From Streptomyces sp. NBC_01707 (GTDB lineage: Bacteria > Actinomycetota > Actinomycetes > Streptomycetales > Streptomycetaceae), in NCBI RefSeq assembly GCF_041438805.1, contig NZ_CP109190.1:2232001-2296000 (forward strand): a stretch of 64,000 bases of DNA, given 5' to 3'. This document shows, one piece after another, positions 1-64,000 of the stretch. The notes below the pieces were generated by a model. The model had not been told where the DNA came from, made no database searches, and saw nothing but the letters and a program-made list of their open reading frames with translations. Numbering within the stretch: position 1 is the first letter of the stretch; each line of letters opens with the position of its first letter. The translations under genes were made by a program, and so were the position numbers.

Positions 1-49
1 GCACCGTGAAGGCGTGCAGTTGCGGCAGGGGAAGTTCGGGGCGCTCCAT
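1..49 (-). CDS. 5' end of a gene cut by the window edge, possibly a LysR-type regulator
   Basis: Reading leftward from an ATG at 47-49 gives MERPELPLPQLHAFTV before the window ends. The pattern of a short acidic lead and then LxxLxAFxxV resembles the N-terminus of LysR regulators, and it is divergent from a RidA-like gene, a common arrangement. Only 16 residues are visible, no clear ribosome binding site is seen, and chance is not excluded. Confidence 0.3.
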   Translation of the reverse strand, partial: MERPELPLPQLHAFTV

Positions 50-122
50 ACGCCTAGAGATATCAGGTCATGCCCGTGGCTGTATTAGACGTATCACTGT
101 CGGGCCCCCTAGCGTTCAGCGC

Positions 123-512
123 ATGAGAGAGCGACATGCGATCCTCAGCGGCTCGACGTTCGAGGAGCAGATCGGCTACGCCCGTGCCGTGGTCGACGGC
201 GACCGGGTTCACGTGTCCGGGACGACCGGCTTCGACTACGCCACCATGACGATCTCGGACGACGTGGTCGACCAGGCCGAGCAGTGTCTGCGCAACATCG
301 AGGCCGCTCTGGTCGAGGCGAAGTGCACCTTCGGCGACGTGGTACGGGTTCGCTACCTACTGCCCGACCGCGAGGACTTCGAGCGCTGCTGGCCGGTCCT
401 GCGCCGCTGCTTCGGCGAAGTCCGGCCGGCCGCGACGATGCTCATGTGCGGCCTCTCGGACCCCCGTATGAAGATCGAGATCGAGGTGTACGCGCGGCGG
501 GCCGTGGCATGA
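123..512 (+). CDS. RidA family protein
   Basis: This 129-residue protein has the RidA/YjgF/UK114 layout: an early ARAVVDGDRVHVSGTTG stretch, a central helix with QAEQCLRNIEAAL, and a late RPAATM segment ending in an IEIEVYA strand. Family members hydrolyse reactive enamine/imine intermediates; some act on other small amides. I chose the ATG at 123 because residues upstream in the same frame (from a GTG at 6) do not resemble the family. No good Shine-Dalgarno is visible. The C-terminal Arg-Pro-Ala followed by the IEIEVYA strand matches the family active-site and trimer elements. Family assignment is firm; substrate is unknown. Confidence 0.85.
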   Translation: MRERHAILSGSTFEEQIGYARAVVDGDRVHVSGTTGFDYATMTISDDVVDQAEQCLRNIEAALVEAKCTFGDVVRVRYLLPDREDFERCWPVLRRCFGEVRPAATMLMCGLSDPRMKIEIEVYARRAVA

Positions 513-657
513 ACGGGTCCCGTTCCTCGCGATTGCACAGAGGGCGAGGCCGACTTCGCAGACAATCAGGTAGGGCGCATCGGGAGCTCACGAACGGTAT
601 TCCGCCTCGCCCACGCCCGCACCCCTGACCTGAGCCACTCCGAAGGAACCCTTCCCC

Positions 658-1482
658 ATGGGCCACGCCCTCCCGCCGTTCCAGCTTCTGCCCGGCGCGC
701 CCGCGTCACCGGTCCTACTGCACGTACCGCACTCGGCACGTGTCCTCCCCGATCACGTACGCGCCGCCATCGAGCTGGACGACAAGGCCCTGGAACTCGA
801 ACTCGACCACATCACGGACTCCCACACGGCCGAGTTGGCCGCCGAGGCAGCCGCGGCCGCGCCTCTCACGCCGTGGCGATTCGTCAACGGCCTGTCGCGG
901 CTCGTCATCGATCCCGAACGGTTCCCCGACGAACGCGAGGAGATGCTGGCCGTCGGCATGGGCGCGGTCTACACACGGACCACGCACCGCGAGCCGCTTC
1001 GCCCACCGCACGTGGATCCGCAGCCGCTGATCCACCGCTACTTCCACCCGTACGCGGCAGCAATGACCGCCGCTGTCGACGCACGCCTGGCGGCCACCGG
1101 ACGCGCGGTCGTCATCGACGTCCACTCCTATCCGTCGGCTCCGCTCCCCTACGAACTCCACGGCACCGGGCTGCGCCCACCGATCTGCCTCGGCACCGAC
1201 GCCTTCCACACACCGCCGGGTCTGCTGGCCCAGGCCGAGGAGGCGTTCGCCGGGTTGGGGGGCACGGGCATCAACAGCCCCTTCTCCGGTACGTACGTGC
1301 CGCTGAAGCATTACGGCGTGGACCCGCGTGTCAGCGCGCTGATGATCGAAATCCGCCGGGACTTGTACATGCCCGAACCGGGTGGCGCCGCCCACCCCGC
1401 CGGATCGACCGCACTCGCGTCGGCGCTGGCCGCCCTGGTCGGCGTGCTGTCCGGTCCGAGCGAACAGGAAGCACGGGCCTGA
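658..1482 (+). CDS. N-formylglutamate amidohydrolase family protein
   Basis: The 274-residue protein begins its fold with PVLLHVPHSARVLP, the HVPHSG-type motif of the N-formylglutamate amidohydrolase (HutG/FGase) family, and continues with EL.LD.ITDSHTAELA, FVNGLSRLVIDPERF and VIDVHSYPS, all diagnostic blocks. HutG enzymes release glutamate from N-formylglutamate in histidine degradation, but many actinobacterial members stand outside hut operons, as here, so the substrate may differ. The ATG at 658 follows GAAGGA about 12 bases upstream. The gene stands alone between a RidA-like gene and a DUF899 gene on the same strand. Confidence 0.85.
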   Translation: MGHALPPFQLLPGAPASPVLLHVPHSARVLPDHVRAAIELDDKALELELDHITDSHTAELAAEAAAAAPLTPWRFVNGLSRLVIDPERFPDEREEMLAVGMGAVYTRTTHREPLRPPHVDPQPLIHRYFHPYAAAMTAAVDARLAATGRAVVIDVHSYPSAPLPYELHGTGLRPPICLGTDAFHTPPGLLAQAEEAFAGLGGTGINSPFSGTYVPLKHYGVDPRVSALMIEIRRDLYMPEPGGAAHPAGSTALASALAALVGVLSGPSEQEARA

Positions 1483-1585
1483 CACCCCGCCGAAGGCTCT
1501 TCACACCGCCTCGCGAGCCCTCGTGCGGGAACAGACAATGGTGACCAGGGCAGCAGCTCCGTGCCCGTCCCTCGAGGAGGTAGCG

Positions 1586-2266
1586 ATGCGTCCGACCAAT
1601 CTCACCGGGGAGTCGGCCGAACACGTCAGCGCCCGGGAGGAGCTGCGCCTGGCCGAGATCGAGCTGATGCGCCACCGCGAACGCGTCGCCGACCGGCGCC
1701 GCCGGCTGCCGCTGGGGCCCGTCGTCGACGACTACGTATTCGAGGAAGGCCCCCCGGATCTCCACTCGGACGATGCGCCGGTGCAGGCCGTGCGACTGAG
1801 TGAGCTGTTCACCCGGCCCGGGCGAGACCTCGTCGTCTATCACTTCATGTACGGCAAGCAGCAGACGCAGCCTTGTTCCATGTGCACGATGTGGATCGAC
1901 GGGTTCAACGGAATCGCCCACCATGTCGCGCAGAACGTCGACCTCGCAATTGTCGCCGCAGCCGACCTGCCCGCACTCCGCGCGCACGCACGAGACCGGC
2001 AGTGGGGGAACCTGCGGCTGCTCAGCGCCGGGTCCAGCACCTTCAAGTACGATCTCGGCAGCGAGGATGCCGAGGGCAACCAGGACTCGACGGTATCGGT
2101 GTTCACCCGCGACGACGACGGCTCCGTACGCCACTTCTACTCGGCACACCCCCGGATGTCCGACGACATCGACCAGCGCGGCATCGACCTGCTCAGCCCG
2201 GTGTGGCACATCCTCGACCTCACCCGCCGGGGCCGGGACGACTGGTTCGCAGAGCTCAGTTACTAG
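1586..2266 (+). CDS. DUF899 (thioredoxin-like fold) protein
   Basis: The 226-residue protein has the DUF899 signature: an N-terminal helix with EELRLAEIELMRHRERVADRRRRLP, then PVVDDYVFEE, and DLVVYHFMYG followed by CSMCTMWIDGFNG. The CxxC-like SMC pair lies at the thioredoxin active-site position of this family. C-terminal VSVFTRDDDGSVRHFYSAHP and the LSPVWHILDLTRRGR block complete the match. The ATG at 1586 is preceded by GAGGAGG at 1574-1580. The biochemical role of DUF899 proteins is not established; a redox or peroxidase-like role is inferred from the fold. Confidence 0.85.
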   Translation: MRPTNLTGESAEHVSAREELRLAEIELMRHRERVADRRRRLPLGPVVDDYVFEEGPPDLHSDDAPVQAVRLSELFTRPGRDLVVYHFMYGKQQTQPCSMCTMWIDGFNGIAHHVAQNVDLAIVAAADLPALRAHARDRQWGNLRLLSAGSSTFKYDLGSEDAEGNQDSTVSVFTRDDDGSVRHFYSAHPRMSDDIDQRGIDLLSPVWHILDLTRRGRDDWFAELSY

Positions 2267-2391
2267 GCCGTTGCGGTCGCGGCCTCGGAGACCGTTTTCC
2301 ACCGGCCGTAGCGTTCGGGCAGGTCACGCCAGGTGATGCCGGTGCGGATCTTCGCCCACGCGAAGATCCGCTCAACCTGAGGCTGGAAGCC
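2263..2391 (-). pseudogene. IS5-family transposase fragment
   Basis: On the minus strand about 40 codons read IRTGITWRDLPERYGRWKTV before a TAG at 2263-2265. The GIxWRDLPERYGxWKTV block is the N-terminal DUF4096 region of IS5-type transposases. The DDE catalytic core is absent and a plus-strand gene starts within 30 bases, so this is a dead insertion-sequence remnant. Confidence 0.7.
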
Positions 2392-2414
2392 TCACTGCCT
2401 CCTATACTCCTGGC

Positions 2415-2759
2415 GTGTTTCATACGTCGAACCTCTTTCACGTTTCGTCCGTACTCAATCGGCAGTCGATCGCACAGCACGGCTTGGATTGGACCCGTAT
2501 GGGCGCCGCGCCGGGGATCGCCGGCAGTCGCCGCCCTGAGGTGGAGGGAGTCTTCGTCTGTCAGGGCGAGGAGGAAGCAGAGTTCTTCCTTCAGATCATC
2601 AACAACACCGGTGGGGCAGTCGATCTCTGGTCCGTAGACGGCATCGATGAGGGGTTGCTCCTCGACAACGGCAACGGATTCGTCTACCTGCCCAGTCGCA
2701 TACCGGCCGCGCAAGTCCGTCTCGTGCGATCAGACGTTCCCCCTCAGCTTGATTCCTGA
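2415..2759 (+). CDS. Small conserved-looking protein, LxHVSSVLNRxSIxxHGLDW type
   Basis: The 114-residue protein begins NLFHVSSVLNRQSIAQHGLD and carries VEGVFVCQGEEEAEFFL, AVDLWSVDGI and YLPSRIPAAQVRLV. The opening resembles the H-x-T/S and HGL elements of ADP-ribosyltransferase-like folds such as KptA-like proteins, but I cannot confirm that and would call it a protein of unknown function. A TATACT hexamer at 2403-2408 lies only 6 bases before the GTG start at 2415, and there is no Shine-Dalgarno, so the transcript may be leaderless. It sits directly beside the IS5 remnant. Confidence 0.6.
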   Translation: MFHTSNLFHVSSVLNRQSIAQHGLDWTRMGAAPGIAGSRRPEVEGVFVCQGEEEAEFFLQIINNTGGAVDLWSVDGIDEGLLLDNGNGFVYLPSRIPAAQVRLVRSDVPPQLDS

Positions 2760-2983
2760 CTTCGCGCGGCGGTACATGCGCCGGCACCGGCACGCCGGTC
2801 ACGGTGTGCCCGACGGCGACCCGGACGGCATGTCGAAATGCAGAGAGACGTCTCGCAACTACTCGGATACGAGTGGCGTCCGTGAGGGCGGCTCGGCGTG
2901 GCCCTCGGTAACCCGGTGTTGCGAAGTCGGGCCCGGGCCGACATCGGGAGCCACGGTTCACTGCCCGTCGCACGTCGGCGTCA

Positions 2984-3094
2984 GTCCGCCGCACGGCATC
3001 GCCGATCGATCCAGGAAGCCACCAGGAAGACCTCCAAGTAGGTGTCAGGCCGCGCTGCATCCTGGTAGAGGTCCCAGTGGAGCGCGCCGGTCCG
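2984..3094 (-). pseudogene. C-terminal fragment of an MFS transporter
   Basis: About 37 minus-strand codons include GALHWDLYQDAARPDTYLEV followed by FLVASW. This resembles the soluble C-terminal tail of DUF894-type (MFS_3) transporters, whose typical form is W-x-L-Y-x-D-x-x-x-P-x-R-F-x-E-x-F-V-V-x-S-W. Nothing of the transmembrane part is present upstream, so the piece is a remnant. Confidence 0.5.
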
Positions 3095-3300
3095 TAGACG
3101 GGGGCGGCCCATGGCTGGCGCTCGAGGCGACTGCGCACGGACGCTCTCTGGCCATCCGGATGGCGCCCGGCACCGACCTCCTGATGGTCGCGCGCAGACA
3201 GTACCCCAAACGGCCACACCACCAGCACACGGAGCGGCCCCGCTCGGTGGGCCCGTCGTCCTTCGGTATCGGGCACGGCGCCGCACAGTACTGGGCGCGC

Positions 3301-3534
3301 ACGCACGACCTGATCGGTGCACCGTTCCAGCGGACCCGCCGGACCACGGTGACGCGGGAGGGCCGTCCCCTTCAGCACGCGCAAGGCACACACGAGAGCA
3401 TCTACGTCCTTCCCGACGAGCACGTCCAACGGGTCTTCGTGTCCGGTGCCCAAGAGGCGCTCGAACAAGCCCGAGCTGTCGTGTTCGCGGCGACCTCGCC
3501 GACGCTCCGCACCCCGGCCACGAACAGATCGTGA
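3301..3534 (+). pseudogene. Coding-like fragment of unknown function
   Basis: This stretch reads THDLIGAPFQRTRRTTVT and then GTHESIYVLPDEHVQRVFV before a stop at 3532. Third codon positions are mostly G or C, as in real Streptomyces genes, but there is no clear start and the upstream part of the frame loses this bias. It belongs to a decayed 1.1-kb stretch (2760-3904) that also holds the MFS tail and otherwise shows no intact gene. I do not recognise the family. Confidence 0.25.
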
Positions 3535-3904
3535 CTGCGGACTGGACGGGGACGAGACCTCCAGCCCTTGGCTCGACGCGATAGGCGGCTGCGGAGCGGA
3601 CTTCATGCTCTGCCTGGCCTGCCCCAACGCTCGTGTTCACCCGGGCCGTCACCCCCGGCTCGCCTACCTGCACCAAGAGCTGAACAGTCTTCTCTCCGCG
3701 GTGCCTGACCGTTCATGGCGTGAACGGTGGCCCAGCACGTCGGACGCCCGGCGCCACCGAGCGGGCAGGTCCCTGACCCGCGTGTGAAAATTGAGTACTG
3801 GATCGCAGTTCGGTGTCCGAGGCCCGCCCGTCGCTGCACGGGGAACGTGCGCGGCACCTAACGTCCTCTCCCGCTGATCCCATCGACACGCTGGGAGGCT
3901 CCCC

Positions 3905-4858
3905 GTGAGCGAACGTCTCAATGCGTGGCCGACGCTGGACTATGAGGACCTGGCGCCCACGGTCGACTACGTGAACCGGGTGGTACAGGTCGCAGGCAAG
4001 TACACCCTTGACGAGCCCTTCGAAGTCGGCTGGGGAAACATCGTCCTCGATGTCACCCCCCGGGGGCTCAGTACGCCAACCCTTCGGCAGCAAGGCGTGA
4101 CCTTCACGGTGCACTACAACTTGCTCGACGGTGGCGTGGTCATCGAGGCTGACAGTGGCTCGCGGACGGTGCCCTTGTCTCAGGGATCAGTCGCGACGTT
4201 CTACGCGTCCTTCTGCGATGCGGTGGACGAGCTCGGCATACACCGACCACGCAGCTCGTTGATCTGCGAGATTCCGGATGCCCCGCCGCGTTTCGAGGAC
4301 GACAACGTCGAACGCACCTGGGATGGCCACGCGGCCCGACTGATCTGGACAGCGTTTAACCTCGCCGCCGACGGGCTCGAGGCGTGGCAGGCCCCCTTCC
4401 TGGGACACCACCCCCGGGTCGGTGTGATGTGGGGCGGCTTCGACCTGTCCGCCACGCGTTACCGGGCGCAGCCCACCGTGCCGCCGCCCCACCAGCCGCC
4501 CTTCATGCAGAACGCCCAGCTCGACGCGTACGTGTCTGTGGGATTCTCACTTGGGGATGCCAAGGCGCCGAACGTCGGCATGTACGCGTACATCTGGCCC
4601 CAGCCGGACGGTCTCGGGGGCCGGTCCTGGGGTGTTGAGGGCGCCGCCTGGCACCCCGACGCCGGTCTGGTTCGTCTGCCGTGGGCCAAGCTCAGGGAGT
4701 CAGCGGACCCGCACCAGGCCATTGTGGCGTTCGGTGACGCGGTCTACGATGCCGCCGTCGAGACGGCAGGCTGGCCGTCCGACCTCGTCGGCCCCCGCGT
4801 CGAGGGTTGGTACATGAGTAGGACACCGCCCGCGCTTGTCCAGCACCAGCACGGCTGA
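3905..4858 (+). CDS. DUF5996 family protein
   Basis: The 317-residue protein has the DUF5996 pattern: WPTLDYEDLAPTVDYVNRVV at the N-terminus, PFEVGWGNIVLDVTPRGLST, a DVDELGIHRPR-like segment, and a late FWGGFDLSATRYR-type block with PPHQPPFMQNAQ. It is probably a soluble enzyme of unknown reaction. The GTG at 3905 follows GGGAGGC about 8 bases upstream, which supports this start. No same-strand partner lies close by: the next 770 bases hold remnants and a MITE-like element. Confidence 0.8.
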   Translation: MSERLNAWPTLDYEDLAPTVDYVNRVVQVAGKYTLDEPFEVGWGNIVLDVTPRGLSTPTLRQQGVTFTVHYNLLDGGVVIEADSGSRTVPLSQGSVATFYASFCDAVDELGIHRPRSSLICEIPDAPPRFEDDNVERTWDGHAARLIWTAFNLAADGLEAWQAPFLGHHPRVGVMWGGFDLSATRYRAQPTVPPPHQPPFMQNAQLDAYVSVGFSLGDAKAPNVGMYAYIWPQPDGLGGRSWGVEGAAWHPDAGLVRLPWAKLRESADPHQAIVAFGDAVYDAAVETAGWPSDLVGPRVEGWYMSRTPPALVQHQHG

Positions 4859-4899
4859 CTCAGACGAGGAACGGCTGGCCTGCTTCGACGAGTTCCGGG

Positions 4900-5033
4900 T
4901 CAACAGCTGTCACCGATGCGGATGTTGAGCGCGGCGGCGCCGGGAGAATTCTGTGCCGCGGCGCAGGCACTGGACGTCGCGGCCGTGGACGTGGTGAAGC
5001 TGACCTGCTCGCCGTCCGATGTGCGAGGGCGGT
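4900..5033 (-). pseudogene. Possible decayed gene tail, unknown
   Basis: On the minus strand a frame ending at the TGA 4900-4902 reads GEQVSFTTSTAATSS and then ALNIRIGDSC with strong third-position G/C. Just upstream a different frame reads TYFCRKDFGVMTALAHR with similar bias, which suggests a frameshifted remnant of one protein. Nothing identifies the family. The rest of 4859-5626 holds only a MITE-like element. Confidence 0.25.
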
Positions 5034-5372
5034 CATGACGCCAAAGTCCTTCCTGCAGAAGTAGGTTCCCGCCAGCAGCCGCGCTGGTGCTTGCAGCTGG
5101 TCGGCACCGGGGTTGCCGACCCGGTTCACAGCTGTGGGTCCGGAAAATGGGTATGCAGGAATCTCGTCGGGCACGTCGTGGCCGAGTGCCCGGGCTTCGG
5201 GAGGACGGTGCTGCCCGCCGGGGCCGAATCGGTCCGCTCCCGGGCAGCCGGATTTCGGCACAGTGGCTCAGGTGTGACGGCCACGGTCCGTTGCGCTGGT
5301 TGGCAGCCCCGTCGGATCCCGGCGGGGCTGCCGTGTTGTCAGAGAACGCCGTAGGGCGGCACGGTGGTAAAG

Positions 5373-5527
5373 GGCTGTCCCGTAAGTCCCTGGCGGCGCA
5401 CGACGACAGCTACGGCACCTTGCCACGTTGTCGGAACGCCCGAATGCGTCCAGTGCGATGACGCCCCTCCCCTTGCGATGCACCGCCTCCGACGCCGCGC
5501 GCCGATCCACAGGGATTACGGGACAGC
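5373..5527. mobile_element. MITE-like element, copy 1 (about 155 bp)
   Basis: The element starts GGCTGTCCCGTAAGTCCCTG and ends with the inverted match CAGGGATTACGGGACAGC, giving terminal inverted repeats of about 19 bases with one slip. A second copy in the same orientation lies at 12499-12656, nearly identical along its length. It contains no plausible transposase, so it would need to be moved in trans by an IS with matching ends. No clear target-site duplication is seen. Confidence 0.7.
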
Positions 5528-5626
5528 GGGATTGCGACCAGGCACGACGCGACCGCCACCTCCTACGGAACAGCGGCCGGCCTGGCGTCGTTCCTGCTCA
5601 GGGCAAGATCCGTTTGAAGACGGAAC

Positions 5627-5980
5627 CTAGCTCGAATCCCGCTCCGCCTCCTCGGCGGCCCGCTTGATGTTCGCCAACCGACGGTCCCAGTCTGCTGCGA
5701 GCGCGTCCATCCACCGAGCCGTGGCGTTCAGCGCCGCGGGCCGCACCTCGTACCGCACCTCACGGCCGACCCGGCTGCCGGAAACCAGGCCGGCAGCGTC
5801 CAGGACGGCAAGGTGCTTGACCACCGCCTGACGCGAGACGGGGAGTTGTTCCGCGAGAGTCGTCGCGGTGGACTCGCCCTGTGCGCCGAGCAGGTCGAGC
5901 AGCCGACGTCGCGTCGGATCGGCCAGTGCTCCGAGCACACTGTCCACCGCCTCGTCGGCGCGGCGACTGCCGTCCGTCAC
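5627..5980 (-). CDS. ArsR-family winged-helix regulator
   Basis: The 117-residue protein opens ADEAVDSVLGALADPTRRRL, the classic ArsR/HTH_20 start, with a recognition helix around LPVSRQAVVKHLAVLDAAGL and a wing VSGSRVGREVRYEV. It lacks an obvious metal-binding ELCVCD motif, so a non-metal ligand is likely. It is the second gene of a two-gene operon: its ATG overlaps the stop of the SRPBCC gene by 4 bases, so translation is probably coupled. The palindrome at 6447-6466 upstream of the pair is the likely autoregulatory operator. Confidence 0.9.
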   Translation of the reverse strand: MTDGSRRADEAVDSVLGALADPTRRRLLDLLGAQGESTATTLAEQLPVSRQAVVKHLAVLDAAGLVSGSRVGREVRYEVRPAALNATARWMDALAADWDRRLANIKRAAEEAERDSS

Positions 5981-6420
5981 ACGGACTCTTCGGCGCGCGC
6001 CTTGAGCGCGTCGAGTTCCTGGGGCCAGCCACCGGTGTTGTCCTTCACCGCCCGGCGGCGCAGTTCCTCGGACCCGGCCAGCGTTGCGAACCCGCTCTCG
6101 ACGACGCGGAGACGCGTCCTGTCACCTTCCGGGGTCAGTGTGAACTCCACCAGGGTGCTGTTGTCCTCCCGCAGTTCTTCTCCGGGGAACGCACTGGCCC
6201 AGCGGTACGCGAGGTAGGTCGGCGGCTCCACCTTCTCCACACGTACCGGGAAGTCACCGTACTCGGGGTTCTTCGCCACCATCGACGCGCCTTCTTCGGC
6301 CACGGTGCCGGGCAGGCTCGCCTTGTCGGCCACCCAGAAGCCGGGTTCGGCGACCAGCGACCAGACCCGCTCCAGAGGTGCCTCGATCAGGGTTTCGCGT
6401 TCGATCCTGTCCTCGCTCAT
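5977..6420 (-). CDS. SRPBCC (AHSA1-type) domain protein
   Basis: The 147-residue protein begins RIERETLIEAPLERVWSLVA, typical of START-like SRPBCC/AHSA1 ligand-binding folds, and carries EPPTYLAYRWAS and LVEFTLTPEGDRTRLRVVES near the middle. Such proteins are commonly paired with an ArsR-type repressor, as here. The ATG at 6418-6420 follows GAAGGAG on the minus strand, preferred over an upstream in-frame ATG at 6468 that lies inside the operator palindrome. The ligand is unknown. Confidence 0.85.
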   Translation of the reverse strand: MSEDRIERETLIEAPLERVWSLVAEPGFWVADKASLPGTVAEEGASMVAKNPEYGDFPVRVEKVEPPTYLAYRWASAFPGEELREDNSTLVEFTLTPEGDRTRLRVVESGFATLAGSEELRRRAVKDNTGGWPQELDALKARAEESV

Positions 6421-6446
6421 GGGAACTCCTTCATCGGCATCATTGA

Positions 6447-6497
6447 GTGCAACTCCAGAGTTGCACATGGCGACCTCAGGAGCAACCTGGGAGTTGC
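6447..6497. promoter_or_regulatory. Palindromic operator pair upstream of the SRPBCC-ArsR operon
   Basis: Positions 6447-6466 form a near-perfect palindrome: GTGCAACTC, two bases, GAGTTGCAC. A second, weaker palindrome with the same half site, GCAAC six bases GTTGC, lies at 6482-6497. Two sites with matching half sites directly ahead of an operon encoding an ArsR-type dimer suggest cooperative autorepression. This is inference from symmetry and position. Confidence 0.65.
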
Positions 6498-6648
6498 ACT
6501 TCGGTGCGTCGCCCTCGGTGGGTGCTCGATGAGGGGGCGACCGCGCTCGCCGTGCCGGGCGGTCCCTGAGTACGATCGCGCCAGGTCAGGCTGTAGCCGA
6601 TGCCCGCACCGTCACATGATCAGCGACGGAGACCGCCGGCAGCGGCCC

Positions 6649-7347
6649 TCATGAACGGCTGGGCTCCGGCCCGGTCCAACCGGCCACGCCGACGCAGGCC
6701 TCATTCCCCTCGGCGTCGGCCAGCACCCAGTGCGACGGGGCATGCGCGTCCGTCACCAGCCGCCCGCCGGCGGCGATCGCCGCCGCGATACGTGCCTCGG
6801 CCTGGTCATAGGGAACCCAGACGTCGATGTGGACCCGGTTGCGCTGCGGTCGCGGCGTATCCATCTGCTGGAAGTAGAACGGCGCCCCACGCCGCTGCGG
6901 GTCGATCAGATCCTCGGGGCTGTCGGCGCGGTCCTGGTAACCGAGCAGGGCGCGCCAGAACGGGATGACCGCGCGACCCACGAGGACGTCGACGGTGACC
7001 TGGACGGTCTGCACGGCGGACGGGACGGCGAGGGCACCCAGCTTGCGCGCCACCGCAGAGATCCGGCGGGCCAGTTCCGCGTTCCGCTCGGTCAGGCCGT
7101 AGTAGTCCTGCGTGATCGTGATCAGCCGTACCGTCAGGCCCTCATGCCGCAGGTCGATGTCGGGGGGACACTCTCCAGGCCCCGCCAGCTCGCTGATCGC
7201 CTGCACGAACTCGGCACTGGCGGCAAGCGAACCGGTGCGGAAGTACGCGCACGCCCCCTCACCCAGCACTCGCCAGTCCTCCAGACCGGCTGCTTCGTGA
7301 AACTGCTGCGGCCGCATCCGCCCACTCACGCCCTCAACGTAGGTCAT
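6649..7347 (-). CDS. Pterin dehydratase-like / glyoxalase (VOC) fusion protein
   Basis: The 232-residue protein has two parts. Residues about 10-115 resemble pterin-4a-carbinolamine dehydratase (GLEDWRVLGEGACAYF, PPDIDLRHEGLTVRLITI, GLTERNAELARRISAVA), and about 118-228 form a VOC/glyoxalase-like domain (VQTVQVTVDVL, PFWRALLGY, PRPQRNRVHIDVWVP, NEACVGVAGW). The fusion recurs in actinobacteria; its reaction is unknown. The start sits after a weak ribosome site and the gene is monocistronic. A stand-alone pterin dehydratase also occurs at 62.5 kb. Confidence 0.8.
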   Translation of the reverse strand: MTYVEGVSGRMRPQQFHEAAGLEDWRVLGEGACAYFRTGSLAASAEFVQAISELAGPGECPPDIDLRHEGLTVRLITITQDYYGLTERNAELARRISAVARKLGALAVPSAVQTVQVTVDVLVGRAVIPFWRALLGYQDRADSPEDLIDPQRRGAPFYFQQMDTPRPQRNRVHIDVWVPYDQAEARIAAAIAAGGRLVTDAHAPSHWVLADAEGNEACVGVAGWTGPEPSRS

Positions 7348-7771
7348 GCGCTCAACCTAGCGCGCCGACAAGGCAATTGGCCTGCTTCACCGACCGCTTC
7401 GAAATGGCTGAGCGCGCCGCACGGAGGGTGCGCGACAACGGCACCCGACCGGGAGCCGCTGGAACGTTCCAGTGTTCACAAGGGCGAAATGCCCACCCGC
7501 ATCCCGGCAGGCCGCTGCGCAGACGTCGACCGGCTCCCCATGGAGGAGCACCGCGGAGTCAATGAGCCGAAGTACCGAAGCAGACTCACCCCCCTTGCTT
7601 ACCGTTCCGTAACCTCTGAATTACCTCAGATTTGTTCCTGCGTGACTTTGGGCACTGTCAGAATCGCAGGATTCCCGGATGATGTGGCGTCGGACCGTGT
7701 CACGGTGACGACTCCCTGGCCCGCCACGGCCGGGAACGCCCACCTTCCCCTCACAAAGGCGAACCCTCTCC
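7348..7771. other. Gene-free interval upstream of the permease
   Basis: This 424-base interval holds the start-side regions of the VOC-fusion gene (leftward) and the permease (rightward). A less GC-rich stretch near 7590-7660, with CCGTTCCGTAACCTCTGAAT, probably contains the permease promoter, but no clear hexamers can be assigned. I see no gene in it. Confidence 0.4.
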
Positions 7772-9232
7772 ATGAGTGACCGCATCACAGCGGCCGAAAC
7801 GCTCGTTGCCGCCCCACCGGCGGCGGGCTCCCCCCACGTGGACGCCGGCGATGCCGGGTACAGCAAGGACCTCAAGTCCCGCCATATCAACATGATCGCC
7901 ATCGGCGGCGCGATCGGCACAGGGTTGTTCCTGGGCGCGGGCGGCCGGCTGGCCGGGGCGGGTCCGTCACTGGCCATCGCCTATGCGGTCTGTGGCGTCT
8001 TCGCGTTCTTCGTCGTGCGCGCGCTCGGCGAGCTGGTGCTCTACCGGCCGTCCTCCGGCGCCTTCGTCTCCTACGCCCGTGAGTTCATGGGTGAGAAGGG
8101 CGCCTTCGCGGCCGGCTGGCTGTACTTCCTGAACTGGGCGACCACGGCTGTGGCGGATATCACCGCGGCTGCCACCTATGCCCATTTCTGGGGCATGTTC
8201 AGTGACATCCCGCAGTGGATCCTTGCGCTGATCGCTCTCGCCGTCGTCCTCACGGCCAACCTCATCTCGGTGAAGTACTTCGGCGAGATGGAGTTCTGGT
8301 TCGCGATCATCAAGGTCGGCGCCTTGGTCGCGTTCATGCTGATCGGCATCTTCCTGGTGGTGACCCAGCACCCGGTGGACGGTCATACGCCCGGTTTCTC
8401 CACGATCTCCGACAGCGGTGGCATCTTCCCCGTCGGCATGCTCCCCATGCTCCTGGTGATCCAGGGTGTCGTCTTCGCGTACGCGTCCGTCGAGCTGTGC
8501 GGCGTTGCCGCCGGTGAGACGAAGAACCCCGAGAAGATCATGCCCAAGGCGATCAACTCGATCATGTGGCGCGTCGGTCTCTTCTACGTCGGCTCGGTGG
8601 TGCTGCTCGCCCTGCTGCTGCCGTACACCTCGTACTCGGGGGACGAGAGTCCGTTCGTGACCGTCATGGACAAGCTCGGTATCCCGGGCGCAGCCGGTGT
8701 GATGAACCTCGTCGTGCTGACCGCGGCGCTCTCCAGCCTGAACTCCGGGCTGTACTCCACGGGCCGCATCCTGCGTTCGATGGCCCTGTCGGGCTCCGCG
8801 CCCAAGTTCACCGGGCGGATGAACAAGGGGCAGGTGCCGTACGGCGGCATCCTGCTCACCGCCGGCTTCGGTGTCCTCGGCGTCGGCCTCAACTACGTCA
8901 TGCCGGGCGAGGCGTTCGAGATCGTCCTCAACTTCGCGTCGATCGGCATCCTCGGCACGTGGGGCATGATCATGCTCTGTTCGCTGCTGTTCTGGCACCG
9001 CTCGCGCGACGGCCGGGTCACCCGCCCCTCGTACCAGCTGCCCTGGGCCCCGTACACACAGATCGTCACGCTGGCATTCCTTGCCACGGTCGTGTTCCTG
9101 ATGTGGTGGGGCGGCGGGGTGGGCCGTACGACCGTGATGTGCCTGCCGCTGATAGCGGCGGCGCTGGTCGGCGGCTGGTTCGTCGTCCGGCGACGGGTGA
9201 ACGACCTCGCGCGGGAGCGCCAGGACGTCTGA
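7772..9232 (+). CDS. Amino acid permease, AnsP/GABA-permease-like (APC superfamily)
   Basis: The 486-residue membrane protein has about 12 hydrophobic segments. It carries the amino acid/GABA permease signature: LKSRHINMIAIGGAIGTGLF in the first helix, GELVLYRPSSGAFVSYAREF after the second, and a VELCGVAAGETKNPEK loop. The overall pattern is closest to L-asparagine permeases of the AnsP type, but related permeases take other neutral or aromatic amino acids, so specificity is inferred. The ATG at 7772 is the natural start. A strong terminator at 9250-9291 ends the transcript, so the gene is probably monocistronic. Confidence 0.85.
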   Translation: MSDRITAAETLVAAPPAAGSPHVDAGDAGYSKDLKSRHINMIAIGGAIGTGLFLGAGGRLAGAGPSLAIAYAVCGVFAFFVVRALGELVLYRPSSGAFVSYAREFMGEKGAFAAGWLYFLNWATTAVADITAAATYAHFWGMFSDIPQWILALIALAVVLTANLISVKYFGEMEFWFAIIKVGALVAFMLIGIFLVVTQHPVDGHTPGFSTISDSGGIFPVGMLPMLLVIQGVVFAYASVELCGVAAGETKNPEKIMPKAINSIMWRVGLFYVGSVVLLALLLPYTSYSGDESPFVTVMDKLGIPGAAGVMNLVVLTAALSSLNSGLYSTGRILRSMALSGSAPKFTGRMNKGQVPYGGILLTAGFGVLGVGLNYVMPGEAFEIVLNFASIGILGTWGMIMLCSLLFWHRSRDGRVTRPSYQLPWAPYTQIVTLAFLATVVFLMWWGGGVGRTTVMCLPLIAAALVGGWFVVRRRVNDLARERQDV

Positions 9233-9249
9233 TCCTCCCGGTCGAGTGG

Positions 9250-9291
9250 ACGGCCCCGGTGAAAGCGTGCAGACGCTTCCACCGGGGCCGT
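9250..9291 (+). terminator. Rho-independent-type hairpin after the permease gene
   Basis: Perfect 12-bp outer arms (ACGGCCCCGGTG and its complement) enclose a further 6-bp inner stem, beginning 17 bases after the permease stop. There is no U-tract, as is usual for streptomycete terminators. Confidence 0.85.
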
Positions 9292-9543
9292 CGTCGAGCG
9301 GTAGCAGCGCATGGCGCCTCATCCCCACAGCCGACGACGGAGGGCGTCCTCACCCCGGTCGCGCCCTCTCACCTGGGGTGCCATCGGCTGTGCGTCCAAC
9401 CGATTCGAGGATCGCCCCGGCGCGACCCTCGATCAGAAGCACGCGACAGGAAGGCCTCCGGGGAAACAGCGCGCATGGTGGCCGAAGCGACGAGCGGCGT
9501 GGCACAGCACTGCCCGGCAGGTGACGCTCAATACGATGCGCGT

Positions 9544-10494
9544 GTGCGATTCGCGATCTCCATCCCACAGTTCTACGCAGATGGCGAGTTCGATCCAGCC
9601 GCATTCCGCGCCTACCTCACGCGTGTGGAGCAGTTGGGCTTCGACAGCGCCTGGACACAGGAACAGACACTGGGTTCGAAGCCGCAGCTCGGACCGATCG
9701 AGACCATGACCTACGCCGCCGCGTGCACGGAGCGCCTCCGTCTCGGATGCGTGGTCTTCGTGTCCACGCTGCACAGTCCTGTGCACCTCGCGAAGAGCAT
9801 CAGCTCGCTGGACCAGATCAGCCGAGGCAGGATCGAGGTCGGCTTCGGTACGGGCGGCAAGCAGCGGCCCTTCGCAGCCTTCGGCATCGGCCCCGAGCGC
9901 TACATCGCCCGCTTCTACGAGGGCATCGAGGTGATGACGCGCCTGTGGCGCGATTCCCGAGTCGGCTACTCCGGCGAATTCTGGCAGTTGACCGATGCTG
10001 CCATGGAACCGAAGCCGTTCCAGAAGCCCAATCCTCCGTTGTGGTTCGGCGGGAGCGGACGCACCGCGCTGCGACGTGCCGTGATGAGCCCGGGCTTGTT
10101 CAGCGGCTTCTTCGGTGCGGGCCAGGTTCCGACCGCGAGCTTCGCCGAGCAGGTCCGGACCGTGCGCCAGGCGCTGGCCGAGTCCGGCAGGCCGACGAAT
10201 GACTTCACGATCGCCAAGCGCGTCTACATCGCGGTGGACGGCGATGCCCAGCGGGCCCGCGACCGGATCAACGCCGAGCTGGCCGCGCTCTACACGAAGC
10301 GGTCACCCGAGATCGAGGCTGCCGCGATCGCGGGCACTCCGATGGACTGTGTCCGCGCGCTGCGTGAGGTCGTCGCCGCCGGCGCGGAACTCATTTTGTT
10401 CACGCCGCTGTTCGAGCCGGCCGAACATGCCGAACGGCTGGCCTCACAGGTCATGCCGGAGCTCGAGGTGGGCCTCGGGAAGGACAGGCCGTAG
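9544..10494 (+). CDS. LLM-class flavin-dependent oxidoreductase
   Basis: The 316-residue protein starts RFAISIPQFYADGEFDPAAF and has the bacterial luciferase-like TIM-barrel pattern: LEQLGFDSAWTQEQTL-type strand, TERLRLGCVVFVSTLHSPVH, KSISSLDQISRGRIEVGFGT and PKPFQKPNPPLWFGGSG. It should be a reduced-flavin (FMNH2 or F420) dependent oxidoreductase; which cofactor is not visible. I chose the GTG at 9544 because the family begins at this strand; an ATG at 9475 would add 23 unrelated residues. No strong Shine-Dalgarno is present. No operon partners; 9292-9543 shows nothing else. Confidence 0.85.
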   Translation: MRFAISIPQFYADGEFDPAAFRAYLTRVEQLGFDSAWTQEQTLGSKPQLGPIETMTYAAACTERLRLGCVVFVSTLHSPVHLAKSISSLDQISRGRIEVGFGTGGKQRPFAAFGIGPERYIARFYEGIEVMTRLWRDSRVGYSGEFWQLTDAAMEPKPFQKPNPPLWFGGSGRTALRRAVMSPGLFSGFFGAGQVPTASFAEQVRTVRQALAESGRPTNDFTIAKRVYIAVDGDAQRARDRINAELAALYTKRSPEIEAAAIAGTPMDCVRALREVVAAGAELILFTPLFEPAEHAERLASQVMPELEVGLGKDRP

Positions 10495-10649
10495 CTCAGG
10501 TAGCGGCGACGGAGCATCGGTCGGGCGCTCGGCCTGAACCGGGTGTCCCCGTCATGATCGGCTCCGAGCGGCGCGAGCGGATCGACCACGCGCCATCCGT
10601 CAGTCGAGCAGGGTCTCGGCGACGTGCTGAGGCGCGTGGCCTTCACCAC

Positions 10650-10706
10650 ATTTTGTCCATTTAAGGACAGATGGACTCATATAAATAGTTTTATAGATAG
10701 CTGTAC
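10650..10706 (+). promoter_or_regulatory. AT-rich island upstream of the L,D-transpeptidase gene
   Basis: This stretch is strikingly AT-rich for the genome (CATATAAATAGTTTTATAG). It contains an inverted repeat TGTCC-ATTTAA-GGACA at 10654-10669 and starts about 110 bases before the TTG start at 10759. It is a good candidate for the promoter and a regulator site of the cell-wall gene. No exact -35/-10 pair is assigned. Confidence 0.45.
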
Positions 10707-10758
10707 TCCCCCGACATCCGAGTCGAGGGATTCAACGACGAGTGATACGGGAGAAGCG

Positions 10759-12024
10759 TTGATCACGGTACGTAATGGACGCACCCGGCTGGTGGCTGTG
10801 GTCGGTGTACTCGGCGGTGCGCTCTCGCTCACGACCCTCGGCGGTATCAGCAACGCCGCCACCAGCGGTGACAACGCCGGAGATCACCCGAAACCGCAGG
10901 CGCAGGCACAGGCACAGGCACAGGCACAGGCGGATCAGGCGGCCACCCAGGAGGCTTCCGACGCCCGAATAAAGATCACGCCCAAGCAAGGTGCGTACGA
11001 CGTCGGACTCAACGACTCCGTCAAGGTCACCGTCAGCAATGGCACGCTCACCAAGGTGACCATGACCGCCGTCGCGACCGGTGCCGAGGTTCCGGGCACC
11101 CTGTCCGCCGACGGCACGTCCTGGGCGCCGAACGGCCGGCTGGAGCGGGCCACCAGGTATCAGGTCACCGCGGAGGCCAAGGACGCCAAGAGCCGCCCCG
11201 TCACCGGGAACGCCACGATCACCACGCTTTCCCCGGTCAACAACTTCATCGGGCACCTCTCCCCCGAGGACGGCTCGACCGTCGGCGTGGGCATGCCGGT
11301 GACGGTCGACTTCGACAAGGCGATCAGGGACAAGGCCGCGACGGAGTCGAAGATCCATGTCAGCTCCAGCAGCGGCCAGCAGGTCGTCGGTCACTGGTTC
11401 GACGACGACCGCCTCGACTTCCGCCCCAAGAACCACTGGAAGCCCGGCTCCACCGTCACCGTCACGCTCAACCTCCACGGCACCCAGAAGACGGTCACGT
11501 TCAAGATCGGCCGGAGCCAGATCAGCACGGTCGACGCCGAGACGAAGCAGATGACCGTCGTACGGGACGGCAAGACGATCAAGACCATCCCGATCTCGTC
11601 CGGCAGCACGGAGCACCCGACGTACAACGGTCAGATGGTCATCTCCGAGAAGTTCAGGCAAGTCCACATGAACGGTGCGACCGTCGGCCTCACGACGAAG
11701 GACGGCAAGCCCTCCTACGACATCGAGGCCGTACCGCACGCCATGCGCCTGACCGCCTCGGGCACCTTCATCCACGGCAACTACTGGGGTGCCGACACGG
11801 TCTTCGGCAAGGTCAACACCAGCCACGGCTGCGTGGGCCTGAAGGACGTCAAGGGCGGCGGCGACGGCAAGCAGCCCGCCGCGTGGTTCTTCGACAACTC
11901 GATGATCGGCGATGTCGTGATCGTCAAGAACTCCGAGGACAAGACCATGTTGGCCCCCGACAACGGCCTCAGCGACTGGAACATGCCGTGGAGCGAGTGG
12001 GTCGCGGGCAGCGCGACCGGCTGA
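10759..12024 (+). CDS. Secreted L,D-transpeptidase (Ig-like domains plus YkuD)
   Basis: The 421-residue protein has an N-terminal signal segment (RTRLVAVVGVLGGALSL) without a lipobox Cys, a low-complexity Gln-Ala tract, two Ig-like domains (about 65-235), and a YkuD catalytic domain. The domain carries the conserved HGN (His339) and SHGCVGL (nucleophile Cys358). Such enzymes make 3-3 crosslinks in peptidoglycan outside the membrane and resemble mycobacterial Ldt enzymes in layout. The start is TTG at 10759, following GGGAGA at 10749-10754; earlier in-frame codons lie in the AT-rich promoter region. A hairpin at 12068-12102 ends the gene. Confidence 0.9.
   Translation: MITVRNGRTRLVAVVGVLGGALSLTTLGGISNAATSGDNAGDHPKPQAQAQAQAQAQADQAATQEASDARIKITPKQGAYDVGLNDSVKVTVSNGTLTKVTMTAVATGAEVPGTLSADGTSWAPNGRLERATRYQVTAEAKDAKSRPVTGNATITTLSPVNNFIGHLSPEDGSTVGVGMPVTVDFDKAIRDKAATESKIHVSSSSGQQVVGHWFDDDRLDFRPKNHWKPGSTVTVTLNLHGTQKTVTFKIGRSQISTVDAETKQMTVVRDGKTIKTIPISSGSTEHPTYNGQMVISEKFRQVHMNGATVGLTTKDGKPSYDIEAVPHAMRLTASGTFIHGNYWGADTVFGKVNTSHGCVGLKDVKGGGDGKQPAAWFFDNSMIGDVVIVKNSEDKTMLAPDNGLSDWNMPWSEWVAGSATG
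10897..10932 (+). repeat. Six hexanucleotide repeats (CAGGCA/CAGGCG) in the transpeptidase gene
   Basis: Six tandem 6-bp units encode Gln-Ala repeats just after the signal peptide, in the linker before the first Ig-like domain. Units are whole codons, so slippage would change linker length without frameshift. Confidence 0.85.
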
Positions 12025-12067
12025 CACCACGTCACGTCCAAAACATCTGAACCTGGATCCCTTCCGC

Positions 12068-12102
12068 CAGGCGGCGGGCGACACCGCGTCGCCCGCCGCC
12101 TG
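12068..12102 (+). terminator. Hairpin terminator after the L,D-transpeptidase gene
   Basis: A perfect 15-bp stem (arms 12068-12082 and 12088-12102, CAGGCGGCGGGCGAC and its complement) with a 5-base loop lies 44 bases after the stop codon. Confidence 0.85.
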
Positions 12103-12152
12103 CCGCGTCAGGGCGCTCGAGCAGATTCGCCGCGTGTGGGACCGCGGTTGCG

Positions 12153-12498
12153 TCACGTCGCCCAACAGACGATCGATGTCGGCGGACCCGTGGGTGTTCG
12201 ACACCAGTACTGTGCGCCCATCGCCCGCCAGTCCCGCTTGGTACCGGGATGGAAGAAGCTGATCGCGAACGGTGCGGCGTCCAGGCCCACCCGAGGCCAC
12301 AGGTCATAGCCGGCGCCGACCATCACGTCCTCCCGCCACGGCGCATCCTGCCGCCCGTCGGACAGACGGCCGGCGTTCCCGGCTGCTCCCTTCAGCATCG
12401 TGACGAGGCGGCGAAGATCCGGCCGACATGGTGAGCCGGCCCCGTCCGCCGGGACACCGAAGACGTTTCCACCGTCGGCCACCACAACCTCCCCCGAG
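12153..12498 (-). pseudogene. Truncated gene of unknown function bordered by a MITE-like element
   Basis: The minus-strand frame has strong third-position G/C and reads MVGAGYDLWPRVGLDAAPF, then FFHPGTKRDWRAMGAQYWC before a TGA. No proper start is present; the frame runs upstream straight into the right-hand MITE copy at 12499, which probably displaced the 5' part. I do not recognise the family. Confidence 0.35.
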
Positions 12499-12656
12499 GG
12501 CTGTCCCGCAATCCCTGGCGGGCGCACGACGACAGCAACGGCACCTCGCCGCGTTGTCGGATCGCCCGAATACGTCCAGTCCGATGGCGCCCCTCCGCCT
12601 TGCGATGCACCGCATCCGACGCCGCGCGCTGATCCACCGGGGATTGCGGGACAGCC
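12499..12656. mobile_element. MITE-like element, copy 2 (about 158 bp)
   Basis: It starts GGCTGTCCCGCAATCCCTGG and ends with the inverted match CCGGGGATTGCGGGACAGCC, so the terminal repeats are about 20 bases and almost perfect. The interior matches copy 1 (5373-5527) along its length in the same orientation, with scattered substitutions and small gaps. No coding capacity. It abuts a truncated gene. Confidence 0.75.
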
Positions 12657-12890
12657 CTTGCGGAGAGGGACTTGTTTCCGCCACATCAGTAACACGACGG
12701 ATACACAGCACCGTTGACGTGTTTCAGTGCTGACCTTAGGCTCGCTCGCCATCGGTTCCAGCCAGGGTTCGCACACATGATCCCATTCCTGGCATGTGTA
12801 CGGCAGTCCGTCGTCGCTGCGATGGCGGGCAGGCGCTGCCGCTCGACCGGAATCGCCGTTTCGCTCCGTACCGACGACTCGGGAGAACAT

Positions 12891-14768
12891 GTGAACAGAC
12901 GTCGCGCGCCCGGCTGGGCCGCCTCGGCACTCGTCACCACTCTGGCGCTGACCGGCGCACTCGCCGGCCCCGCCGTCGCGTCACCGGCCGCCGCTTCCGC
13001 TCCCACCCCGACGACGGCGGTCGCCACCGCGACCGACGGCATCACGCACGAGCAGAACGACCGAGTCCCGAAGGGCTCGGTCTGGACCCAGCACTACTTC
13101 CCGTCCTCGGACGGCTCCGGTACCGAACTGCACGGCGACCTGCTGATGCCCGAAGGCGTGCCCGCCGGGCAGAAGGTGCCGGTCATCCTCTCCATCGGCC
13201 CTTACTTCGGCCACATGGGCCAGACGAACTCCGAGGGCTGGACCCACACCGGTCCCTCGAATCGCTTCCAGGACTTCATCGAGGGCAGCGACCTCTTCGC
13301 CCACGGCTACGCGTTCCTCATGGTCGACCTGCGCGGCTTCGGCGGCTCGACCGGCTGCCTCGACTGGGGCGGTCCCGGTGAGCAGGCCGACGTGAAGGCC
13401 GCGATCAACTGGGCCGCCGGCCAACCGTGGTCGACCGGCGCGGTGGGCATGTACGGCAAGTCCTACGACGCCGTCACCGGCCTCATCGGCAACGACCTGA
13501 AGCAGTCCGCGCTGAAGGCCGTTGTCGCCGGGGAGCCACTCTGGGACATGTACCCGTACATCTACTCCAACGGCGTCCCCCGCCCGAATGTGACCGGAAC
13601 CGCGAATGCCTACAACGGCATTGCCACGATGGCCCCGCTGCCGGACGACGACGTGCGCTATCAGGCCAACGCCCGGTACGAGGACGACCACCCCGGATGC
13701 CTGACCGAGAACTCGGCCGGCTACCGGATATCCGACCGGAACGACCCGTTCTGGACCTCCCGTGACCTGGCCAGGATGGCTCGGCGCACCGACACGCCGC
13801 TCTTCGTCACCCAGGGCTTCGTCGAGAACAACACCAAGCCCGAGGAGATGCAGGAGTACCTCACCAACCACACCGGCCCGGAGCGTGGTTGGGTCGGCCA
13901 GTGGGACCACGTGCGTGGCGGCGACCGGGTGAGCGACGGTCGTCTGGCCATGGGCCGCGAGGGCTGGTACGACGAGACGCTGTCCTTCTACGACCAGTAC
14001 CTCAAGGGAGTTCGGCCCTCGGTCGACTACCCGAGGTACTCCGTCGAGGACTCCACCGGTCACTGGCGGGCCCAGGACACGTGGCCGGTGGTGGAGCGCA
14101 AAGTCACCCTCCCTCTGGGGAGGGGCAGTTACCTCGACGACGGCGGGGCCTCCGCCCGCGCGAACCTTTCCGTAGCCGGCACGCCGGCGCCCAAGACCGT
14201 GCAGCCATCGGCGAACTGGGACATGGAGAACGCGCCGACGACCGAACAGTCGGGCCCCAAGGGTCTGGCCAAGGGGGTCGCGAAAAAGCAGCAGGCCGGT
14301 GAGGTCGGCTCCAGCTTCTTCGTCTGGTCGCAGCCACTCGCACAGGACGTACGGCTGACCGCCACACCGAACATCTCGCTGACCGCGAAGGGCAAGGGCA
14401 ACGTCATGCTCAAGCTCTACGACGTCGGCCCGGACGGCAAGGCCGTGATGTTCGACGAGCAGGTCTCCCTGCTGAAGGCGGGCCGGATGAGCGTCGACCT
14501 CAAGGCGACCGACTGGACGCTGGCGGCCGGGCATGTCCTGGCTGTGGAGATCGGCTCGATCCAGACCGGATCGTGGCGTGACACCCCATCGGGTCGGACC
14601 GTCAAAGTCTCGGGCGCCGTGCTGAGGCTGTCCCTGGACGATCCGTCCGACGACGTAGCCACCCAAGGAGAGCGCTCACCGTACCTGGACACCTACCTGC
14701 GCCAGTTCACGGTGGACCTGCCGGCCGGTCCGGCTTCCTTCACCGTGACGCCCGGCGGCCACATCTGA
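12891..14768 (+). CDS. Secreted CocE/NonD-type hydrolase (X-Pro dipeptidyl-peptidase-like)
   Basis: The 625-residue protein begins with a signal peptide (WAASALVTTLALTGALAG, then an Ala-rich cleavage region). The alpha/beta-hydrolase core shows VDLRGFGGSTGCLDWGG, the nucleophile elbow GMYGKSYDA with Ser191, and WDHVRGGDR with the likely catalytic His. The C-terminal beta-rich part (about 440-625) matches the X-Pro peptidase C-terminal domain. Family members cleave esters, acylated compounds or X-Pro peptides; the substrate here is unknown. The GTG at 12891 follows GGGAGA 8 bases upstream. A hairpin follows at 14784. Confidence 0.85.
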   Translation: MNRRRAPGWAASALVTTLALTGALAGPAVASPAAASAPTPTTAVATATDGITHEQNDRVPKGSVWTQHYFPSSDGSGTELHGDLLMPEGVPAGQKVPVILSIGPYFGHMGQTNSEGWTHTGPSNRFQDFIEGSDLFAHGYAFLMVDLRGFGGSTGCLDWGGPGEQADVKAAINWAAGQPWSTGAVGMYGKSYDAVTGLIGNDLKQSALKAVVAGEPLWDMYPYIYSNGVPRPNVTGTANAYNGIATMAPLPDDDVRYQANARYEDDHPGCLTENSAGYRISDRNDPFWTSRDLARMARRTDTPLFVTQGFVENNTKPEEMQEYLTNHTGPERGWVGQWDHVRGGDRVSDGRLAMGREGWYDETLSFYDQYLKGVRPSVDYPRYSVEDSTGHWRAQDTWPVVERKVTLPLGRGSYLDDGGASARANLSVAGTPAPKTVQPSANWDMENAPTTEQSGPKGLAKGVAKKQQAGEVGSSFFVWSQPLAQDVRLTATPNISLTAKGKGNVMLKLYDVGPDGKAVMFDEQVSLLKAGRMSVDLKATDWTLAAGHVLAVEIGSIQTGSWRDTPSGRTVKVSGAVLRLSLDDPSDDVATQGERSPYLDTYLRQFTVDLPAGPASFTVTPGGHI

Positions 14769-14783
14769 TCCCACGCCCACAAG

Positions 14784-14819
14784 CCGGAGCGGGCCGGCAC
14801 GGCTCCCGACCCGCTCCGG
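14784..14819 (+). terminator. Hairpin terminator after the CocE-type gene
   Basis: Perfect 10-bp arms (CCGGAGCGGG and its complement) with a 16-base loop begin 16 bases after the stop codon. The rest of the interval to the tRNA shows no gene. Confidence 0.7.
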
Positions 14820-15011
14820 AGCACCGTCCGGCACCGGCCCAGGCAGCGCGCGAGGCCTGGCCGCCGTAGTCCGCCAAGCGGAAGCCGCGGACAAGGCGGA
14901 GATCCATCGTCGGCTGGGGGCCCACCCTGGCCTACGACTCCGGAAAACAGAAAAAGTGCTGGTCGAGACAAATCTCAACCAGCACTCCGCGACAACCCGT
15001 GGGCTATCAGT

Positions 15012-15099
15012 TGGTGTCCGAGGGGGGACTTGAACCCCCACGCCCGATAAAGGGCACTAGCACCTCAAGCTAGCGCGTCTGCCATTCCGCCACCCGGAC
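15012..15099 (-). tRNA. tRNA-Leu (anticodon GAG), CCA encoded
   Basis: The minus strand folds as a class II tRNA: acceptor GTCCGGG pairing with CTCGGAC, a 7-base anticodon loop TTGAGGT (anticodon GAG at 15066-15064) on a CTAGC/GCTAG stem, a long variable arm, and the GGTTCAAGTCC T-arm. The 3' CCA is encoded at 15014-15012. It reads the CUC/CUU leucine codons. Confidence 0.95.
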
Positions 15100-15324
15100 T
15101 AGGTGATCGGCCCCGGTCTCCCGCGGCGACAAAGAAAACAATACCAGGGGTTCGGGGTGGCTCTCACCTGCATATTCGGTGGTCAGTGCGGTGCGGTTGG
15201 CCCAGCCGAGGGGCGCTGGGAGTCGTCGCATACGGTCCGGATCCGAGCGAGCACGTACAGTGCTCCGGTGGTTCGCCGGGCGGCGTACGGGCCTGGTGCG
15301 GGCGGCCGGGCTACCTTCGCGGAC

Positions 15325-16629
15325 ATGAGTGATCGCGGCTACCGGCGGCCCCGGACGCTGTCCCCCTTGCGTGAGTATCTGCGCGATACGTTCTGGTTCG
15401 CTCCGACGGTGGGGCTGGTGTGCTCCTTCGCGCTGTGGTGGGGCGTCTCGGTGCTCGATACGGAGATCGTCACGCACCTGAAGGACGAGCAGGCGTACGA
15501 GGAGGTCGGCGATCTGATCAGGTTCGCCGACGATGCCAGGACCATCGTCACCACCGTCAGCTCGGCGATGATGACCTTCATCGGTGTCGTGTTCAGCATC
15601 TCGCTGGTGGCCGTGCAGATGGCGAGCGGTCAGCTCACGCCGCGGGTGGTGCGGATCTTCGTCCGGAGCCGGATCAGCAAGATGACGCTGACGGTGTTCC
15701 TGGCGACGTTCTCGTTCTCGCTGCTGGTTCTGACCTCGTACGAAAGCGGGAGCGACCCGCGACGGGTCACGTCCGTACCGATTCTGCAGAGCATGCTGAC
15801 GCTGGCCATGGTGGGCCTCAGTCTGTTGCTGTTCATCGCGTACGTGAGCTCGACGCTGCGGCTCATGCAGGTGGGGCCGGTCGTCGATCGCATCACCCAT
15901 GAGTCCCTGCAGGTGCTCAGCCGGATGCCCGGTGGGGTGCGGGAGGAGCTGCCGCTCGGGGAGGAGACCGCGCGGATCGGGTACTCGGGGCGGGCCGGGG
16001 TGCTGCGTGAGGTGAACGTGGCGCGGCTGGTGCGGGCTGCTCGGCGGCATGGGGTGGTCCTGCGGCTGATCCCGCGGATCGGGGACTTCGTGGTGCCGGG
16101 CACGCCGTTACTCGCCGTTCATGGTGGAGCCGCTCCGCCACCGCGGATGCCGAGGTACACGATCTCGGTGGGAGTCGAGCGCACGGCGCAGCAGGATCTG
16201 GCCTTCGGGCTGCGTCAGCTTTCGGACATCGCACTGCGGGCCCTGTCGCCGGCGGTGAACGATCCCACCACCGCCGTGCAGTGCCTCGACCGGATCGTGC
16301 AGTTGCTGGCCGCCATGGTGCATCTGCCGCTCGGCGCGGTGCTGCACCGGGACGGAGCGGGTGCGGTGCGGCTTGTGCAGAACGGACCGGAGTGGACCGA
16401 TCTGGTGGACCTCGCCTTCGAGGAGATCCGGTGGTGCGCGGCGAGGAGTCCGCAGGTGTCCCGGCGGATGCTGGCCGGGATCGACGATGTGGTGGCTCTG
16501 GCTCCGGAGGACCGGAAGGGCACGCTGGTCAGGCACCGTGAGCTCCTGGTGAAGGCCGTGGAGCGCACGGTGCCCGACGTCACCGAGCGGGAGTTCGCGC
16601 TCGTTCCCGATCGTCAGGGGATCAAGTGA
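15325..16629 (+). CDS. DUF2254 membrane protein
   Basis: The 434-residue protein matches DUF2254: YLRDTFWFAPTVGLVCSFAL at the N-terminus, a segment with TVSSAMMTFIGVVFSISLVA followed by QMASGQLTPRVVR, two further membrane spans, then a cytosolic domain ending with FGLRQLSDIALRALSPAVND and TTAVQCLDR. About four membrane segments are seen. The function is unknown. I chose the ATG at 15325 because residues upstream in frame do not resemble the family. A decayed copy of its last 25 codons occurs at 27523-27600. Confidence 0.85.
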   Translation: MSDRGYRRPRTLSPLREYLRDTFWFAPTVGLVCSFALWWGVSVLDTEIVTHLKDEQAYEEVGDLIRFADDARTIVTTVSSAMMTFIGVVFSISLVAVQMASGQLTPRVVRIFVRSRISKMTLTVFLATFSFSLLVLTSYESGSDPRRVTSVPILQSMLTLAMVGLSLLLFIAYVSSTLRLMQVGPVVDRITHESLQVLSRMPGGVREELPLGEETARIGYSGRAGVLREVNVARLVRAARRHGVVLRLIPRIGDFVVPGTPLLAVHGGAAPPPRMPRYTISVGVERTAQQDLAFGLRQLSDIALRALSPAVNDPTTAVQCLDRIVQLLAAMVHLPLGAVLHRDGAGAVRLVQNGPEWTDLVDLAFEEIRWCAARSPQVSRRMLAGIDDVVALAPEDRKGTLVRHRELLVKAVERTVPDVTEREFALVPDRQGIK

Positions 16630-16633
16630 GCTG

Positions 16634-16699
16634 GGGCGTTCCTCCTGGATGTCACGGCATCAGTGAGCGCGGGCGTTCCTCCGGCTGTCACGGCATCAG
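16634..16699. repeat. Short tandem duplication at the 3' end of the aldehyde dehydrogenase gene
   Basis: Two copies of about 29 bases (GGGCGTTCCTCC...TCACGGCATCAG) begin at 16634 and 16671. The second contains the last codons of the dehydrogenase gene and the first lies between it and the convergent DUF2254 gene, so a small local duplication copied the gene end. Confidence 0.6.
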
Positions 16700-18256
16700 G
16701 TGGTAATCCGGGAAGTTGCCGGGGAGTCGCTCCCCTGCCGGGCCGTCCGTCACCGCCCGGACCAGCAGTTCACCGCCCACGAAGGCGCCGCGCCAGGACG
16801 CGCCGAAGCCGCCGAAGAGTTCGTCCCGGTCGCCTCGGGAGCGGGGGGTGCCGTGACCGGTCTTGAACGCGCGGATCTGGGGGGCCAGGCGCTCGTACGT
16901 TGCCGGGTCGTCGGTCGAGAGCGTGGCGACCAGGGCGCCGTTCGAGGCGTTCATGGCGGCCAGGAGTTCCGCCTCCGTGTCGACGAGGACGATCGTGTCG
17001 ACCGGGCCGAAGGGTTCCGCGTGGTGGAGCGGGGAGGACGGGGGCGGGTTGAGGAGTGTGACCGGGTGGAGGTACGCGCTGGTGTCCTGGCCCGGGAGGA
17101 AGTGTGCGTCGGCCGTCGACCCTCGGTGGAGGGGGATCGCGCCCCGGTCGATGGCCTCCGTCACCTGATCGGCCAGTTCCTTGGCCTTCGCCGCGTTGAT
17201 CAGCGGGCCGAAGTCCAGGGTGGGGAGGGGGTCCGCCGGGTCCGCCACCGCCAGGGGGTGGCCGGTGCGCAGTGAGCGGACGGCGGGGAGGTAGGCCGAC
17301 AGGAACGCGTCGAACGCGCTGCGCTGGACGACGAAGCGGGGGTACGCGGTGCACCGCTGCTTGCCGTAGTCGAAGAGCTTCGGGATGACGGCGGTCAGCG
17401 ACGGCCAGTCCGTGAAGTTCCAGATGCCCCAGGTGTTGAGGCCTTCCTGTTCGAGGATGTGCCGTTTGCCGAGGTCGGCGACTTCGGTGGCGATACGGGC
17501 CCCGGTGTCCCGGCCGCCGACGAAGGAGACGCAGCCGATCTCGCGCGAGCGGACGAGAGGCGCGGAGAGTTCGCTTCCGCTGCCGCTGAGGAGGGTGAGT
17601 GGGATGCCCTCGCGGGCGGCGAGGGCGCAGGCCAGGGTGAGGCAGGCGACCCCGCCGTCGGTCGGGGTCTTGGCGATGACCGCGTTGCCGGCCAGGGCCT
17701 GTACGAGCATCGCGTGGACCAGCACGGACATGGGGTAGTTCCAGCTGGCGATGTTCGAGACCGGGCCGGGGAGCGGGGTGCGGTCGGCCAGGAGGCGGTC
17801 GATGTTGTCGACGTACCAGCGGACACCGTCGATCGCGCGGTCCACGTCCGCCTGGGCGAGGCGCCAGGGTTTGCCGATCTCCCAGACGAGGAGGAGGGCG
17901 AGGAGTTCCCGGTGCTCGGTGAGCGAGTCGAGGGTGGCGGATACGCGGGCGCTGCGCTCGGCGAGCGGGATGTGACGCCAGGCGCGGTGCTGGTCGAGGG
18001 AGGCCCGGACCGCCTGTTGGGCGGTCGCGGCGTCCAGGCGGGGCGGGCCGGCGATGGGGGTGCCGTCGACGGGGCTGTTGGCGGTGAGGGCGCGTCCGTC
18101 CTGTTGCCAGGACGCTGCCCAGAGGTTGAGGACCCGGTCGGCCTGGAATGCCTCGGGGGCGATGGTGAGGCAGCGTTGCCAGGCGTCCGACCAGGCTGTG
18201 CCTGGTTTGAGGGTGCGGGTGGGGGCGTCGGCGCTGATGGGGCGGGTCGGTGCCAT
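16688..18256 (-). CDS. Aldehyde dehydrogenase family protein
   Basis: The 522-residue protein shows the NAD(P)-dependent aldehyde dehydrogenase fold: VSNIASWNYPMSVLVHAMLV (proline/asparagine block), GNAVIAKTPTDGG, VSFVGGRDTGARIA, a catalytic Glu in ILEQEGLNTWG and a nucleophile Cys in GKQRCTAYPRF. The glycine motif and PFGPVDTIVLVDTEAEL near the end are intact. The C-terminal half diverges from common betaine/succinate-semialdehyde enzymes, so substrate is unknown. The ATG at 18254-18256 follows GGAGA. Its closeness to sucCD is a hint, not proof, of a role in CoA/acid metabolism; a terminator lies between them. Confidence 0.85.
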   Translation of the reverse strand: MAPTRPISADAPTRTLKPGTAWSDAWQRCLTIAPEAFQADRVLNLWAASWQQDGRALTANSPVDGTPIAGPPRLDAATAQQAVRASLDQHRAWRHIPLAERSARVSATLDSLTEHRELLALLLVWEIGKPWRLAQADVDRAIDGVRWYVDNIDRLLADRTPLPGPVSNIASWNYPMSVLVHAMLVQALAGNAVIAKTPTDGGVACLTLACALAAREGIPLTLLSGSGSELSAPLVRSREIGCVSFVGGRDTGARIATEVADLGKRHILEQEGLNTWGIWNFTDWPSLTAVIPKLFDYGKQRCTAYPRFVVQRSAFDAFLSAYLPAVRSLRTGHPLAVADPADPLPTLDFGPLINAAKAKELADQVTEAIDRGAIPLHRGSTADAHFLPGQDTSAYLHPVTLLNPPPSSPLHHAEPFGPVDTIVLVDTEAELLAAMNASNGALVATLSTDDPATYERLAPQIRAFKTGHGTPRSRGDRDELFGGFGASWRGAFVGGELLVRAVTDGPAGERLPGNFPDYHLMP

Positions 18257-18475
18257 GGAAGTCTCCGCTCTCGGTGCACAGTCGGGGCGGGAGGTGGGAC
18301 GGCTCGCTCCTACCGGACGGTAGTGAAGTCGGCACGGGGAGGGCAGGGGTGTTGCCTCAGTGGTGAGCGACGTCACGCGGTTGCGGCTGAGGATCGGGAG
18401 CGGGGTGCGGGGCGGGTGCCGTGAGGGCGGGGGTGGGACGCCTGAGGCGGGCTTTTCCCCGAGCCGCCCCTTCCT

Positions 18476-18528
18476 GGAACCGGGGCCCCGCCCCGGGCCC
18501 CGGTTCCTCGATCGCCGGACGGGCTGAA
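18476..18528 (-). terminator. sucCD terminator with an interspersed-repeat tail
   Basis: A perfect 13-bp stem (GGAACCGGGGCCC at 18476-18488, complement at 18495-18507) with a 6-base loop lies just past the sucD stop. The adjacent bases 18506-18528 (CTCGATCGCCGGACGGGCTG) recur at 40216 and, inverted, at 40311, so this is one of a dispersed intergenic repeat family. Confidence 0.8.
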
Positions 18529-18537
18529 ACTGTCCGA

Positions 18538-19443
18538 CTAGCTGCGTGTGTCCGACGGGTCGGGTATCCCCAGCTTCTGCCGTACCAGCCTGGCCGTCTC
18601 CGTCGGTGTGGCGCCGACCGGTACCCCTGCCGCTTCCAGTGCCTTCTGTTTTGCCTCCGCCGTGCCCGACGAGCCCGAGACGATGGCACCCGCGTGCCCC
18701 ATCGTCTTGCCCTCGGGGGCCGTGAAGCCCGCGATGTAGCCGATCACCGGCTTGGTGATGTGCTGCGTGATGTACGCCGCCGCTCGTTCTTCCGCGTCAC
18801 CGCCGATCTCGCCGATGAGGACGATGAGTTCCGTGTCGGGGTCGTTCTCGAACGCTGTCAGGCAGTCGATGTGCGTGGTGCCGATGACCGGGTCGCCGCC
18901 GATGCCCACTGCCGATGTGAAGCCGATGTCGCGCAGTTCGTGCATCAGTTGGTACGTCAGCGTGCCCGACTTCGAGACCAGGCCGATCCGCCCCGGGCCG
19001 GGCGCGATGTCGGCCGGGATGATGCCCGCGTTGGACTGACCGGGGGTGATCACGCCGGGGCAGTTGGGGCCGATGATGCGGGTGCCGCGGGTACGGGCGT
19101 GGGCGTGGAAGGCCACCGCGTCGTGGACCGGGATGCCTTCGGTGATGACCACCGCCAGGCCTATGCCCGCGTCGGCCGCTTCGATGACGGCCGACTTGAC
19201 GAAGGGGGGCGGGACGAAGACCACCGTGACGTCCGCTCCGGTGGCGTCCATGCCTTCGCGCACGGAGCCGAAGACGGGGATCTCGGTGCCGTCGAGGTCG
19301 ACCTTGAGGCCCGCCTTGCGCGGGTTGACGCCCCCTACGATCCGGGTGCCCGCCGCGAGCATCCTGCGGGTGTGCTTCATGCCCTCGGCCCCGGTCATCC
19401 CCTGGACGAGGACCTTGCTCTCCTTGGTGAGAAATATGGCCAT
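18538..19443 (-). CDS. sucD: Succinyl-CoA ligase (ADP-forming) alpha subunit
   Basis: The 301-residue protein has the CoA-binding Rossmann domain ([27 protein letters not shown]), the [14 protein letters not shown] block, and the ligase domain with the active-site His250 in [11 protein letters not shown] that is phosphorylated in catalysis. Length is usual for SucD. It lies 11 bases after sucC on the same strand. It is probably a second, dedicated SucCD pair rather than the TCA-cycle copy, since it is divergently linked to oxalate genes, where it could supply succinyl-CoA to the CoA-transferase. That role is inferred. Confidence 0.9.
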
Positions 19444-19454
19444 GTCCGGTCTCC

Positions 19455-20588
19455 TTAGGCTGCGTCGGCCAGTTGGGCTGCTCGGCGCGCGGCGCCGTCC
19501 ATCGTGGTGGCCTGCTCGACCAGCGGGTGCGCGTGTGCGTCGAGGATCGCGCGGCCACGGGCGGCGTTGTTGCCGTCGAGGCGGACGACGAGGGGTTTGG
19601 TCAGGCGTACTGACCGCAAGGCCTGGACGATGCCGCCGGCGACCGCGTCGCAGGAGGTGATGCCTCCGAAGACGTTGACGAACACCGACTTGACCGCCGG
19701 GTCGGAGAGGATGACGGAGAGGCCGTCGGCCATGATGCCTGCCGAGGCGCCGCCGCCGATGTCGAGGAAGTTGGCAGGGCGGGCGCCGCAGCCGGCGACG
19801 ACGTCGAGGGTGGACATGACCAGTCCGGCGCCGTTGCCGATGATGCCGACCTCACCGTCGAGCTTGACGTAGTTGAGGCCCTTGGCCGCGGCCGCTGCCT
19901 CCAGTGGGTCGCCGTGCGGATCACCGGCCTCCGTTCCCCAACGGGACTGGCGGAACTCGGCGTTGTCGTCGATCGTCACCTTGCCGTCGAGCGCGAGGAT
20001 CCGGCCGTCCACCGTACGGACCAGGGGGTTGACCTCGACCAGCAGGGCGTCCTCCCTGGTGAGCACCTGCCACAGGCGCTGGAGCACCGGGGCGGCCTCG
20101 GGCGGTAGGGCTGCCGCTGCGGCGATCTGTGCGGCTTTGCGTTCCGTCACTCCTTCGACGGGGTCGATGGGGATGCGGGCCACTGCCTCCGGCCGGGTCG
20201 CGGCGACCTCCTCGATCTCCATGCCGCCCTCTGCGGAGGCGATGGCCAGGAAGGTGCCGGCGGTTCGGTCGAGTACGTAACTGACGTAGAACTCGGCCTC
20301 GATGTCGACGGGTTGGGCGAGCATCACCGTCCGCACCATGTGGCCTTTGATGTCCATGCCGAGGATCTGACGGGTGGTCAGTTCGGCGGCCGCCGGGTCG
20401 GCCGCGATTTTGACTCCGCCCGCCTTGCCGCGGCCGCCCGTCTTCACCTGTGCCTTGACGACGACCCGGCCACCGAGCCGGCCCGCCGCTTCCTTTGCGT
20501 CGGCCGCGCGGTCGATGACCTCGGCCTCCGGTACCGCTATGCCGTGTTCTGCGAAGAGTTGCCGTGCCTGGTGCTCGTACAGATCCAT
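19455..20588 (-). CDS. sucC: Succinyl-CoA ligase (ADP-forming) beta subunit
   Basis: The 377-residue protein starts [17 protein letters not shown] and has the ATP-grasp domain ([42 protein letters not shown]) followed by the subunit domain with [18 protein letters not shown] and [10 protein letters not shown] and [15 protein letters not shown]. All landmarks are present. The ATG at 20586-20588 is the family start; upstream in-frame codons run into the divergent operator. It is the first gene of sucCD. The palindrome 20668-20691 lies 80 bases upstream. Confidence 0.9.
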
Positions 20589-20667
20589 AGCCACTCCCGA
20601 TCGTGCCGATTGTGAAAGTGCCGCTCGCCCCCTGGACACCACCCACCGGATGCGGGATAACAAGCTT

Positions 20668-20691
20668 CATACAGTATTCGTCGACTGTATG
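20668..20691. promoter_or_regulatory. Perfect operator-like palindrome between sucC and the oxalate operon
   Basis: CATACAGT, eight bases, ACTGTATG: perfect 8-base arms centred between the divergent genes sucC (start 20588) and the ThDP enzyme (start 20755). Such half sites fit GntR/FCD-type dimers. It shares TACAGTAT with the sites at 51011 and 52134 near the GntR gene at 50.3 kb. No promoter hexamers are assigned. Confidence 0.65.
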
Positions 20692-20754
20692 CAATGTACC
20701 GCGGGAGCACGGGCAATGGCTCCTGCACTCCCCTTACGAAGGGACAGGGCCGCC

Positions 20755-22437
20755 ATGCCCGAGGACAGCGAGGAGCTCATTTCCGGTGGGCACTTGGTCG
20801 CCAAAGCGCTGAGGGCCGAGGGGGTGGAACGCATCTACACCCTCTGCGGCGGCCACATCATCGACATCTACGACGGCTGCGTCGACGAGGGCATCGAAGT
20901 CGTCGACGTACGCCATGAACAGGTCGCCGCGCATGCCGCCGACGGCTACGCACGGATCACCGGCAGGCCGGGATGTGCCGTCGTCACCGCCGGACCGGGG
21001 ACGACGGACGCGGTGACGGGGGTCGCGAACGCCTTCCGCGCCGAGTCACCCATGCTGCTGATAGGCGGTCAAGGAGCGTACAGCCAACACAAGATGGGCT
21101 CGCTCCAGGACCTGCCGCACGTCGAGATGATGGCGCCCGTCTCGAAGTTCGCCGCCACCGTGCCGGACACCGCCCGCGTCGCCGACATGGTGTCCATGGC
21201 CTTCCGCGAGTGCTACCACGGGGCACCCGGGCCTTCCTTCCTGGAGATCCCGCGCGATGTGCTGGATGCCAAGGTCCCGGTGGCGAAGGCCCGGGTGCCG
21301 GAGGCCGGGCAGTACCGGGCCTCGACCCGTACGGCCGGTGACCCCGCGGCCGTCGAGAGACTCGCCGATCTCCTCGTGCACGCCGACAAGCCGGCGATCC
21401 TGCTGGGCAGTCAGGTATGGACGACCCGGGCGACGGACGACGCCGTCGAGCTCGTACGGACGCTCAATGTCCCCGCCTACATGAACGGGGCCGGGCGCGG
21501 CACACTGCCTCCCGGCGATCCGCACCACTTCCAGCTGTCGCGGCGGTACGCCTTCTCCAACGCCGATCTGATCGTGATCGTGGGTACCCCGTTCGACTTC
21601 CGGATGGGGTACGGCAAGCGGCTCTCCCCCGACGCGACCGTCGTGCAGATCGACCTCGACTACCGCACCGTCGGCAAGAACCGGGACGTCGACCTCGGGA
21701 TCGTCGGCGATGCGGGGTTGATCCTGAAGGCGGTCACGGAAGCGGCGAGCGGGCGGGTCGACGGGGGTGCGGTCAGGCGCAAGGCGTGGCTGGAGGAACT
21801 GCGTGCCGCCGAACGGACCGCGATCGAGAAGCGGCTGCCCGGTCTGAAGTCGGATGCCTCACCGATCCACCCGTACCGGCTGGTCAGCGATATCAACGAC
21901 TTCCTCACCGAGGACTCGATCTACATCGGGGACGGCGGCGACATCGTCACCTTCTCCGGTCAGGTCGTCCAGCCGAAGTCGCCCGGCCACTGGATGGACC
22001 CGGGGCCGCTGGGCACGCTCGGCGTCGGGGTGCCGTTCGTGCTGGCGGCGAAGCAGGCCCGGCCCGACAAGGAGGTCGTGGCGCTCTTCGGTGACGGCGC
22101 GTTCTCCCTGACCGGATGGGACTTCGAGACGCTGGTCCGCTACAACCTCCCGTTCGTCGGGATCGTCGGCAACAACTCATCGATGAACCAGATCCGTTAC
22201 GGCCAGAAGGCGAAGTACGGCGACGAACGCGAACGGGTCGGCAACACCCTGGGCGACGTCCACTACGACAAGTTCGCCCAGATGCTGGGCGGCTACGGCG
22301 AGGAGGTCCGCGACCCCGCCGACATCGCACCGGCACTGCGGCGGGCCCGGGAGTCCGGGCTCCCGTCGCTGATCAACGTCTGGGTCGACCCCGACGCGTA
22401 CGCCCCCGGAACCATGAACCAGACCATGTACAAGTAG
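20755..22437 (+). CDS. ThDP-dependent enzyme, probable oxalyl-CoA decarboxylase
   Basis: The 560-residue protein has all three ThDP-enzyme domains: the N-terminal PYR domain with the cofactor-activating Glu55 ([18 protein letters not shown]), a middle domain, and the PP domain with [15 protein letters not shown] from residue 446 and the NNSSMNQ metal-binding end. By sequence alone it reads like an acetolactate synthase-type or 2-hydroxyacyl-CoA lyase enzyme. The oxalyl-CoA decarboxylase call (oxalyl-CoA to formyl-CoA plus CO2) rests on the next gene being a clear formyl-CoA:oxalate CoA-transferase. The length of about 560 fits. The ATG at 20755 follows GAAGGGA; one upstream ATG (20716) is possible. 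Confidence 0.65.
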
Positions 22438-22454
22438 CAGAGGAGCCATTGGGC

Positions 22455-23684
22455 ATGACCAAAGCTCTTGAGGGCGTGCGCGTCCTCGACATGACACACG
22501 TACAGTCCGGACCCTCCGCCACCCAGCTGCTCGCCTGGCTCGGCGCCGACGTGGTGAAACTCGAGGCGCCGAGCGGCGACATCACCCGCAAACAGCTGCG
22601 CGATCTGCCCGATGTCGACTCCCTCTATTTCACGATGCTCAACTGCAACAAGCGGAGCATCACCCTCAACACGAAGAGCGAGCGCGGCAAGGAGATCCTC
22701 ACCGAACTGATCCGCCGCTCGGATGTGATGGTGGAGAACTTCGGGCCCGGCGCCGTCGACCGGATGGGGTTCACCTGGGAGCGGATCCAGGAGATCAACC
22801 CGCGGATCGTGTACGCCTCGATCAAGGGATTCGGTGAGGGTCCGTACACCAATTTCAAGGCGTACGAGGTCGTCGCCCAGGCCATGGGCGGCTCGATGTC
22901 CACCACCGGCTTCGAGGACGGTCCGCCGCTCGCGACCGGCGCGCAGATCGGCGACTCCGGAACCGGCATCCACGCGGTCGCGGGCATTCTGGCCGCGCTG
23001 TTCCAGCGGGAGAACACCGGGCGCGGTCAGCGCGTCAACGTCGCCATGCAGCATGCGGTGCTCAACCTGTGCCGGGTGAAACTCCGTGACCAGCAGAGGC
23101 TGGAACACGGTCCGTTGGCGGAGTATCCGAACGAGGACTTCGGCGACGAGGTGCCGCGCAGTGGCAACGCGAGCGGCGGCGGGCAGCCCGGATGGGCGGT
23201 GAAGTGCGCGCCCGGCGGGCCCAACGACTACGTGTACGTGATCGTGCAGCCGGTCGGCTGGCAGCCGCTCGCCTCGCTCATCGGGCGTCCGGAGCTGGTG
23301 GACGATCCCGAGTGGGCGACGCCCGAGGCCCGCCTGCCCAAGCTCGACAAGATGTTCCAGCTCATCGAGGAGTGGTCCGCGACGCTCCCCAAGTGGGAGG
23401 TGCTGGAGCGGCTGAACGCGCACAACATCCCGTGCGGCCCGATCCTCTCCACCCAGGAGATCATCGCGGACGAGTCCCTGGTCACCAACGAGATGGTCGT
23501 CCAGGTGGAGCACCCGGAGCGCGGCACGTTCACCACCGTCGGCTCCCCCCTGAAGCTGTCCGACTCCCCGGTGGATGTCGTGACTTCGCCGTTGCTCGGC
23601 GAGCACAACGAAGAGGTGTACGTCGGCGAGCTGGGCCTCGGCGACGAGGAACTGCGGCTGCTGAAGACGAACGGAGTCATCTGA
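22455..23684 (+). CDS. frc: Formyl-CoA:oxalate CoA-transferase
   Basis: The 409-residue family III CoA-transferase moves CoA from formyl-CoA to oxalate, giving oxalyl-CoA and formate. It strongly resembles Oxalobacter Frc: [10 protein letters not shown] with the conserved Gln17, [34 protein letters not shown], the catalytic Asp167 in GAQIGDSG (Asp169 in the model enzyme), [17 protein letters not shown] and the glycine loop GGGQPG near 241. It lies 17 bases after the ThDP gene, with AGGAG before the ATG, and 2 bases before the CoA synthetase. The body is about 20 residues shorter than the model enzyme in the loop ahead of the glycine-rich segment. Confidence 0.9.
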
Positions 23685-23686
23685 AC

Positions 23687-25834
23687 ATGGTGGAATCACA
23701 GGACCGCGAGACCGTACGGGCGTTGCTCGACTCCGTCCGGGCCGCCGGACGCAGTGCGCTCACCGCGCCCGAGGGCAAGATCGTCGCCGATGCGTACGGG
23801 ATCGCCGTGCCGGGTGAGGAGTTGGCACGGGACGTCGATGAGGCGGTGAACTTCGCGAACGGGCTCGGCGGGCCGGTCGTACTGAAGATCGTCTCCCCCG
23901 ATGTGCTGCACAAGACGGATGCCGGCGGTGTCGTCGTCGGGGTGGAGGGCAGCGCCGAGGTGCGCGCCGCGTTCCATCGCATCATCGAGAACGTGCGGGC
24001 GTACGCGCCCGACGCGCGGATCGAGGGTGTTCAGGTGCAGCAGTTGGTGCCGCCCGGCCAGGAGGTCATCGTCGGCGCGGTCACCGACCCGACGTTCGGG
24101 AAGGTCGTGGCCTTCGGGCTCGGCGGTGTGCTGGTGGAGGTCCTCAAGGACATCACCTTCCGCCTGGCCCCGGTCAGCGCGGACGAGTCGCTGTCGATGC
24201 TCGACTCGATCGGCGCCGCCGAGATCCTGCGCGGTGTTCGGGGTGCGGCACCGGTGGACCGCCAGGCCCTGGCGGAGCAGATCCGGCGGGTCTCCCAACT
24301 CGTCACGGACTTCCCGGAGATCGCGGAGGTCGACCTCAATCCGGTCATCGCCGCGCCGGACGGTGCGATCGCGGCCGACATCCGGATCCTGCTGTCGACG
24401 GAGACGGTCAAGCCCCGGCGTACCTACCCGCGCGAGGAGATCCTCGCTTCGATGCGCCGGCTGATGGAGCCGCGCTCGGTCGCCGTGATCGGCGCCTCCA
24501 ACGAGGAGGGCAAGATCGGCAATTCGGTGATGCGCAACCTCATCGACGGCGGCTTCTCCGGGGAGATCCACCCGGTGAACCCCCGGGCTGATGACATTTT
24601 GGGCCGCAAGGCATACAAGAGCGTCACGGACGTACCCGGTGATGTGGATGTGGCGGTCTTCGCGATCCCCGCCAGGTTCGTGGCATCGGCGCTGGAAGAG
24701 GTGGGGCGCAAGGGGATACCCAATGCGGTCCTCATCCCTTCCGGATTCGCCGAGACCGGTGAACAGGCCCTGCAGGACGAGATCGTGGCGATCGGCGAAC
24801 GGTACGGCGTACGGCTGCTCGGGCCGAACATCTACGGCTACTACTCGACGTGGCAGGACCTCTGCGCCACCTTCTGCACCCCGTACGACGTGAAGGGCGG
24901 GGTGGCCCTGACCTCGCAGTCCGGTGGTATCGGCATGGCGATCCTCGGCTTCGCCCGTTCGACGAAGACCGGTGTGTCGGCGATCGTCGGGCTCGGCAAC
25001 AAGTCCGACATCGACGAGGACGACCTGCTGACCTGGTTCGGCGAGGACCCGAACACCCAGTGCATCGCGATGCACCTGGAGGACCTCAAGGACGGGCGCG
25101 CGTTCGTCGAGGCCGCGCGCGCGACCGTGCCGAAGAAGCCGATCGTGGTGCTGAAGGCAGGCCGTACCAGCGCCGGCGCGAAGGCAGCGGGTTCGCACAC
25201 CGGGGCACTCGCCGGCGACGACGCCGTGTACGACGACATCCTGCGCCAGGCGGGGGTGATCAGGGCGCCGGGGCTGAACGACATGCTGGAGTACGCGCGG
25301 GCGTTGCCCGTGCTGCCGACGCCCAAGGGCGACAACGTGGTCATCATCACGGGGGCGGGCGGCTCGGGCGTTCTGCTGTCGGACGCGATCGTCGACAACG
25401 GGCTCTCCCTCATGGAGATTCCGCCGGATCTGGACGCGGCGTTCAAGGCGTTCATTCCGCCGTTCGGTGCGGCCGGCAACCCGATCGACATCACGGGCGG
25501 CGAGCCGCCGTCCACGTACGAGGCGACGATCCGCCTCGGTATGGAGGACCCCCGCATCCATGCGCTGGTCCTCGGCTACTGGCACACGATCGTCACTCCC
25601 CCGATGGTCTTCGCCGAGCTGACCGCGCGGGTGATCGCGGAATTCCGCGAGCGCGGGATCGAGAAGCCCGTGGTGGCGTCGCTGGCCGGCGACACGGAGG
25701 TGGAGGAGGCGTGCCAGTACCTCTTCGAGCACGGTGTCGTGGCGTACCCGTACACGACGGAGCAGCCGGTGGCCGTACTGGGCGCCAAGTACCGATGGGC
25801 CCGTGCTGCCGGGCTGTTGGACGGTGATCGATGA
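23687..25834 (+). CDS. ADP-forming acyl-CoA synthetase (beta-alpha fusion)
   Basis: The 715-residue protein has an ATP-grasp (beta) part first (residues about 15-230: VLKIVSPDVLHKTDAGGVVV, VEVLKDITFRLAPV, EVDLNPVI). A CoA-binding (alpha) part follows (about 260-700: RSVAVIGASNEEGKIGNSVM, LLGPNIYGYYS, LTSQSGGIGMAILGFA) with the active-site His504 in GSHTGALAG. Such enzymes link acetate or another acid with CoA, reversibly, with ATP/ADP. Its place in the oxalate operon suggests it makes acetyl-, formyl- or oxalyl-CoA to prime the transferase. It starts at the ATG 2 bases after the frc stop. Confidence 0.85.
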   Translation: MVESQDRETVRALLDSVRAAGRSALTAPEGKIVADAYGIAVPGEELARDVDEAVNFANGLGGPVVLKIVSPDVLHKTDAGGVVVGVEGSAEVRAAFHRIIENVRAYAPDARIEGVQVQQLVPPGQEVIVGAVTDPTFGKVVAFGLGGVLVEVLKDITFRLAPVSADESLSMLDSIGAAEILRGVRGAAPVDRQALAEQIRRVSQLVTDFPEIAEVDLNPVIAAPDGAIAADIRILLSTETVKPRRTYPREEILASMRRLMEPRSVAVIGASNEEGKIGNSVMRNLIDGGFSGEIHPVNPRADDILGRKAYKSVTDVPGDVDVAVFAIPARFVASALEEVGRKGIPNAVLIPSGFAETGEQALQDEIVAIGERYGVRLLGPNIYGYYSTWQDLCATFCTPYDVKGGVALTSQSGGIGMAILGFARSTKTGVSAIVGLGNKSDIDEDDLLTWFGEDPNTQCIAMHLEDLKDGRAFVEAARATVPKKPIVVLKAGRTSAGAKAAGSHTGALAGDDAVYDDILRQAGVIRAPGLNDMLEYARALPVLPTPKGDNVVIITGAGGSGVLLSDAIVDNGLSLMEIPPDLDAAFKAFIPPFGAAGNPIDITGGEPPSTYEATIRLGMEDPRIHALVLGYWHTIVTPPMVFAELTARVIAEFRERGIEKPVVASLAGDTEVEEACQYLFEHGVVAYPYTTEQPVAVLGAKYRWARAAGLLDGDR

Positions 25835-25858
25835 CCTGAGTGCGAGAGCTCGAACCAC

Positions 25859-25892
25859 GGGGTCTGCGGCGAACCGCTCGGCCGCAGACCCC
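25859..25892 (+). terminator. Hairpin between the CoA synthetase and transporter genes
   Basis: Arms GGGGTCTGCGGC and its complement form a perfect 12-bp stem with a 10-base loop within the 128-base gap. It could end the enzyme transcript or tune transporter expression. Confidence 0.7.
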
Positions 25893-25962
25893 GGGCGACG
25901 CGAAGTGGGAAAGGGCAGGGGGCGCTGGCCAGACTTCTTCCACGCAAGGGGTTCGATCGATC

Positions 25963-27351
25963 ATGACAACGACTGACATCTCCACATCCGTCCCCTTCAG
26001 GGAGGTGACGGATCGCAACGGCCGTGTGTACCGGCTCGGTGAGACCGACCGGGACATCATGCGGAGACCGCGCTGGACCATGGTGCTGTTCCCGTGGCTC
26101 GGCATGATGGGTATCAGCTCGTCGGAGTACGCGTTCACGTCCGCCGAGGAGACGCTGCATGACGCGCACTTGTGGGCCAGCGGCCACATCTTCTGGCTGA
26201 TGGGGGTCTGGATCTTCTTCCAGGCGGCCGTCGCCTTCCCGGCCGGGCAGCTCCGTGAGAGCGGGAGGCTGCCGGCCAAGAGAGCGATGATGCTCGGAGC
26301 GCTGGGCACCCTGCTCGGCTATCTCTCGCTGGCGTACGCGCCTCATGTCATCGTCGCCTACTTCGGCTTCGGCATGTTCAGCGGTATCGGCGCCGGACTC
26401 GTCTACGCGACCTGTGTGAACATGGTCGGCAAGTGGTACCCGGAGCGCAAGGGCGGCAAGACCGGCATGGTCAACGGCGGTTTCGCCTATGGCTCGGTGC
26501 CGTTCGTGTTCCTCTTCACCTCGTACATGGATCTGTCCAACTACCAGGGTGTACTGGTCTCGGTCGGGGTCGTCTGCTGTGCGGTCGTCGCGGTCGCGGG
26601 CTGGTTCTTCAAGGACCCGCCGAAGAACTGGTGGCCCCACCACGTCGACCCGCTGAAGGTCTCGGACGACCCGAGGATCGTGCGTTCGCTGGCCAAGAAC
26701 CCGCCGGCGGTCAAGCAGTACACCCCGCGCGAGGCGGCCCGGACCCCGGTGCTGTGGATGATGTGGTTCTGCCTGCTGTGCACGGCGGGCATCAACATCT
26801 TCGGTATCGCCATGCAGGTGCCGTTCGGCAAGGAGATGGGGTTCGCCGGCGGCATCGTGGCCACGGCCATGTCGCTCAAGGCGATCGTGAACGGTACCGG
26901 CCGGGGAGTCATCGGCTGGATCTCCGACCGGTACGGACGCCGCAACACGCTGATCATCGTCTGTCTGGTCCTGGGTTCCGCACAGTTCGGGGTGTTCTTC
27001 TCCGGCGACATCGGCTCGATGCCGTTCTTCCTGTTCTGCTCGATGGTCTCCGGGTTCGGTGGCGGCGCCATCTTCCCGCTGTTCGCGGCGATGACCGCGG
27101 ACTACTTCGGTGAGAACAACAACGCCTCCAACTACGGAATGGTCTACAGCTCCAAGCTGATCTCCGGCCTGGTCGGCTCCGGTGTCGGCGCGGTCGTGGT
27201 CGGCGCCTGGGGCTACGGCGGTGCCTTCGCCCTGGCAGGCAGCATCGGACTCGCCTCCGCGGTCCTGGCGGTGTTCCTACGGGCACCCGGCCGGCCGAGC
27301 CCCAGGCGCATCGAACCCAATCCGTATCCCATCAGCCGGGAGATCTCCTGA
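25963..27351 (+). CDS. OFA-family oxalate/formate-type MFS transporter
   Basis: The 462-residue protein has about 12 membrane segments and OFA (oxalate:formate antiporter) landmarks: the opening RPRWTMVLFPWLGMMG, a second helix pair around FQAAVAFPAGQLRESG, YATCVNMVGKWYPERKG, and a distal half with GRGVIGWISDRYGRR and FPLFAAMTADYFGENNNASN. It would carry oxalate in and formate out if like OxlT, though the family also holds other monocarboxylate carriers. Context with frc and the ThDP gene supports oxalate. The ATG at 25963 is used; a weak ribosome site precedes it. Confidence 0.85.
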   Translation: MTTTDISTSVPFREVTDRNGRVYRLGETDRDIMRRPRWTMVLFPWLGMMGISSSEYAFTSAEETLHDAHLWASGHIFWLMGVWIFFQAAVAFPAGQLRESGRLPAKRAMMLGALGTLLGYLSLAYAPHVIVAYFGFGMFSGIGAGLVYATCVNMVGKWYPERKGGKTGMVNGGFAYGSVPFVFLFTSYMDLSNYQGVLVSVGVVCCAVVAVAGWFFKDPPKNWWPHHVDPLKVSDDPRIVRSLAKNPPAVKQYTPREAARTPVLWMMWFCLLCTAGINIFGIAMQVPFGKEMGFAGGIVATAMSLKAIVNGTGRGVIGWISDRYGRRNTLIIVCLVLGSAQFGVFFSGDIGSMPFFLFCSMVSGFGGGAIFPLFAAMTADYFGENNNASNYGMVYSSKLISGLVGSGVGAVVVGAWGYGGAFALAGSIGLASAVLAVFLRAPGRPSPRRIEPNPYPISREIS

Positions 27352-27377
27352 TGTGACGGCGGAACCTCGCGTGACGG

Positions 27378-27410
27378 AGCCCGCGCCGGCCCCCACGGCG
27401 GGCGCGGGCT
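27378..27410 (+). terminator. Hairpin after the OFA transporter gene
   Basis: Arms AGCCCGCGCC and its complement make a 10-bp perfect stem, 27 bases after the stop codon. Confidence 0.6.
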
Positions 27411-27510
27411 TCCGCGCGATCAGGACGCACGTGGCCGCGTCCGTCCACCACATCGGCGGCGAGACCGACCGGCAGGTCCTCGGCCGGCCGCGCGGTTCCG
27501 AAGGCCGGTC

Positions 27511-27555
27511 AGGGACCGTACGCTCCTGGTGGCTGCCATGGAGCGTACGGTCCCT
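27511..27555. terminator. 16-bp perfect inverted repeat in the convergent gap
   Basis: AGGGACCGTACGCTCC at 27511-27526 is matched exactly by its complement at 27540-27555, with a 13-base loop. It lies between the plus-strand OFA gene and the minus-strand isomerase gene and could end both transcripts, but it overlaps a decayed coding remnant. Confidence 0.5.
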
Positions 27556-27600
27556 GAAGTCATCGGGCGGGCGTTCGCGCTGTTCCCCGGTCGTCAGGAA
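27523..27600 (+). pseudogene. Decayed copy of the DUF2254 gene end
   Basis: The plus strand reads LLVAAMERTVPEV and then GRAFALFPGRQE. The C-terminus of the DUF2254 protein ending at 16629 reads LLVKAVERTVPDV then EREFALVPDRQG, so about 17 of 25 residues match. The rest of the gene is missing here. Confidence 0.55.
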
Positions 27601-27645
27601 TACGCCGGTGAGGCCCGGACCACCCCTGCCGTGCCGCCGCCGGTA

Positions 27646-28815
27646 CTACTTGCGCAGCGCCGCCAGGTTGTCGTATCCGATCCGCGCATGCGTCAGGGAC
27701 TGCGCGAGGTCGGTGGAGCTCGGGGCGTTGTCCTGCTCGACCATCGGGTTGCGGTAGTTCTTCTCCCCGACCCGGCTGAAGAACGTCCGGTAGTCGATGA
27801 CCCCGGTACCGAAGGGGACCATGTCGTAGCCCTGTCCGCTGGTCGTGTTGACGACGCCGTCCTTGGCGTGGAACAGCGGGTAGCGCTTGTTGTTGCGGCG
27901 GACCAGTGCCGCGGGGTCGAAGATGTTCTCCCGCTGCGATCCGTCGTGGGCGGTGTAGGTGTGGAACTTGTACTGGGCGACGTGCGCCCAGAAGATGTCC
28001 ATCTCCAGCCATACGGTCTTCGGGTCGGTGACCTTGAGGAAGTACTCGAGCTTGCGGATGCCCGAGCTGCGGGTGGGCCGGCCCTGTGCGTCCAGCGGAC
28101 CACCGTCGAGCAGGAAGCCGTAGGCCGCGTCGTGGTTGTGGGTGTACAGCTTGATGCCCGCACGACGAGCGATCTGCCCCAGGGCGTTCCACTTGTCGGC
28201 GGCCACGTCCCAGTCGGCTCGGTAGGCGCTTCCGGTGGGGTCGCCACCGGTGCCCATGTGGTCCATGCCGAGGATGTTCGCTATCTCCAGGGTCCGCTTG
28301 AACTGGTCCAGGTCGCTCTGGTTCAGCGGCCAGGACGACGGGATGAAGCCGTGGTTGCCCTGGGCGCGCAGACCGTAGTCGTCCAGCCACGAGCGCAGCA
28401 GCTTCGCGCCCTCCACCGTCTCGAGGTTGCTTCCGCCGGGTGCGTTGGCGTGCTGGCCGTACCCGGCGAACTCGACCTGCTTGTAGCCGTAGCGGGCCAG
28501 CTCCTTGAAGACCTCGCGGAAGCCCGAGGGAAGGTTGGTGCTGAGCGGATCCCGGCCCGTGGCGTCGCGCACGGTGTACAGGATGATTCCACGCTTCTCC
28601 GCCGGAACCAGAGCCTGGCCGTGGCCGTGGCCGTGGTCGTGATCGTGCCCCTTGTGGGAAGCGGACTGGGCGAAGGCCGGCGACGCGCCGATGACGGGCG
28701 CGGCGATCGCCGTTGCCGCAGCGGCGGTGCAGGTGCTGAGAAAGCGCCGGCGGCTGACGCCGAGGCTGCGGCGCAGGGCGCCGTCCGTTCCGGATTCGTC
28801 GTTGTACACGGTCAC
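27646..28815 (-). CDS. Tat-exported sugar isomerase/epimerase-like TIM-barrel protein
   Basis: The 389-residue protein has a twin-arginine signal (VSRRRFLSTC, then TAAAATAIAAPVIGAS), a His-rich segment HKGHDHDHGHGHG, and an AP-endonuclease/xylose-isomerase-like TIM barrel (KRGIILYTVRD, GYKQVEFAGYG, IKLYTHNHD, VWLEMDIFWAH). Metal-binding residues of the family appear in EMDIFW and HAKDG. The His-rich patch could bind divalent metal. The GTG at 28813-28815 is chosen so that the Tat motif lies near residue 20. It is the most downstream member of a long minus-strand run, 49 bases after the phosphodiesterase gene. Confidence 0.8.
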   Translation of the reverse strand: MTVYNDESGTDGALRRSLGVSRRRFLSTCTAAAATAIAAPVIGASPAFAQSASHKGHDHDHGHGHGQALVPAEKRGIILYTVRDATGRDPLSTNLPSGFREVFKELARYGYKQVEFAGYGQHANAPGGSNLETVEGAKLLRSWLDDYGLRAQGNHGFIPSSWPLNQSDLDQFKRTLEIANILGMDHMGTGGDPTGSAYRADWDVAADKWNALGQIARRAGIKLYTHNHDAAYGFLLDGGPLDAQGRPTRSSGIRKLEYFLKVTDPKTVWLEMDIFWAHVAQYKFHTYTAHDGSQRENIFDPAALVRRNNKRYPLFHAKDGVVNTTSGQGYDMVPFGTGVIDYRTFFSRVGEKNYRNPMVEQDNAPSSTDLAQSLTHARIGYDNLAALRK

Positions 28816-28864
28816 GGTCTCTCTCTTTCTCGAAGATGCTCGCAACGCTGTGCACGGACCGATC

Positions 28865-30274
28865 TCATACGAGGCCGGCAAGCGCGAGGAGCAGGGACTT
28901 CACTTCGGTGGCCCGGACGGGTCCGGTGAACGCGTGGGGGGTGGAACAGAGGATGAGCGGACCTTCGTCGTCGCTCATGGGGAGGCGGCCGTGGCTGCCT
29001 CGGATGGGTGACGGGTCGAGGGGCACGACCGCCATGCGGTAGCGCATGCCGAGCTTCTTGCGGGCCACGGCGGTCGCCGCCTTGACGCGTACGTACGGGT
29101 CCTGGGGGTCCAGGAAGAGTTCGACCGGGTCGTAGCCGGGTTTGCGGTGGATCTCGACGAGCTGCGCGAAGTCGGGGGCGCGCGCGTCGTCGAGCCAGTA
29201 GTAGTACGTGAACCAGGCGTCCGGGTCGGCGACGGCGACGAGTTCGCCGGAGCGGGGGTGGTCGAGGCCGTGAGCCTTCTTGCCCTCGTCGTCGAGGAGT
29301 TGCTCGATGCCGGGCAGCCCCGCCAGGGCTTCGCGTGTCGCGTCGAGGTCCTCGGGGCGGCGTACGTAGACGTGGGCGAGCTGGTGGTCGGCGACGGCGA
29401 AGGCCCGGGAGGCCATCGGATCCAGGTACTCCATGCCGTCCTGGGTGTGGACCTCCAGCAGGCCGGCTCGGCGCAGCGCCCGGTTGATGTCGACCGGGCG
29501 GTCGACACGGGTGATGCCGTACTCGGAGAGTGCGACGACGGTGCGGCCCTCACGGCGGGCGTCCTCGAGGAGCGGGGCCACGGCCCGGTCGAGGTCGGCG
29601 GCGGCCTTGAAGGCACGAGGGTCGTCGGGGCCGTATCGCTGCAGGTCGTAGTCGAGGTGCGGGAGGTAGCACAGGGCCAGATCGGGGTGGCGGGTGTCGA
29701 GGATGTGCCGGGTGGCGTCGATGATCCACTGCGAGGAGACGAGGTCGGCGCCGGGGCCCCAGAAGTGGAAGAGGGGGAAGGTGCCGAGCTTCTCGGTGAG
29801 TTCGTCGTGGAGGGCGGGCGGCCGCGTGTAGCAGTCGGGTTCCTTGCGGCCGTCGGCGTAGTAGACGGGGCGCGGGGTGACGGTGATGTCGGTGTCGGCG
29901 CCCATGGCGTACCACCAGCAGATGTTGGCGACGGTGTAGCCGGGGTGGACGCGGCGGGCGGCGTCCCAGAGCTTGTCGCCGGCGACGAGTCCGTTGTGCT
30001 GGCGCCAGAGCAGGACGTCGCCGAGCTCGCGGAAGTACCAGCCGTTGGCGACGATGCCGTGTTCGGCGGGGGTGGTGCCGGTGAGGAAGGTCGACTGGGC
30101 GGCGCAGGTGACGGCGGGCAGCACGGTGCCGAGGGGGGCATGGGTGCCCGACTGTCCCAGGGACTTGAGGTGCGGCATGTGGTCGAGGAGCCGGGGAGTG
30201 AGGCCGACGACGTCGAGGACGAGCAGCGGGGTGGGGCCGGAGCCCAGGGACGAACCCGTTTCGGCTGCGGTCAT
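28865..30274 (-). CDS. Type I phosphodiesterase / nucleotide pyrophosphatase-type protein (Ebo cluster)
   Basis: The 469-residue protein has the alkaline-phosphatase-superfamily fold of type I phosphodiesterases: LLVLDVVGLTPRLLDH (first metal Asp), VLPAVTCAAQSTFLTGTTPA with the nucleophile Thr/Ser region, EHGIVANGWYF, and a distal SDDEGPLILCS and VALSEYGI metal-site block. It has no signal peptide, so it is cytoplasmic. Its ATG overlaps the EboE stop by 4 bases, which implies translational coupling. Phosphodiesterase-like proteins occur in ebo-type clusters; the phosphoester substrate is unknown. Confidence 0.8.
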   Translation of the reverse strand: MTAAETGSSLGSGPTPLLVLDVVGLTPRLLDHMPHLKSLGQSGTHAPLGTVLPAVTCAAQSTFLTGTTPAEHGIVANGWYFRELGDVLLWRQHNGLVAGDKLWDAARRVHPGYTVANICWWYAMGADTDITVTPRPVYYADGRKEPDCYTRPPALHDELTEKLGTFPLFHFWGPGADLVSSQWIIDATRHILDTRHPDLALCYLPHLDYDLQRYGPDDPRAFKAAADLDRAVAPLLEDARREGRTVVALSEYGITRVDRPVDINRALRRAGLLEVHTQDGMEYLDPMASRAFAVADHQLAHVYVRRPEDLDATREALAGLPGIEQLLDDEGKKAHGLDHPRSGELVAVADPDAWFTYYYWLDDARAPDFAQLVEIHRKPGYDPVELFLDPQDPYVRVKAATAVARKKLGMRYRMAVVPLDPSPIRGSHGRLPMSDDEGPLILCSTPHAFTGPVRATEVKSLLLALAGLV

Positions 30275-31446
30275 GGGAGCTCCTTGAGGCCGAGGTCGAC
30301 CAGGAGGTCGCGGGCGAGGGTGAGTTCGGCGGCGATGCCGTCGGCGAGCTGGGGGCGGGTGCGGGGGCGCAGTTCGGCAGGGAGCGCCTGCCAGGTGTAC
30401 GTCTCCACCTCCAGGTGACGGGTCAGCGGCCGGGCCCCGCCGACCAGGCGGCTCAGCGCGGCCCTGAGCACCGGGAGCGTCGAGGTGAGCGGTGGGGCGG
30501 GAGGTGCGTGCAGCGGTACGTGGAAGTGGGCACGCCACGGGGTGCCGTCGGGCAGCGCCTGGCCGGTGACCGCCTCGTCGAGGTCGTCGGTGCCGCGCAG
30601 CCCGTGCGTGGTCCGGGTGCGGGTCTGGTGGAGGAAGCGGGGTTCGGCGAAAGCGGCGAGCGCGGTACGCACCTCGGGCAGGTGCGGGTGCTCGGCGTGG
30701 AGTGCGGCGGAGAGCTGGGTCTTGGCCACCGGGATGCCGGCTGTGGTGAGCGCGTCGAGGGCGGTGCCCGGGTCCTCGAAGGAGGTGGCGAGGTGGCAGG
30801 TGTCGATGCAGATGCCGATGCGGTGGTGTCCGACGGCGGTGAGCGGTGCGATCGCGTCGGCGGTGGTCTCGACCGTGCAGCCCGGTTCGGGTTCGAGGCC
30901 GATCCGGATGGACTTGCCGGTCAGCTCGGCCAGGACGTCGAGACGTTCGGCGAGGGTGGTGAGGGCGGCGTGCGCCGTACGGGCGGCTTGCGGGTCGCCG
31001 GTGTACGGGGTGCGCCAGGCGATCGGGAGGGTGGAGATGGTGCCTTCGGTGACGTCGTCGGGCAGCAGTGTGGCCAGGAGCCGGGCAAGATCGGTGGTGT
31101 GGGCGAGCCGTTCGGGGTCCGTCCAGTCCGGCTTGTACACCCGGTACTTGACCTCTTCGGCGCCGAAGCCTTCGTAGGGGAAACCGTTCAGGGTCACGAC
31201 TTCGAGGCCGCGGCGGTCGAGTTCGGCGCGCAGTGAGCGCAGCTGGGCCGGGTCGTTGATCAGGGTGCGCGCGGCGTCCTTGGCGAGCCAGAGGCCGATG
31301 CCGAGGCGGTCACGGCCGAGGCGTTTGCGGACCGGTTCGCAGTGGTCGCGCAGCTGGGCGCGGACCCCGTCCAGGGACTCGGCGGGATGGACGTTGGTGC
31401 AGTACGCGAGATGGACGGTGGATCCGTCGGGGTGGCGGAAGCGCAT
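30271..31446 (-). CDS. eboE: Metabolite-traffic protein EboE (TIM barrel)
   Basis: The 391-residue protein reads LAYCTNVHPAESLDGVRAQL at the N-terminus, LGIGLWLAKDAARTL, LEVVTLNGFPYEGFGAEEVK, GLEPEPGCTVET, IGICIDTCHLATSFEDP and HFHVPLHAPPAPPL, which is the EboE pattern of TIM-barrel proteins related to xylose isomerase. EboE belongs to the ebo gene set studied in cyanobacteria, where it is needed for export of the scytonemin monomer to the periplasm. Here the partner compound is unknown. It overlaps the phosphodiesterase gene and is separated by 4 bases from the TatD-like gene. Confidence 0.85.
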   Translation of the reverse strand: MRFRHPDGSTVHLAYCTNVHPAESLDGVRAQLRDHCEPVRKRLGRDRLGIGLWLAKDAARTLINDPAQLRSLRAELDRRGLEVVTLNGFPYEGFGAEEVKYRVYKPDWTDPERLAHTTDLARLLATLLPDDVTEGTISTLPIAWRTPYTGDPQAARTAHAALTTLAERLDVLAELTGKSIRIGLEPEPGCTVETTADAIAPLTAVGHHRIGICIDTCHLATSFEDPGTALDALTTAGIPVAKTQLSAALHAEHPHLPEVRTALAAFAEPRFLHQTRTRTTHGLRGTDDLDEAVTGQALPDGTPWRAHFHVPLHAPPAPPLTSTLPVLRAALSRLVGGARPLTRHLEVETYTWQALPAELRPRTRPQLADGIAAELTLARDLLVDLGLKELP

Positions 31447-31450
31447 GGGG

Positions 31451-32299
31451 TCACTCCCCGCCGCGGAGTATGGAGTTCCCCTCGTGCAGCTGATCGGGGG
31501 TGGTGAGGTCGAGCTGGAGGCGGCCGCTCTGTCCGTAGAAGGCGACGGGATTGCGCCAGAGCACCTGATCGACGTCGTCGTCGCTGAACCCGGCGGCGAG
31601 CATGGCGTCGCCGACCTTGCGGGTCTTGAGGGGGTCGCTCCTGCCCCAGTCGGCGGCCGAGTTGACCAGGATCTTCTCCGTGCCGTGGGTCTTGAGGATC
31701 GCGATCATGCGGTCCTCGACCATCTTGGTGTCGGGGTAGATGGAGAAGCCGGCCCAGCAGCCGCTGTCGACGGCGTCCTTGACGGTCGTCTCGTTGAGGT
31801 GATCGAGCAGGACCCGCTCCGGGGAGAGGTGGGACTCGCGGACGACGTCGATGGTGCGGTGCAGGCCGGCGAGCTTGTCGCGGTGCGGGGTGTGGACGAG
31901 GGCGGGCAGGCCGTGGTCGGCGGCGAGCTGGAGCTGGGCGGCGAGGGCGGTGTCCTCGGCCGGGGTCATGGAGTCGTAGCCGATCTCTCCGACGGCCACG
32001 ACGGAGTCCTTGACCAGGTAGCGGGGCAGGGCGTCCAGGACGGGGGTGCAGCGGGGGTCGTTCGCCTCTTTGGGGTTCAGCGCGAGCGTGCAGTGGTGGG
32101 CGATGCCGTACTGGGCCGCTCGGAAGGGCTCCCATCCGAGCAGGGCGTCGAAGTAGTCGAAGAAGCTGGCGGGTGAGGTGCGGGGCTGGCCGAGCCAGAA
32201 GGAGGGTTCGACGAGGGCGCGGACGCCTGCGTCGTACATCGCCTGATAGTCGTCCGTGGTGCGGGACGTCATGTGGATGTGGGGGTCGAAGATGCGCAT
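31451..32299 (-). CDS. TatD-family metal-dependent hydrolase (Ebo cluster)
   Basis: The 282-residue protein begins MRIFDPHIHMTSRTTDDYQA, with the His-x-His of amidohydrolases, then DSVVAVGEIGYDSMTPAEDT, LPALVHTPHRDK, LLDHLNETTVKDAV and KILVNSAADWGRSDPLKTRK. These fit a TatD-like hydrolase of the EboB type. It lies between eboA and eboE with a 1-base overlap to eboA. The ATG at 32297-32299 is the family start. The reaction is unknown. Confidence 0.8.
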   Translation of the reverse strand: MRIFDPHIHMTSRTTDDYQAMYDAGVRALVEPSFWLGQPRTSPASFFDYFDALLGWEPFRAAQYGIAHHCTLALNPKEANDPRCTPVLDALPRYLVKDSVVAVGEIGYDSMTPAEDTALAAQLQLAADHGLPALVHTPHRDKLAGLHRTIDVVRESHLSPERVLLDHLNETTVKDAVDSGCWAGFSIYPDTKMVEDRMIAILKTHGTEKILVNSAADWGRSDPLKTRKVGDAMLAAGFSDDDVDQVLWRNPVAFYGQSGRLQLDLTTPDQLHEGNSILRGGE

Positions 32300-32979
32300 C
32301 AGGACTCCTCCGTGGGGGGATTGGGTCGCCCCTGCTCGGGGATGTTCGAGTGCTCGGGGAAGGGTGCGGGGGCCGTCAGGGCGAGGACGCGGCTCAGGTC
32401 GGAGGGGACGGCGCGGCCGGCCGCGGTGCGTTCGGCGGCGAAGTCGCCGAGCATGCGGGCGAGTTCCGCGTCGCCGCGGGCGCGCCGGGCCAGTGCGTCG
32501 ACGGCATCGACGGAGACGCCGGTGAAGAGGCATTTGAGGATGGCGTGCCGCCATTGGTGCGCGTCGAGATGGACGGCGGCGTACGGGCCGACGGCCGCGG
32601 CGACCAGCCGGGTGTCGTTGGTGCGCAGGGCGTCCTCGACGAGCGGAAGGGCGGTGGGACCGAGGTCCAGCCGGTGCAGGGTGAGGAGGACGGCGCGTCG
32701 TTCGGCGGCCGTGCCCTGGTCGTAGAGCCTGGTCACGGCGGGCAGGCCGGCGCGGGCTTCGAGGAGCAGCAGGGCGCGTACGGAGTCGGCGTACTCGAGT
32801 CCGCAGTGCCGGCCGGCGGCGGCGAACCGCAGCTCCCAGGGAGGGACGGCGTAGCGGTTGACAGGCGCGGTGTCCGCGGTGTCCTCGTGGAAGGCGGTGT
32901 GCGCGGCCTCCGCGAGGGCCTCGTCGAGCCAGGCGCGTGCGGCGCCGCCGAGCTGTACGTCGAGTTGCTTGCGGGTCAT
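32299..32979 (-). CDS. eboA: EboA domain protein
   Basis: The 226-residue, mostly helical protein matches EboA: QLGGAARAWLDEALAEA near the start, WELRFAAAGRHCGLEYADSV, RRAVLLTLHRLDLGPTALPL, and a conserved RWRHAILKCLFTGVSVD-type end (HQWRHAILKCLFTGVSVDAV). The biochemical role is not known; in Nostoc the ebo genes act in moving a metabolite precursor across the membrane. The ATG at 32977-32979 overlaps the upstream isomerase stop (ATGA), so translation is coupled. Confidence 0.85.
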   Translation of the reverse strand: MTRKQLDVQLGGAARAWLDEALAEAAHTAFHEDTADTAPVNRYAVPPWELRFAAAGRHCGLEYADSVRALLLLEARAGLPAVTRLYDQGTAAERRAVLLTLHRLDLGPTALPLVEDALRTNDTRLVAAAVGPYAAVHLDAHQWRHAILKCLFTGVSVDAVDALARRARGDAELARMLGDFAAERTAAGRAVPSDLSRVLALTAPAPFPEHSNIPEQGRPNPPTEES

Positions 32980-33857
32980 CGGCACGGTGTTGCTCCCTTC
33001 GAGGACTTCGCCGGGACGCGGTCGCGCAGGAACTCGATGGAGCTCCTGGCCAGTTCGGGGCCAGCGTGGGAGTGGCGGGGCAGTTCGACGACGGTCAGGC
33101 CGCGGTATCCGGTGTCACCGAGGGCGGCGAGCGCGTCGAGCACCGGCGGGAAGTCGATCTCGCCGTCGCCGAACGGGAGGTGCTCGTGGACGCCCCGGCG
33201 CATGTCCTCGATCTGGACGTGCCGCAGCCAGGGGGCGGCGGCCCGCACACAGTCGACGGGGGCGGCCGGTTCGAGGCACTGGCAGTGCCCGATGTCGAGG
33301 GTGAGCCCGAGCGGTTCGGGGTCGCCGCTGAGGACGCGCAGATGGTGGAAGTCCGAGAGAGTGGCCAGCAGATGGCCGGGCTCGGGCTCGATGGCGAGCG
33401 GGACGCCGGTACGGGCGGCGGCGTCGAGCACAGGTGCGAGGGCTTCGGTCAGCCGCTGCCAGGCCGTGTCCGGCGGGGTCTCGGGTGGGGTGATGCCGCT
33501 GAAGCAGTGCACGGCGTGGGCGCCGAGGTCGGCGGCGACGTCGACGGCCCGCAGCAGCAGCCGGGTGCGGGCGGCGCGTGCCTCCGGGTCCGGGTCGAGG
33601 AGGGACGGGCCGTGCTTGCGGCGCGGGTCGAGGACGTAACGGGCCCCCGTCTCGACGGTCACGCCGAGCCCCAGCCGGCCGAGCCTGTCCGCCACGTGCC
33701 GGGTGCGGGCGGCGAGATCCGGGGCCAACGGGTCGAGGTGCATGTGGTCGAGGGTGAGGCCGACGCCGTCGTAGCCGAGGTCCGCGAGGAGTCCCAGGGC
33801 GTCGTCCAGGCGGAGGTCGGTGAGCCCGTTGGTGCCGTAGCCGAAACGGATCGTCAT
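32976..33857 (-). CDS. Sugar phosphate isomerase/epimerase-like protein (Ebo cluster)
   Basis: The 293-residue TIM-barrel protein starts RFGYGTNGLTDLRLDDALGL and has DGVGLTLDHMH, GVTVETGARYVLDP, VPLAIEPEPGHLLATLSDF, GLTLDIGHCQCLE, HVQIEDMRRGVHEHLPFGDG and LTVVELPRHSH. The EPEPG, DIGHC and IEDM blocks carry the metal-binding residues of the AP-endonuclease-2/xylose-isomerase superfamily. It overlaps eboC upstream and eboA downstream by 4 bases each, so it is an integral part of the operon. Likely an isomerase or epimerase for a sugar or cyclitol. Confidence 0.8.
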   Translation of the reverse strand: MTIRFGYGTNGLTDLRLDDALGLLADLGYDGVGLTLDHMHLDPLAPDLAARTRHVADRLGRLGLGVTVETGARYVLDPRRKHGPSLLDPDPEARAARTRLLLRAVDVAADLGAHAVHCFSGITPPETPPDTAWQRLTEALAPVLDAAARTGVPLAIEPEPGHLLATLSDFHHLRVLSGDPEPLGLTLDIGHCQCLEPAAPVDCVRAAAPWLRHVQIEDMRRGVHEHLPFGDGEIDFPPVLDALAALGDTGYRGLTVVELPRHSHAGPELARSSIEFLRDRVPAKSSKGATPCR

Positions 33858-34930
33858 GTGAGGCTCACCTTCCGGGCGAGTGTGCGGGCAAGAGGGACGA
33901 GCCCCATGACGGCGAGCCCGGTGCCTGCCGCTCCGGCGCGGGCGGCGAGCACGGCCTGGAGCGGGATCATCGCCCGGATGCCGCTGCCGACGGCGCGCTG
34001 GGTGAGGGGTGGGGACGGGTTGAGGGTGGCGTGGAGGAGGGGTTCGGCTGCGGTACGGAGGTAGGTGGCGGTGAGTGCGGTGAGGAGGACACGGGGGGCG
34101 GGTGCTCCGGGTCGGGTCCGGTGGCGGTCACCGGGCCCGCCCTTCCCCGGCACCGGGGGCAGGTCCCGGGACCCGCGCTGCTCGCGCACCGCGGCGGCGC
34201 CGAGCGCGACGATCGCCGCGAGTGCGCCGAGGGGTGCGGCGGTGGAACCGCCCTGCGCCTCGTGGCGGGAGACTGCGGTGACCGCGTATGTGTGCGCCCC
34301 GAGCAGGGCCGCGGCGGGTAGGGCGGCACGGACGTCGGTGTGGGCGGTGCGAGCGGGGCGCGTGGGCTGGGCGGGGCCCGGCGTGCGGGCGCCGCTCAGG
34401 ATGCGGGCGCTGCGGGCGGCGCGCGACGTGCCGTTCGCGCCCGCCGGGCGCTCGACGCCCACGGACGCCGCGCCCGTCCCCGCCGTCGCCGTCGCGCCCA
34501 GCAGCAGGTCCAGTGCACGTGCCGCCGCCATCGCCGCCGGACCCGCCTGCGTGTGTTTCAGGCGGAGGTCGTAGGCCCAGACCGTTGCCGCCAGGCCGGT
34601 GGCCACCGTCAGGGCGGGGCGGCCCGCGCGGGCGGCCATGGTCAGGCCGGCGGCCGTCAGGGCACCGGCTGCCGCGAGCGCCGCGCCGGGGGTGATCCGG
34701 CCCGAGGGGATCGGGCGGTGCGGGCGGTCGATGGCGTCCTCGTCACGGTCGGCCCAGTCGTTGAGGGCCATCCCCGCCTCGTACAGGCACAGGGAGGCGC
34801 CGACCGCCAGCGCGGTGCCTCGGCCGGGCCGACGGCCGAGGGCCGCCGCCCCCGCGAGCGCGTCCCCTGGGACGGTGAACAGCGCCGAGACTCTGAGCAG
34901 TTCGGCCCAGGCCCGTACTGCCGCTCTCAC
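33854..34930 (-). CDS. eboC: UbiA-type prenyltransferase (EboC / SCO3242-like)
   Basis: The 358-residue membrane protein carries UbiA motifs: GMALNDWADRDEDAIDRPHR with the first Asp-rich site (NDxxDxxxD) and RPIPSGRITPGAAL, then a second helix bundle with WAYDLRLKHTQAG. About 7-8 membrane spans are predicted by eye; a low-complexity Pro/Arg loop (about 165-205) interrupts them, as is usual in streptomycete members. It would transfer a prenyl group to an aromatic or cyclitol-derived acceptor. It overlaps the inositol-phosphate synthase gene by 4 bases and the isomerase by 4. Confidence 0.75.
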   Translation of the reverse strand: MRAAVRAWAELLRVSALFTVPGDALAGAAALGRRPGRGTALAVGASLCLYEAGMALNDWADRDEDAIDRPHRPIPSGRITPGAALAAAGALTAAGLTMAARAGRPALTVATGLAATVWAYDLRLKHTQAGPAAMAAARALDLLLGATATAGTGAASVGVERPAGANGTSRAARSARILSGARTPGPAQPTRPARTAHTDVRAALPAAALLGAHTYAVTAVSRHEAQGGSTAAPLGALAAIVALGAAAVREQRGSRDLPPVPGKGGPGDRHRTRPGAPAPRVLLTALTATYLRTAAEPLLHATLNPSPPLTQRAVGSGIRAMIPLQAVLAARAGAAGTGLAVMGLVPLARTLARKVSLT

Positions 34931-36045
34931 TTCTGCCCCCGCAGTCGTTCGGCGAAGGTCAGGAGCTGCAGGTACTGCTCGGAGAGTGCGGCGGGGCCGC
35001 CGTCCGGGTCCTTGAAGTAGAAGCCGAGCTCGGGCCGCGGACCCGTCAGACCCACTTCTTGGGCGCGGGCCAGCAGTCGCGCCAGGTCCAGTACCAACGG
35101 GGCGGCCAGCGCCGAGTCGCAGCCCTGCCAGGTCGTCTGGAGGACCATCCGCGCCCCGAGGAAGCCGTCGAACGCGATGTGGTCCCAGGCCGTCTTCCAG
35201 TCGCCGAGCGCCGGTACGTCGTCGATGTGGACCTCGCCCTCGGGCGTGACGCCCAGTGTGTCGGCGAGGACGCGTTCCTTGCCCGCGTTCTTGGCCGCGG
35301 CGGCGCCCGGGTCCGCCAGCGCCGCCCCGTCCCCGCCGCCCAGCAGATTCGTGCCGGACCAGGCCCGTACGGGCAGGGCGCGTTGCACGAACATCGGGGC
35401 GAGTACGGAGCGGAGCAGCGTCTGGCCCGTCTTGCCGTCGCGGCCTGCGTGAGGAAGTCCGCAGGCCGCGACGGCGTCCTGGAGGGCGGGGGCGCGCAGC
35501 CCGGTGGAAGGGGTGAAGTTGATGTAGGGGCAGCCGGCCCGGAGGGCCGCGGCGGCGTAGAGCGAGCTGGCGGGCAGCCGGTGCTGTCCGGGTTCCGGGA
35601 CCGGCTCCGTCGACGCCACGTTGACCACGACGGTGCGGGCGAGTCCGTTGCGGCGGCCGAAGTCGGTGAGGTCGGCGGTGAACGCCGCGATGAGTTCCTC
35701 GTCCGTACGGGTGTCGCCGGGAAGCGGCCCGCCCGGGCGTATCTCCGTGTCGGCGGTGGCGAGTTCGGACCGCACCGCCGAGGGCAGACCGTGCGGCAGC
35801 ACTCCCCCGGCGGCCAGTGCCTCGGCCCGTTTGGGCAGCGGACAGTCGACGGTGTCGTGTCCGCCGAAGACCAGGGAGTTCAGCGCCGGCAGCCCGCTGT
35901 CGGCGAAGGGCGCGGTCTCGGTGACCATGCCCGCCGCCGGGTGGAGACCCGCCGTGACGGCTGCGCAGCCCGCCGTGGCGGTGGTGGCGACGGAGCCGCG
36001 TGCTCCGATGAACCAGACTCCGGTACGAACGGCATGTGCTGACAC
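34927..36045 (-). CDS. Inositol-3-phosphate synthase family protein
   Basis: The 372-residue protein has the myo-inositol-phosphate synthase pattern: GVWFIGARGSVATTATAGCA (NAD binding), VVVNVASTEPVP, PYINFTPSTGLRAPAL, GRDGKTGQTLLRSVLAPMF, VRAWSGTNLLGGGDG and HIAFDGFLGARMVLQTTWQGC. Such enzymes cyclise glucose-6-phosphate with a transient NAD oxidation. It is the first gene of the overlapping Ebo-type operon, probably a second, specialised paralog rather than the housekeeping Ino1. The exact product is inferred. The start at 36045 follows GGGAGGC. Confidence 0.8.
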   Translation of the reverse strand: MSAHAVRTGVWFIGARGSVATTATAGCAAVTAGLHPAAGMVTETAPFADSGLPALNSLVFGGHDTVDCPLPKRAEALAAGGVLPHGLPSAVRSELATADTEIRPGGPLPGDTRTDEELIAAFTADLTDFGRRNGLARTVVVNVASTEPVPEPGQHRLPASSLYAAAALRAGCPYINFTPSTGLRAPALQDAVAACGLPHAGRDGKTGQTLLRSVLAPMFVQRALPVRAWSGTNLLGGGDGAALADPGAAAAKNAGKERVLADTLGVTPEGEVHIDDVPALGDWKTAWDHIAFDGFLGARMVLQTTWQGCDSALAAPLVLDLARLLARAQEVGLTGPRPELGFYFKDPDGGPAALSEQYLQLLTFAERLRGQK

Positions 36046-36130
36046 GGGCTGCCTCCCTGGCTGGGGGTCCTGGCTGGGCAGTGCGAAGTGAGCGGCGCTG
36101 ATCAGATCGGGGCGGGCGGGAAGAGGTGGT

Positions 36131-36169
36131 GACGGCGGGCGGGGTAGGGCCTTTGCCCCGCCCGCCGTC
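36131..36169 (-). terminator. Hairpin between the ThuA-multidomain gene and the Ebo operon
   Basis: GACGGCGGGCGGGG at 36131-36144 is matched exactly by its complement at 36156-36169 (14 bp, 11-base loop), just past the stop of the upstream gene, so it separates the two minus-strand transcripts. Confidence 0.85.
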
Positions 36170-36186
36170 GGACTGCGGCTGTCGCC

Positions 36187-39100
36187 CTACGCGGCGGGCA
36201 GCTCCTTCAACTGAATGTTGCGGAAGGACACCTGGTCGTCGGCTCCGTGGTTCTGGAGGCCGATGTAGCCGTCCTTCAGACTGCGTACGGGATCGGTGTT
36301 GGTGAAGTCGTTGATCTTGACCCCGTTCAGGAAGACCTGGAGCCGTTCACCCTGAACCTTGATCTCGTAGCTGTTCCACTGGCCGGGCGGCCGCAGCACC
36401 TGGTCGCGAGCCTTGATGTTCGCCGCCTTGAAGGTGTAGACGGAGCCCGTGGTGCGGTCGGGGGCGTCGGTGGCGTCGATCTGGACCTCGTAGCCGTTGT
36501 TCACCGCGGACCAGGGGTCGTCGGACTCCGGGAAGCCGACGAAGACACCGGAGTTGTCGTCGCCCGCCAGCTTCCAGTCGAGCTTCAGCGAGTACGACCC
36601 GAGCTCCTTGGCCTGGTAGGTGAGGAGACCCATGCCGCCCTGGGAGCGGAGTTCACCGTCGACGACGTCGAACTTTCCGGGGCCGGCCTGCTTCCACCCC
36701 TCGAGCGTCTTGCCGTTGAAGATCGACCGGTAGCCGGTGTCCGGCTTGCAGTCGGCCTTGACCTGTCCGGCCGCGTAGCGGACGCCGCCGAGGAGCAGCT
36801 GGCGGAAGGCCGGTTCGGCGTACGACTCCTTGGTGTGGCCGAGGCCGGTGTAGAAGGAGCGGCCGCCCCCGTAGGACTGGCACCAGGTGATCGGGTGATC
36901 GCCCTTCATGGTGCCGCCGGAGTAGGTCGTCTCGTCGAGCGTGGCGAGGACCTTCACCTTGTCGCGCGGGTTGGTGCGGTAGTTGTACAGCTCGTCGGTG
37001 CGGTTCCAGGCGTCGTCGAGGTGGGCGGTCGCCGGGTTCTTGTGGTCCTCGACGCGGACGGTGACGGGCTGGATCGCGGGGTGCCCGGCGAAGTACGCGC
37101 CGACGAGTCCGCCGTAGAACGCCCAGTCGTACTCGGTGTCCGCGGCGGCGTGCACGCCCATGTAGCCGCCACCGGTGGCGATGTAGTTCTCGAACGCCTT
37201 CTGCTGGTCGGCGTTGAGCACGTCACCGGTCGTGGAGAGGAACACGACGGCGTCGTAGCGGGCCAGGTTGCTGGTGGTGAACTGGCCCGCCTCCTCGGTG
37301 GAGTCGACGGTGATGTTGCTGCTCGCGCCGAGTTCCTTCAGTGCGGCGACGCCCTCGGGAATGGCGTCGTGGCGGAAGCCGGCCGTCTTCGAGAAGACCA
37401 GGACCCGCTTGGCGGTCCGGTCGGGGGCGCTGTTGGAGAGCTCGAAGTCGTCGATGTCGTACAGCGCGCCCTCGCCGCCCTTGAAGACCAGGAAGAGTTC
37501 CGTGGCCTGCTTCGGGACGCCGCGCAGCGGTACGTCGATGTCCTGGAAGTTCTCCCAGCCGCCGGTCACCGGAACCGGTGCGGAGCCGAGGATCTTGCCG
37601 GTCGCGGAGCCGGACCGTACTTCGAGGAAGCCGCCCGCGCCGCCGGACGATATCCGGGCGGTGAGCTTGGTGGAGTCTCCGAGGATGTACGGCTTGAAGG
37701 CGATCCAGTCGTCGTTGTTGATGTCGCCGACCGTCTTGCCGCCCTCCGCGTTCGCCTTGTCGTACGTCTGGATGCCGGACGAATCGGTGAAGTGCTCGGC
37801 CTGCCGGTGGCGGGGCTGGAGCTGCGACTGGTCGTGGCCGCTGAGGGCGGCCTGGCCGCCGCCTCCACCGTCGGTGTACGAGGCGTCGATGACTCCGAAG
37901 ATGTTGGCGTTCGGGTCGTGACCGCCGTCCATCTCGGTCTTGATGGTGCCGGTGCAGCCGTGCTCCGTGGTGATCGGGTGACCGTGGCTGTCATGGCCGA
38001 GTACGAAGCTGACCTGGACCTTGGAGCAGTCGATCGTGCCGTCCTCGGGGTCGGTGACGGTCACCTTGAACGGGATGTCGTCGCCGAAGCTGAACAACTG
38101 GCCGTCACCGGGGAGTTCCAGGGTCACCTTGGGTGCGGTGTTGCCGACGGTCACATGGACGCTCGCCGAGCCGGTGCGGCCGGTGGGGTCCTTGGCGGTG
38201 ACGGTCGCGGTGTAGGTGCCGTTCTTCTTGTACGTGTACGTGGGGTTCGCGGCGGTCGACGTACCGCCGTCGCCGAAGTCCCAGGCGTAGGTGAGCGCGT
38301 CGTTGTCGGAGTCCGTGGTGCCCGCGGAGGAGAACTGCACCTTCAGCGGTGCGGTGCCGGACGTCTTGTTGGAGGAGGCTTCGGCGACCGGCGAGTGGCC
38401 ACCGGTGGCGTTCTCGATGCGGTAGAGCGCGGAGTGCTCGTCGCCGCCGAACCAGGAGACGCCGTAGTCCAGGACGTACAGCGCGCCGTCCGGGCCGAAG
38501 GCCATGTCCATCACCTGGGTCCCGGACCACGGGATGTCGTTGATGGACTGGACGTTGCCGTCACCGTCCTGCTCGATGCGCTTGATCCACTGCCGGCCGA
38601 ACTCACCGGCGAAGAAGTCCCCGTCGTACGCCTCGGGGAACTTCACGGGCGAGTCGAGGTCGGCGTCGTAGTGGTAGACGGGGCCGCCCATCGGCGACTC
38701 GGAGCCGGTACCGAACTCGGGCACGGAACCGCCGTCGTACGGGATCCAGGCGGCCTGCGCCGGGGGCAGGTCGACCAGACCGGTGTTGTGCGGCGAGGTG
38801 TTCTTCGGGGCGGCGCAGTCGAAGGCCGCACCGGACGTCTTCGTCGCGAAGTCGTAGTCGACGAAGGGGTCGTTCTTCCCGGTGCAGAACGGCCAGCCGA
38901 AGTTGCCCGCCTTCGTCACCCGGGCGAACTCGACCTGTCCGCCGGGTCCGCGCTTCGGGTCGGCAGCGCCCGCGTCGGGGCCGTAGTCACCGACGTATGC
39001 GATTCCGGTGGCCTTGTCGACGCTGAAGCGGAACGGGTTGCGGAAGCCCATCGCGTAGATCTCGGGCCGGGTCTTGTCCGTGCCCGGGGCGAAGAGGTTG

Positions 39101-39909
39101 CCCTCGGGGACGGTGTACGAGCCGTCGTCCGCGACCTTGATGCGGAGGATCTTGCCGCGCAGGTCGTTGGTGTTGCCCGAGGTACGCCGGGCGTCGAACG
39201 CCGGGTTGCGGTCGGGGCGTTCGTCGATCGGCGTGTAGCCGTCGGAGGCGAAGGGGTTGGAGTCGTCCCCGGTCGACAGGTACAGGTTGCCCTGTGCGTC
39301 GAAGTCGATGTCGCCGCCGACGTGGCAGCAGATGCCGCGCGACGTCTTGACGTCGAGGACCTTCTTCTCGCTGCTCAGGTCGAGGGTGCCGTCCTCCTTG
39401 AGGACGAAGCGGGAGAGCCGGTTGACGCCGTCGAACTTGGCGAAGTCCGCGGCGGTGCCGGTCTCCGGGGCGTCGCCGGACGGGGTGTCCAGCGGCGGCG
39501 CGTAATAGAGGTAGATCGCCCGGTTCTTGTCGAAGTCCGGGTCGATGCCGACGCCCTGGAGGCCTTCCTCATCGTGCGAGTAGACCGGGATCACGCCGGA
39601 GATCTTGGTGTCGCCGGCGCTGTCGGTGATCCGCAGCTCGCCGCTGCGCGAGGTGTGCAGGACGCTGCGGTCCGGGAGCACGGCCAGCGACATGGGCTCG
39701 CCGGTCTCGGCGGCCCCCTTGGCGAGGGTGACCTGCTGGAAGTCCTCGCCCGCGGCCGCCGCGGCGTCGGTGGCCGCCGGCGATACCGGGCCCGACGCGG
39801 AGGCGCCGGGGGCGCCCAGGGCGAGGGTGGCCGCGGTGAGCAGGCCGCCGGTGAGCAGGGCGAGGGACTTGCGGAGTCGGGGCCGGATTCTGGTTCTGCT
39901 TCTGTGCAC
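36187..39909 (-). CDS. Secreted multidomain protein: PQQ-type propeller, PKD, CBM, ThuA, DUF1080
   Basis: The 1240-residue protein has a signal peptide (LRKSLALLTGGLLTAATLAL). A glucose/sorbosone-dehydrogenase-type propeller follows (about 45-490: EPMSLAVLPDRSVLHTSRSG, ICCHVGGDIDFDAQGNLYLS), a PKD domain (about 505-590, TYAWDFGDGGTSTAANPTYT), a linker, and a carbohydrate-binding-like domain (about 713-825, IAFKPYILGDST). A ThuA domain (about 833-1050, KRVLVFSKTAGFRHDAIPEG, YMGVHAAADTEYDW) and a C-terminal DUF1080 domain (about 1055-1240, FNGKTLEGWKQAG) complete it. DUF1080 proteins include 3-keto-glycoside hydrolases. The GTG at 39907-39909 follows GGAGG. It is exported and presumably acts on sugars; the exact chemistry is inferred. 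Confidence 0.85.
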   Translation of the reverse strand: MHRSRTRIRPRLRKSLALLTGGLLTAATLALGAPGASASGPVSPAATDAAAAAGEDFQQVTLAKGAAETGEPMSLAVLPDRSVLHTSRSGELRITDSAGDTKISGVIPVYSHDEEGLQGVGIDPDFDKNRAIYLYYAPPLDTPSGDAPETGTAADFAKFDGVNRLSRFVLKEDGTLDLSSEKKVLDVKTSRGICCHVGGDIDFDAQGNLYLSTGDDSNPFASDGYTPIDERPDRNPAFDARRTSGNTNDLRGKILRIKVADDGSYTVPEGNLFAPGTDKTRPEIYAMGFRNPFRFSVDKATGIAYVGDYGPDAGAADPKRGPGGQVEFARVTKAGNFGWPFCTGKNDPFVDYDFATKTSGAAFDCAAPKNTSPHNTGLVDLPPAQAAWIPYDGGSVPEFGTGSESPMGGPVYHYDADLDSPVKFPEAYDGDFFAGEFGRQWIKRIEQDGDGNVQSINDIPWSGTQVMDMAFGPDGALYVLDYGVSWFGGDEHSALYRIENATGGHSPVAEASSNKTSGTAPLKVQFSSAGTTDSDNDALTYAWDFGDGGTSTAANPTYTYKKNGTYTATVTAKDPTGRTGSASVHVTVGNTAPKVTLELPGDGQLFSFGDDIPFKVTVTDPEDGTIDCSKVQVSFVLGHDSHGHPITTEHGCTGTIKTEMDGGHDPNANIFGVIDASYTDGGGGGQAALSGHDQSQLQPRHRQAEHFTDSSGIQTYDKANAEGGKTVGDINNDDWIAFKPYILGDSTKLTARISSGGAGGFLEVRSGSATGKILGSAPVPVTGGWENFQDIDVPLRGVPKQATELFLVFKGGEGALYDIDDFELSNSAPDRTAKRVLVFSKTAGFRHDAIPEGVAALKELGASSNITVDSTEEAGQFTTSNLARYDAVVFLSTTGDVLNADQQKAFENYIATGGGYMGVHAAADTEYDWAFYGGLVGAYFAGHPAIQPVTVRVEDHKNPATAHLDDAWNRTDELYNYRTNPRDKVKVLATLDETTYSGGTMKGDHPITWCQSYGGGRSFYTGLGHTKESYAEPAFRQLLLGGVRYAAGQVKADCKPDTGYRSIFNGKTLEGWKQAGPGKFDVVDGELRSQGGMGLLTYQAKELGSYSLKLDWKLAGDDNSGVFVGFPESDDPWSAVNNGYEVQIDATDAPDRTTGSVYTFKAANIKARDQVLRPPGQWNSYEIKVQGERLQVFLNGVKINDFTNTDPVRSLKDGYIGLQNHGADDQVSFRNIQLKELPAA

Positions 39910-40142
39910 GAGTGTCCTCCGGAGAGTGCCGGTTGTACGGGCGGGTGGAGCCGAGCCGTTCCGCGCGGGGACTGCCGCGCAGGTCACCTGGAGCCCAAAT
40001 GGGGCTCCAGCGACGCGAGTCATTTCGTGTACACCACAGGGACGGTAGACCTGTTCGTCCGAGGCGGAAAGCCCTTGCACAGCAGTTGAGTTGAACTTTT
40101 TCCTGCTGGAGGACAAAGAGGGATGAGGGCAGCCGGGACCGC

Positions 40143-40359
40143 CCCGACGGCGGACTTGCTGCCGTCGGGCCTCTCCCCTGCCCGAACCGGGGGCTGCGCC
40201 CCCGGACCCTGCGGTCCTCAATCGCCGGACGGGCTGAACAAGGTGCCCTCGAACGCCGGGCAGGCTTGGGTTCTGCCGCCTCGGCGGGCCACCGGAACCG
40301 AGTCCGGGAATCCAGCCCTCCGGCGATCGAGGAGCGGAGATGCGGGGGCGGAGCCCCCG
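40143..40359. terminator. Hairpin cluster and repeats between the isomerase and ThuA genes
   Basis: Three stem-loops lie in this gap: 40143-40169 (9-bp arms CCCGACGGC), 40187-40205 (8-bp CCGGGGGC, loop TGC) and 40343-40359 (7 bp, loop GGA). Two copies of the ATCGCCGGACGGGCTG repeat (40216-40238 direct, 40311-40333 inverted) sit among them. They probably end the sugar-operon transcripts. The promoter of the ThuA gene must lie in 39910-40140; an AACTTTTT stretch near 40093 is notable. Confidence 0.65.
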
Positions 40360-40366
40360 GGAGCCG

Positions 40367-41371
40367 TCAGTCGCCGCCCCCGAACGCCGCGTCGAACGAC
40401 GCCGCCGGCGGGTCGAAGTCGTACCGCTTCATCGTGGCAAGCGCTTCCGGCGCACCCGCCAGCCGGTCCATTCCGGCATCCTCCCACTCCACCGAGATCG
40501 GCCCTTCGTAGCCGATCGACCGGAGCATCCGGAACACGTCCTCCCACGGCACATCACCGTGCCCGCCGGAGACGAAGTCCCAGCCGCGGCGTGGATCGCC
40601 CCATGGGAGGTGCGAGCCGAGCCGGCCGTTGCGTCCGTCGAGGCGTTTGCGCGCCTCCTTGCAGTCCACGTGGTAGATCCGGTCCCGGAAGTCGTAGAGG
40701 AACCCGACCGGATCGAGGTCCTGCCAGACGAAGTGGCTCGGGTCGAAGTTCAGCCCGAACGCGGCCCGGTGGTCTACGGCCTCCAGGGCGCGGTGCGTGG
40801 TCCAGTAGTCGTACGCGATCTCGCTGGGGTGCACCTCGTGGGCGAACCGCACGCCCTCGGCGTCGAACACGTCGAGGATCGGGTTCCACCGTTCGGCGAA
40901 GTCCTCGTACCCCCGCTCGATCATCCGCGGCGGCACCGGTGGGAACATCGCCACCAGGTGCCAGATCGACGAGCCGGTGAAGCCTATGACGGTGTCGACT
41001 CCGAAGGCTGCGGCGGCACGCGCGGTGTTCTTGATCTCCTCGGCGGCCCGCTGCCGTACCCCCTCGGGCTCGCCGTCGCCCCAGATCCTGCCGGGCAGAA
41101 TGCCCTGGTGCCTTTCGTCGATCGGGTTGTCGCAGACGGCCTGGCCGACGAGGTGGTTGGAGATCGCCCAGCACTTCAGCCCGTACTTGTCGAGCAGCTG
41201 GTGCCGCCCGGTCAGGTAGCCGGGGTCTTCGAGGGCCTTGTCGACCTCGAAGTGATCGCCCCAGCAGGCGAGTTCGAGCCCGTCGTAACCGAAGTCACGG
41301 GCGAGCCGGCAGACCTCCTCCAGCGGCAGGTCGGCCCACTGGCCGGTGAAGAGAGTGAAGGGACGGGGCAT
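40367..41371 (-). CDS. Sugar phosphate isomerase/epimerase-like protein
   Basis: The 334-residue TIM-barrel protein has [101 protein letters not shown] and [11 protein letters not shown]. The metal ligands Glu, Asp, His and Glu are in place. It is the last gene of the sugar operon, 12 bases after the Gfo/Idh gene. Such partners often act on 3-keto-sugars or do inosose or keto-sugar isomerisation. Substrate unknown. Confidence 0.85.
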
Positions 41372-41383
41372 GCGCGGAACCTC

Positions 41384-42613
41384 CTAGAGCTGTACGGGGG
41401 TGTGGACGGAGTTCTTCTCGGCGCTCTCCTCCACGGCCGCGAGCACCCGCTGCACCTGGAGCCCGTCGGCGAACGACGGCACCGGGTCCGTCCCCTCGGC
41501 GATCGTCCGGACGAGGTCGCGGGCCTGGTGGATGAAGGTGTGCTCGTAGCCGAGGGCATGGCCGGGCGGCCACCATGCCTCCAGGTACGGGTGTTCGGGC
41601 TCGGTGACGAGGATGCGGCGGAACCCGGCCGTGACGGCGGGCTCGGTGTGATCGTGGAACGACAGTTCGTTCAGCCGCTCCAGATCGAAGGCGAGCGACC
41701 CGCTCTCCCCGTTGAGCTCCAGCCGCAGCGCGTTCTTGCGGCCCGCCGCCATCCGGGTCGCCTCGAACGACGCCAGCGCCCCGGAGGCGAGCCTGCCGGT
41801 GAACACGGCCGCGTCGTCGACGGTGACCGCCCCGCGGGCCTCGCTGCTCGCGACGCCCGAGAGTCCCGCCGACGCTCCGGCGAGCAGAGGGCGGTCCCGC
41901 ACGAACGTCTCCGACACCGCCGACACCCCCACCAGCAACTCTCCCGCCAGATACTGGGCGAGGTCGATGATGTGCGCCCCCAGGTCGCCGAGCGCACCGG
42001 AGCCGGCGTGTTCGCGCTCGAGTCGCCAGGTGAGGGGCGAATCAGGGTCGACCAGCCAGTCCTGGAGGTAGGTGGCCCGTACGTGCCGCAGGGCGCCGAG
42101 CCTGCCGTCGGCGATCAGCTTCCGTGCGAACGCGATCGCCGGCACCTTGCGGTAGTTGAAGCCGACCATCGCCACCTGACCGCGGGCCCTGGCCCGTTCC
42201 GCGGCCTCGGTCATGGCCTCCGCCTCGGCGACCGTGTTGGCGAGCGGCTTCTCGCACAGCACGTGCTTGCCGGCCTCCAGGGCGGCGATGGCGATCTCCG
42301 CATGGCTGTCGCCGGGGGTGCAGATGTCGACGAGTTGGACGTCGTCCCGGGCGATCAGGGCGCGCCAGTCGGTCTCCGCCGCCGCCCAGCCGTGCCGTTC
42401 GGCGGCGGCGGTGACCGCCGTACGGTCGCGTCCGCAGATCGCGGCGAGAGCCGGTCGCATCGGCAGATCGAAGACGTGTCCTGCGGTGCGCCACCCCTGG
42501 GAGTGGGCGGCACCCATGAACGCGTATCCGACCATGCCGACCCCGAGCGTCGCCGCCGGCTCTGTCGACGGCGGCGCTTCGGCTTCCTGCTCCGTCTCTT
42601 CCCTACGGGCCAT
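41384..42613 (-). CDS. Gfo/Idh/MocA-family oxidoreductase
   Basis: The 409-residue NAD(P)-dependent dehydrogenase has the Rossmann start GVGMVGYAFMGAAHSQGW, VDICTPGDSHAEIAIAALEA and the catalytic-core GKHVLCEKPLANTVAEAEAM (with the conserved EKP Lys). The C-terminal domain has GALGDLGAHIIDLAQYLAGE with the conserved Asp-His pair. Family members oxidise inositol, glucose or other sugars, often at C3. The ATG at 42611-42613 follows GAGGAGG. It heads the isomerase pair and is preceded by the ABC genes. Confidence 0.9.
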   Translation of the reverse strand: MARREETEQEAEAPPSTEPAATLGVGMVGYAFMGAAHSQGWRTAGHVFDLPMRPALAAICGRDRTAVTAAAERHGWAAAETDWRALIARDDVQLVDICTPGDSHAEIAIAALEAGKHVLCEKPLANTVAEAEAMTEAAERARARGQVAMVGFNYRKVPAIAFARKLIADGRLGALRHVRATYLQDWLVDPDSPLTWRLEREHAGSGALGDLGAHIIDLAQYLAGELLVGVSAVSETFVRDRPLLAGASAGLSGVASSEARGAVTVDDAAVFTGRLASGALASFEATRMAAGRKNALRLELNGESGSLAFDLERLNELSFHDHTEPAVTAGFRRILVTEPEHPYLEAWWPPGHALGYEHTFIHQARDLVRTIAEGTDPVPSFADGLQVQRVLAAVEESAEKNSVHTPVQL

Positions 42614-42681
42614 CCGGGCTTCCTCCTCGTCGGTCGTTCGGTGGGGGCGGCAGGAGGGTCAGCACCCTCCTGGACTGCGGA

Positions 42682-43719
42682 TCAGCTGAAGCCCGTCGGC
42701 AGGTACTGGTCGATGTTGTCCTTGGTGACGACGGCGGAGTAGAGCGTGAGGCTGGTCGGGATCTCCAGTTCGGAGAGGCCGCCGATGCCCTTGCCCTGGC
42801 CGAGTGCGCGCGCCAGGTCGATGGCGGACGCGGCCATCGTCGGCGGGTAGAGGACGGTGGCCTTCAGGACGCTGTTGTCGGCCTTGATGGCGTCCATCGC
42901 GGACTTGGCGCCCGCGCCACCGACCATCAGGAACTCGTCCCGGCCGGCCTGCTGGATGGCCCGCAGCGCGCCGACACCCTGGTCGTCGTCGTGGTTCCAC
43001 AGAGCGTCGAACTTCTTCTGCGCCTGCAGGAGTTGAGCCATCTTCGCCTGGCCGGACTCGACGGTGAACTCGGCGGCCTGCCGGGCGACCAGCTTGACGT
43101 TGGGGTAGTTCTTGAGCGCGTCGGCGAAGCCCTGGCTGCGCTGCTTGGTGAGCTCCAGGTTGTCGATGCCCGCGAGTTCGACGACCTTGGCGTTCGGCTT
43201 GTCCTTGAGCTTTTCGCCGATGTACGTACCGGCGTTGAGGCCCATGCCGTAGTTGTCGCCGCCGACCCAGCAGCGGTAGGCCTGCGGTGAGGCGAAGATG
43301 CGGTCCAGATTGATGACGGGGATGCCCGCCTTCATCGCTTCCAGGCCGACCTGGGTGAGTGCCTTGCCGTCGGCCGGGAGGATGACGAGGACGTCGACCT
43401 TCTTGTTGATGAGGGTCTTGACCTGGCCGATCTGGGCGGCGGTGTCGTTGGAGCCCTCGGTGATCTCCAGGGTCACCTCGGAGTACTTCTCCGCCTGCGA
43501 CTTGGCGTTCTCGTTGATGGCGTTGAGCCACCCGTGGTCGGCCTGCGGACCGGCGAAGCCGATGGTGACGGGCTTGCCGGGCTTGTCGTCGGCAGCCGGC
43601 TGGTTGCTCTGCGCGGTCTGCGACTTCTTGGGCTCGTTGCTGGTGCAGGCGGTGAGGAGGGCGCCCGCGGAGACGGCTGCGGTGCCGAAGAGCAGTCCTC
43701 TGCGGCTGGTTTCTGGCAT
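42682..43719 (-). CDS. Ribose-type ABC sugar-binding lipoprotein
   Basis: The 345-residue protein carries a Tat-like signal with lipobox (SRRGLLFGTAAVSAGALLTA then Cys), so it should be exported and anchored. The body matches periplasmic-binding-protein 4/RbsB: VTIGFAGPQADHGWLNAINE, VLVILPADGKALTQVGLEAM, GIPVINLDRIF, GGDNYGMGLNAGTYIGEKLK, AELAGIDNLELTKQRSQGFA-like blocks and DALWNHDDDQGVGALRA. I chose the ATG at 43717-43719, which follows AAGGG; an upstream ATG at 43737 is possible. Confidence 0.9.
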   Translation of the reverse strand: MPETSRRGLLFGTAAVSAGALLTACTSNEPKKSQTAQSNQPAADDKPGKPVTIGFAGPQADHGWLNAINENAKSQAEKYSEVTLEITEGSNDTAAQIGQVKTLINKKVDVLVILPADGKALTQVGLEAMKAGIPVINLDRIFASPQAYRCWVGGDNYGMGLNAGTYIGEKLKDKPNAKVVELAGIDNLELTKQRSQGFADALKNYPNVKLVARQAAEFTVESGQAKMAQLLQAQKKFDALWNHDDDQGVGALRAIQQAGRDEFLMVGGAGAKSAMDAIKADNSVLKATVLYPPTMAASAIDLARALGQGKGIGGLSELEIPTSLTLYSAVVTKDNIDQYLPTGFS

Positions 43720-43815
43720 GGCTGTGGAACCCTTCATCCGGTGCGTGGTGGCAAGCGGAACTGTGGGTGGGGCGGGATCGGGTGAGGTGGGACAGGGGTG
43801 GGAGAGCCCGGGGAC

Positions 43816-44865
43816 TCAGGTCTCCCCGTGGGCCGAGGTTCGACCCTGGACCAGGACGGCGGCGACGATGATCGCGCCCTTGGCGATCTGCTGGACATCG
43901 CTCTGCAGATTGTTGAGAGCGAAGATATTGGTGATGGTGGTGAAGACGAGGACGCCGAGGACGGATCCGACGATCGTGCCGCGTCCGCCACTGAGCAGGG
44001 TCCCGCCGATGATCGCGGCGGCGATGGCGTCGAGCTCGTACAGGTTGCCGTTGGTGTTCTGTCCCGAGCCGGACAGGATGATCAGCATGAAGGCGGCGAT
44101 GCCGCAGCACAGCCCGGAGAGGAGGTACAGATAGAGCCGCTGCCTGGTGACGTCGATTCCGGCGAGCCGGGCCGCTTCAGCGTTGCCGCCGACCGCGACC
44201 GTGCGGCGCCCGAACGTCGTGCGGTTCAGCACCAGCCAGCCGATGACGGTCGCCGCGGCGAAGACCATGACCAGGGGCGGAATGCCGAGGATGTACGAGT
44301 CGGGCAGCCCCAGGTCCAGGACCGACTGCACGGTGACGATCTGTGTCTTGCCGTCGGTGAGCAGCAGGGCGAGACCGCGGGCCGAGGCGAGCATGGCCAG
44401 CGTCGCGATGAACGGCACCATCCTCCCGTAGGCGATCAGCAGCCCGTTGACGAGTCCGGCGCCGAGTCCGACGAGCACGGCGGTGAAGAGGATGCCTGCG
44501 AAGCCGTACTCCTGGGTGGCGAGGGTGGTCGCCCAGACCGAGGCGAGCGCGACCATGGCACCGACCGACAGATCGATGCCGCCGCTGGTGATGACGAACG
44601 TCATGCCGACGGTGACGACACCGATGACGGACGACTGGGTCAGGATCAGCTGCAGGTTCCCGGTGTCCAGGAACGCGTCAGGTTCGGTGAACCCACCGAC
44701 GGCGATCAGTACGGCGAGGACGCCGAGAAGCGACAGGTTTCGGACGTCCGCACGCACCCGGAGAGCGCGCGGTCCGCCGCCCTTCGAGGGCGGCACCGAG
44801 GCAGGGGCGGGCGCGGCCGCCTTGTCCGGCCCACCGTGCTGCGCCGAGGAGACGGGCTGTGTCAT
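43816..44865 (-). CDS. Ribose-type ABC permease (BPD_transp_2)
   Basis: The 349-residue protein has about 8-10 membrane segments and RbsC-type motifs: SVIGVVTVGMTFVITSGGID, LSVGAMVALAS, NGLLIAYGRMVPFIATLAML, TFGRRTVAVGGNAEAARLAG (EAA-like loop) and NLYELDAIAAAIIGGTLLSG. It would form the transport channel with the ATPase and binding protein. It overlaps the ATPase gene by 4 bases. Confidence 0.9.
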   Translation of the reverse strand: MTQPVSSAQHGGPDKAAAPAPASVPPSKGGGPRALRVRADVRNLSLLGVLAVLIAVGGFTEPDAFLDTGNLQLILTQSSVIGVVTVGMTFVITSGGIDLSVGAMVALASVWATTLATQEYGFAGILFTAVLVGLGAGLVNGLLIAYGRMVPFIATLAMLASARGLALLLTDGKTQIVTVQSVLDLGLPDSYILGIPPLVMVFAAATVIGWLVLNRTTFGRRTVAVGGNAEAARLAGIDVTRQRLYLYLLSGLCCGIAAFMLIILSGSGQNTNGNLYELDAIAAAIIGGTLLSGGRGTIVGSVLGVLVFTTITNIFALNNLQSDVQQIAKGAIIVAAVLVQGRTSAHGET

Positions 44866-46391
44866 GACGTCGGGCTCCCTTCCATCACGAGGTCGAGTAC
44901 GCGGTGCTCGTCGAGCTCCCGGGCGTCCGCCGTATGCACGACGCGGCCCTCACGGAGCACCAGCACCCGGTCGGCGAGGCCCAGGACTTCGGGCACTTCG
45001 CTGGAGACCAGCAGGACGGCGAGGCCTTCGTCGGCCAGCCGGCGGATCACGGCGTAGAGCTCGGCGCGGGCGCCGACGTCGACACCGCGGGTCGGTTCGT
45101 CGAGCAGCAGCACCCGGCAGCCGCGCAGCAGCCAGCGGGCCAGGACGGCCTTCTGCTGGTTGCCGCCGGAGAGAGTACGGACGGGGGTGTCCGGGTTGTC
45201 CGGACGCAGCGACAGTTCGCGGGTGGCGGTGCGGGCCGCCCGGCGTTCGGCCCCCCGGTCGAGCCAACCTGCCCTGGAGTAGCGGGACATGGAGGACACG
45301 GAGACATTGCGGGTGACGGATTCGAGCATCAGCAGGGCCTGCGCCTTGCGTTCCTCCGGGGCGAGCCCGATGCCCGCGGCGACGGCTGCGCGGACGCTGC
45401 CGGGGCGCAGCGGCCGCCCACCGACCAGGACCCGGCCCGCGCTCGCCTTGCGGGCTCCGTAGATCGTCTCCAGGATCTCGGAGCGCCCTGAGCCGACCAG
45501 GCCGGCGAGGCCGACGATCTCGCCGGGCCGCAGTGCGAGGTCGAGCGGCGCGAACTCCCCTTCCCTGGCGAGTCCTTCGACGGTGAGTACGGGATCCTGC
45601 GGGGCGGCGTCCACGGCGGACGCCTCGGGGCGCTGCGGGAAGACGTACTCGACGTTGCGGCCGGTCATCATGGCAACGATGTCCCGCGTCGGGGTGGACT
45701 TGGCGGGCAGTCCGACCGCGACGGCCCGTCCGTCCTTCAGCACGGTCACCCGGTCGCCGATCCGCCGGATCTCCTCCAGCCGGTGGGAGATGTAGACGAC
45801 GGCGACGCCGTCGGCGGTCAGTGAGGCGACGATACGGAAGAGGTTGTCGACCTCGTCGGGGTCGAGGGCGGCGGACGGCTCGTCCATCACGATGAGGCGC
45901 ACGTCGTGGGAGAGCGCCCGTGCCATGGACACGATCTGCTGCTGGGCCGCGGAGAGCGCGCCGACCGGGCGGGCGGGATCGATCTCGGAGTGGCCGAGGC
46001 GCTTCAGAAGCGCGGCGGCCGCCGTGCGACCCTCGCGGGTGCGGACGATGAAACGGGCGGTGGTGGGTTCATGGCCGAGGAAGATGTTCTCGGCCACCGA
46101 GAGGCCCTCGACCAGGTCGAGTTCCTGGTAGATGGTGGCGATGCCGAGGCGCATGGCGGCGATCGGCGACTTCAGCGCGACGGGCGCGCCGCGCCAGGCG
46201 ATCTCGCCGTCGTCGGGCTGGTGGGCTCCGGCGAGCACCTTGATGAGGGTGGACTTGCCGGCGCCGTTCTGCCCGAGCAGACAGTGGACCTCACCGGCCT
46301 GGACCTCCAGGTCCACGCCGTCGAGAGCGCGCACACCGGGGAACGACTTGGTGATGCCGGACATGGTGAGCAGGGGTGGTTCTGGTGCCAT
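44862..46391 (-). CDS. Ribose-type ABC ATP-binding protein (two ATPase domains)
   Basis: The 509-residue protein has two ABC domains. The first has Walker A GQNGAGKSTLIKVL (about 38-52), an LSAAQQQIVSMARAL signature and Walker B LIVMDEPSAALD. The second has a degenerate Walker A, GLVGSGRSEILETI (usual in this family), LSGGNQQKAVLARWLLRG and VLLLDEPTRGVDVGARAELY. It matches RbsA/MglA-type sugar ATPases. It is the first gene of the ABC set and overlaps the permease. Confidence 0.9.
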   Translation of the reverse strand: MAPEPPLLTMSGITKSFPGVRALDGVDLEVQAGEVHCLLGQNGAGKSTLIKVLAGAHQPDDGEIAWRGAPVALKSPIAAMRLGIATIYQELDLVEGLSVAENIFLGHEPTTARFIVRTREGRTAAAALLKRLGHSEIDPARPVGALSAAQQQIVSMARALSHDVRLIVMDEPSAALDPDEVDNLFRIVASLTADGVAVVYISHRLEEIRRIGDRVTVLKDGRAVAVGLPAKSTPTRDIVAMMTGRNVEYVFPQRPEASAVDAAPQDPVLTVEGLAREGEFAPLDLALRPGEIVGLAGLVGSGRSEILETIYGARKASAGRVLVGGRPLRPGSVRAAVAAGIGLAPEERKAQALLMLESVTRNVSVSSMSRYSRAGWLDRGAERRAARTATRELSLRPDNPDTPVRTLSGGNQQKAVLARWLLRGCRVLLLDEPTRGVDVGARAELYAVIRRLADEGLAVLLVSSEVPEVLGLADRVLVLREGRVVHTADARELDEHRVLDLVMEGSPTS

Positions 46392-46538
46392 GACAAATCC
46401 CCTCGGCGAAACGGGGTCTCCCCCTGCTCGGGCGAAGCCGAGAGCTTGAGGAAGGGCCGGTGAGTGGGCAGGGCTGTACCAGGTGCGGGTGGTGCTCAGT
46501 TGCCGATGTAGCGCTGGTGCCGTACTGCCGGCCGAGGA

Positions 46539-47720
46539 TCAGGCCGGTGAGAACAGGTGGTCGCTGATGAGCCGGGCTGCGCCGATGACTCCGGCGGTCG
46601 GTCCCAACTCGCCCAGCACGATGGGAAGATTTCCGGTGGCCAGCGGCAGGGACTGCCGGTAGACCTGGGTCCGGACGCTGGCGAGGAGCGTGTGGCCGAG
46701 GCCGGTCACGCCGCCCCCGATCACCACCAGTCCGGGGTTGAAGAAGCTGACGAGTCCGGCGATGACCTGGCCGACCCGGTTGCCGCCCTCGCGGATCAGG
46801 TCGAGCGAGGTCGCGTCACCGGCGGCCGCCGAGGCGGCCACATCGGCGGCGGTGAGCCGGCCGGCCGCCTCCAGTCGGGCCGCGAGCTCCTGCGACTGTC
46901 CCGTGCGCGCCGCGTCCTCGGCGTCGCGGGCCAGTGCCGCACCGCTGAAGTGGGCCTCCAGACAACCCCGGTTGCCGCAGGCGCAGGCGCGCCCGTCGGG
47001 TTCGACCTGGATGTGCCCGATGTCGCCGGCGCTGCCCGTCGTACCGCGGTACACGTCGCCGCCGACGACGATGCCGCAGCCGATGCCGGTACCGATCTTG
47101 ACGCAGAGGAAGTCGCCCACGGAGCGTGCGACGCCCGCGTGCTGCTCCCCCATCGCCATCAGGTTCACGTCGTTGTCGACCATGACGGGGCAGCCCAGTT
47201 CCTGGCTGAGCGCCTCGCGGACCGGGAAGCCGTCCCAGCCGGGCATGATCGGGGGTGCGACCGGTACGCCTTCGGGGAAGCGGACCGGTCCGGGTACACC
47301 GATGCCGGCGCCGTCGAAGCCTTCCGCGAGCCCGGAGGCCCGGAGCTTGGCCGCCATGGACAGCACCTGCTCGAAGATGGCTACAGGTCCTTCGCGTACG
47401 TCCATGGGGTGGTTGAGGTGGCCCAGGACCTCCAGCTCCGCGTTGGTGACCGCCACATCGATCGATGTGGCGCCGATGTCGACGCCGAGGAAGCGCAGTG
47501 CGGGAGCGAGCCGGATGTTGTGCGAGCGACGCCCACCGCGGGAGGCGGCGAGTCCGTCGGCCACGACAAGTCCGGTCTCCAGCAGCCGGTCCACCTCGAC
47601 GGCGAGCTTGGAGCGGGAGAGATCGATCTGATCCCCCAGCTGTGCCCGTGAGTTGGGCCCGCCGTCGCGCAACAGCCGGAGCAGTCGCGCCTGATGCGCA
47701 TTCGCGGGTCGTGCAGTCAT
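46539..47720 (-). CDS. ROK-family transcriptional regulator
   Basis: The 393-residue protein has an N-terminal winged helix (ARLLRLLRDGGPNSRAQLGD, then DLSRSKLAVEVDRLLETGLV). A ROK domain follows with the ATP-binding DIGATSIDVAVTN and the zinc motif CACGNRGCLEAHFSG plus the GHIQVEPDG block. It is a likely sugar-responsive repressor of the adjacent ABC-isomerase-dehydrogenase operon. The ATG at 47718-47720 is used; no strong ribosome site is visible. An imperfect inverted repeat upstream (47804-47835) is a possible autoregulatory site. Confidence 0.9.
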   Translation of the reverse strand: MTARPANAHQARLLRLLRDGGPNSRAQLGDQIDLSRSKLAVEVDRLLETGLVVADGLAASRGGRRSHNIRLAPALRFLGVDIGATSIDVAVTNAELEVLGHLNHPMDVREGPVAIFEQVLSMAAKLRASGLAEGFDGAGIGVPGPVRFPEGVPVAPPIMPGWDGFPVREALSQELGCPVMVDNDVNLMAMGEQHAGVARSVGDFLCVKIGTGIGCGIVVGGDVYRGTTGSAGDIGHIQVEPDGRACACGNRGCLEAHFSGAALARDAEDAARTGQSQELAARLEAAGRLTAADVAASAAAGDATSLDLIREGGNRVGQVIAGLVSFFNPGLVVIGGGVTGLGHTLLASVRTQVYRQSLPLATGNLPIVLGELGPTAGVIGAARLISDHLFSPA

Positions 47721-47803
47721 ACGTCTCACGCGCCCCTCCCCGCCACATCGGCTCATCCGTCGGGCTTTCGAGTGGAACGTAGCAGCGGTTGCCGGGAGTG
47801 GGA

Positions 47804-47835
47804 AGAAGTTGCGCAGGAATCCGCTACAACTTTCT
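47804..47835. promoter_or_regulatory. Possible ROK operator upstream of the ROK gene
   Basis: AGAAGTTG and CAACTTTCT form an imperfect inverted repeat with a 15-base spacer, 84 bases upstream of the ROK start. A similar AAAAAGTTCAAC stretch (minus strand, near 40090) lies upstream of the ThuA gene, so the regulator may act on both. The rest of 47721-48113 shows no gene. Confidence 0.4.
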
Positions 47836-48113
47836 CCACACCGAGGACAAAGCCGTTCGCCTCGCCGATTCCCCGCTTCGGCACGGGCACCTTCGAGGCA
47901 TGCGCCATGGCGTCGTGCGGCGGGGAAGTCAGCGATGCCGGAACGAACGCTCCCGAGCCACGCACACCTTGACCGCACATCGAAACGGCCGCGCACCGAT
48001 GTCGCCGACTTCGCCACGGCTCCCTACCGGGCGAGCCGGGGCGGCTTCACCGTCTCGTGCCCGTACCGCCGTCCACGTCACCCTCGCCTCCCGGGAGGGG
48101 ACGGGAGCCGCGT

Positions 48114-48560
48114 TCAGTCGCGGGGCCAGGGGCGGCCGTCGAGGCGTTCGATGTCGCGGTTGAGGCGCCCGAGGCAGTGCGCGAGCTGGGCCGCCTCCTC
48201 AGGTGTCCACTCGGCCAGCACATGCGCCAGCCCGTTCACGTTCTGGGCCCGGTCGCTGTCCAGGCGGCGCTTGCCTTCGGCGGTGATGGCGAACTTGCGG
48301 GCGATGCCCCCCTCGGGGTCGGGGATGCGCTCGACGACACCGGCTCGCAGCATGGCGGCGGTCTGGCGGTTGAGGGTGGAGGTGTCCAGACCGAAGGCGT
48401 CGCTGAGCTGACTGATGGACAACGGACCCTCGGCCTGGATGCGGCTGAGGAGGATGTAGGCGCTGCGGTCGAGTCGCCCGCTGCCCCGATAGGTGAGCAG
48501 ATGCATGTACCGGCCGAGAAGCATGGTCTCGAACTCGATCTGGTCAAGGGGCATGTCCAC
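48114..48560 (-). CDS. MarR-family regulator
   Basis: The 148-residue protein has the MarR winged-helix pattern: RLDRSAYILLSRIQAEGPLS, ISQLSDAFGLDTSTLNRQTA, AAMLRAGVVERIPDPEGGIA and RKFAITAEGKRRLDSDRAQN. MarR dimers usually repress a divergent transporter and release on binding a phenolic ligand; here an MFS exporter is divergent. The GTG at 48558-48560 follows GAAGGA; an ATG two codons later is an alternative. Targets are likely the 18-bp repeats just upstream. Confidence 0.9.
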   Translation of the reverse strand: MDMPLDQIEFETMLLGRYMHLLTYRGSGRLDRSAYILLSRIQAEGPLSISQLSDAFGLDTSTLNRQTAAMLRAGVVERIPDPEGGIARKFAITAEGKRRLDSDRAQNVNGLAHVLAEWTPEEAAQLAHCLGRLNRDIERLDGRPWPRD

Positions 48561-48638
48561 GCAGGGTTTCCTTCGGCCGCGGGCTTGCCTTCCTTTCGGG
48601 AAGGTCACCTTCCAGTAGATATACCACGAATTGCATGC

Positions 48639-48734
48639 ATGATGCACGTGGAGTGCAAGACACACATGAAGTGTATGGTGCACATTGACTGCATGGTGCA
48701 TCTCGCCATGGCCCCGAAAAGCAACAGGGAGTAA
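48639..48734 (+). CDS. Tandem 18-bp array that also encodes a Cys/His/Met-rich small ORF
   Basis: Four units in 18-base register begin at 48639, 48657, 48675 and 48693; ATGGTGCA recurs at 48675 and 48693 and ATGATGCA at 48639. An ATG at 48639 opens a 31-codon frame with the pattern MMHVEC-KTHMKC-MVHIDC-MVHLAM and ends at TAA 48732-48734, 2 bases before the MFS gene start. It may be a MarR operator array, a leader peptide that couples to the exporter gene, or both. No good ribosome site precedes the ATG and it is less GC-rich than its neighbours. Confidence 0.4.
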   Translation: MMHVECKTHMKCMVHIDCMVHLAMAPKSNRE

Positions 48735-48736
48735 TC

Positions 48737-50203
48737 GTGGACAGTCCCCAGCCCGCAGCACGCTCAGGCGGTGTTGTCGGCATCCTCGCCTTCGCGGGCA
48801 TCGTGGCCGCGATCACGCAGACCCTGGTGGTGCCGCTGATCGCGGAACTGCCGAAGCTGCTCGACACCTCCGCGTCGAACGCCTCATGGGTGATCACCGC
48901 CACGCTGCTGGCCGCCGCCGTGACGACGCCTGTCGCCGGGCGCCTCGGCGACATGTACGGCAAGCGACGCATGCTGCTGACCTCTCTGATTCCGCTGATC
49001 GCGGGCTCGGTGGTCTGCGCCCTGTCGTCCTCCGTCGTCCCGATGATCGCCGGTCGCGGTCTGCAGGGCCTGGGCATGGGCGTGGTGCCCCTGGGGATCA
49101 GCCTCCTGCGCGACGTGGTGCCCGCCGAGAAGCTCGGCTCGTCCATCGCGATCATGAGTGCGTCCATGGGGGTGGGCGGCGCACTCGGCCTGCCCTTCGC
49201 CGCCGCGATCGCCGAGAACTCCAGTTGGCGGGTGCTGTTCTGGGTCGTCGCAGCCCTGGCCCTGGCCGTCGGCACGCTGATCTGGGTCTTCGTGCCCGGG
49301 GACCGCGAGAACAACGCCTCGGGCGGCTTCGACCTTCTCGGTGCCATCGGCCTGGGCAGCGCACTGATCTGCCTGCTGCTCGCCGTCTCCAAGGGCGCCG
49401 ACTGGGGCTGGGGAAGCGGCACCACACTCGGCCTGTTCGCCGCCGCCGTCATCGTGCTGCTGGTCTGGGGCCGGTGGGAGCTGCGCATCAGTGATCCGCT
49501 GGTCGACCTGCGGGTGACCGCCCGCCCCCAGGTACTGATGACCAACGCGGCCTCGATCCTGGTCGGGTTCGCGATGTACGCCCAGTCCCTGGTCGTGCCC
49601 CAGCTGCTCCAGCTGCCCGAGGCCACCGGCTACGGCCTGGGCCAGTCGATGCTCGCCATGGGCCTGTGGATGGCGCCGGCCGGCCTGATGATGATGATCA
49701 TGTCGCCGATCGGCGCCAAGCTCTCCGCCGCCAAGGGCCCCAAGGTCACCCTGGCCGTGGGCAGTCTGATCATCGGCATCGGCTACGGCATCTCCCTGCC
49801 GCTCATCAGCTCCGGCTCCACCTGGAGCCTGCTGGCCGTGACCATCGTCTGCAACACGGGCGTCGGCTTCGCCTACGGCGCCATGCCGGCCCTCATCATG
49901 GGTGCGGTCCCGCAGTCGGAGACCGCGTCCGCCAACAGTTTCAACACCCTGATGCGTTCGATCGGCAGCTCGGTCTCGGCCGCCGTGATCGGTGTGGTCC
50001 TGGCCCAGCTGACCACCGACTTCGGTGGTTACGCCCTGCCTTCCGAGAACGGCTTCCGCATCGCCATGCTGATCGGCTGCGGCGTGGGTCTCGCGGCCGC
50101 GGTCGTTGCTTCCCTCATCCCCGTGAGGGCGGCGGCACAACCGGGGTCCACCGTTTCCCAGCACCCGGCCTCCGAGGCGACCGAGGCCGAGGTCAAGGCC
50201 TGA
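48737..50203 (+). CDS. MFS drug:H+ antiporter (DHA2-type, about 14 membrane segments)
   Basis: The 488-residue protein has MFS motifs in order: SNASWVITATLLAAAVTTPV, GRLGDMYGKRRMLL (motif A), GLQGLGMGVVPLGISLLRDV, SIAIMSASMGVGGALGLPFA (motif C-like) and SWRVLFWVVAALALAVGT. It should export a drug or lipophilic compound with proton influx. The GTG at 48737 follows GGGAG and overlaps the region just after the small ORF stop. It is divergent from a MarR regulator, which likely represses it. A 36-bp hairpin ends the gene. Confidence 0.9.
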   Translation: MDSPQPAARSGGVVGILAFAGIVAAITQTLVVPLIAELPKLLDTSASNASWVITATLLAAAVTTPVAGRLGDMYGKRRMLLTSLIPLIAGSVVCALSSSVVPMIAGRGLQGLGMGVVPLGISLLRDVVPAEKLGSSIAIMSASMGVGGALGLPFAAAIAENSSWRVLFWVVAALALAVGTLIWVFVPGDRENNASGGFDLLGAIGLGSALICLLLAVSKGADWGWGSGTTLGLFAAAVIVLLVWGRWELRISDPLVDLRVTARPQVLMTNAASILVGFAMYAQSLVVPQLLQLPEATGYGLGQSMLAMGLWMAPAGLMMMIMSPIGAKLSAAKGPKVTLAVGSLIIGIGYGISLPLISSGSTWSLLAVTIVCNTGVGFAYGAMPALIMGAVPQSETASANSFNTLMRSIGSSVSAAVIGVVLAQLTTDFGGYALPSENGFRIAMLIGCGVGLAAAVVASLIPVRAAAQPGSTVSQHPASEATEAEVKA

Positions 50204-50210
50204 CCGGTCG

Positions 50211-50285
50211 GCCGACGCCCACGCAGAAGCAGGTTGCCCTGCCCCGTGACGGGGCAGGGCAACCTGCTTCTGCGTGGGCGTCGGC
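50211..50285. terminator. 36-bp perfect hairpin shared by the MFS and GntR genes
   Basis: Positions 50211-50246 and 50250-50285 are exact reverse complements with a 3-base loop, with the arm starting GCCGACGCCC. It lies in the 96-base gap between two converging genes and can end both transcripts. The stem is unusually long and perfect. Confidence 0.9.
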
Positions 50286-50299
50286 GCCGGTGAGTTCGC

Positions 50300-50977
50300 C
50301 TAGGCCTCTTCGCGCTGGTGGTACGTCTTGCGCGTGTGTTCCGTGTGCGTCCGCATGATCTCCGTGGCCCGCTGTTCGTCCCGCGAGGAGATTGCCGCGA
50401 TCAGTGCACGGTGCTCGATCCAGGACTGGGTGCCGCGCTGACGGGCCACCGGGGTGTAGTACCAGCGGACCCGGCGGTCCACCTGCCCGGCAAGTTCGGC
50501 GAGGACGACATTGCCCGCCAGTTCCATGACCTTGGCGTGGAACGCGGCATTGGTGGCAACGGCGAGATCCACATCGTCGTCGGCGACGGCCTGCTCACCC
50601 TTGGCGCAGAGCTCTTCGAGCGCGGCGATACCGGCCGTGCCCGAGTTGGCCGCGGCCAACCGGGCGGCCTCGGCCTCCAGGAGCGTACGGACCGACAGCA
50701 GCTGGTCCGCTTCCTCCTCGGTGGGTTCATGGACGAACGCGCCCTGCGCGGGCCGCAGATCGACCCAGCCCTCGGTGTTCAACCGCTGCAACGCCTCGCG
50801 CACCGGCTGCCGGGACACGCCGAGGTGTCCCGCGAGTTCGCTCTCGACCAGATGCTGGCCGGGCCGAAGCGCACGCGTGGTGATCAGTTCGAGCAGCGCC
50901 TCATAGACACGCTCACGCAGCGGACCGGGCCGTTCCAGCTTCGGCACAGCCCCTTGCGGCAGTCCTGTGGACAACAT
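50300..50977 (-). CDS. GntR-family regulator (FCD effector domain)
   Basis: The 225-residue protein has a GntR winged helix (PLRERVYEALLELITTRALR, then LAGHLGVSRQPVREALQRLN) followed by an all-helical FCD domain (about 85-220; VRTLLEAEAARLAAAN, AVATNAAFHAKVMELAGN, WIEHRALIAAISSRDEQRAT) with His residues that fit FCD metal sites. FCD regulators sense organic acids, which fits control of oxalate/formate genes. The ATG at 50975-50977 follows GGAGGGG. Possible target motifs lie just upstream (51011) and at 52134. Confidence 0.85.
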   Translation of the reverse strand: MLSTGLPQGAVPKLERPGPLRERVYEALLELITTRALRPGQHLVESELAGHLGVSRQPVREALQRLNTEGWVDLRPAQGAFVHEPTEEEADQLLSVRTLLEAEAARLAAANSGTAGIAALEELCAKGEQAVADDDVDLAVATNAAFHAKVMELAGNVVLAELAGQVDRRVRWYYTPVARQRGTQSWIEHRALIAAISSRDEQRATEIMRTHTEHTRKTYHQREEA

Positions 50978-51010
50978 CGCGGTCCCCCTCCGGGCGGCGA
51001 GCAACTGCTT

Positions 51011-51026
51011 ATCGTCTACAGTCTAC
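51011..51026. promoter_or_regulatory. GntR-type site upstream of the GntR gene (and matching site at 52134)
   Basis: ATCGTCTACAGTCTAC here matches the reverse complement of 52134-52148 (ATTGTCTACAGTATG) at 13 of 15 positions. One copy sits ahead of the GntR gene and the other between the divergent KAS III and formate-dehydrogenase-remnant genes. This suggests autoregulation and a common regulon. Confidence 0.5.
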
Positions 51027-51041
51027 CGAGCACAATAGGGC

Positions 51042-51998
51042 TCAGGGGCAGCGGATCACCTGACCCGCGTACGAAAGATTTCCACCGAACCCGAAAAGCA
51101 GCACCGGAGCACCGCTCTCGACCTCCCCCCGCTCGACCAGCTTCGACAGCGCCATGGGGATGGAAGCGGCGGACGTATTGCCCGAATCCACCACATCGCG
51201 GGCGATGACGGCGTTGACCGCACCGATCTTCCGGGCGACCGGTTCGATGATCCGCAAATTGGCCTGGTGCAGTACCACCGCAGCGAGATCCTCGGGGGCG
51301 ACCCCGGCCCGATCGCACACCTTGCGCGCGATGGGCGGCAGTTGAGTGGTGGCCCAGCGGTAGACGGACTGCCCCTCCTGGGCGAAGCGCGGCGGCGTCC
51401 CCTCGATCCGCACCGCACGCCCCATCTCCGGCACCGAACCCCACAGCACGGGACCGATTCCGGGCGCGGCGTCCGCATCACCCTGCGGATCCGCGACCAC
51501 GACCGCGGCGCCCGCGCCGTCGCCGAGCAGGACGCAGGTGGAGCGGTCGGTCCAGTCGGCGATGTCGGCCATCTTGTCGGCGCCGATCACCAGCGCACGG
51601 GTCGCGGCGCCCGCCCGGACGGCGTGATCCGCGGTGGCGAGGGCATGGGTGAAGCCGGAGCAGACGACATTGATGTCCATCACGGCCGGCGAACCCATGC
51701 CGAGTCGGGCGGCGACCCGCGCCGACATGCTCGGTGACCGGTCCATGGCGGTGGAGGTCGCGACGAGGACCAGATCGATGTCGGTGGGGAGCAGACCGGC
51801 CGTGGCGAGCGCCTTGGCCGCCGCGTGCGCCGCCATCTCGTCCACCGGCTCGTCAGGGCCTCCCACATGGCGGGTCTTGATCCCGACGCGACTGGTGATC
51901 CACTCGTCGCTGGTGTCGACCATGGCCGCCAGGTCGTCGTTGGTGAGCACCTTGGCGGGCTGATAGTGGCCGAGCGCCACGACACGTGAGCCGGTCAT
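51042..51998 (-). CDS. 3-oxoacyl-ACP synthase III-like (KAS III) protein
   Basis: The 318-residue protein starts SRVVALGHYQPAKVLTNDDL and has the Cys-His-Asn triad: Cys113 in NVVCSGFTHAL, His244 in LHQANLRII and Asn274 in GNTSAASIP. It also has TSDEWITSRVGIKTRH and LLFGFGGNLSYAGQVI. The length is usual. It could start fatty acid synthesis or serve a side pathway; it is not in a fab cluster, so a side role is more likely. The ATG at 51996-51998 is the family start. It diverges from the formate-dehydrogenase remnant. Confidence 0.85.
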   Translation of the reverse strand: MTGSRVVALGHYQPAKVLTNDDLAAMVDTSDEWITSRVGIKTRHVGGPDEPVDEMAAHAAAKALATAGLLPTDIDLVLVATSTAMDRSPSMSARVAARLGMGSPAVMDINVVCSGFTHALATADHAVRAGAATRALVIGADKMADIADWTDRSTCVLLGDGAGAAVVVADPQGDADAAPGIGPVLWGSVPEMGRAVRIEGTPPRFAQEGQSVYRWATTQLPPIARKVCDRAGVAPEDLAAVVLHQANLRIIEPVARKIGAVNAVIARDVVDSGNTSAASIPMALSKLVERGEVESGAPVLLFGFGGNLSYAGQVIRCP

Positions 51999-52133
51999 GT
52001 AGAGGTTCCCCTCGCTACGTATGGCAGGAACTATCCAGTCTTGGTGGCTACCGCCCGGTACAGGTGCACGTGATCCCACAGGATTACCGGCCGCGGCTTG
52101 GAGGCTTGACGACACCCTTGACCCCTTTGAACA

Positions 52134-52159
52134 CATACTGTAGACAATATTCAGTCGAC
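52134..52159. promoter_or_regulatory. GntR-type operator candidate in the KAS III / formate-dehydrogenase gap
   Basis: CATACTGTAGACAATATTC followed by AGTCGAC contains the motif shared with 51011 and resembles the oxalate-island palindrome at 20668 (TACAGTAT core). It lies between divergent genes, about 60 bases upstream of the remnant's GTG. Confidence 0.5.
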
Positions 52160-52212
52160 TTGACATCGCCTCCTGTTCCCTCGCTCGGCCCCTTACCGAA
52201 CGGAGAGCCCCC

Positions 52213-52456
52213 GTGAAGGTCGCAGTTGTCGGTACCGGTCCGATCGGCACCTGCGTCGGGGCCGCGCTCCGCCGAGCCGTCCCGGACGCAGACCACCACC
52301 GCGTGCGCCAACTGCGGCACGGGATGCAACGTCAGACTCCATGTGCAGGACAATGAGCTCGTCACGGTCACCTCACCGCACGACAACCCGGTGACCCACG
52401 GCAACCTCTGCATCAAGGGCCGTTTCGGCTTCCAACACGTACAGAATCGGGTTTAA
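52213..52456 (+). pseudogene. Deletion scar joining a dehydrogenase start to a formate-dehydrogenase-type Fe-S gene end
   Basis: From the GTG at 52213 the frame reads VKVAVVGTGPIGTCVGAALR, a Rossmann-type NAD-binding start, which then runs to a stop. In another frame, from about 52275, it reads TACANCGTGCNVRLHVQ, then NLCIKGRFGFQHVQNR to a stop at 52456. This is the molybdopterin-type 4Fe-4S end (CxxCxxxC...C) typical of the 2Fe-2S/4Fe-4S protein that precedes fdhD in many streptomycetes. The frames do not match, so the two pieces are probably joined by a deletion that removed most of both genes. A translated 76-codon remnant from the TTG at 52226 is possible. Confidence 0.6.
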
Positions 52457-52461
52457 CCGCC

Positions 52462-53310
52462 ATGGGACGGGTCACCGAGCGTCGCCGCACCATTCGCATC
52501 CGGGACGGGGTGGTCTCCACCCGCCCCGACACACTTGTCGCCGAGGAGCCTCTGGAGATCCGGCTGAACGGCAGGCCGCTGGCGATCACGATGCGTACGC
52601 CGGGCGACGACTTCGCACTGGCGGCGGGCTTCCTCGTCAGCGAGGGAGTGATCGGTGACGGCTCCGAGGTGCAGTCGATCGTGTACTGCGCGGGGGCCAC
52701 GGCCGACGGCGTGAACACGTACAACGTGGTGGACGTGAAGCTCGCGCCCGGCGTACAGGTCCCCGACATCACGCTGGAGCGCAACGTCTACACCACGTCG
52801 TCCTGCGGGCTGTGCGGCAAGGCGAGCCTCGACGCGGTCCGCACCACGACCCGGCACCCGATCGCCGACGCTCCGCCGGTCCGGGTGGAGCCCGCGCTGC
52901 TCTCGGCGCTCCCCGACCGGCTGCGCGAGTCGCAGCGGGTCTTCGACCGGACCGGGGGTCTGCACGCGGCGGCGCTGTTCACCGAGACGGGGGAACTCCT
53001 CGACATCCGGGAGGACGTCGGTCGGCACAACGCGGTCGACAAGCTCGTCGGCCGGGCCCTGACCGACAACCGGCTGCCGCTGTCCCGGGCGATTCTGCTG
53101 GTGTCGGGGCGGGCCTCGTTCGAGCTGGCCCAGAAGGCGGTGATGGCCGGGATCCCGATGCTCGCCGCGGTCTCGGCGCCGTCGTCGCTCGCCGTCGATC
53201 TGGCGGCCGAGACCGGACTGACCCTGGTCGGCTTCCTGCGGGGTCCGTCCATGAACGTGTACGCGGGTGACCACCGCATCGCCCTGGAGGCGACGGTCGG
53301 CCAGGGCTGA
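52462..53310 (+). CDS. fdhD: FdhD, formate dehydrogenase sulfurtransferase
   Basis: The 282-residue protein has the FdhD pattern: RPLAITMRTPGDDFALAAGF, FLVSEGVI, the essential Cys pair Cys115/Cys118 in SSCGLCGKASLDAV, GGLHAAALFTETGELLDIRE and EDVGRHNAVDKLVG. FdhD passes sulfur from IscS to the bis-MGD cofactor of formate dehydrogenase. The ATG lies 3 bases after the remnant stop. If no formate dehydrogenase is encoded elsewhere, it is an orphan maturation factor. Confidence 0.95.
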   Translation: MGRVTERRRTIRIRDGVVSTRPDTLVAEEPLEIRLNGRPLAITMRTPGDDFALAAGFLVSEGVIGDGSEVQSIVYCAGATADGVNTYNVVDVKLAPGVQVPDITLERNVYTTSSCGLCGKASLDAVRTTTRHPIADAPPVRVEPALLSALPDRLRESQRVFDRTGGLHAAALFTETGELLDIREDVGRHNAVDKLVGRALTDNRLPLSRAILLVSGRASFELAQKAVMAGIPMLAAVSAPSSLAVDLAAETGLTLVGFLRGPSMNVYAGDHRIALEATVGQG

Positions 53311-53471
53311 GCCGCCCGGCCCGCCACACGGGTCAGGGACCGGCCGGCGGGGAGCGCCCCCTGCGCCGGCCGGCCCCGCCCCCGTGAGTACGTCGTAGGC
53401 CTGTTCGGGGGCGGCACGACGAGCCGTGGCGCCACGCCACCGGACAGCGACTCACGCCACGAGCAGGCCGG

Positions 53472-54536
53472 TCAGCCCACCGCCACCGGCTCCTCCGCCG
53501 CCGCACCGCTCGCCGGAGTCACGGACCGCTCCTGGCGCCCCTGCTGCGGGTCGAGCCGGTCGAGCCGGTCGCGCGAGCGACGCTTCGCGATCACCGCGCA
53601 CACCATCAGCTGCATCTGATGGAAGAGCATCAGCGGCAGCACGGCCAGGCTCGCGTGCGCCCCGAAGAGCACGCTCGCCATCGGCAGCCCCGAGGCCAGG
53701 CTCTTCTTCGAACCGGCGAACTGAATGGCGATCCGGTCGCCCCGGTCGAAACCGAGCCGCTTCGCCCCGTACCAGGTCAGTGCGAGCATCAGCGCGAGCA
53801 GCGCCCCTTCGGCGACGAGCAGCGCGCCGAGCCGGGCCGGGGTGACCTGGTGCCAGATGCCGGCGACCATGCCCTCGCTGAACGCGGCGTAGACGACCAG
53901 CAGGATCGAGCCCCGGTCGACATAGCCGAGCACCTTCTTGTGGCGGGTGATGAATCCGCCGATCCAGCGGCGCAGCAACTGCCCGGCGACGAACGGCAGC
54001 AACAGCTGGACCCCGATCTTCAGCAGTGCGTCCGCCGAGAATCCGCCACCGCTGTTGCCGAGCAGCGCGGCGGCGAGCAGCGGGGTGAGGAAGATCCCTG
54101 CGAGCGAGGAGAAGGAGCCCGCGCAGATCGCCGCCGGGACGTTGCCGCGGGCGATCGAGGTGAACGCGATCGACGACTGGATGGTCGAAGGAACGAGGCA
54201 GAGGAAGAGGAAGCCGCTGTAGAGCTGGGGCGTCAGGACGTACGGAACCAGGCTCCCGCCCGCCAGGCCCAGCAGCGGGAACGCAACGAACGTGCAGATC
54301 AGGACGGTGAGATGGAGCCGCCAGTGCTTGAGTCCGTCGAGCGCCTCGGCGGTCGAGAGGCGGGCGCCGTACAGGAAGAAGAGAAGGGCGACCGCTCCGG
54401 TCGACGCACCGTCCGCCACATCCGCGGCGGCCCCGGACGCGGGCAACAACGCCGCAACCGCGACGGTGCCGATCAGCGCCAGGATGTACGGGTCGATCGG
54501 CAACCAGGACGGCAGCTTCAGGGTGCGGCGGCTCAT
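53472..54536 (-). CDS. BASS-family (bile acid:sodium symporter, YfeH-like) transporter
   Basis: The 354-residue membrane protein has about 9-10 membrane segments and BASS-family motifs: WLPIDPYILALIGTVAVAAL, GAVALLFFLYGARLSTAEAL, VPSTIQSSIAFTSIARGNVP (the crossing motif) and IAIQFAGSKKSLASGLPMAS. It probably carries an organic anion with sodium; substrate unknown. The ATG at 54534-54536 follows GGAG; an upstream in-frame GTG at 54545 is an alternative. It is divergent from a LysR regulator. Confidence 0.85.
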   Translation of the reverse strand: MSRRTLKLPSWLPIDPYILALIGTVAVAALLPASGAAADVADGASTGAVALLFFLYGARLSTAEALDGLKHWRLHLTVLICTFVAFPLLGLAGGSLVPYVLTPQLYSGFLFLCLVPSTIQSSIAFTSIARGNVPAAICAGSFSSLAGIFLTPLLAAALLGNSGGGFSADALLKIGVQLLLPFVAGQLLRRWIGGFITRHKKVLGYVDRGSILLVVYAAFSEGMVAGIWHQVTPARLGALLVAEGALLALMLALTWYGAKRLGFDRGDRIAIQFAGSKKSLASGLPMASVLFGAHASLAVLPLMLFHQMQLMVCAVIAKRRSRDRLDRLDPQQGRQERSVTPASGAAAEEPVAVG

Positions 54537-54653
54537 GTGCTCCACGTGTTCTCTCGTTCAGGTCGTGCCCTCTCCATCTTGCTCTTGATCACCGCAATCG
54601 GGAATCCCGCATACCGCTCTCACTGTCATCACGCATCGCGATAACCTGACCTT

Positions 54654-55556
54654 ATGTACGACCCTGCACAGCTCCGTACCTTTCTCGCCGTCGCCCAGAC
54701 GCTGAGTTTCACCCAGGCAGCCCGTCGGCTCGGCGTGCGGCAGTCCACGGTGAGCCAGCATGTGCGGCGGCTCGAGGACGCGACGGGACGGCAGCTGTTC
54801 ACCCGGGACACGCACCGGGTCGACCTCACCGGGGACGGCGAGGCGATGCTCGGCTTCGCCCGGACGATCCTGCAGGCCCATGAGCGGGCAGCGGCGTTCT
54901 TCACCGGGACCCGGCTGCGCGGCCGGCTGCGGTTCGGAGCCTCCGAGGACTTCGTGCTGACCCGGCTGCCGGAGATCCTGGAGTCGTTCCGCCGCGACCA
55001 CCCGGAGGTCGAACTGGAGCTGACCGTGGAGCTCTCCGGGACGCTGCACCGGCAGCTGGCGGCGGGCCGGCTCGATCTGGTCCTCGCCAAGCGGCGGACC
55101 GGCGACACGCACGGTGAGCTGGTCTGGCAGGACGCGCTGACCTGGATCGGAGCACCGCACGTGCGGATCGATCCGGACCGTCCGGTGCCGCTGGTCCTCT
55201 TTCCGCCGCCGGGCATCACCCGGGCCCGCGCCCTGGAGGTGCTGGAGGAACACGGCCGTTCGTGGCGGGTCGCTTGTACGAGTACGAGCCTCAGCGGGCT
55301 GATCGCGGCGGCCCATGCCGGGCTGGGCGTGATGGCGCACACCCGCGGCCTCATCCCACCGGGACTGGCCCCGGTGCCTGCCAGGGCGGGACTGCCGGAG
55401 CTCGGCGATGTGGATTTCGTCCTGCTGCACGGCCGCCGCCGGGAAGCGGCCCAGGAGGCGGCGGACGCGCTCGCGGCGGCGATCCTGGCGGGAGGCGACC
55501 GGCTGATCCGCTCCGTCGGCGGGATCAACACGATCGGCGGCCGCGAGGGCGCGTGA
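54654..55556 (+). CDS. LysR-family transcriptional regulator
   Basis: The 300-residue protein starts YDPAQLRTFLAVAQTLSFTQ with the LysR winged helix (AARRLGVRQSTVSQHVRRLE, GRQLFTRDTHRVDLTGDGEA) and continues with the effector domain (GRLRFGASEDF, LIAAAHAGLGVMAHTRGLIP). LysR regulators usually act on a divergent gene, here the BASS transporter; the 117-base shared gap contains an ATCGCGAT palindrome near 54635. The ATG at 54654 is the family start. Confidence 0.9.
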   Translation: MYDPAQLRTFLAVAQTLSFTQAARRLGVRQSTVSQHVRRLEDATGRQLFTRDTHRVDLTGDGEAMLGFARTILQAHERAAAFFTGTRLRGRLRFGASEDFVLTRLPEILESFRRDHPEVELELTVELSGTLHRQLAAGRLDLVLAKRRTGDTHGELVWQDALTWIGAPHVRIDPDRPVPLVLFPPPGITRARALEVLEEHGRSWRVACTSTSLSGLIAAAHAGLGVMAHTRGLIPPGLAPVPARAGLPELGDVDFVLLHGRRREAAQEAADALAAAILAGGDRLIRSVGGINTIGGREGA

Positions 55557-55760
55557 CCGAGGCGTACAGATTCGGTGGAGATTCCGGCGCAAGCTACTTA
55601 CTCCTCCGTCAGATGTGCGCCCGAGCCCTGCCCATGTGGCCGGATATTTGTGGCTGACCTGTACAGATGCCACGCTTCCCGAAGCCTCCGGGCCCTCCCG
55701 CCGCGCCGTCCCATCAGGTAGCGTCACGGCGCTGTGCGGAGCGCCACAAGGAGCAGTTCA

Positions 55761-57584
55761 TTGCGCGAGTTCACGGTCCCACCCATGGCGGCCGCGCCCC
55801 ACGTCGGCGGTCTGGCTGATGTCGTCTTCGACTACCCGGAGGAGGACCCGCATCGGATTGCGCTCGGCCGGAAGGACGCGAGCGGACGCTGGCGTGACAT
55901 CACCGCCGCGACGTTCCGTGACGAGGTGCTGGCCCTCGCCAAGGGGCTGATCGCCCACGGCGTCCGGTTCGGCGACCGGGTCGCCCTGATGTCCCGTACC
56001 CGGTACGAGTGGACGCTCTTCGACTTCGCACTGTGGACGGTCGGTGCCCAGTCCGTGCCGATCTACCCGACGTCCTCGGCCGAGCAGGTCTTCTGGATGC
56101 TGCACGACGCCGATGTGTCCGCCATCGTGGTCGAGCACGAGGATCACGCGATGACGATCGCCTCGGTGATCGACCGGCTGCCCGGGATGAGACGGCTGTG
56201 GCAGCTGGACGCCGACGCGGTGACCGAACTCGTCGACGCGGGCACCCATGTCGAGGACGAAGTGGTGCACCGGCACCGGCGGGCGGTGACGCCCGAGTCC
56301 GTGGCGACCATCATCTACACCTCCGGTACGACGGGCCGGCCCAAGGGCTGTGTGATCACCCACGCCAACTTCATGTTCGAGACGGACACCATGGCCGCCC
56401 GGTGGGAGTCGGTCTTCCACTCCAAGCCGGGCGACGAGGCCGCCACGCTCCTCTTCCTGCCACTGGCCCATGTCTTCGGCCGGATGGTCGAGGTCACGGC
56501 GATCCGCGGCCGGGTGAAGCTGGGCCACCAGCCGGAGCTGTCGGCGAAGGCGCTGATGCCGGACCTGGTGACGTTCCGGCCGACGTTCATCCTGGCGGTG
56601 CCGTACATCTTCGAGAAGGTCTTCAACGGCGCCCGGCGCAAGGCCGAGGCGGAGGGCAAGCTCGGGCCGTTCGACAAGGCCTTCGACGTCGCGGTGAGGT
56701 ACGCGGACGCGATGGAGCACAAGGCCTTCGGAACCGGCCCCGGACCGTCGCCGGGGCTGCGCATGCAGCACCAGTTCTTCGACAAGGTCGTGTACAAGAA
56801 GGTCCGCGACGCGATGGGCGGCCGGGTGCGGCACGCCATGTCGGGCGGCTCCGGGATGGAGCGGCAGCTCGGTCTGTTCTTCGAGGGCGCCGGCATCACG
56901 GTGTACGAGGGGTACGGACTGACCGAGTCGACAGCGGCGGCCACCGCCAATCCGCCGGAGCGCACCCGGTACGGCACGGTCGGACAGCCGATCCCCGGTA
57001 CCACCGTGCACATCGCCGAGGACGGCGAGATCTGGGTGTACGGCAGCAATGTCTTCGGCGGCTATCTGGGCGACCCGAAGGCCACCGACGCGGTGCTGTA
57101 CGACGGCTGGCTGGCCACCGGAGACCTGGGTGCACTCGACGAGGACGGCTATCTGACCATCACCGGGCGGAAGAAGGAGATCCTGGTGACGTCGGGCGGC
57201 AAGAGTGTGTCGCCGGCTGGTCTGGAGGAGCGGGTGCGGGCGCATCCCCTGGTCGCGCAGTGCATCGTGGTCGGCAACGACCGGCCGTACATCGCGGCGC
57301 TGGTGACCGTGGACCAGGAATCCGTCGACCACTGGCTCGCCATGCAGGGTCGGCCGCCGATGAGGGCGGCGGACCTGGTGCGCGACCCGGATCTGGAGAT
57401 GGAGGTCCGGCGGGCGGTGGTGGCGGCCAACACGGCGGTCTCGCAGGCCGAGTCGATCCGTACCTTCCGGATACTGGCGCATCAGTTCACCGAGGAGCAC
57501 GGTCTGCTGACCCCGTCGCTGAAACTGAAGCGAAAAGCGATCGAGACCGCGTACGCCGCCGAGGTGGACGCGCTGTACCGGTGA
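55761..57584 (+). CDS. Long-chain fatty-acid-CoA ligase-like (AMP-forming) protein
   Basis: The 607-residue protein has the ANL-family motifs: IIYTSGTTGRPKGCVITHAN (AMP-binding P-loop), LLFLPLAHVFGRMVEVTAI, a MSGGSGMERQLGLFFEGAGI block, VYEGYGLTESTAAATANPPE and WLATGDLGALDEDGYLTITG with RKKEILVTSGGKSVSP. The long linker with RMQHQFFDKVVYKKVRDAMG fits long-chain acyl-CoA ligases of the FadD15 type. The TTG start at 55761 follows AAGGAG 7 bases upstream. Monocistronic by position. Confidence 0.85.
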   Translation: MREFTVPPMAAAPHVGGLADVVFDYPEEDPHRIALGRKDASGRWRDITAATFRDEVLALAKGLIAHGVRFGDRVALMSRTRYEWTLFDFALWTVGAQSVPIYPTSSAEQVFWMLHDADVSAIVVEHEDHAMTIASVIDRLPGMRRLWQLDADAVTELVDAGTHVEDEVVHRHRRAVTPESVATIIYTSGTTGRPKGCVITHANFMFETDTMAARWESVFHSKPGDEAATLLFLPLAHVFGRMVEVTAIRGRVKLGHQPELSAKALMPDLVTFRPTFILAVPYIFEKVFNGARRKAEAEGKLGPFDKAFDVAVRYADAMEHKAFGTGPGPSPGLRMQHQFFDKVVYKKVRDAMGGRVRHAMSGGSGMERQLGLFFEGAGITVYEGYGLTESTAAATANPPERTRYGTVGQPIPGTTVHIAEDGEIWVYGSNVFGGYLGDPKATDAVLYDGWLATGDLGALDEDGYLTITGRKKEILVTSGGKSVSPAGLEERVRAHPLVAQCIVVGNDRPYIAALVTVDQESVDHWLAMQGRPPMRAADLVRDPDLEMEVRRAVVAANTAVSQAESIRTFRILAHQFTEEHGLLTPSLKLKRKAIETAYAAEVDALYR

Positions 57585-57691
57585 GGCGTGCCCGGGGCAC
57601 CGACCTGAATTGGCGCTCGCCGGGAATGCATCGGGGCCCTTGATCGTTGAACCCGCGTATACCAAACCGACGACGTAAGGATCGACCGCTC

Positions 57692-58528
57692 GTGAGCCAG
57701 GTCCCCTCCATCACCCTCAACAATGGCGTCGAGATGCCCCAGCTCGGTTTCGGTGTCTGGCAGGTGCCGGACACCGAGGCGACGAAGGCGGTCAGGACAG
57801 CCATCGAGTCCGGGTACCGGAGCATCGACACCGCCGCGATCTACGAGAACGAGCAGGGCACGGGCAAGGCCATCGCCGACTCCGGTGTCGCCCGGGAAGA
57901 GCTCTTCGTCACCACGAAGCTGTGGAACAGCCAGCAGGGCTACGACACCACGCTGCGGGCGTTCGACGCCTCGCTCGACAAGCTGGGTCTCGACTATGTC
58001 GATCTGTACCTGATCCACTGGCCGGTGCCCGCCAAGGACGCGTACATCGACACGTACAGGGCCTTCGAGAAGATCTACGCCGACGGCCGCGCCAAGGCCA
58101 TCGGTGTCTCGAACTTCCTGCCCGAGCACCTGGAGCGCCTGATCGGTGAGACCTCCGTGGTCCCCGTGATCAACCAGATCGAGCTGCACCCGCAGCTCCA
58201 GCAGGCCGAGTCCCGTGCCTTCCACGCCAAGCACGACATCGCGACCGAGGCCTGGTCGCCGCTGGGTCAGGGCAAGGGCCTCCTGGAGGTCCCGACGGTC
58301 GTCGCCATCGCCCAGAAGCACGGCCGCACGCCCGCGCAGGTGGTGCTCCGCTGGCACATCCAGACGGGCAACGTGGTGATCCCGAAGTCCGTGACGCCGT
58401 CGCGGATCGCGGAGAACCTCGATGTGTTCGGCTTCGAGCTCGACGCCGACGACCTCGCCGCGTTCGCCGCGCTGGACGAGGGCAAGCGCCTCGGCCCGAA
58501 CCCGGGCGAGTTCAACGTCGGCGCCTGA
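57692..58528 (+). CDS. Aldo/keto reductase
   Basis: The 278-residue NADPH-dependent AKR has the catalytic tetrad: Asp in GYRSIDTAAIYENEQGTG, Tyr in the same segment, Lys in FVTTKLWNSQQG and His in YLIHWPVPAKD. The cofactor loop IPKSVTPSRIAENLDV is also present. Members resemble 2,5-diketo-gluconate reductases and general aldehyde reductases. The GTG at 57692 follows AAGGA. The 107-base gap ahead shows no gene. Confidence 0.9.
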   Translation: MSQVPSITLNNGVEMPQLGFGVWQVPDTEATKAVRTAIESGYRSIDTAAIYENEQGTGKAIADSGVAREELFVTTKLWNSQQGYDTTLRAFDASLDKLGLDYVDLYLIHWPVPAKDAYIDTYRAFEKIYADGRAKAIGVSNFLPEHLERLIGETSVVPVINQIELHPQLQQAESRAFHAKHDIATEAWSPLGQGKGLLEVPTVVAIAQKHGRTPAQVVLRWHIQTGNVVIPKSVTPSRIAENLDVFGFELDADDLAAFAALDEGKRLGPNPGEFNVGA

Positions 58529-58618
58529 GCGCCGCCGCTCCTCGACCGCAACACGCGGAACCGCCGCCCGGCCTCGCGCCGGGCGGCGTCCGCATGTCCG
58601 AACCTGGAGGACCGTGCC

Positions 58619-59104
58619 ATGAGCGGGGAGACCGCGCCCGTCGTCGAACCGGGCCTGTACCGGCTGCGCAATGTGGGCAGTGGGCTGCTGCTGGAGGTGT
58701 ACGGCTCCGCCAAGGGCAGCGGCGCCAATGTGCAGCAGGGCAGCGAGAAGCGGGACGGAGCGGCTGCCCAGCACTGGCAGCTCTCACCGGTCCACGAGGG
58801 CGCCGCCCTCTACCATCTGACCAACGCGCACAGCGGCAAACGGCTGGACGTCGCCAACGCCTCCACGGAGAACGGCGCCAACGTCCAGCAGTGGAAGGCG
58901 AACAACTACGGCGCCCAGGAGTGGCTGCTCGAACAGCACCTGGATGCGCCGGGCACCGTGACCCTGGTCAGCTTCATCAGCGGACTCGTCCTCGAAGTGG
59001 CCGACGGCAGCACGGCGGACGGCGCCAACGTCCAGCAGTGGGACGACACCGACTCCCCCGGCCAGTGGTGGCAGTTGGAACCGGTGCCCCAGGACGGCCT
59101 TTAG
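58619..59104 (+). CDS. Ricin-B-type lectin domain protein
   Basis: The 161-residue protein is a single RICIN (beta-trefoil) domain with three repeats, each ending in GANVQQ plus Gly or Trp (about residues 36, 85 and 136) and preceded by SGLLLEV, SGKRLDV or SGLVLEV. The Gln-x-Trp pattern is the trefoil hallmark. No signal peptide is present, so it may be cytoplasmic or exported by an unusual route. Its stop codon overlaps the stop of the convergent methyltransferase gene by 2 bases. Confidence 0.85.
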   Translation: MSGETAPVVEPGLYRLRNVGSGLLLEVYGSAKGSGANVQQGSEKRDGAAAQHWQLSPVHEGAALYHLTNAHSGKRLDVANASTENGANVQQWKANNYGAQEWLLEQHLDAPGTVTLVSFISGLVLEVADGSTADGANVQQWDDTDSPGQWWQLEPVPQDGL

Positions 59105-60030
59105 GCACGCCGGGCCAGGTGGACCGTGCGCGCCGTGAGCAGGAAGACGTCCGGGCGGTGGCGCAGCCCGGCCGGGTCGTCGGGATCGAGCAGCCGGTCG
59201 AGCACGGCGAGGTCGTCGGCGGTGAGCGCGTCGGCGAGCATGTCGCGCCGCTGGGCGAATTCGGCGACGACATGGTCGCGGGCCTGGTCGGAGAGTGGTG
59301 CGGGCAGGTCGAGAAGGAAGGTGCGGGTGCCCTGCGGAGCCAGCCCCACCGCGGTGAACAGGGCGCTCCAGTCCTCGGTCTCCCGCTTGGCGTCCGGAAG
59401 GGACGCCCGCATCTCCTCGAACCAGTCCGCGGTCACCGCGTCGAGCCTCGCCTCCAGGCCCGGCCGGCCGAACCCGATGTCGCGCGGCAGCTGACGGGGT
59501 GGCAGTCCGCCCTCGACGAGGGCGACGGTGCCACCCGGGCGCAGCAGGCCGGCGAAACGGGCGAGGACGGCGCGCTGGTCACCCATGTGGTGAAGCGCGT
59601 TGCCCGCCCAGATCAGGTCCGCGTCCCCCAGCTTCGTCAGCTCGTCCGGGAGCTCCGCGTGCAGCGTGCGGACCCGGTCACCGAGACCGAGTCGTGCGGA
59701 GCGGGCCCGGGCCCGCTCCAGCAGTGCCGGGGTGCCGTCCACGGCGACGACTTCGGCATCCGGGAACGCCTCGGCGAGCAGGCACGCGATCACGCCGGGG
59801 CCACTGCCGATGTCGAGGACCCGGCGTACCCGCGGGGCGGTGGGAAGACCGGCGATCCAGCGGGCGGCCTCCTGGTACTGCGGGCTGCTGAGCTCGGCGT
59901 TCCGCTCCAGGATCGGGCCCATGACGTCCCAGTCGAGGTCGGTGGTGTCGTGGTGAGAGCCGTGCGCGGGACGGTCGTGCCCAGCGTGGGCGGTGTCGTG
60001 GTGAGAGCCGTGACCGGCGTGCTTCGTCAT
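59101..60030 (-). CDS. Class I SAM-dependent methyltransferase with His-rich N-terminus
   Basis: The 309-residue protein has a His-rich start (HAGHGSHHD repeated twice) and a methyltransferase core: VRRVLDIGSGPGVIACLLAE (motif I), AEVVAVDGTPALLERA (motif II), DLIWAGNALHHMGDQRAVLA and LLRPGGTVALVEG. The His-rich tail may bind metal. DNA repeats of 21 bases encode it (GGTGTCGTGGTGAGAGCCGT, twice, near 59941 and 59991). The ATG at 60028-60030 is used. Substrate unknown. Confidence 0.8.
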   Translation of the reverse strand: MTKHAGHGSHHDTAHAGHDRPAHGSHHDTTDLDWDVMGPILERNAELSSPQYQEAARWIAGLPTAPRVRRVLDIGSGPGVIACLLAEAFPDAEVVAVDGTPALLERARARSARLGLGDRVRTLHAELPDELTKLGDADLIWAGNALHHMGDQRAVLARFAGLLRPGGTVALVEGGLPPRQLPRDIGFGRPGLEARLDAVTADWFEEMRASLPDAKRETEDWSALFTAVGLAPQGTRTFLLDLPAPLSDQARDHVVAEFAQRRDMLADALTADDLAVLDRLLDPDDPAGLRHRPDVFLLTARTVHLARRA

Positions 60031-60188
60031 GCGCACCAGACTCGCCCGGTGTCAGGTGTCCGGCATAGCGTTGTCGCCGATTCGGCAAGCCGCGCCGCCC
60101 GGTCCTTCGGAGGACTCCGTCGCCGACGGCGGTCGCGCCACTCGTGCGCCAGGTACGTGCGCGCCGTCGGCGCGTCACGGCCCCGCTG

Positions 60189-60932
60189 TCAGTCCCGGCG
60201 GCGGAACACCAGCAAGCGGTACTCCGGGTCGCCGCGCGGCCGGTCCGGGTCGGGCAGGGCCAGCAGCGCCGTCTCGAGCCGGTCGGCCGCCGCGCCCGGC
60301 AGCTCCAGACGCGAGACGAAGTCGCCCCTGCGTACGCTTCGCGCCGCCGCCTGCGGTGTCCGCCCCTGTCCATGGCCGACGAAGCGGGCCTCCCCCACCA
60401 CATCGAGCCCCGCTTCCGCCCCGTACGCGACGACCAGTTCCTCACTGTCCGACGGCTTCGGCCTCAGATAGGGGGCGAACGCCTCGTCGATGTCGCTGCC
60501 CACGTCGTGCGCCGCGTCCTTGTCGACCGTGGTGACGAACACCCCGCCGGGCCGCAGTACCCGGGCGGCTTCGGACACCACCGCCCGCACCTCCCCCGCT
60601 CCCCGCAGCAGATGCAGCAGCCAGACGGCGCCGACCGCGTCCACCGTCGCGGCGCCCACCGGCAGCCGCCGCCCGTCGCCGAGCGCCACCGCCCCGATTC
60701 GCTGCCGGGCGAGCCGCGCCATTCCGTACGAGGCATCGGTGCCCACCACCTTCAGTCCGGGCCGGGCCACCGCGATCCGCTGGGTGACCAGGCCCGTACC
60801 GCACCCGATGTCCAGCAGTGTGCGCGCGGACTCCGGGACGAGGCCCAGCACGGCGCGGGCTGCGGACTCGGCCCTGGGCACGCCGCCGCGGGTCGCGTCG
60901 TAGACAGCCGCCTCGGTGTTGTAGTCGAGCAT
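60189..60932 (-). CDS. Class I SAM-dependent methyltransferase
   Basis: The 247-residue protein has a Methyltransf_11 core: ARTLLDIGCGTGLVTQRIAV (motif I), LKVVGTDASYGMARLARQRI (motif II), AATVDAVGAVWLLHLLRGAG and RVLRPGGVFVTTVDKDAAHD. The start MLDYNTEAAVYDATRGGVPR is typical of the group. The C-terminus has a short basic end. It sits alone on the minus strand, and the substrate is unknown. Confidence 0.85.
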   Translation of the reverse strand: MLDYNTEAAVYDATRGGVPRAESAARAVLGLVPESARTLLDIGCGTGLVTQRIAVARPGLKVVGTDASYGMARLARQRIGAVALGDGRRLPVGAATVDAVGAVWLLHLLRGAGEVRAVVSEAARVLRPGGVFVTTVDKDAAHDVGSDIDEAFAPYLRPKPSDSEELVVAYGAEAGLDVVGEARFVGHGQGRTPQAAARSVRRGDFVSRLELPGAAADRLETALLALPDPDRPRGDPEYRLLVFRRRD

Positions 60933-61004
60933 GCGGACGACTGTAGGACACCGGCCGGACCCTGGTGGGGGCTGCCGGAAACCTACGGATACGCGAAGCC
61001 GGGG

Positions 61005-61769
61005 CTACGACCGACGGCGCGGCTTGCCTCGCTTGCCACCCTTCGGGCCGCCGGAACCGCCCCGTGGGCTCTTGCCGCCCGACTTGCCGGCCGCGGGCTT
61101 CCGCCGTGCGTCGCCCGCGTCGGGGCGCTTGCGCTGCTTCGGCTGGGGCGGGGTGGCGGTGCGGCCCCGGGAGCTGTTCACGGTCCGCCCCCGGACGATC
61201 CCGATGAAGTCCTCCACCATGTCGGTGGTCGCTTCCTCCGGCCACGACAGTGCGACGCGCGACTCGGGAGCGCCGGTGACCGGCCGGTACGTGAGGTCCT
61301 TGCGGTGGTGCAGACGCGCCAGCGACTGCGGGACGACCAGCAGTCCCACTCCTGCCGCCACCAGTTCGACGGCGTCCGCCGTGGTGGCCGGGCGCTCGTT
61401 CGCGGGCCGTCCCGGCGGACGCTCCCAGTCGAGGGTGTCGTCGAGGGGATGCAGCACGATCTCGTCGGCCAGATCCTCGGCGGACACCTCGTCGACCGCT
61501 GCCGCGATGTGGTCCTTCGGGATCACGACCACCGTCGTCTCGGTGTACAGGGGGATCGCGCTGAGGTCCGTGCGGTCGATCGGCAGCCGCACGAATCCCG
61601 CGTCGGCGCCGCCGCCCCGCAACACGTCGGATGCCTCCGCGGCGGTCACCGCGACGAGGGTCAGCGGGATCTCGGGCAGCCGCTCGTTCCAGATACGCAC
61701 CCACTTGGTCGGCGTCACGCCTGGTACATACGCAAGCCGGAAAGAAGGGGGGATCTCGGAGCCTGTCAC
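61005..61769 (-). CDS. LysR substrate-binding-domain protein without a DNA-binding domain
   Basis: The 254-residue protein starts with the effector-binding fold directly (FRLAYVPGVTPTKWVRIWNE, AAEASDVLRGGGADAGFVRL, TTVVVIPKDHIAAAVDEV, VELVAAGVGLLVVPQSLARL) and ends in a basic Lys/Arg/Gly-rich tail (about 200-254). It lacks the LysR helix-turn-helix. It is divergent from a DUF5997 gene, an arrangement seen in other actinobacteria as I recall. The basic tail might bind nucleic acid; the role is unknown. Confidence 0.8.
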   Translation of the reverse strand: MTGSEIPPSFRLAYVPGVTPTKWVRIWNERLPEIPLTLVAVTAAEASDVLRGGGADAGFVRLPIDRTDLSAIPLYTETTVVVIPKDHIAAAVDEVSAEDLADEIVLHPLDDTLDWERPPGRPANERPATTADAVELVAAGVGLLVVPQSLARLHHRKDLTYRPVTGAPESRVALSWPEEATTDMVEDFIGIVRGRTVNSSRGRTATPPQPKQRKRPDAGDARRKPAAGKSGGKSPRGGSGGPKGGKRGKPRRRS

Positions 61770-61827
61770 CCCGCCAGGTTACCGGTCGTGGTCGGAGGTA
61801 TCGCACACGCTCGCTACTCTTGACACC

Positions 61828-62232
61828 ATGACGTCGCACCAGACCACCCAGACCATGAAGCCCGCGACCGCGGCGAAGAAACTGGGTGTGTACCTCGAGG
61901 CCACCCCCGCCGAGTTCCAGGAGGGTGTCGTCTCGCGCAGCGAGCTCAACGAGCTGCAGGCCGATCCGCCCGAGTGGCTGCAGGAACTGCGGCGCAACGG
62001 CCCCCACCCCCGTCCGGTGGTCGCGGCGAAGCTCGGCATCTCCATCTCGGGTCTCGCGCGTGGCGGGATCACGGACGCCCTCACCACGGAGCAGATCGAG
62101 GCGCTGAAGCAGGAGCTTCCCGAGTGGCTGCAGAAGGAACGCGCCACCCAGGCCGAGGTCCGGAAGGAAGCGGTCCGCATCAAGGAGAAGAACGCGGAGA
62201 AGCAGGCGGAGCGGGACGACCGGACCGCCTGA
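61828..62232 (+). CDS. DUF5997 family protein
   Basis: The 134-residue protein has the DUF5997 pattern: KPATAAKKLGVYLEATPAEF, RSELNELQADPPEWLQELRR, HPRPVVAAKLGISISGLARG and GITDALTTEQIEALKQELPE, with a charged Lys/Glu C-terminus. The AAKKLGV and AAKLGIS segments look like two helix-turn-helix-like repeats, so it may bind DNA. The ATG is 8 bases after a TACTCT hexamer (61814-61819) with no Shine-Dalgarno, so a leaderless transcript is possible. It pairs divergently with the LysR-like gene. Confidence 0.8.
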   Translation: MTSHQTTQTMKPATAAKKLGVYLEATPAEFQEGVVSRSELNELQADPPEWLQELRRNGPHPRPVVAAKLGISISGLARGGITDALTTEQIEALKQELPEWLQKERATQAEVRKEAVRIKEKNAEKQAERDDRTA

Positions 62233-62463
62233 CCTCCGCTCCCCCGCGCTCGACGGTGGTGGACGCCGCCGGCACCCCGGCGGGCGGGCACACTCGGGCG
62301 GCGCGCGGGGAGGCGGTGGGGCGCGGTGGCACCCCTACGCGTCGGCTCGCCGCGCACCCCCGGTTCGGCGCGGCGCCCTGACGAGCGCGGCGCCCTGGTT
62401 CAGCCGCCGTGACATCGCGCTGCTCGGAGCCCCCGTTCCGTCACTGGCGTCACCTGAGTCTCG

Positions 62464-62769
62464 TCAGTGCGCGCCGTGCACCGTGGCGACCGCCTCCACC
62501 CGCGCCGCCAGCGTCATGTCCTTCTCGGTGACCACACCGCCCGCATCGTGCGTGTGCACCGCCAGGGCAACAGTGTTGTAGCCGAGCGTCAGATCGGAGT
62601 GATGGTTCAGCTCGTCCTGGATCTGGGCGACATGGACGGTCATTGCGGCGGCGGCGAAGTGCGAGGCGAGCCGGTAGGTGCGGGTGATCCGGTCACCCTC
62701 CAGCGCCCATCCGGGCAGCTCGCTCAGCCGGTCCTCGATCTCTTTCTGCGACAGCGGTTCGGTGGGCAC
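62464..62769 (-). CDS. 4a-hydroxytetrahydrobiopterin (pterin carbinolamine) dehydratase
   Basis: The 101-residue protein has the PCD fold: EIEDRLSELPGWALEGDRIT, RTYRLASHFAAAAMTVHVAQ and the catalytic block NHHSDLTLGYNTVALAVHTH (His-His pair). It would recycle the oxidised pterin after aromatic amino acid hydroxylation. It starts at a GTG (62767-62769) after GGGAG. A PCD-like domain fused to a VOC domain also occurs at 6.65 kb. The interval 62233-62463 shows no gene. Confidence 0.9.
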   Translation of the reverse strand: MPTEPLSQKEIEDRLSELPGWALEGDRITRTYRLASHFAAAAMTVHVAQIQDELNHHSDLTLGYNTVALAVHTHDAGGVVTEKDMTLAARVEAVATVHGAH

Positions 62770-62831
62770 GGGGCGGCTCCCTCACGAGGTCGGTTGCTGA
62801 TGGGCGGTGGCGGTGACGTTACGGTCTCCGT

Positions 62832-63641
62832 ATGACAACTGTCGCGCTAGACACGGGGGTAGGGCCACTGCTGCGCAGCTGGCGTCAGCAGCGACGGATC
62901 AGCCAGCTGGAGCTGGCCCTGCGCGCCGACTCCTCGGCCCGTCACATCTCGTTCATCGAGACGGGCCGTTCGCGCCCCAGCGAGGAGATGATCCTGCGGC
63001 TGGCCGATCATCTCGACATCCCGGTCAGGGAACGCAACGCCCTGCTGGTGGTGGCCGGTTACGCGCCCCGCTACGCGGAGACCGCGCTCGACGACCCGGC
63101 GATGGGCGCGCTGCGCGACGGCATGGAGCAGCTGTTGCAGGGGTACGACCCGTATCCGGCGCTCGTCGTCGACGGCACCTACACCGTGGTCGCGGCCAAT
63201 CGAGGCATCGCGATGCTGCTGGAAGGGGTCGCGGAGCATCTGCTCGCCCCACCGCTGAACGCCATGCGGCTCACCCTCCATCCTCAGGGCCTCGCTCCGC
63301 GCATCCGTAACCTGCGGGCGTGGCGGGCCGATCTGCTGGCCCAGATGGAGCGTCAGATCGCGCTGGCCCGTTCGGCGGAGCTGCGTGAACTGTACGAGGA
63401 GGTCGCCGCCTATCCGGTGCCCGAGGACGCCGACGGTCACGACGAGCCGGCCGGGCCGCCTTCGGCGCTGTCGTTCGCGCTGCCGCTGGTGATCGAGCAC
63501 CACGGGCGGGTGCTGTCGTTCGTCTCCTCCATCGCCACGTTCAACACGCCGATGGATGTCACGGTGGCCGAGTTGGCGATCGAGACGTTCCTGCCCGCCG
63601 ATCAGGAGACCGCCTCGTATCTGAGGTCGCTCACCTCCTGA
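62832..63641 (+). CDS. XRE-family regulator (MmyB-like ligand domain)
   Basis: The 269-residue protein has an N-terminal helix-turn-helix (LLRSWRQQRRISQLELALRA, SSARHISFIETGRSRPSEEM) followed by an MmyB-like ligand-binding domain (PYPALVVDGTYTVVAANRGI and LLEGVAEHLLAPPLNAMRLT). These are common in actinobacteria and often sit next to oxidoreductase genes, but none is seen here. The ATG at 62832 is the family start. Confidence 0.9.
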   Translation: MTTVALDTGVGPLLRSWRQQRRISQLELALRADSSARHISFIETGRSRPSEEMILRLADHLDIPVRERNALLVVAGYAPRYAETALDDPAMGALRDGMEQLLQGYDPYPALVVDGTYTVVAANRGIAMLLEGVAEHLLAPPLNAMRLTLHPQGLAPRIRNLRAWRADLLAQMERQIALARSAELRELYEEVAAYPVPEDADGHDEPAGPPSALSFALPLVIEHHGRVLSFVSSIATFNTPMDVTVAELAIETFLPADQETASYLRSLTS

Positions 63642-63680
63642 GGTCCGGCGCCACGTGCGTCCACGGCCGGGCGCGAGGTG

Positions 63681-64000
63681 TCACTTCCTGGCGAGGGGGC
63701 GGGTCCACGGGGCTTCGGCGCGGGCCAGGACGGTCGCGGCCGCGCTCGCCACGACCAGGATGACCGCGGCGAGCAGCACGGGCAGCGCCGGGTGTCCGTT
63801 CAGGACGGCGAGTGCTCCGACTGCGGCGCCGAGCAGCATGGCGCAGGCCGAGACGACCCTCCGGCCGGTCTTGTTGCCGGCTCCTCCGATGAGATGACTG
63901 TCTGCGGCGATGCCGGTGATGGTGAGGGTCAGCACGGTCGTGGTGAGGTCGGGGACCGCGAGGGCGCGGGAGACGGCGTTCTGCACGCCGAGGCCGAGGG
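63681..64000 (-). CDS. DUF1275 (YoaK-like) membrane protein, 5' end beyond the window
   Basis: The visible 106 codons form the C-terminal part of a DUF1275 protein: VQNAVSRALAVPDLTTTVLT, GIAADSHLIGGAGNKTGRR and a pair of membrane spans (VVSACAMLLGAAVGALAVLN, PVLLAAVILVVASAAATVLA). It continues beyond 64000. Function unknown. Confidence 0.8.
   Translation of the reverse strand, partial: LGLGVQNAVSRALAVPDLTTTVLTLTITGIAADSHLIGGAGNKTGRRVVSACAMLLGAAVGALAVLNGHPALPVLLAAVILVVASAAATVLARAEAPWTRPLARK

Follow-up and report, generated by a model that had tools for sequence, protein, structure and literature searches.

The ebo operon (eboABCDEF) has been described in many phyla, among them Bacteroidota and Cyanobacteria, and in eustigmatophyte plastids and, in the sections of PMC5133447 devoted to it, the published operons vary in eboD, while an isoprenoid-cyclitol product was proposed in 2016 for the EboD-containing form. 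In Nostoc punctiforme, according to passages of PMC6282210, EboA, B, C, E and F are all five needed to bring the scytonemin monomer to the periplasm. As regards EboC, its homologue UbiA-297 from marine Bacteroidota transferred farnesyl to 6 of the 14 aromatic compounds offered, 8-hydroxyquinoline-2-carboxylic acid being the best acceptor (portions of PMC9235831); these aromatic acceptors count against a reading in which EboC prenylates a cyclitol. In Streptomyces coelicolor, part of PMC3610822 lists SCO3242, a putative transferase, and SCO3243, a myo-inositol phosphate synthase, among the CDA-cluster genes, and in the corresponding parts of PMC3610822 and PMC8981147 SCO3237-SCO3243 are printed as belonging to the CDA antibiotic cluster. 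In a full-text search, judged by titles, abstract starts and term counts, no publication among those listed (in one case 10 of 4,966) links ebo genes with an inositol-phosphate synthase, and the word "inositol" occurs nowhere in the main text of PMC5133447, PMC6282210 or PMC9235831. We likewise did not find, in the literature searched, an earlier printed description of an exchange of EboD for Ino1.

The operon studied here lies in a window (the whole 64,000-nucleotide stretch of Streptomyces sp. NBC_01707 DNA that was analysed; positions count from its first letter). Like the ebo operon as presented in parts of PMC5133447, it joins an EboA-domain protein, a TatD-like EboB, a UbiA-superfamily EboC, EboE and EboF in one unit; unlike it, it is headed by Ino1, lacks EboD, has an extra TIM barrel (TIM3) and a UbiA of the SCO3242 family, and follows another gene order. 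With the Nostoc cluster, whose export role is known from mutants, it shares homologues of EboA, B, C, E and F, whereas the EboD homologue that lies nearby in the opposite direction in Nostoc (passages of PMC6282210) has no counterpart in it. We somewhat favour reading it as a variant form of the ebo operon, with Ino1 taking over the ring-forming role of EboD and EboC prenylating the ring. According to the preliminary description, a prenylated or phosphorylated cyclitol-type molecule made and trafficked by this operon would be new; an isoprenoid-cyclitol product is not new, given the 2016 proposal for the EboD form in the pertinent part of PMC5133447.

The seven-gene operon and its neighbours

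All seven minus-strand genes of the preliminary description are present at 36045-28865 without internal stops, in the order ino1-like, SCO3242-family UbiA (EboC), TIM3, EboA, EboB/TatD, EboE and EboF (Table 1). The junctions, said earlier to be overlaps of 1-4 nt with one 4-nt gap, were measured as just that: Ino1/EboC, EboC/TIM3 and EboE/EboF overlap by 4 nt, TIM3/EboA by 4 nt with the ATG at 32979 (10 nt with the alternative GTG at 32985) and EboA/EboB by 1 nt, the gap lying between EboB and EboE. For EboB and EboF, the starts at ATG 32299 and ATG 30274 were chosen over the upstream ORF starts at 32554 and 30538, respectively, because they fit the gene joints better. The overlaps suggest that the seven genes are co-transcribed. 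TIM3 and EboA form a single open frame in two other loci (L033, L053), which speaks for the variant-operon reading. A scan of 27400-42000 found no promoter-like site, and its 5 terminator-like sites compare with 4.2 on average in shuffled sequence.

Table 1. Genes of the operon and of its surroundings, with window positions.
Feature	Position	Strand	Family or evidence
ino1-like head gene, 372 aa	34927..36045	-	myo-inositol-1-phosphate synthase family; GTG start, AGGGAGG upstream
EboC-like UbiA-superfamily prenyltransferase, SCO3242 family, 358 aa	33854..34930	-	NF045897
TIM3, xylose-isomerase-like TIM barrel, predicted 3-epimerase-like fold, 293 aa	32976..33857	-	PF01261 144.9 bits
EboA-domain protein, 226 aa (228 aa from GTG 32985)	32299..32979	-	NF035938
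EboB, TatD-like metal-dependent hydrolase, 282 aa	31451..32299	-	PF01026
EboE TIM barrel, 391 aa	30271..31446	-	NF035939
EboF, type I phosphodiesterase/nucleotide pyrophosphatase family, 469 aa	28865..30274	-	PF01663
TIM-barrel protein, 49 nt after EboF	27646..28815	-	PF01261 87.2 bits; apparent twin-arginine signal SRRRFLS (by eye)
Sugar dehydrogenase, 141 nt before ino1	36187..40221	-	PF07995, PF18911, PF03422, PF06283, PF06439
Flanking sugar-uptake/oxidation genes	40367..46391	-	Pfam
TIM barrel	40367-41371	-	Pfam
Gfo/Idh/MocA	41384-42613	-	Pfam
Periplasmic binding protein	42682-43737	-	Pfam
Permease	43816-44865	-	Pfam
ABC ATPase	44862-46391	-	Pfam

Profile searches bore out the earlier assignments of EboA (NF035938, 151.5 bits, cut-off 50), EboE (NF035939, 427.6 bits, cut-off 250), EboF (PF01663, 234.6 bits, the same family being present in EboD-type loci) and EboB (PF01026, 46.8 bits), the last also aligning along its length with the TatD-family proteins that other ebo and ebo-like clusters encode, including EboD-type EboB. 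For EboC, the assignment stands as far as the sister model for the SCO3242 prenyltransferase is concerned (NF045897, 378.6 bits, cut-off 260), but not at the curated EboC model (NF035940, 113.7 bits, cut-off 250), which counts against the variant-operon reading; the protein has the motifs NDWADRDED at residue 57 and YDLRLK at 120. The confident part of the predicted EboA model (residues about 81-205) is helical, and a fold search against solved structures gave no match at E<=0.001. The AlphaFold2 model of TIM3 (mean pLDDT 90.4) matched in Foldseek SCO6571 best (3e-16), followed by D-tagatose 3-epimerase (4e-15) and the L-xylulose-5-phosphate 3-epimerase UlaE (6e-15).

The TIM-barrel gene after EboF is a possible extension of the unit, and relatives with 77-78% identity likewise follow EboF in three loci (L025, L027, L039). 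On the other side, the sugar dehydrogenase carries PKD, CBM6, ThuA and 3-keto-disaccharide hydrolase domains and, by eye, a signal-like N-terminus. Could the operon be an arm of secreted sugar oxidation, its prenylated product acting as carrier or electron acceptor for extracytoplasmic dehydrogenases? Of 12 actinobacterial genomes, chosen once such neighbours had come to notice, 8 have a PF07995 sugar dehydrogenase on the strand of EboE and no more than 10 kb from it, against a rough expectation of about 0.25 (three have it upstream of ino1 and five downstream of EboF); a PQQ-dependent sugar dehydrogenase follows EboF in Natronococcus (L056); a ScyD/ScyE-family gene stands immediately before ino1 in L041 and L057, two related plasmid loci of Streptomyces and the only ones seen with such a neighbour; and Nostoc ebo operates with the periplasmic ScyE (passages of PMC6282210). 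That said, no PF07995 gene lies near EboE in four genomes (G324, G182, G276, G133), the 24 EboD loci discussed below yield a weak match in L149 (48 bits) and an annotated PQQ dehydrogenase in L059, and the association may mirror shared sugar-gene neighbourhoods. We consider this explanation highly improbable.

The head gene

The preliminary description placed at the head of the operon an NAD-dependent cyclase of a family other than that of EboD, and the head protein indeed exceeds the cut-offs of both Ino1 Pfam domains (PF07994, 112.2 bits; PF01658, 101 bits). With the mycothiol-type Ino1 model TIGR03450 it scores 23.4 against 638 bits, below the cut-off, and a separate ino1 copy, of the mycothiol type, lies elsewhere in the same genome. 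In the phylogeny, a supported branch (100/99) splits off 20 actinobacterial rows of ebo-linked Ino1 as one group, apart from the housekeeping type; the head gene neither groups with housekeeping Ino1 nor lacks a link to the ebo genes in relatives. By its TIGR03450 score, the separate genomic copy and the separate clade, a housekeeping Ino1 is ruled out. An AU test did not reject a tree in which six Streptomyces-type ebo-linked Ino1 and 12 mycothiol-type rows are held together (p 0.3), so the attachment point of the very long mycothiol branch is not fixed by the tree. A point against is that haloarchaeal ebo-linked Ino1 intermixes with one unlinked Ino1. Searches for homologues of the head protein and of EboE covered the best 120 of more than 7000 matches each, nearly all of the named ones from Streptomyces.

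A more modest role would be the supply of extra inositol phosphate for phosphatidylinositol or mycothiol, in which case EboC would prenylate an aromatic or quinoline acceptor and ino1 would be linked to the ebo genes for regulatory reasons. The farnesylation of quinolines by the homologous UbiA-297 (portions of PMC9235831) agrees with it, and in G276 the sole ino1 found is ebo-linked and may serve the whole cell. At least one ino1, however, lies outside the Ino1-form operon in 13 of 14 genomes, and supply alone would hardly account for the ino1/eboC overlap and the exclusion of EboD, which makes this role quite improbable in our view.

The nearest solved structure is Archaeoglobus fulgidus Ino1 (1u1i, 2e-57), of the same enzyme family and with the same catalytic residues, the head protein sitting in a separate clade. 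The head protein carries N233, D239, K252, K256, K284, D310 and K345, invariant in 17 ebo-linked rows; the equivalents of A. fulgidus N255, K278 and K367, which are changed in mutant entries, are kept, and the other residues listed are presumably catalytic as well. It is a putative myo-inositol-1-phosphate synthase. Alternatively, the Ino1-like cyclase could make another cyclitol from a sugar phosphate supplied by TIM3, such that both forms of the operon end in the same C7-type product. Products can vary within the Ino1 family, 6k96 being named a five-membered-cyclitol-phosphate synthase, and TIM3, which accompanies Ino1, resembles ketose and ketose-phosphate 3-epimerases. The residues important in A. 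fulgidus Ino1 are kept, however, favouring the ordinary reaction, and no pointer to a seven-carbon substrate was found in this analysis; we regard this alternative as unlikely. 6k96, which we take to be Ari2 of the aristeromycin pathway, is like the head protein an Ino1-family cyclase of specialised metabolism, but unlike it groups with the mycothiol type on a long branch, and we know of no prenyltransferase partner for it.

Ino1, TIM3 and EboD across ebo loci

Across 41 Streptomyces genomes a second ino1 follows EboE, being present in 28 of 29 genomes with EboE and in 0 of 12 without it (Fisher p 1.6e-9, with no correction for relatedness). The order Ino1-UbiA-TIM3-EboA-EboB-EboE-EboF is conserved outside the genus and even past the class, with 33-75% identity per protein in actinobacteria beyond Streptomyces, and this conservation, together with the second ino1 tracking EboE, argues that the operon is more than chance. 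Ino1 accompanies a true EboE in actinobacteria and in a single Gemmatimonadota record. Three haloarchaea and one planctomycete carry Ino1 in clusters that are ebo-like; none of these has an NF035939 match, which counts against the variant-operon reading, and the haloarchaeal clusters, their TIM barrel not matching EboE, were downgraded from full ebo members to ebo-like. Also counting against, four Streptomyces loci (L022, L036, L037, L040, the last with a contig end close upstream) have UbiA-TIM3-EboA-B-E-F and no ino1 in the stretch, and no ino1 of the ebo type turned up anywhere in G014. In the ino1-less Streptomyces form, an inositol-monophosphatase-family gene lies upstream of UbiA; as proof of an inositol substrate it is weakened by the at least three genes of this family in each of the 10 genomes searched.

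EboD, reported earlier as missing, is absent from the operon by Pfam search, and in 21 of 22 actinobacterial genomes the 20 kb to either side of EboE showed no DHQ-synthase-family gene, although one past a short contig end would escape. An EboD hidden nearby is ruled out over this distance in these 21; the exception, G014, has a weak match of 24.8 bits about 10 kb from EboE, which its neighbours suggest is a maleylacetate-reductase-like gene. Among 119 loci examined, which are not a random set, 60 have the ebo core: 24 with Ino1 and TIM3, 24 with EboD, none with both and 12 with neither. At E<=1, no EboD profile match occurs in the 24 Ino1 loci and no Ino1 match in the 24 EboD loci, ten of which are shorter than 15 kb, such that an ino1 past their ends would be missed. 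Each of the 24 Ino1 loci gives at least 340 bits with the TIM3 profile, in part because the profile was built from these rows, and no EboD locus exceeds 62 bits. In other words, TIM3 accompanies Ino1 and was not found in the EboD loci examined, an addition to earlier knowledge. In quick trees the cyclase label switches 3 times (EboF) and 2 times (UbiA), the starred branches forcing just 1 switch, and this looks as if cyclases were exchanged within one pathway. The exclusion of EboD by Ino1 also partly tracks taxonomy, an observation counted against the variant-operon reading.

A possible pathway and its product

In the variant ebo operon, Ino1 would take glucose 6-phosphate or a similar hexose phosphate and close it into a cyclitol phosphate of the inositol type, and TIM3, if 3-epimerase-like, may adjust the sugar phosphate before ring closure or the keto-cyclitol after it. 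EboF could remove phosphate or cleave a phosphodiester, the membrane enzyme EboC would attach a prenyl chain to the ring, EboB and EboE may finish the head group, and the helical EboA could act as a scaffold for the enzymes. Such a pathway would end in a membrane-borne prenylated cyclitol that aids a small molecule, or a secreted oxidoreductase's substrate, in crossing the membrane. A point against is that EboD products are thought to lose phosphate (in the relevant part of PMC5133447), so the products of the two forms would differ. A broader and doubtful proposal is that an O-prenylated inositol (phosphate) lipid serves both bacteria and haloarchaea as a membrane carrier of a new class, made by one pathway with Ino1 plus TIM3 or EboD alone as exchangeable modules, and ferrying substrates to secreted beta-propeller oxidoreductases.

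What is new here is that a TIM barrel goes with Ino1, and that related clusters exist in haloarchaea. If two unrelated cyclases fill one slot, ring formation is the constant step, and the cyclitol hypothesis is better supported than by either form on its own. Moreover, the reaction of Ino1 is known, and the substrate and ring of the ebo product can therefore be guessed and labelled, such that the swap would make this product testable as a feeding and mass-spectrometry problem. Finally, Streptomyces is easily manipulated, and S. coelicolor probably carries the operon too: SCO3237-SCO3243 are seven numbers for seven genes, SCO3237 is named a phosphodiesterase in the portions of the sources that list it, and from this numbering and the NF045897 name we infer that they are the same operon.

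The operon and the identity of its head gene

As the preliminary description had claimed, seven minus-strand genes run through the window from 36045 to 28865 in the place, order and spacing given there, and they contain no internal stops. Namely, the successive junctions are overlaps of 4, 4, 4 and 1 nt, a 4-nt gap between EboB and EboE and an overlap of 4 nt, the third of these, between TIM3 (a xylose-isomerase-like TIM barrel) and EboA, depending on the EboA start (4 nt with the ATG at 32979, 10 nt with the GTG at 32985). The head protein carries two myo-inositol-1-phosphate synthase Pfam domains, both above cut-off, and the UbiA prenyltransferase exceeds the cut-off of the SCO3242 family and misses that of EboC. 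The remaining products are TIM3, an EboA domain, a TatD-like protein (EboB), EboE (above cut-off) and a type I phosphodiesterase (EboF), while family profile searches found no EboD, the cyclase of published ebo operons that resembles dehydroquinate (DHQ) synthase, among the seven genes. Invariant positions of TIM3 include E, D and H residues such as coordinate metal in this superfamily, and the fold of its predicted model (mean pLDDT 90.4) is like that of ketose and ketose-phosphate 3-epimerases. The EboA model is helical where confident, and a fold search with it against solved structures gave no significant match.

Features of the ebo-type operon and of related loci
Feature	Source	Position	Strand
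Head gene (ino1-like)	window	34927..36045	-
TIM3	window	32976..33857	-
Flanking genes resembling a sugar uptake/oxidation set (Pfam)	window	36187-40221 and 40367-46391	
Other PF01658 match of the source genome	C1	5212006	
ScyD/ScyE-family gene	L041, Streptomyces plasmid	3026-4225	
ScyD/ScyE-family gene	L057, Streptomyces plasmid	4096-5298	
Broken EboE	L035 (genome G283)	9203-9761	
Solitary eboE	L043	8995-10173	

The head gene is distinct from the housekeeping inositol synthase. In particular, the source genome has two PF01658 matches, that on C1 at 127.3 bits and the window copy at 104.5 bits, and the head protein scores 23.4 bits against the mycothiol Ino1 model (cut-off 638) and is 28% identical, over about half its own length, to a mycothiol-type protein from another family. 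The closest solved structure is Ino1 of A. fulgidus (2e-57), with 1gr0, which we take to be M. tuberculosis Ino1, far weaker (1e-4). A tree of 56 rows places the window and 19 further ebo-linked loci of actinobacteria, 20 rows in all, together on one side of a single branch (100/99; 200/200 bootstrap trees); the stem that leads to the 12 mycothiol-type rows measures 6.0 changes per column. An AU test did not reject the joining of six Streptomyces-type ebo-linked rows to the mycothiol-type rows (p 0.3), and the long mycothiol branch therefore cannot be placed. Haloarchaeal rows form a separate group, in which ebo-linked copies are intermixed with an unlinked Halomarina copy and others.

Mutant structure entries of the A. 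fulgidus enzyme point to N255, K278 and K367, whose window equivalents N233, K256 and K345 are all present, as are D239, K252, K284 and D310, for which we assume a catalytic role. None of the seven positions varies among 17 ebo-linked rows, which represent actinobacteria, Gemmatirosa, haloarchaea and a planctomycete MAG. Judging from its sequence, the head-gene product is probably active as an enzyme.

Linkage of ino1 to the ebo genes

EboE is present in 29 of 41 Streptomyces genomes (28 above cut-off), and a second ino1 tracks it, being found in 28/29 EboE-positive and 0/12 EboE-negative genomes (Fisher p 1.6e-9 over the 41 genomes, kinship ignored; partial matches counted for EboE of G008 and the second ino1 of G017), G014 being the sole exception. 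UbiA exceeds the SCO3242 cut-off in 25 of the 41, every one EboE-positive; three EboE-negative genomes have weak matches of 21-24 bits. By co-occurrence as well as by the tree and the mycothiol model score, the head gene stands apart from housekeeping Ino1 and is tied to the ebo genes in relatives.

Among 296 genomes drawn from the phylum, 18 have EboE (17 above cut-off). Gene order, read in stretches from 14 of these besides the window's own (G143, G192 and G334 were left out), is Ino1-UbiA-TIM3-EboA-EboB-EboE-EboF in 13 loci, with two exceptions: the second of the two copies of G162, and the broken copy of G283, whose EboE consists of two short matches overlapping by 11 nt, with the middle of the protein missing. 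A single open frame spans TIM3 and EboA in two loci (L033, L053), consistent with the actinobacterial fusions remarked on in section 3.4.4 of PMC5133447. In the actinobacterium G276, the lone PF01658 match is the copy inside the ebo operon.

A second Streptomyces form, UbiA-TIM3-EboA-EboB-EboE-EboF with no ino1 within the stretch, was seen in L022, L036, L037 and L040; L036-L040 were chosen from the genus sample for an ino1 apparently missing or distant, or for a second EboE. Genes resembling FAD oxidoreductases and inositol monophosphatases lie upstream in L022, L036 and L037 (Pfam on L036 only). Both forms occur in G162 and, judged by coordinates, apparently in G007. In L043, eboE stands within an apparent aromatic polyketide gene cluster, other ebo genes being absent from the stretch.

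The flanking genes of the window are codirectional and precede the operon. Of 12 actinobacterial genomes, chosen after such neighbours had already been noticed, 8 encode a PF07995 sugar dehydrogenase on the strand of EboE and no more than 10 kb away from it, against roughly 0.25 genomes expected (gene number being inflated by split matches). This association may reflect function or a shared neighbourhood. In two related Streptomyces plasmid loci, a ScyD/ScyE-family gene immediately precedes ino1; a multicopper oxidase gene lies close by.

Probable exchange of the cyclase

EboB was found in 51 plasmid records and EboE in 48, and 19 regions were taken from these. EboD-type operons were found in those of Mycetohabitans, Ketogulonicigenium, Azospirillum, Deinococcus, Aureibacter, Roseivivax and Salipiger, and Ino1-type operons in four Streptomyces regions and in Nonomuraea (an unannotated record, typed when the loci were scored). 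Further loci came from the best 80 matches of an EboB-alignment scan over genome contigs. An ebo core, that is, UbiA with at least two of EboB, EboE (or a like protein) and EboF, was present in 60 of the 119 loci scored; the other 59 are mostly planctomycete or verrucomicrobial, with an EboB-like gene alone or plus one or two others. Many such genes in L096-L164 have no other recognised ebo gene in the stretch.

Ino1 with TIM3 occurs in 24 core loci, EboD in 24, both in none and neither in 12, in a non-random sample where the split partly follows phyla and where, for 10 of the 24 EboD loci, the stretch covers less than 15 kb. The Ino1 loci comprise 19 actinobacterial ones, Gemmatirosa (L048), three haloarchaeal (L052, L054, L056) and one planctomycete (L139). 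Profile HMMs run over six-frame ORFs (E<=1) matched Ino1 in 0/24 EboD loci and EboD in 0/24 Ino1 loci. With the TIM3 profile, Ino1 loci reach 340 bits or more (in part by construction), EboD loci stay at or below 62, and 8 of the 12 loci with neither cyclase reach at least 163. Quick trees show the cyclase label switching three times among the 42 labelled EboF rows and twice among the 46 of UbiA, with one switch alone being forced by starred branches.

Halocatena, Halobaculum and Natronococcus have ino1 together with EboF, an EboB-like TatD protein, UbiA and two TIM barrels, clusters that we class as ebo-like: profile searches found no EboA in the three loci and no EboE match for the first TIM barrel of Halocatena, whose UbiA reaches 178 bits against the EboC model (cut-off 250). 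Haladaptatus (L055) has the haloarchaeal set, but ino1 is absent from the stretch. Among the loci examined, true EboE with Ino1 beyond actinobacteria occurs only in Gemmatirosa (EboE 460 bits). In Hymenobacter and Roseomonas (L166, L167), ino1 lies beside Gfo/Idh/MocA, YcaO-like and sugar isomerase genes.

Relation to published ebo operons

The preliminary description was right about an Ino1-headed ebo operon lacking EboD. The idea of a prenylated cyclitol is not new: PMC5133447 already suggested, in 2016, an isoprenoid-cyclitol product for the EboD-type operon. Farnesylation of quinolines is described for the EboC homologue UbiA-297 (PMC9235831), gene tables of the CDA cluster include SCO3242 and SCO3243 (PMC3610822), SCO3243 is also counted among secondary-metabolism genes (PMC3897704) and SCO3237 is named as a phosphodiesterase (PMC8981147). 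Titles, abstract openings and term counts yielded no work joining ebo with an inositol-phosphate synthase. The mechanism proposed for the Ino1-form operon is a reasoned proposal. The operon of the window itself is a real, conserved variant of the known ebo operon, and what is new in it is the exchange of the cyclase together with the accompanying TIM barrel.
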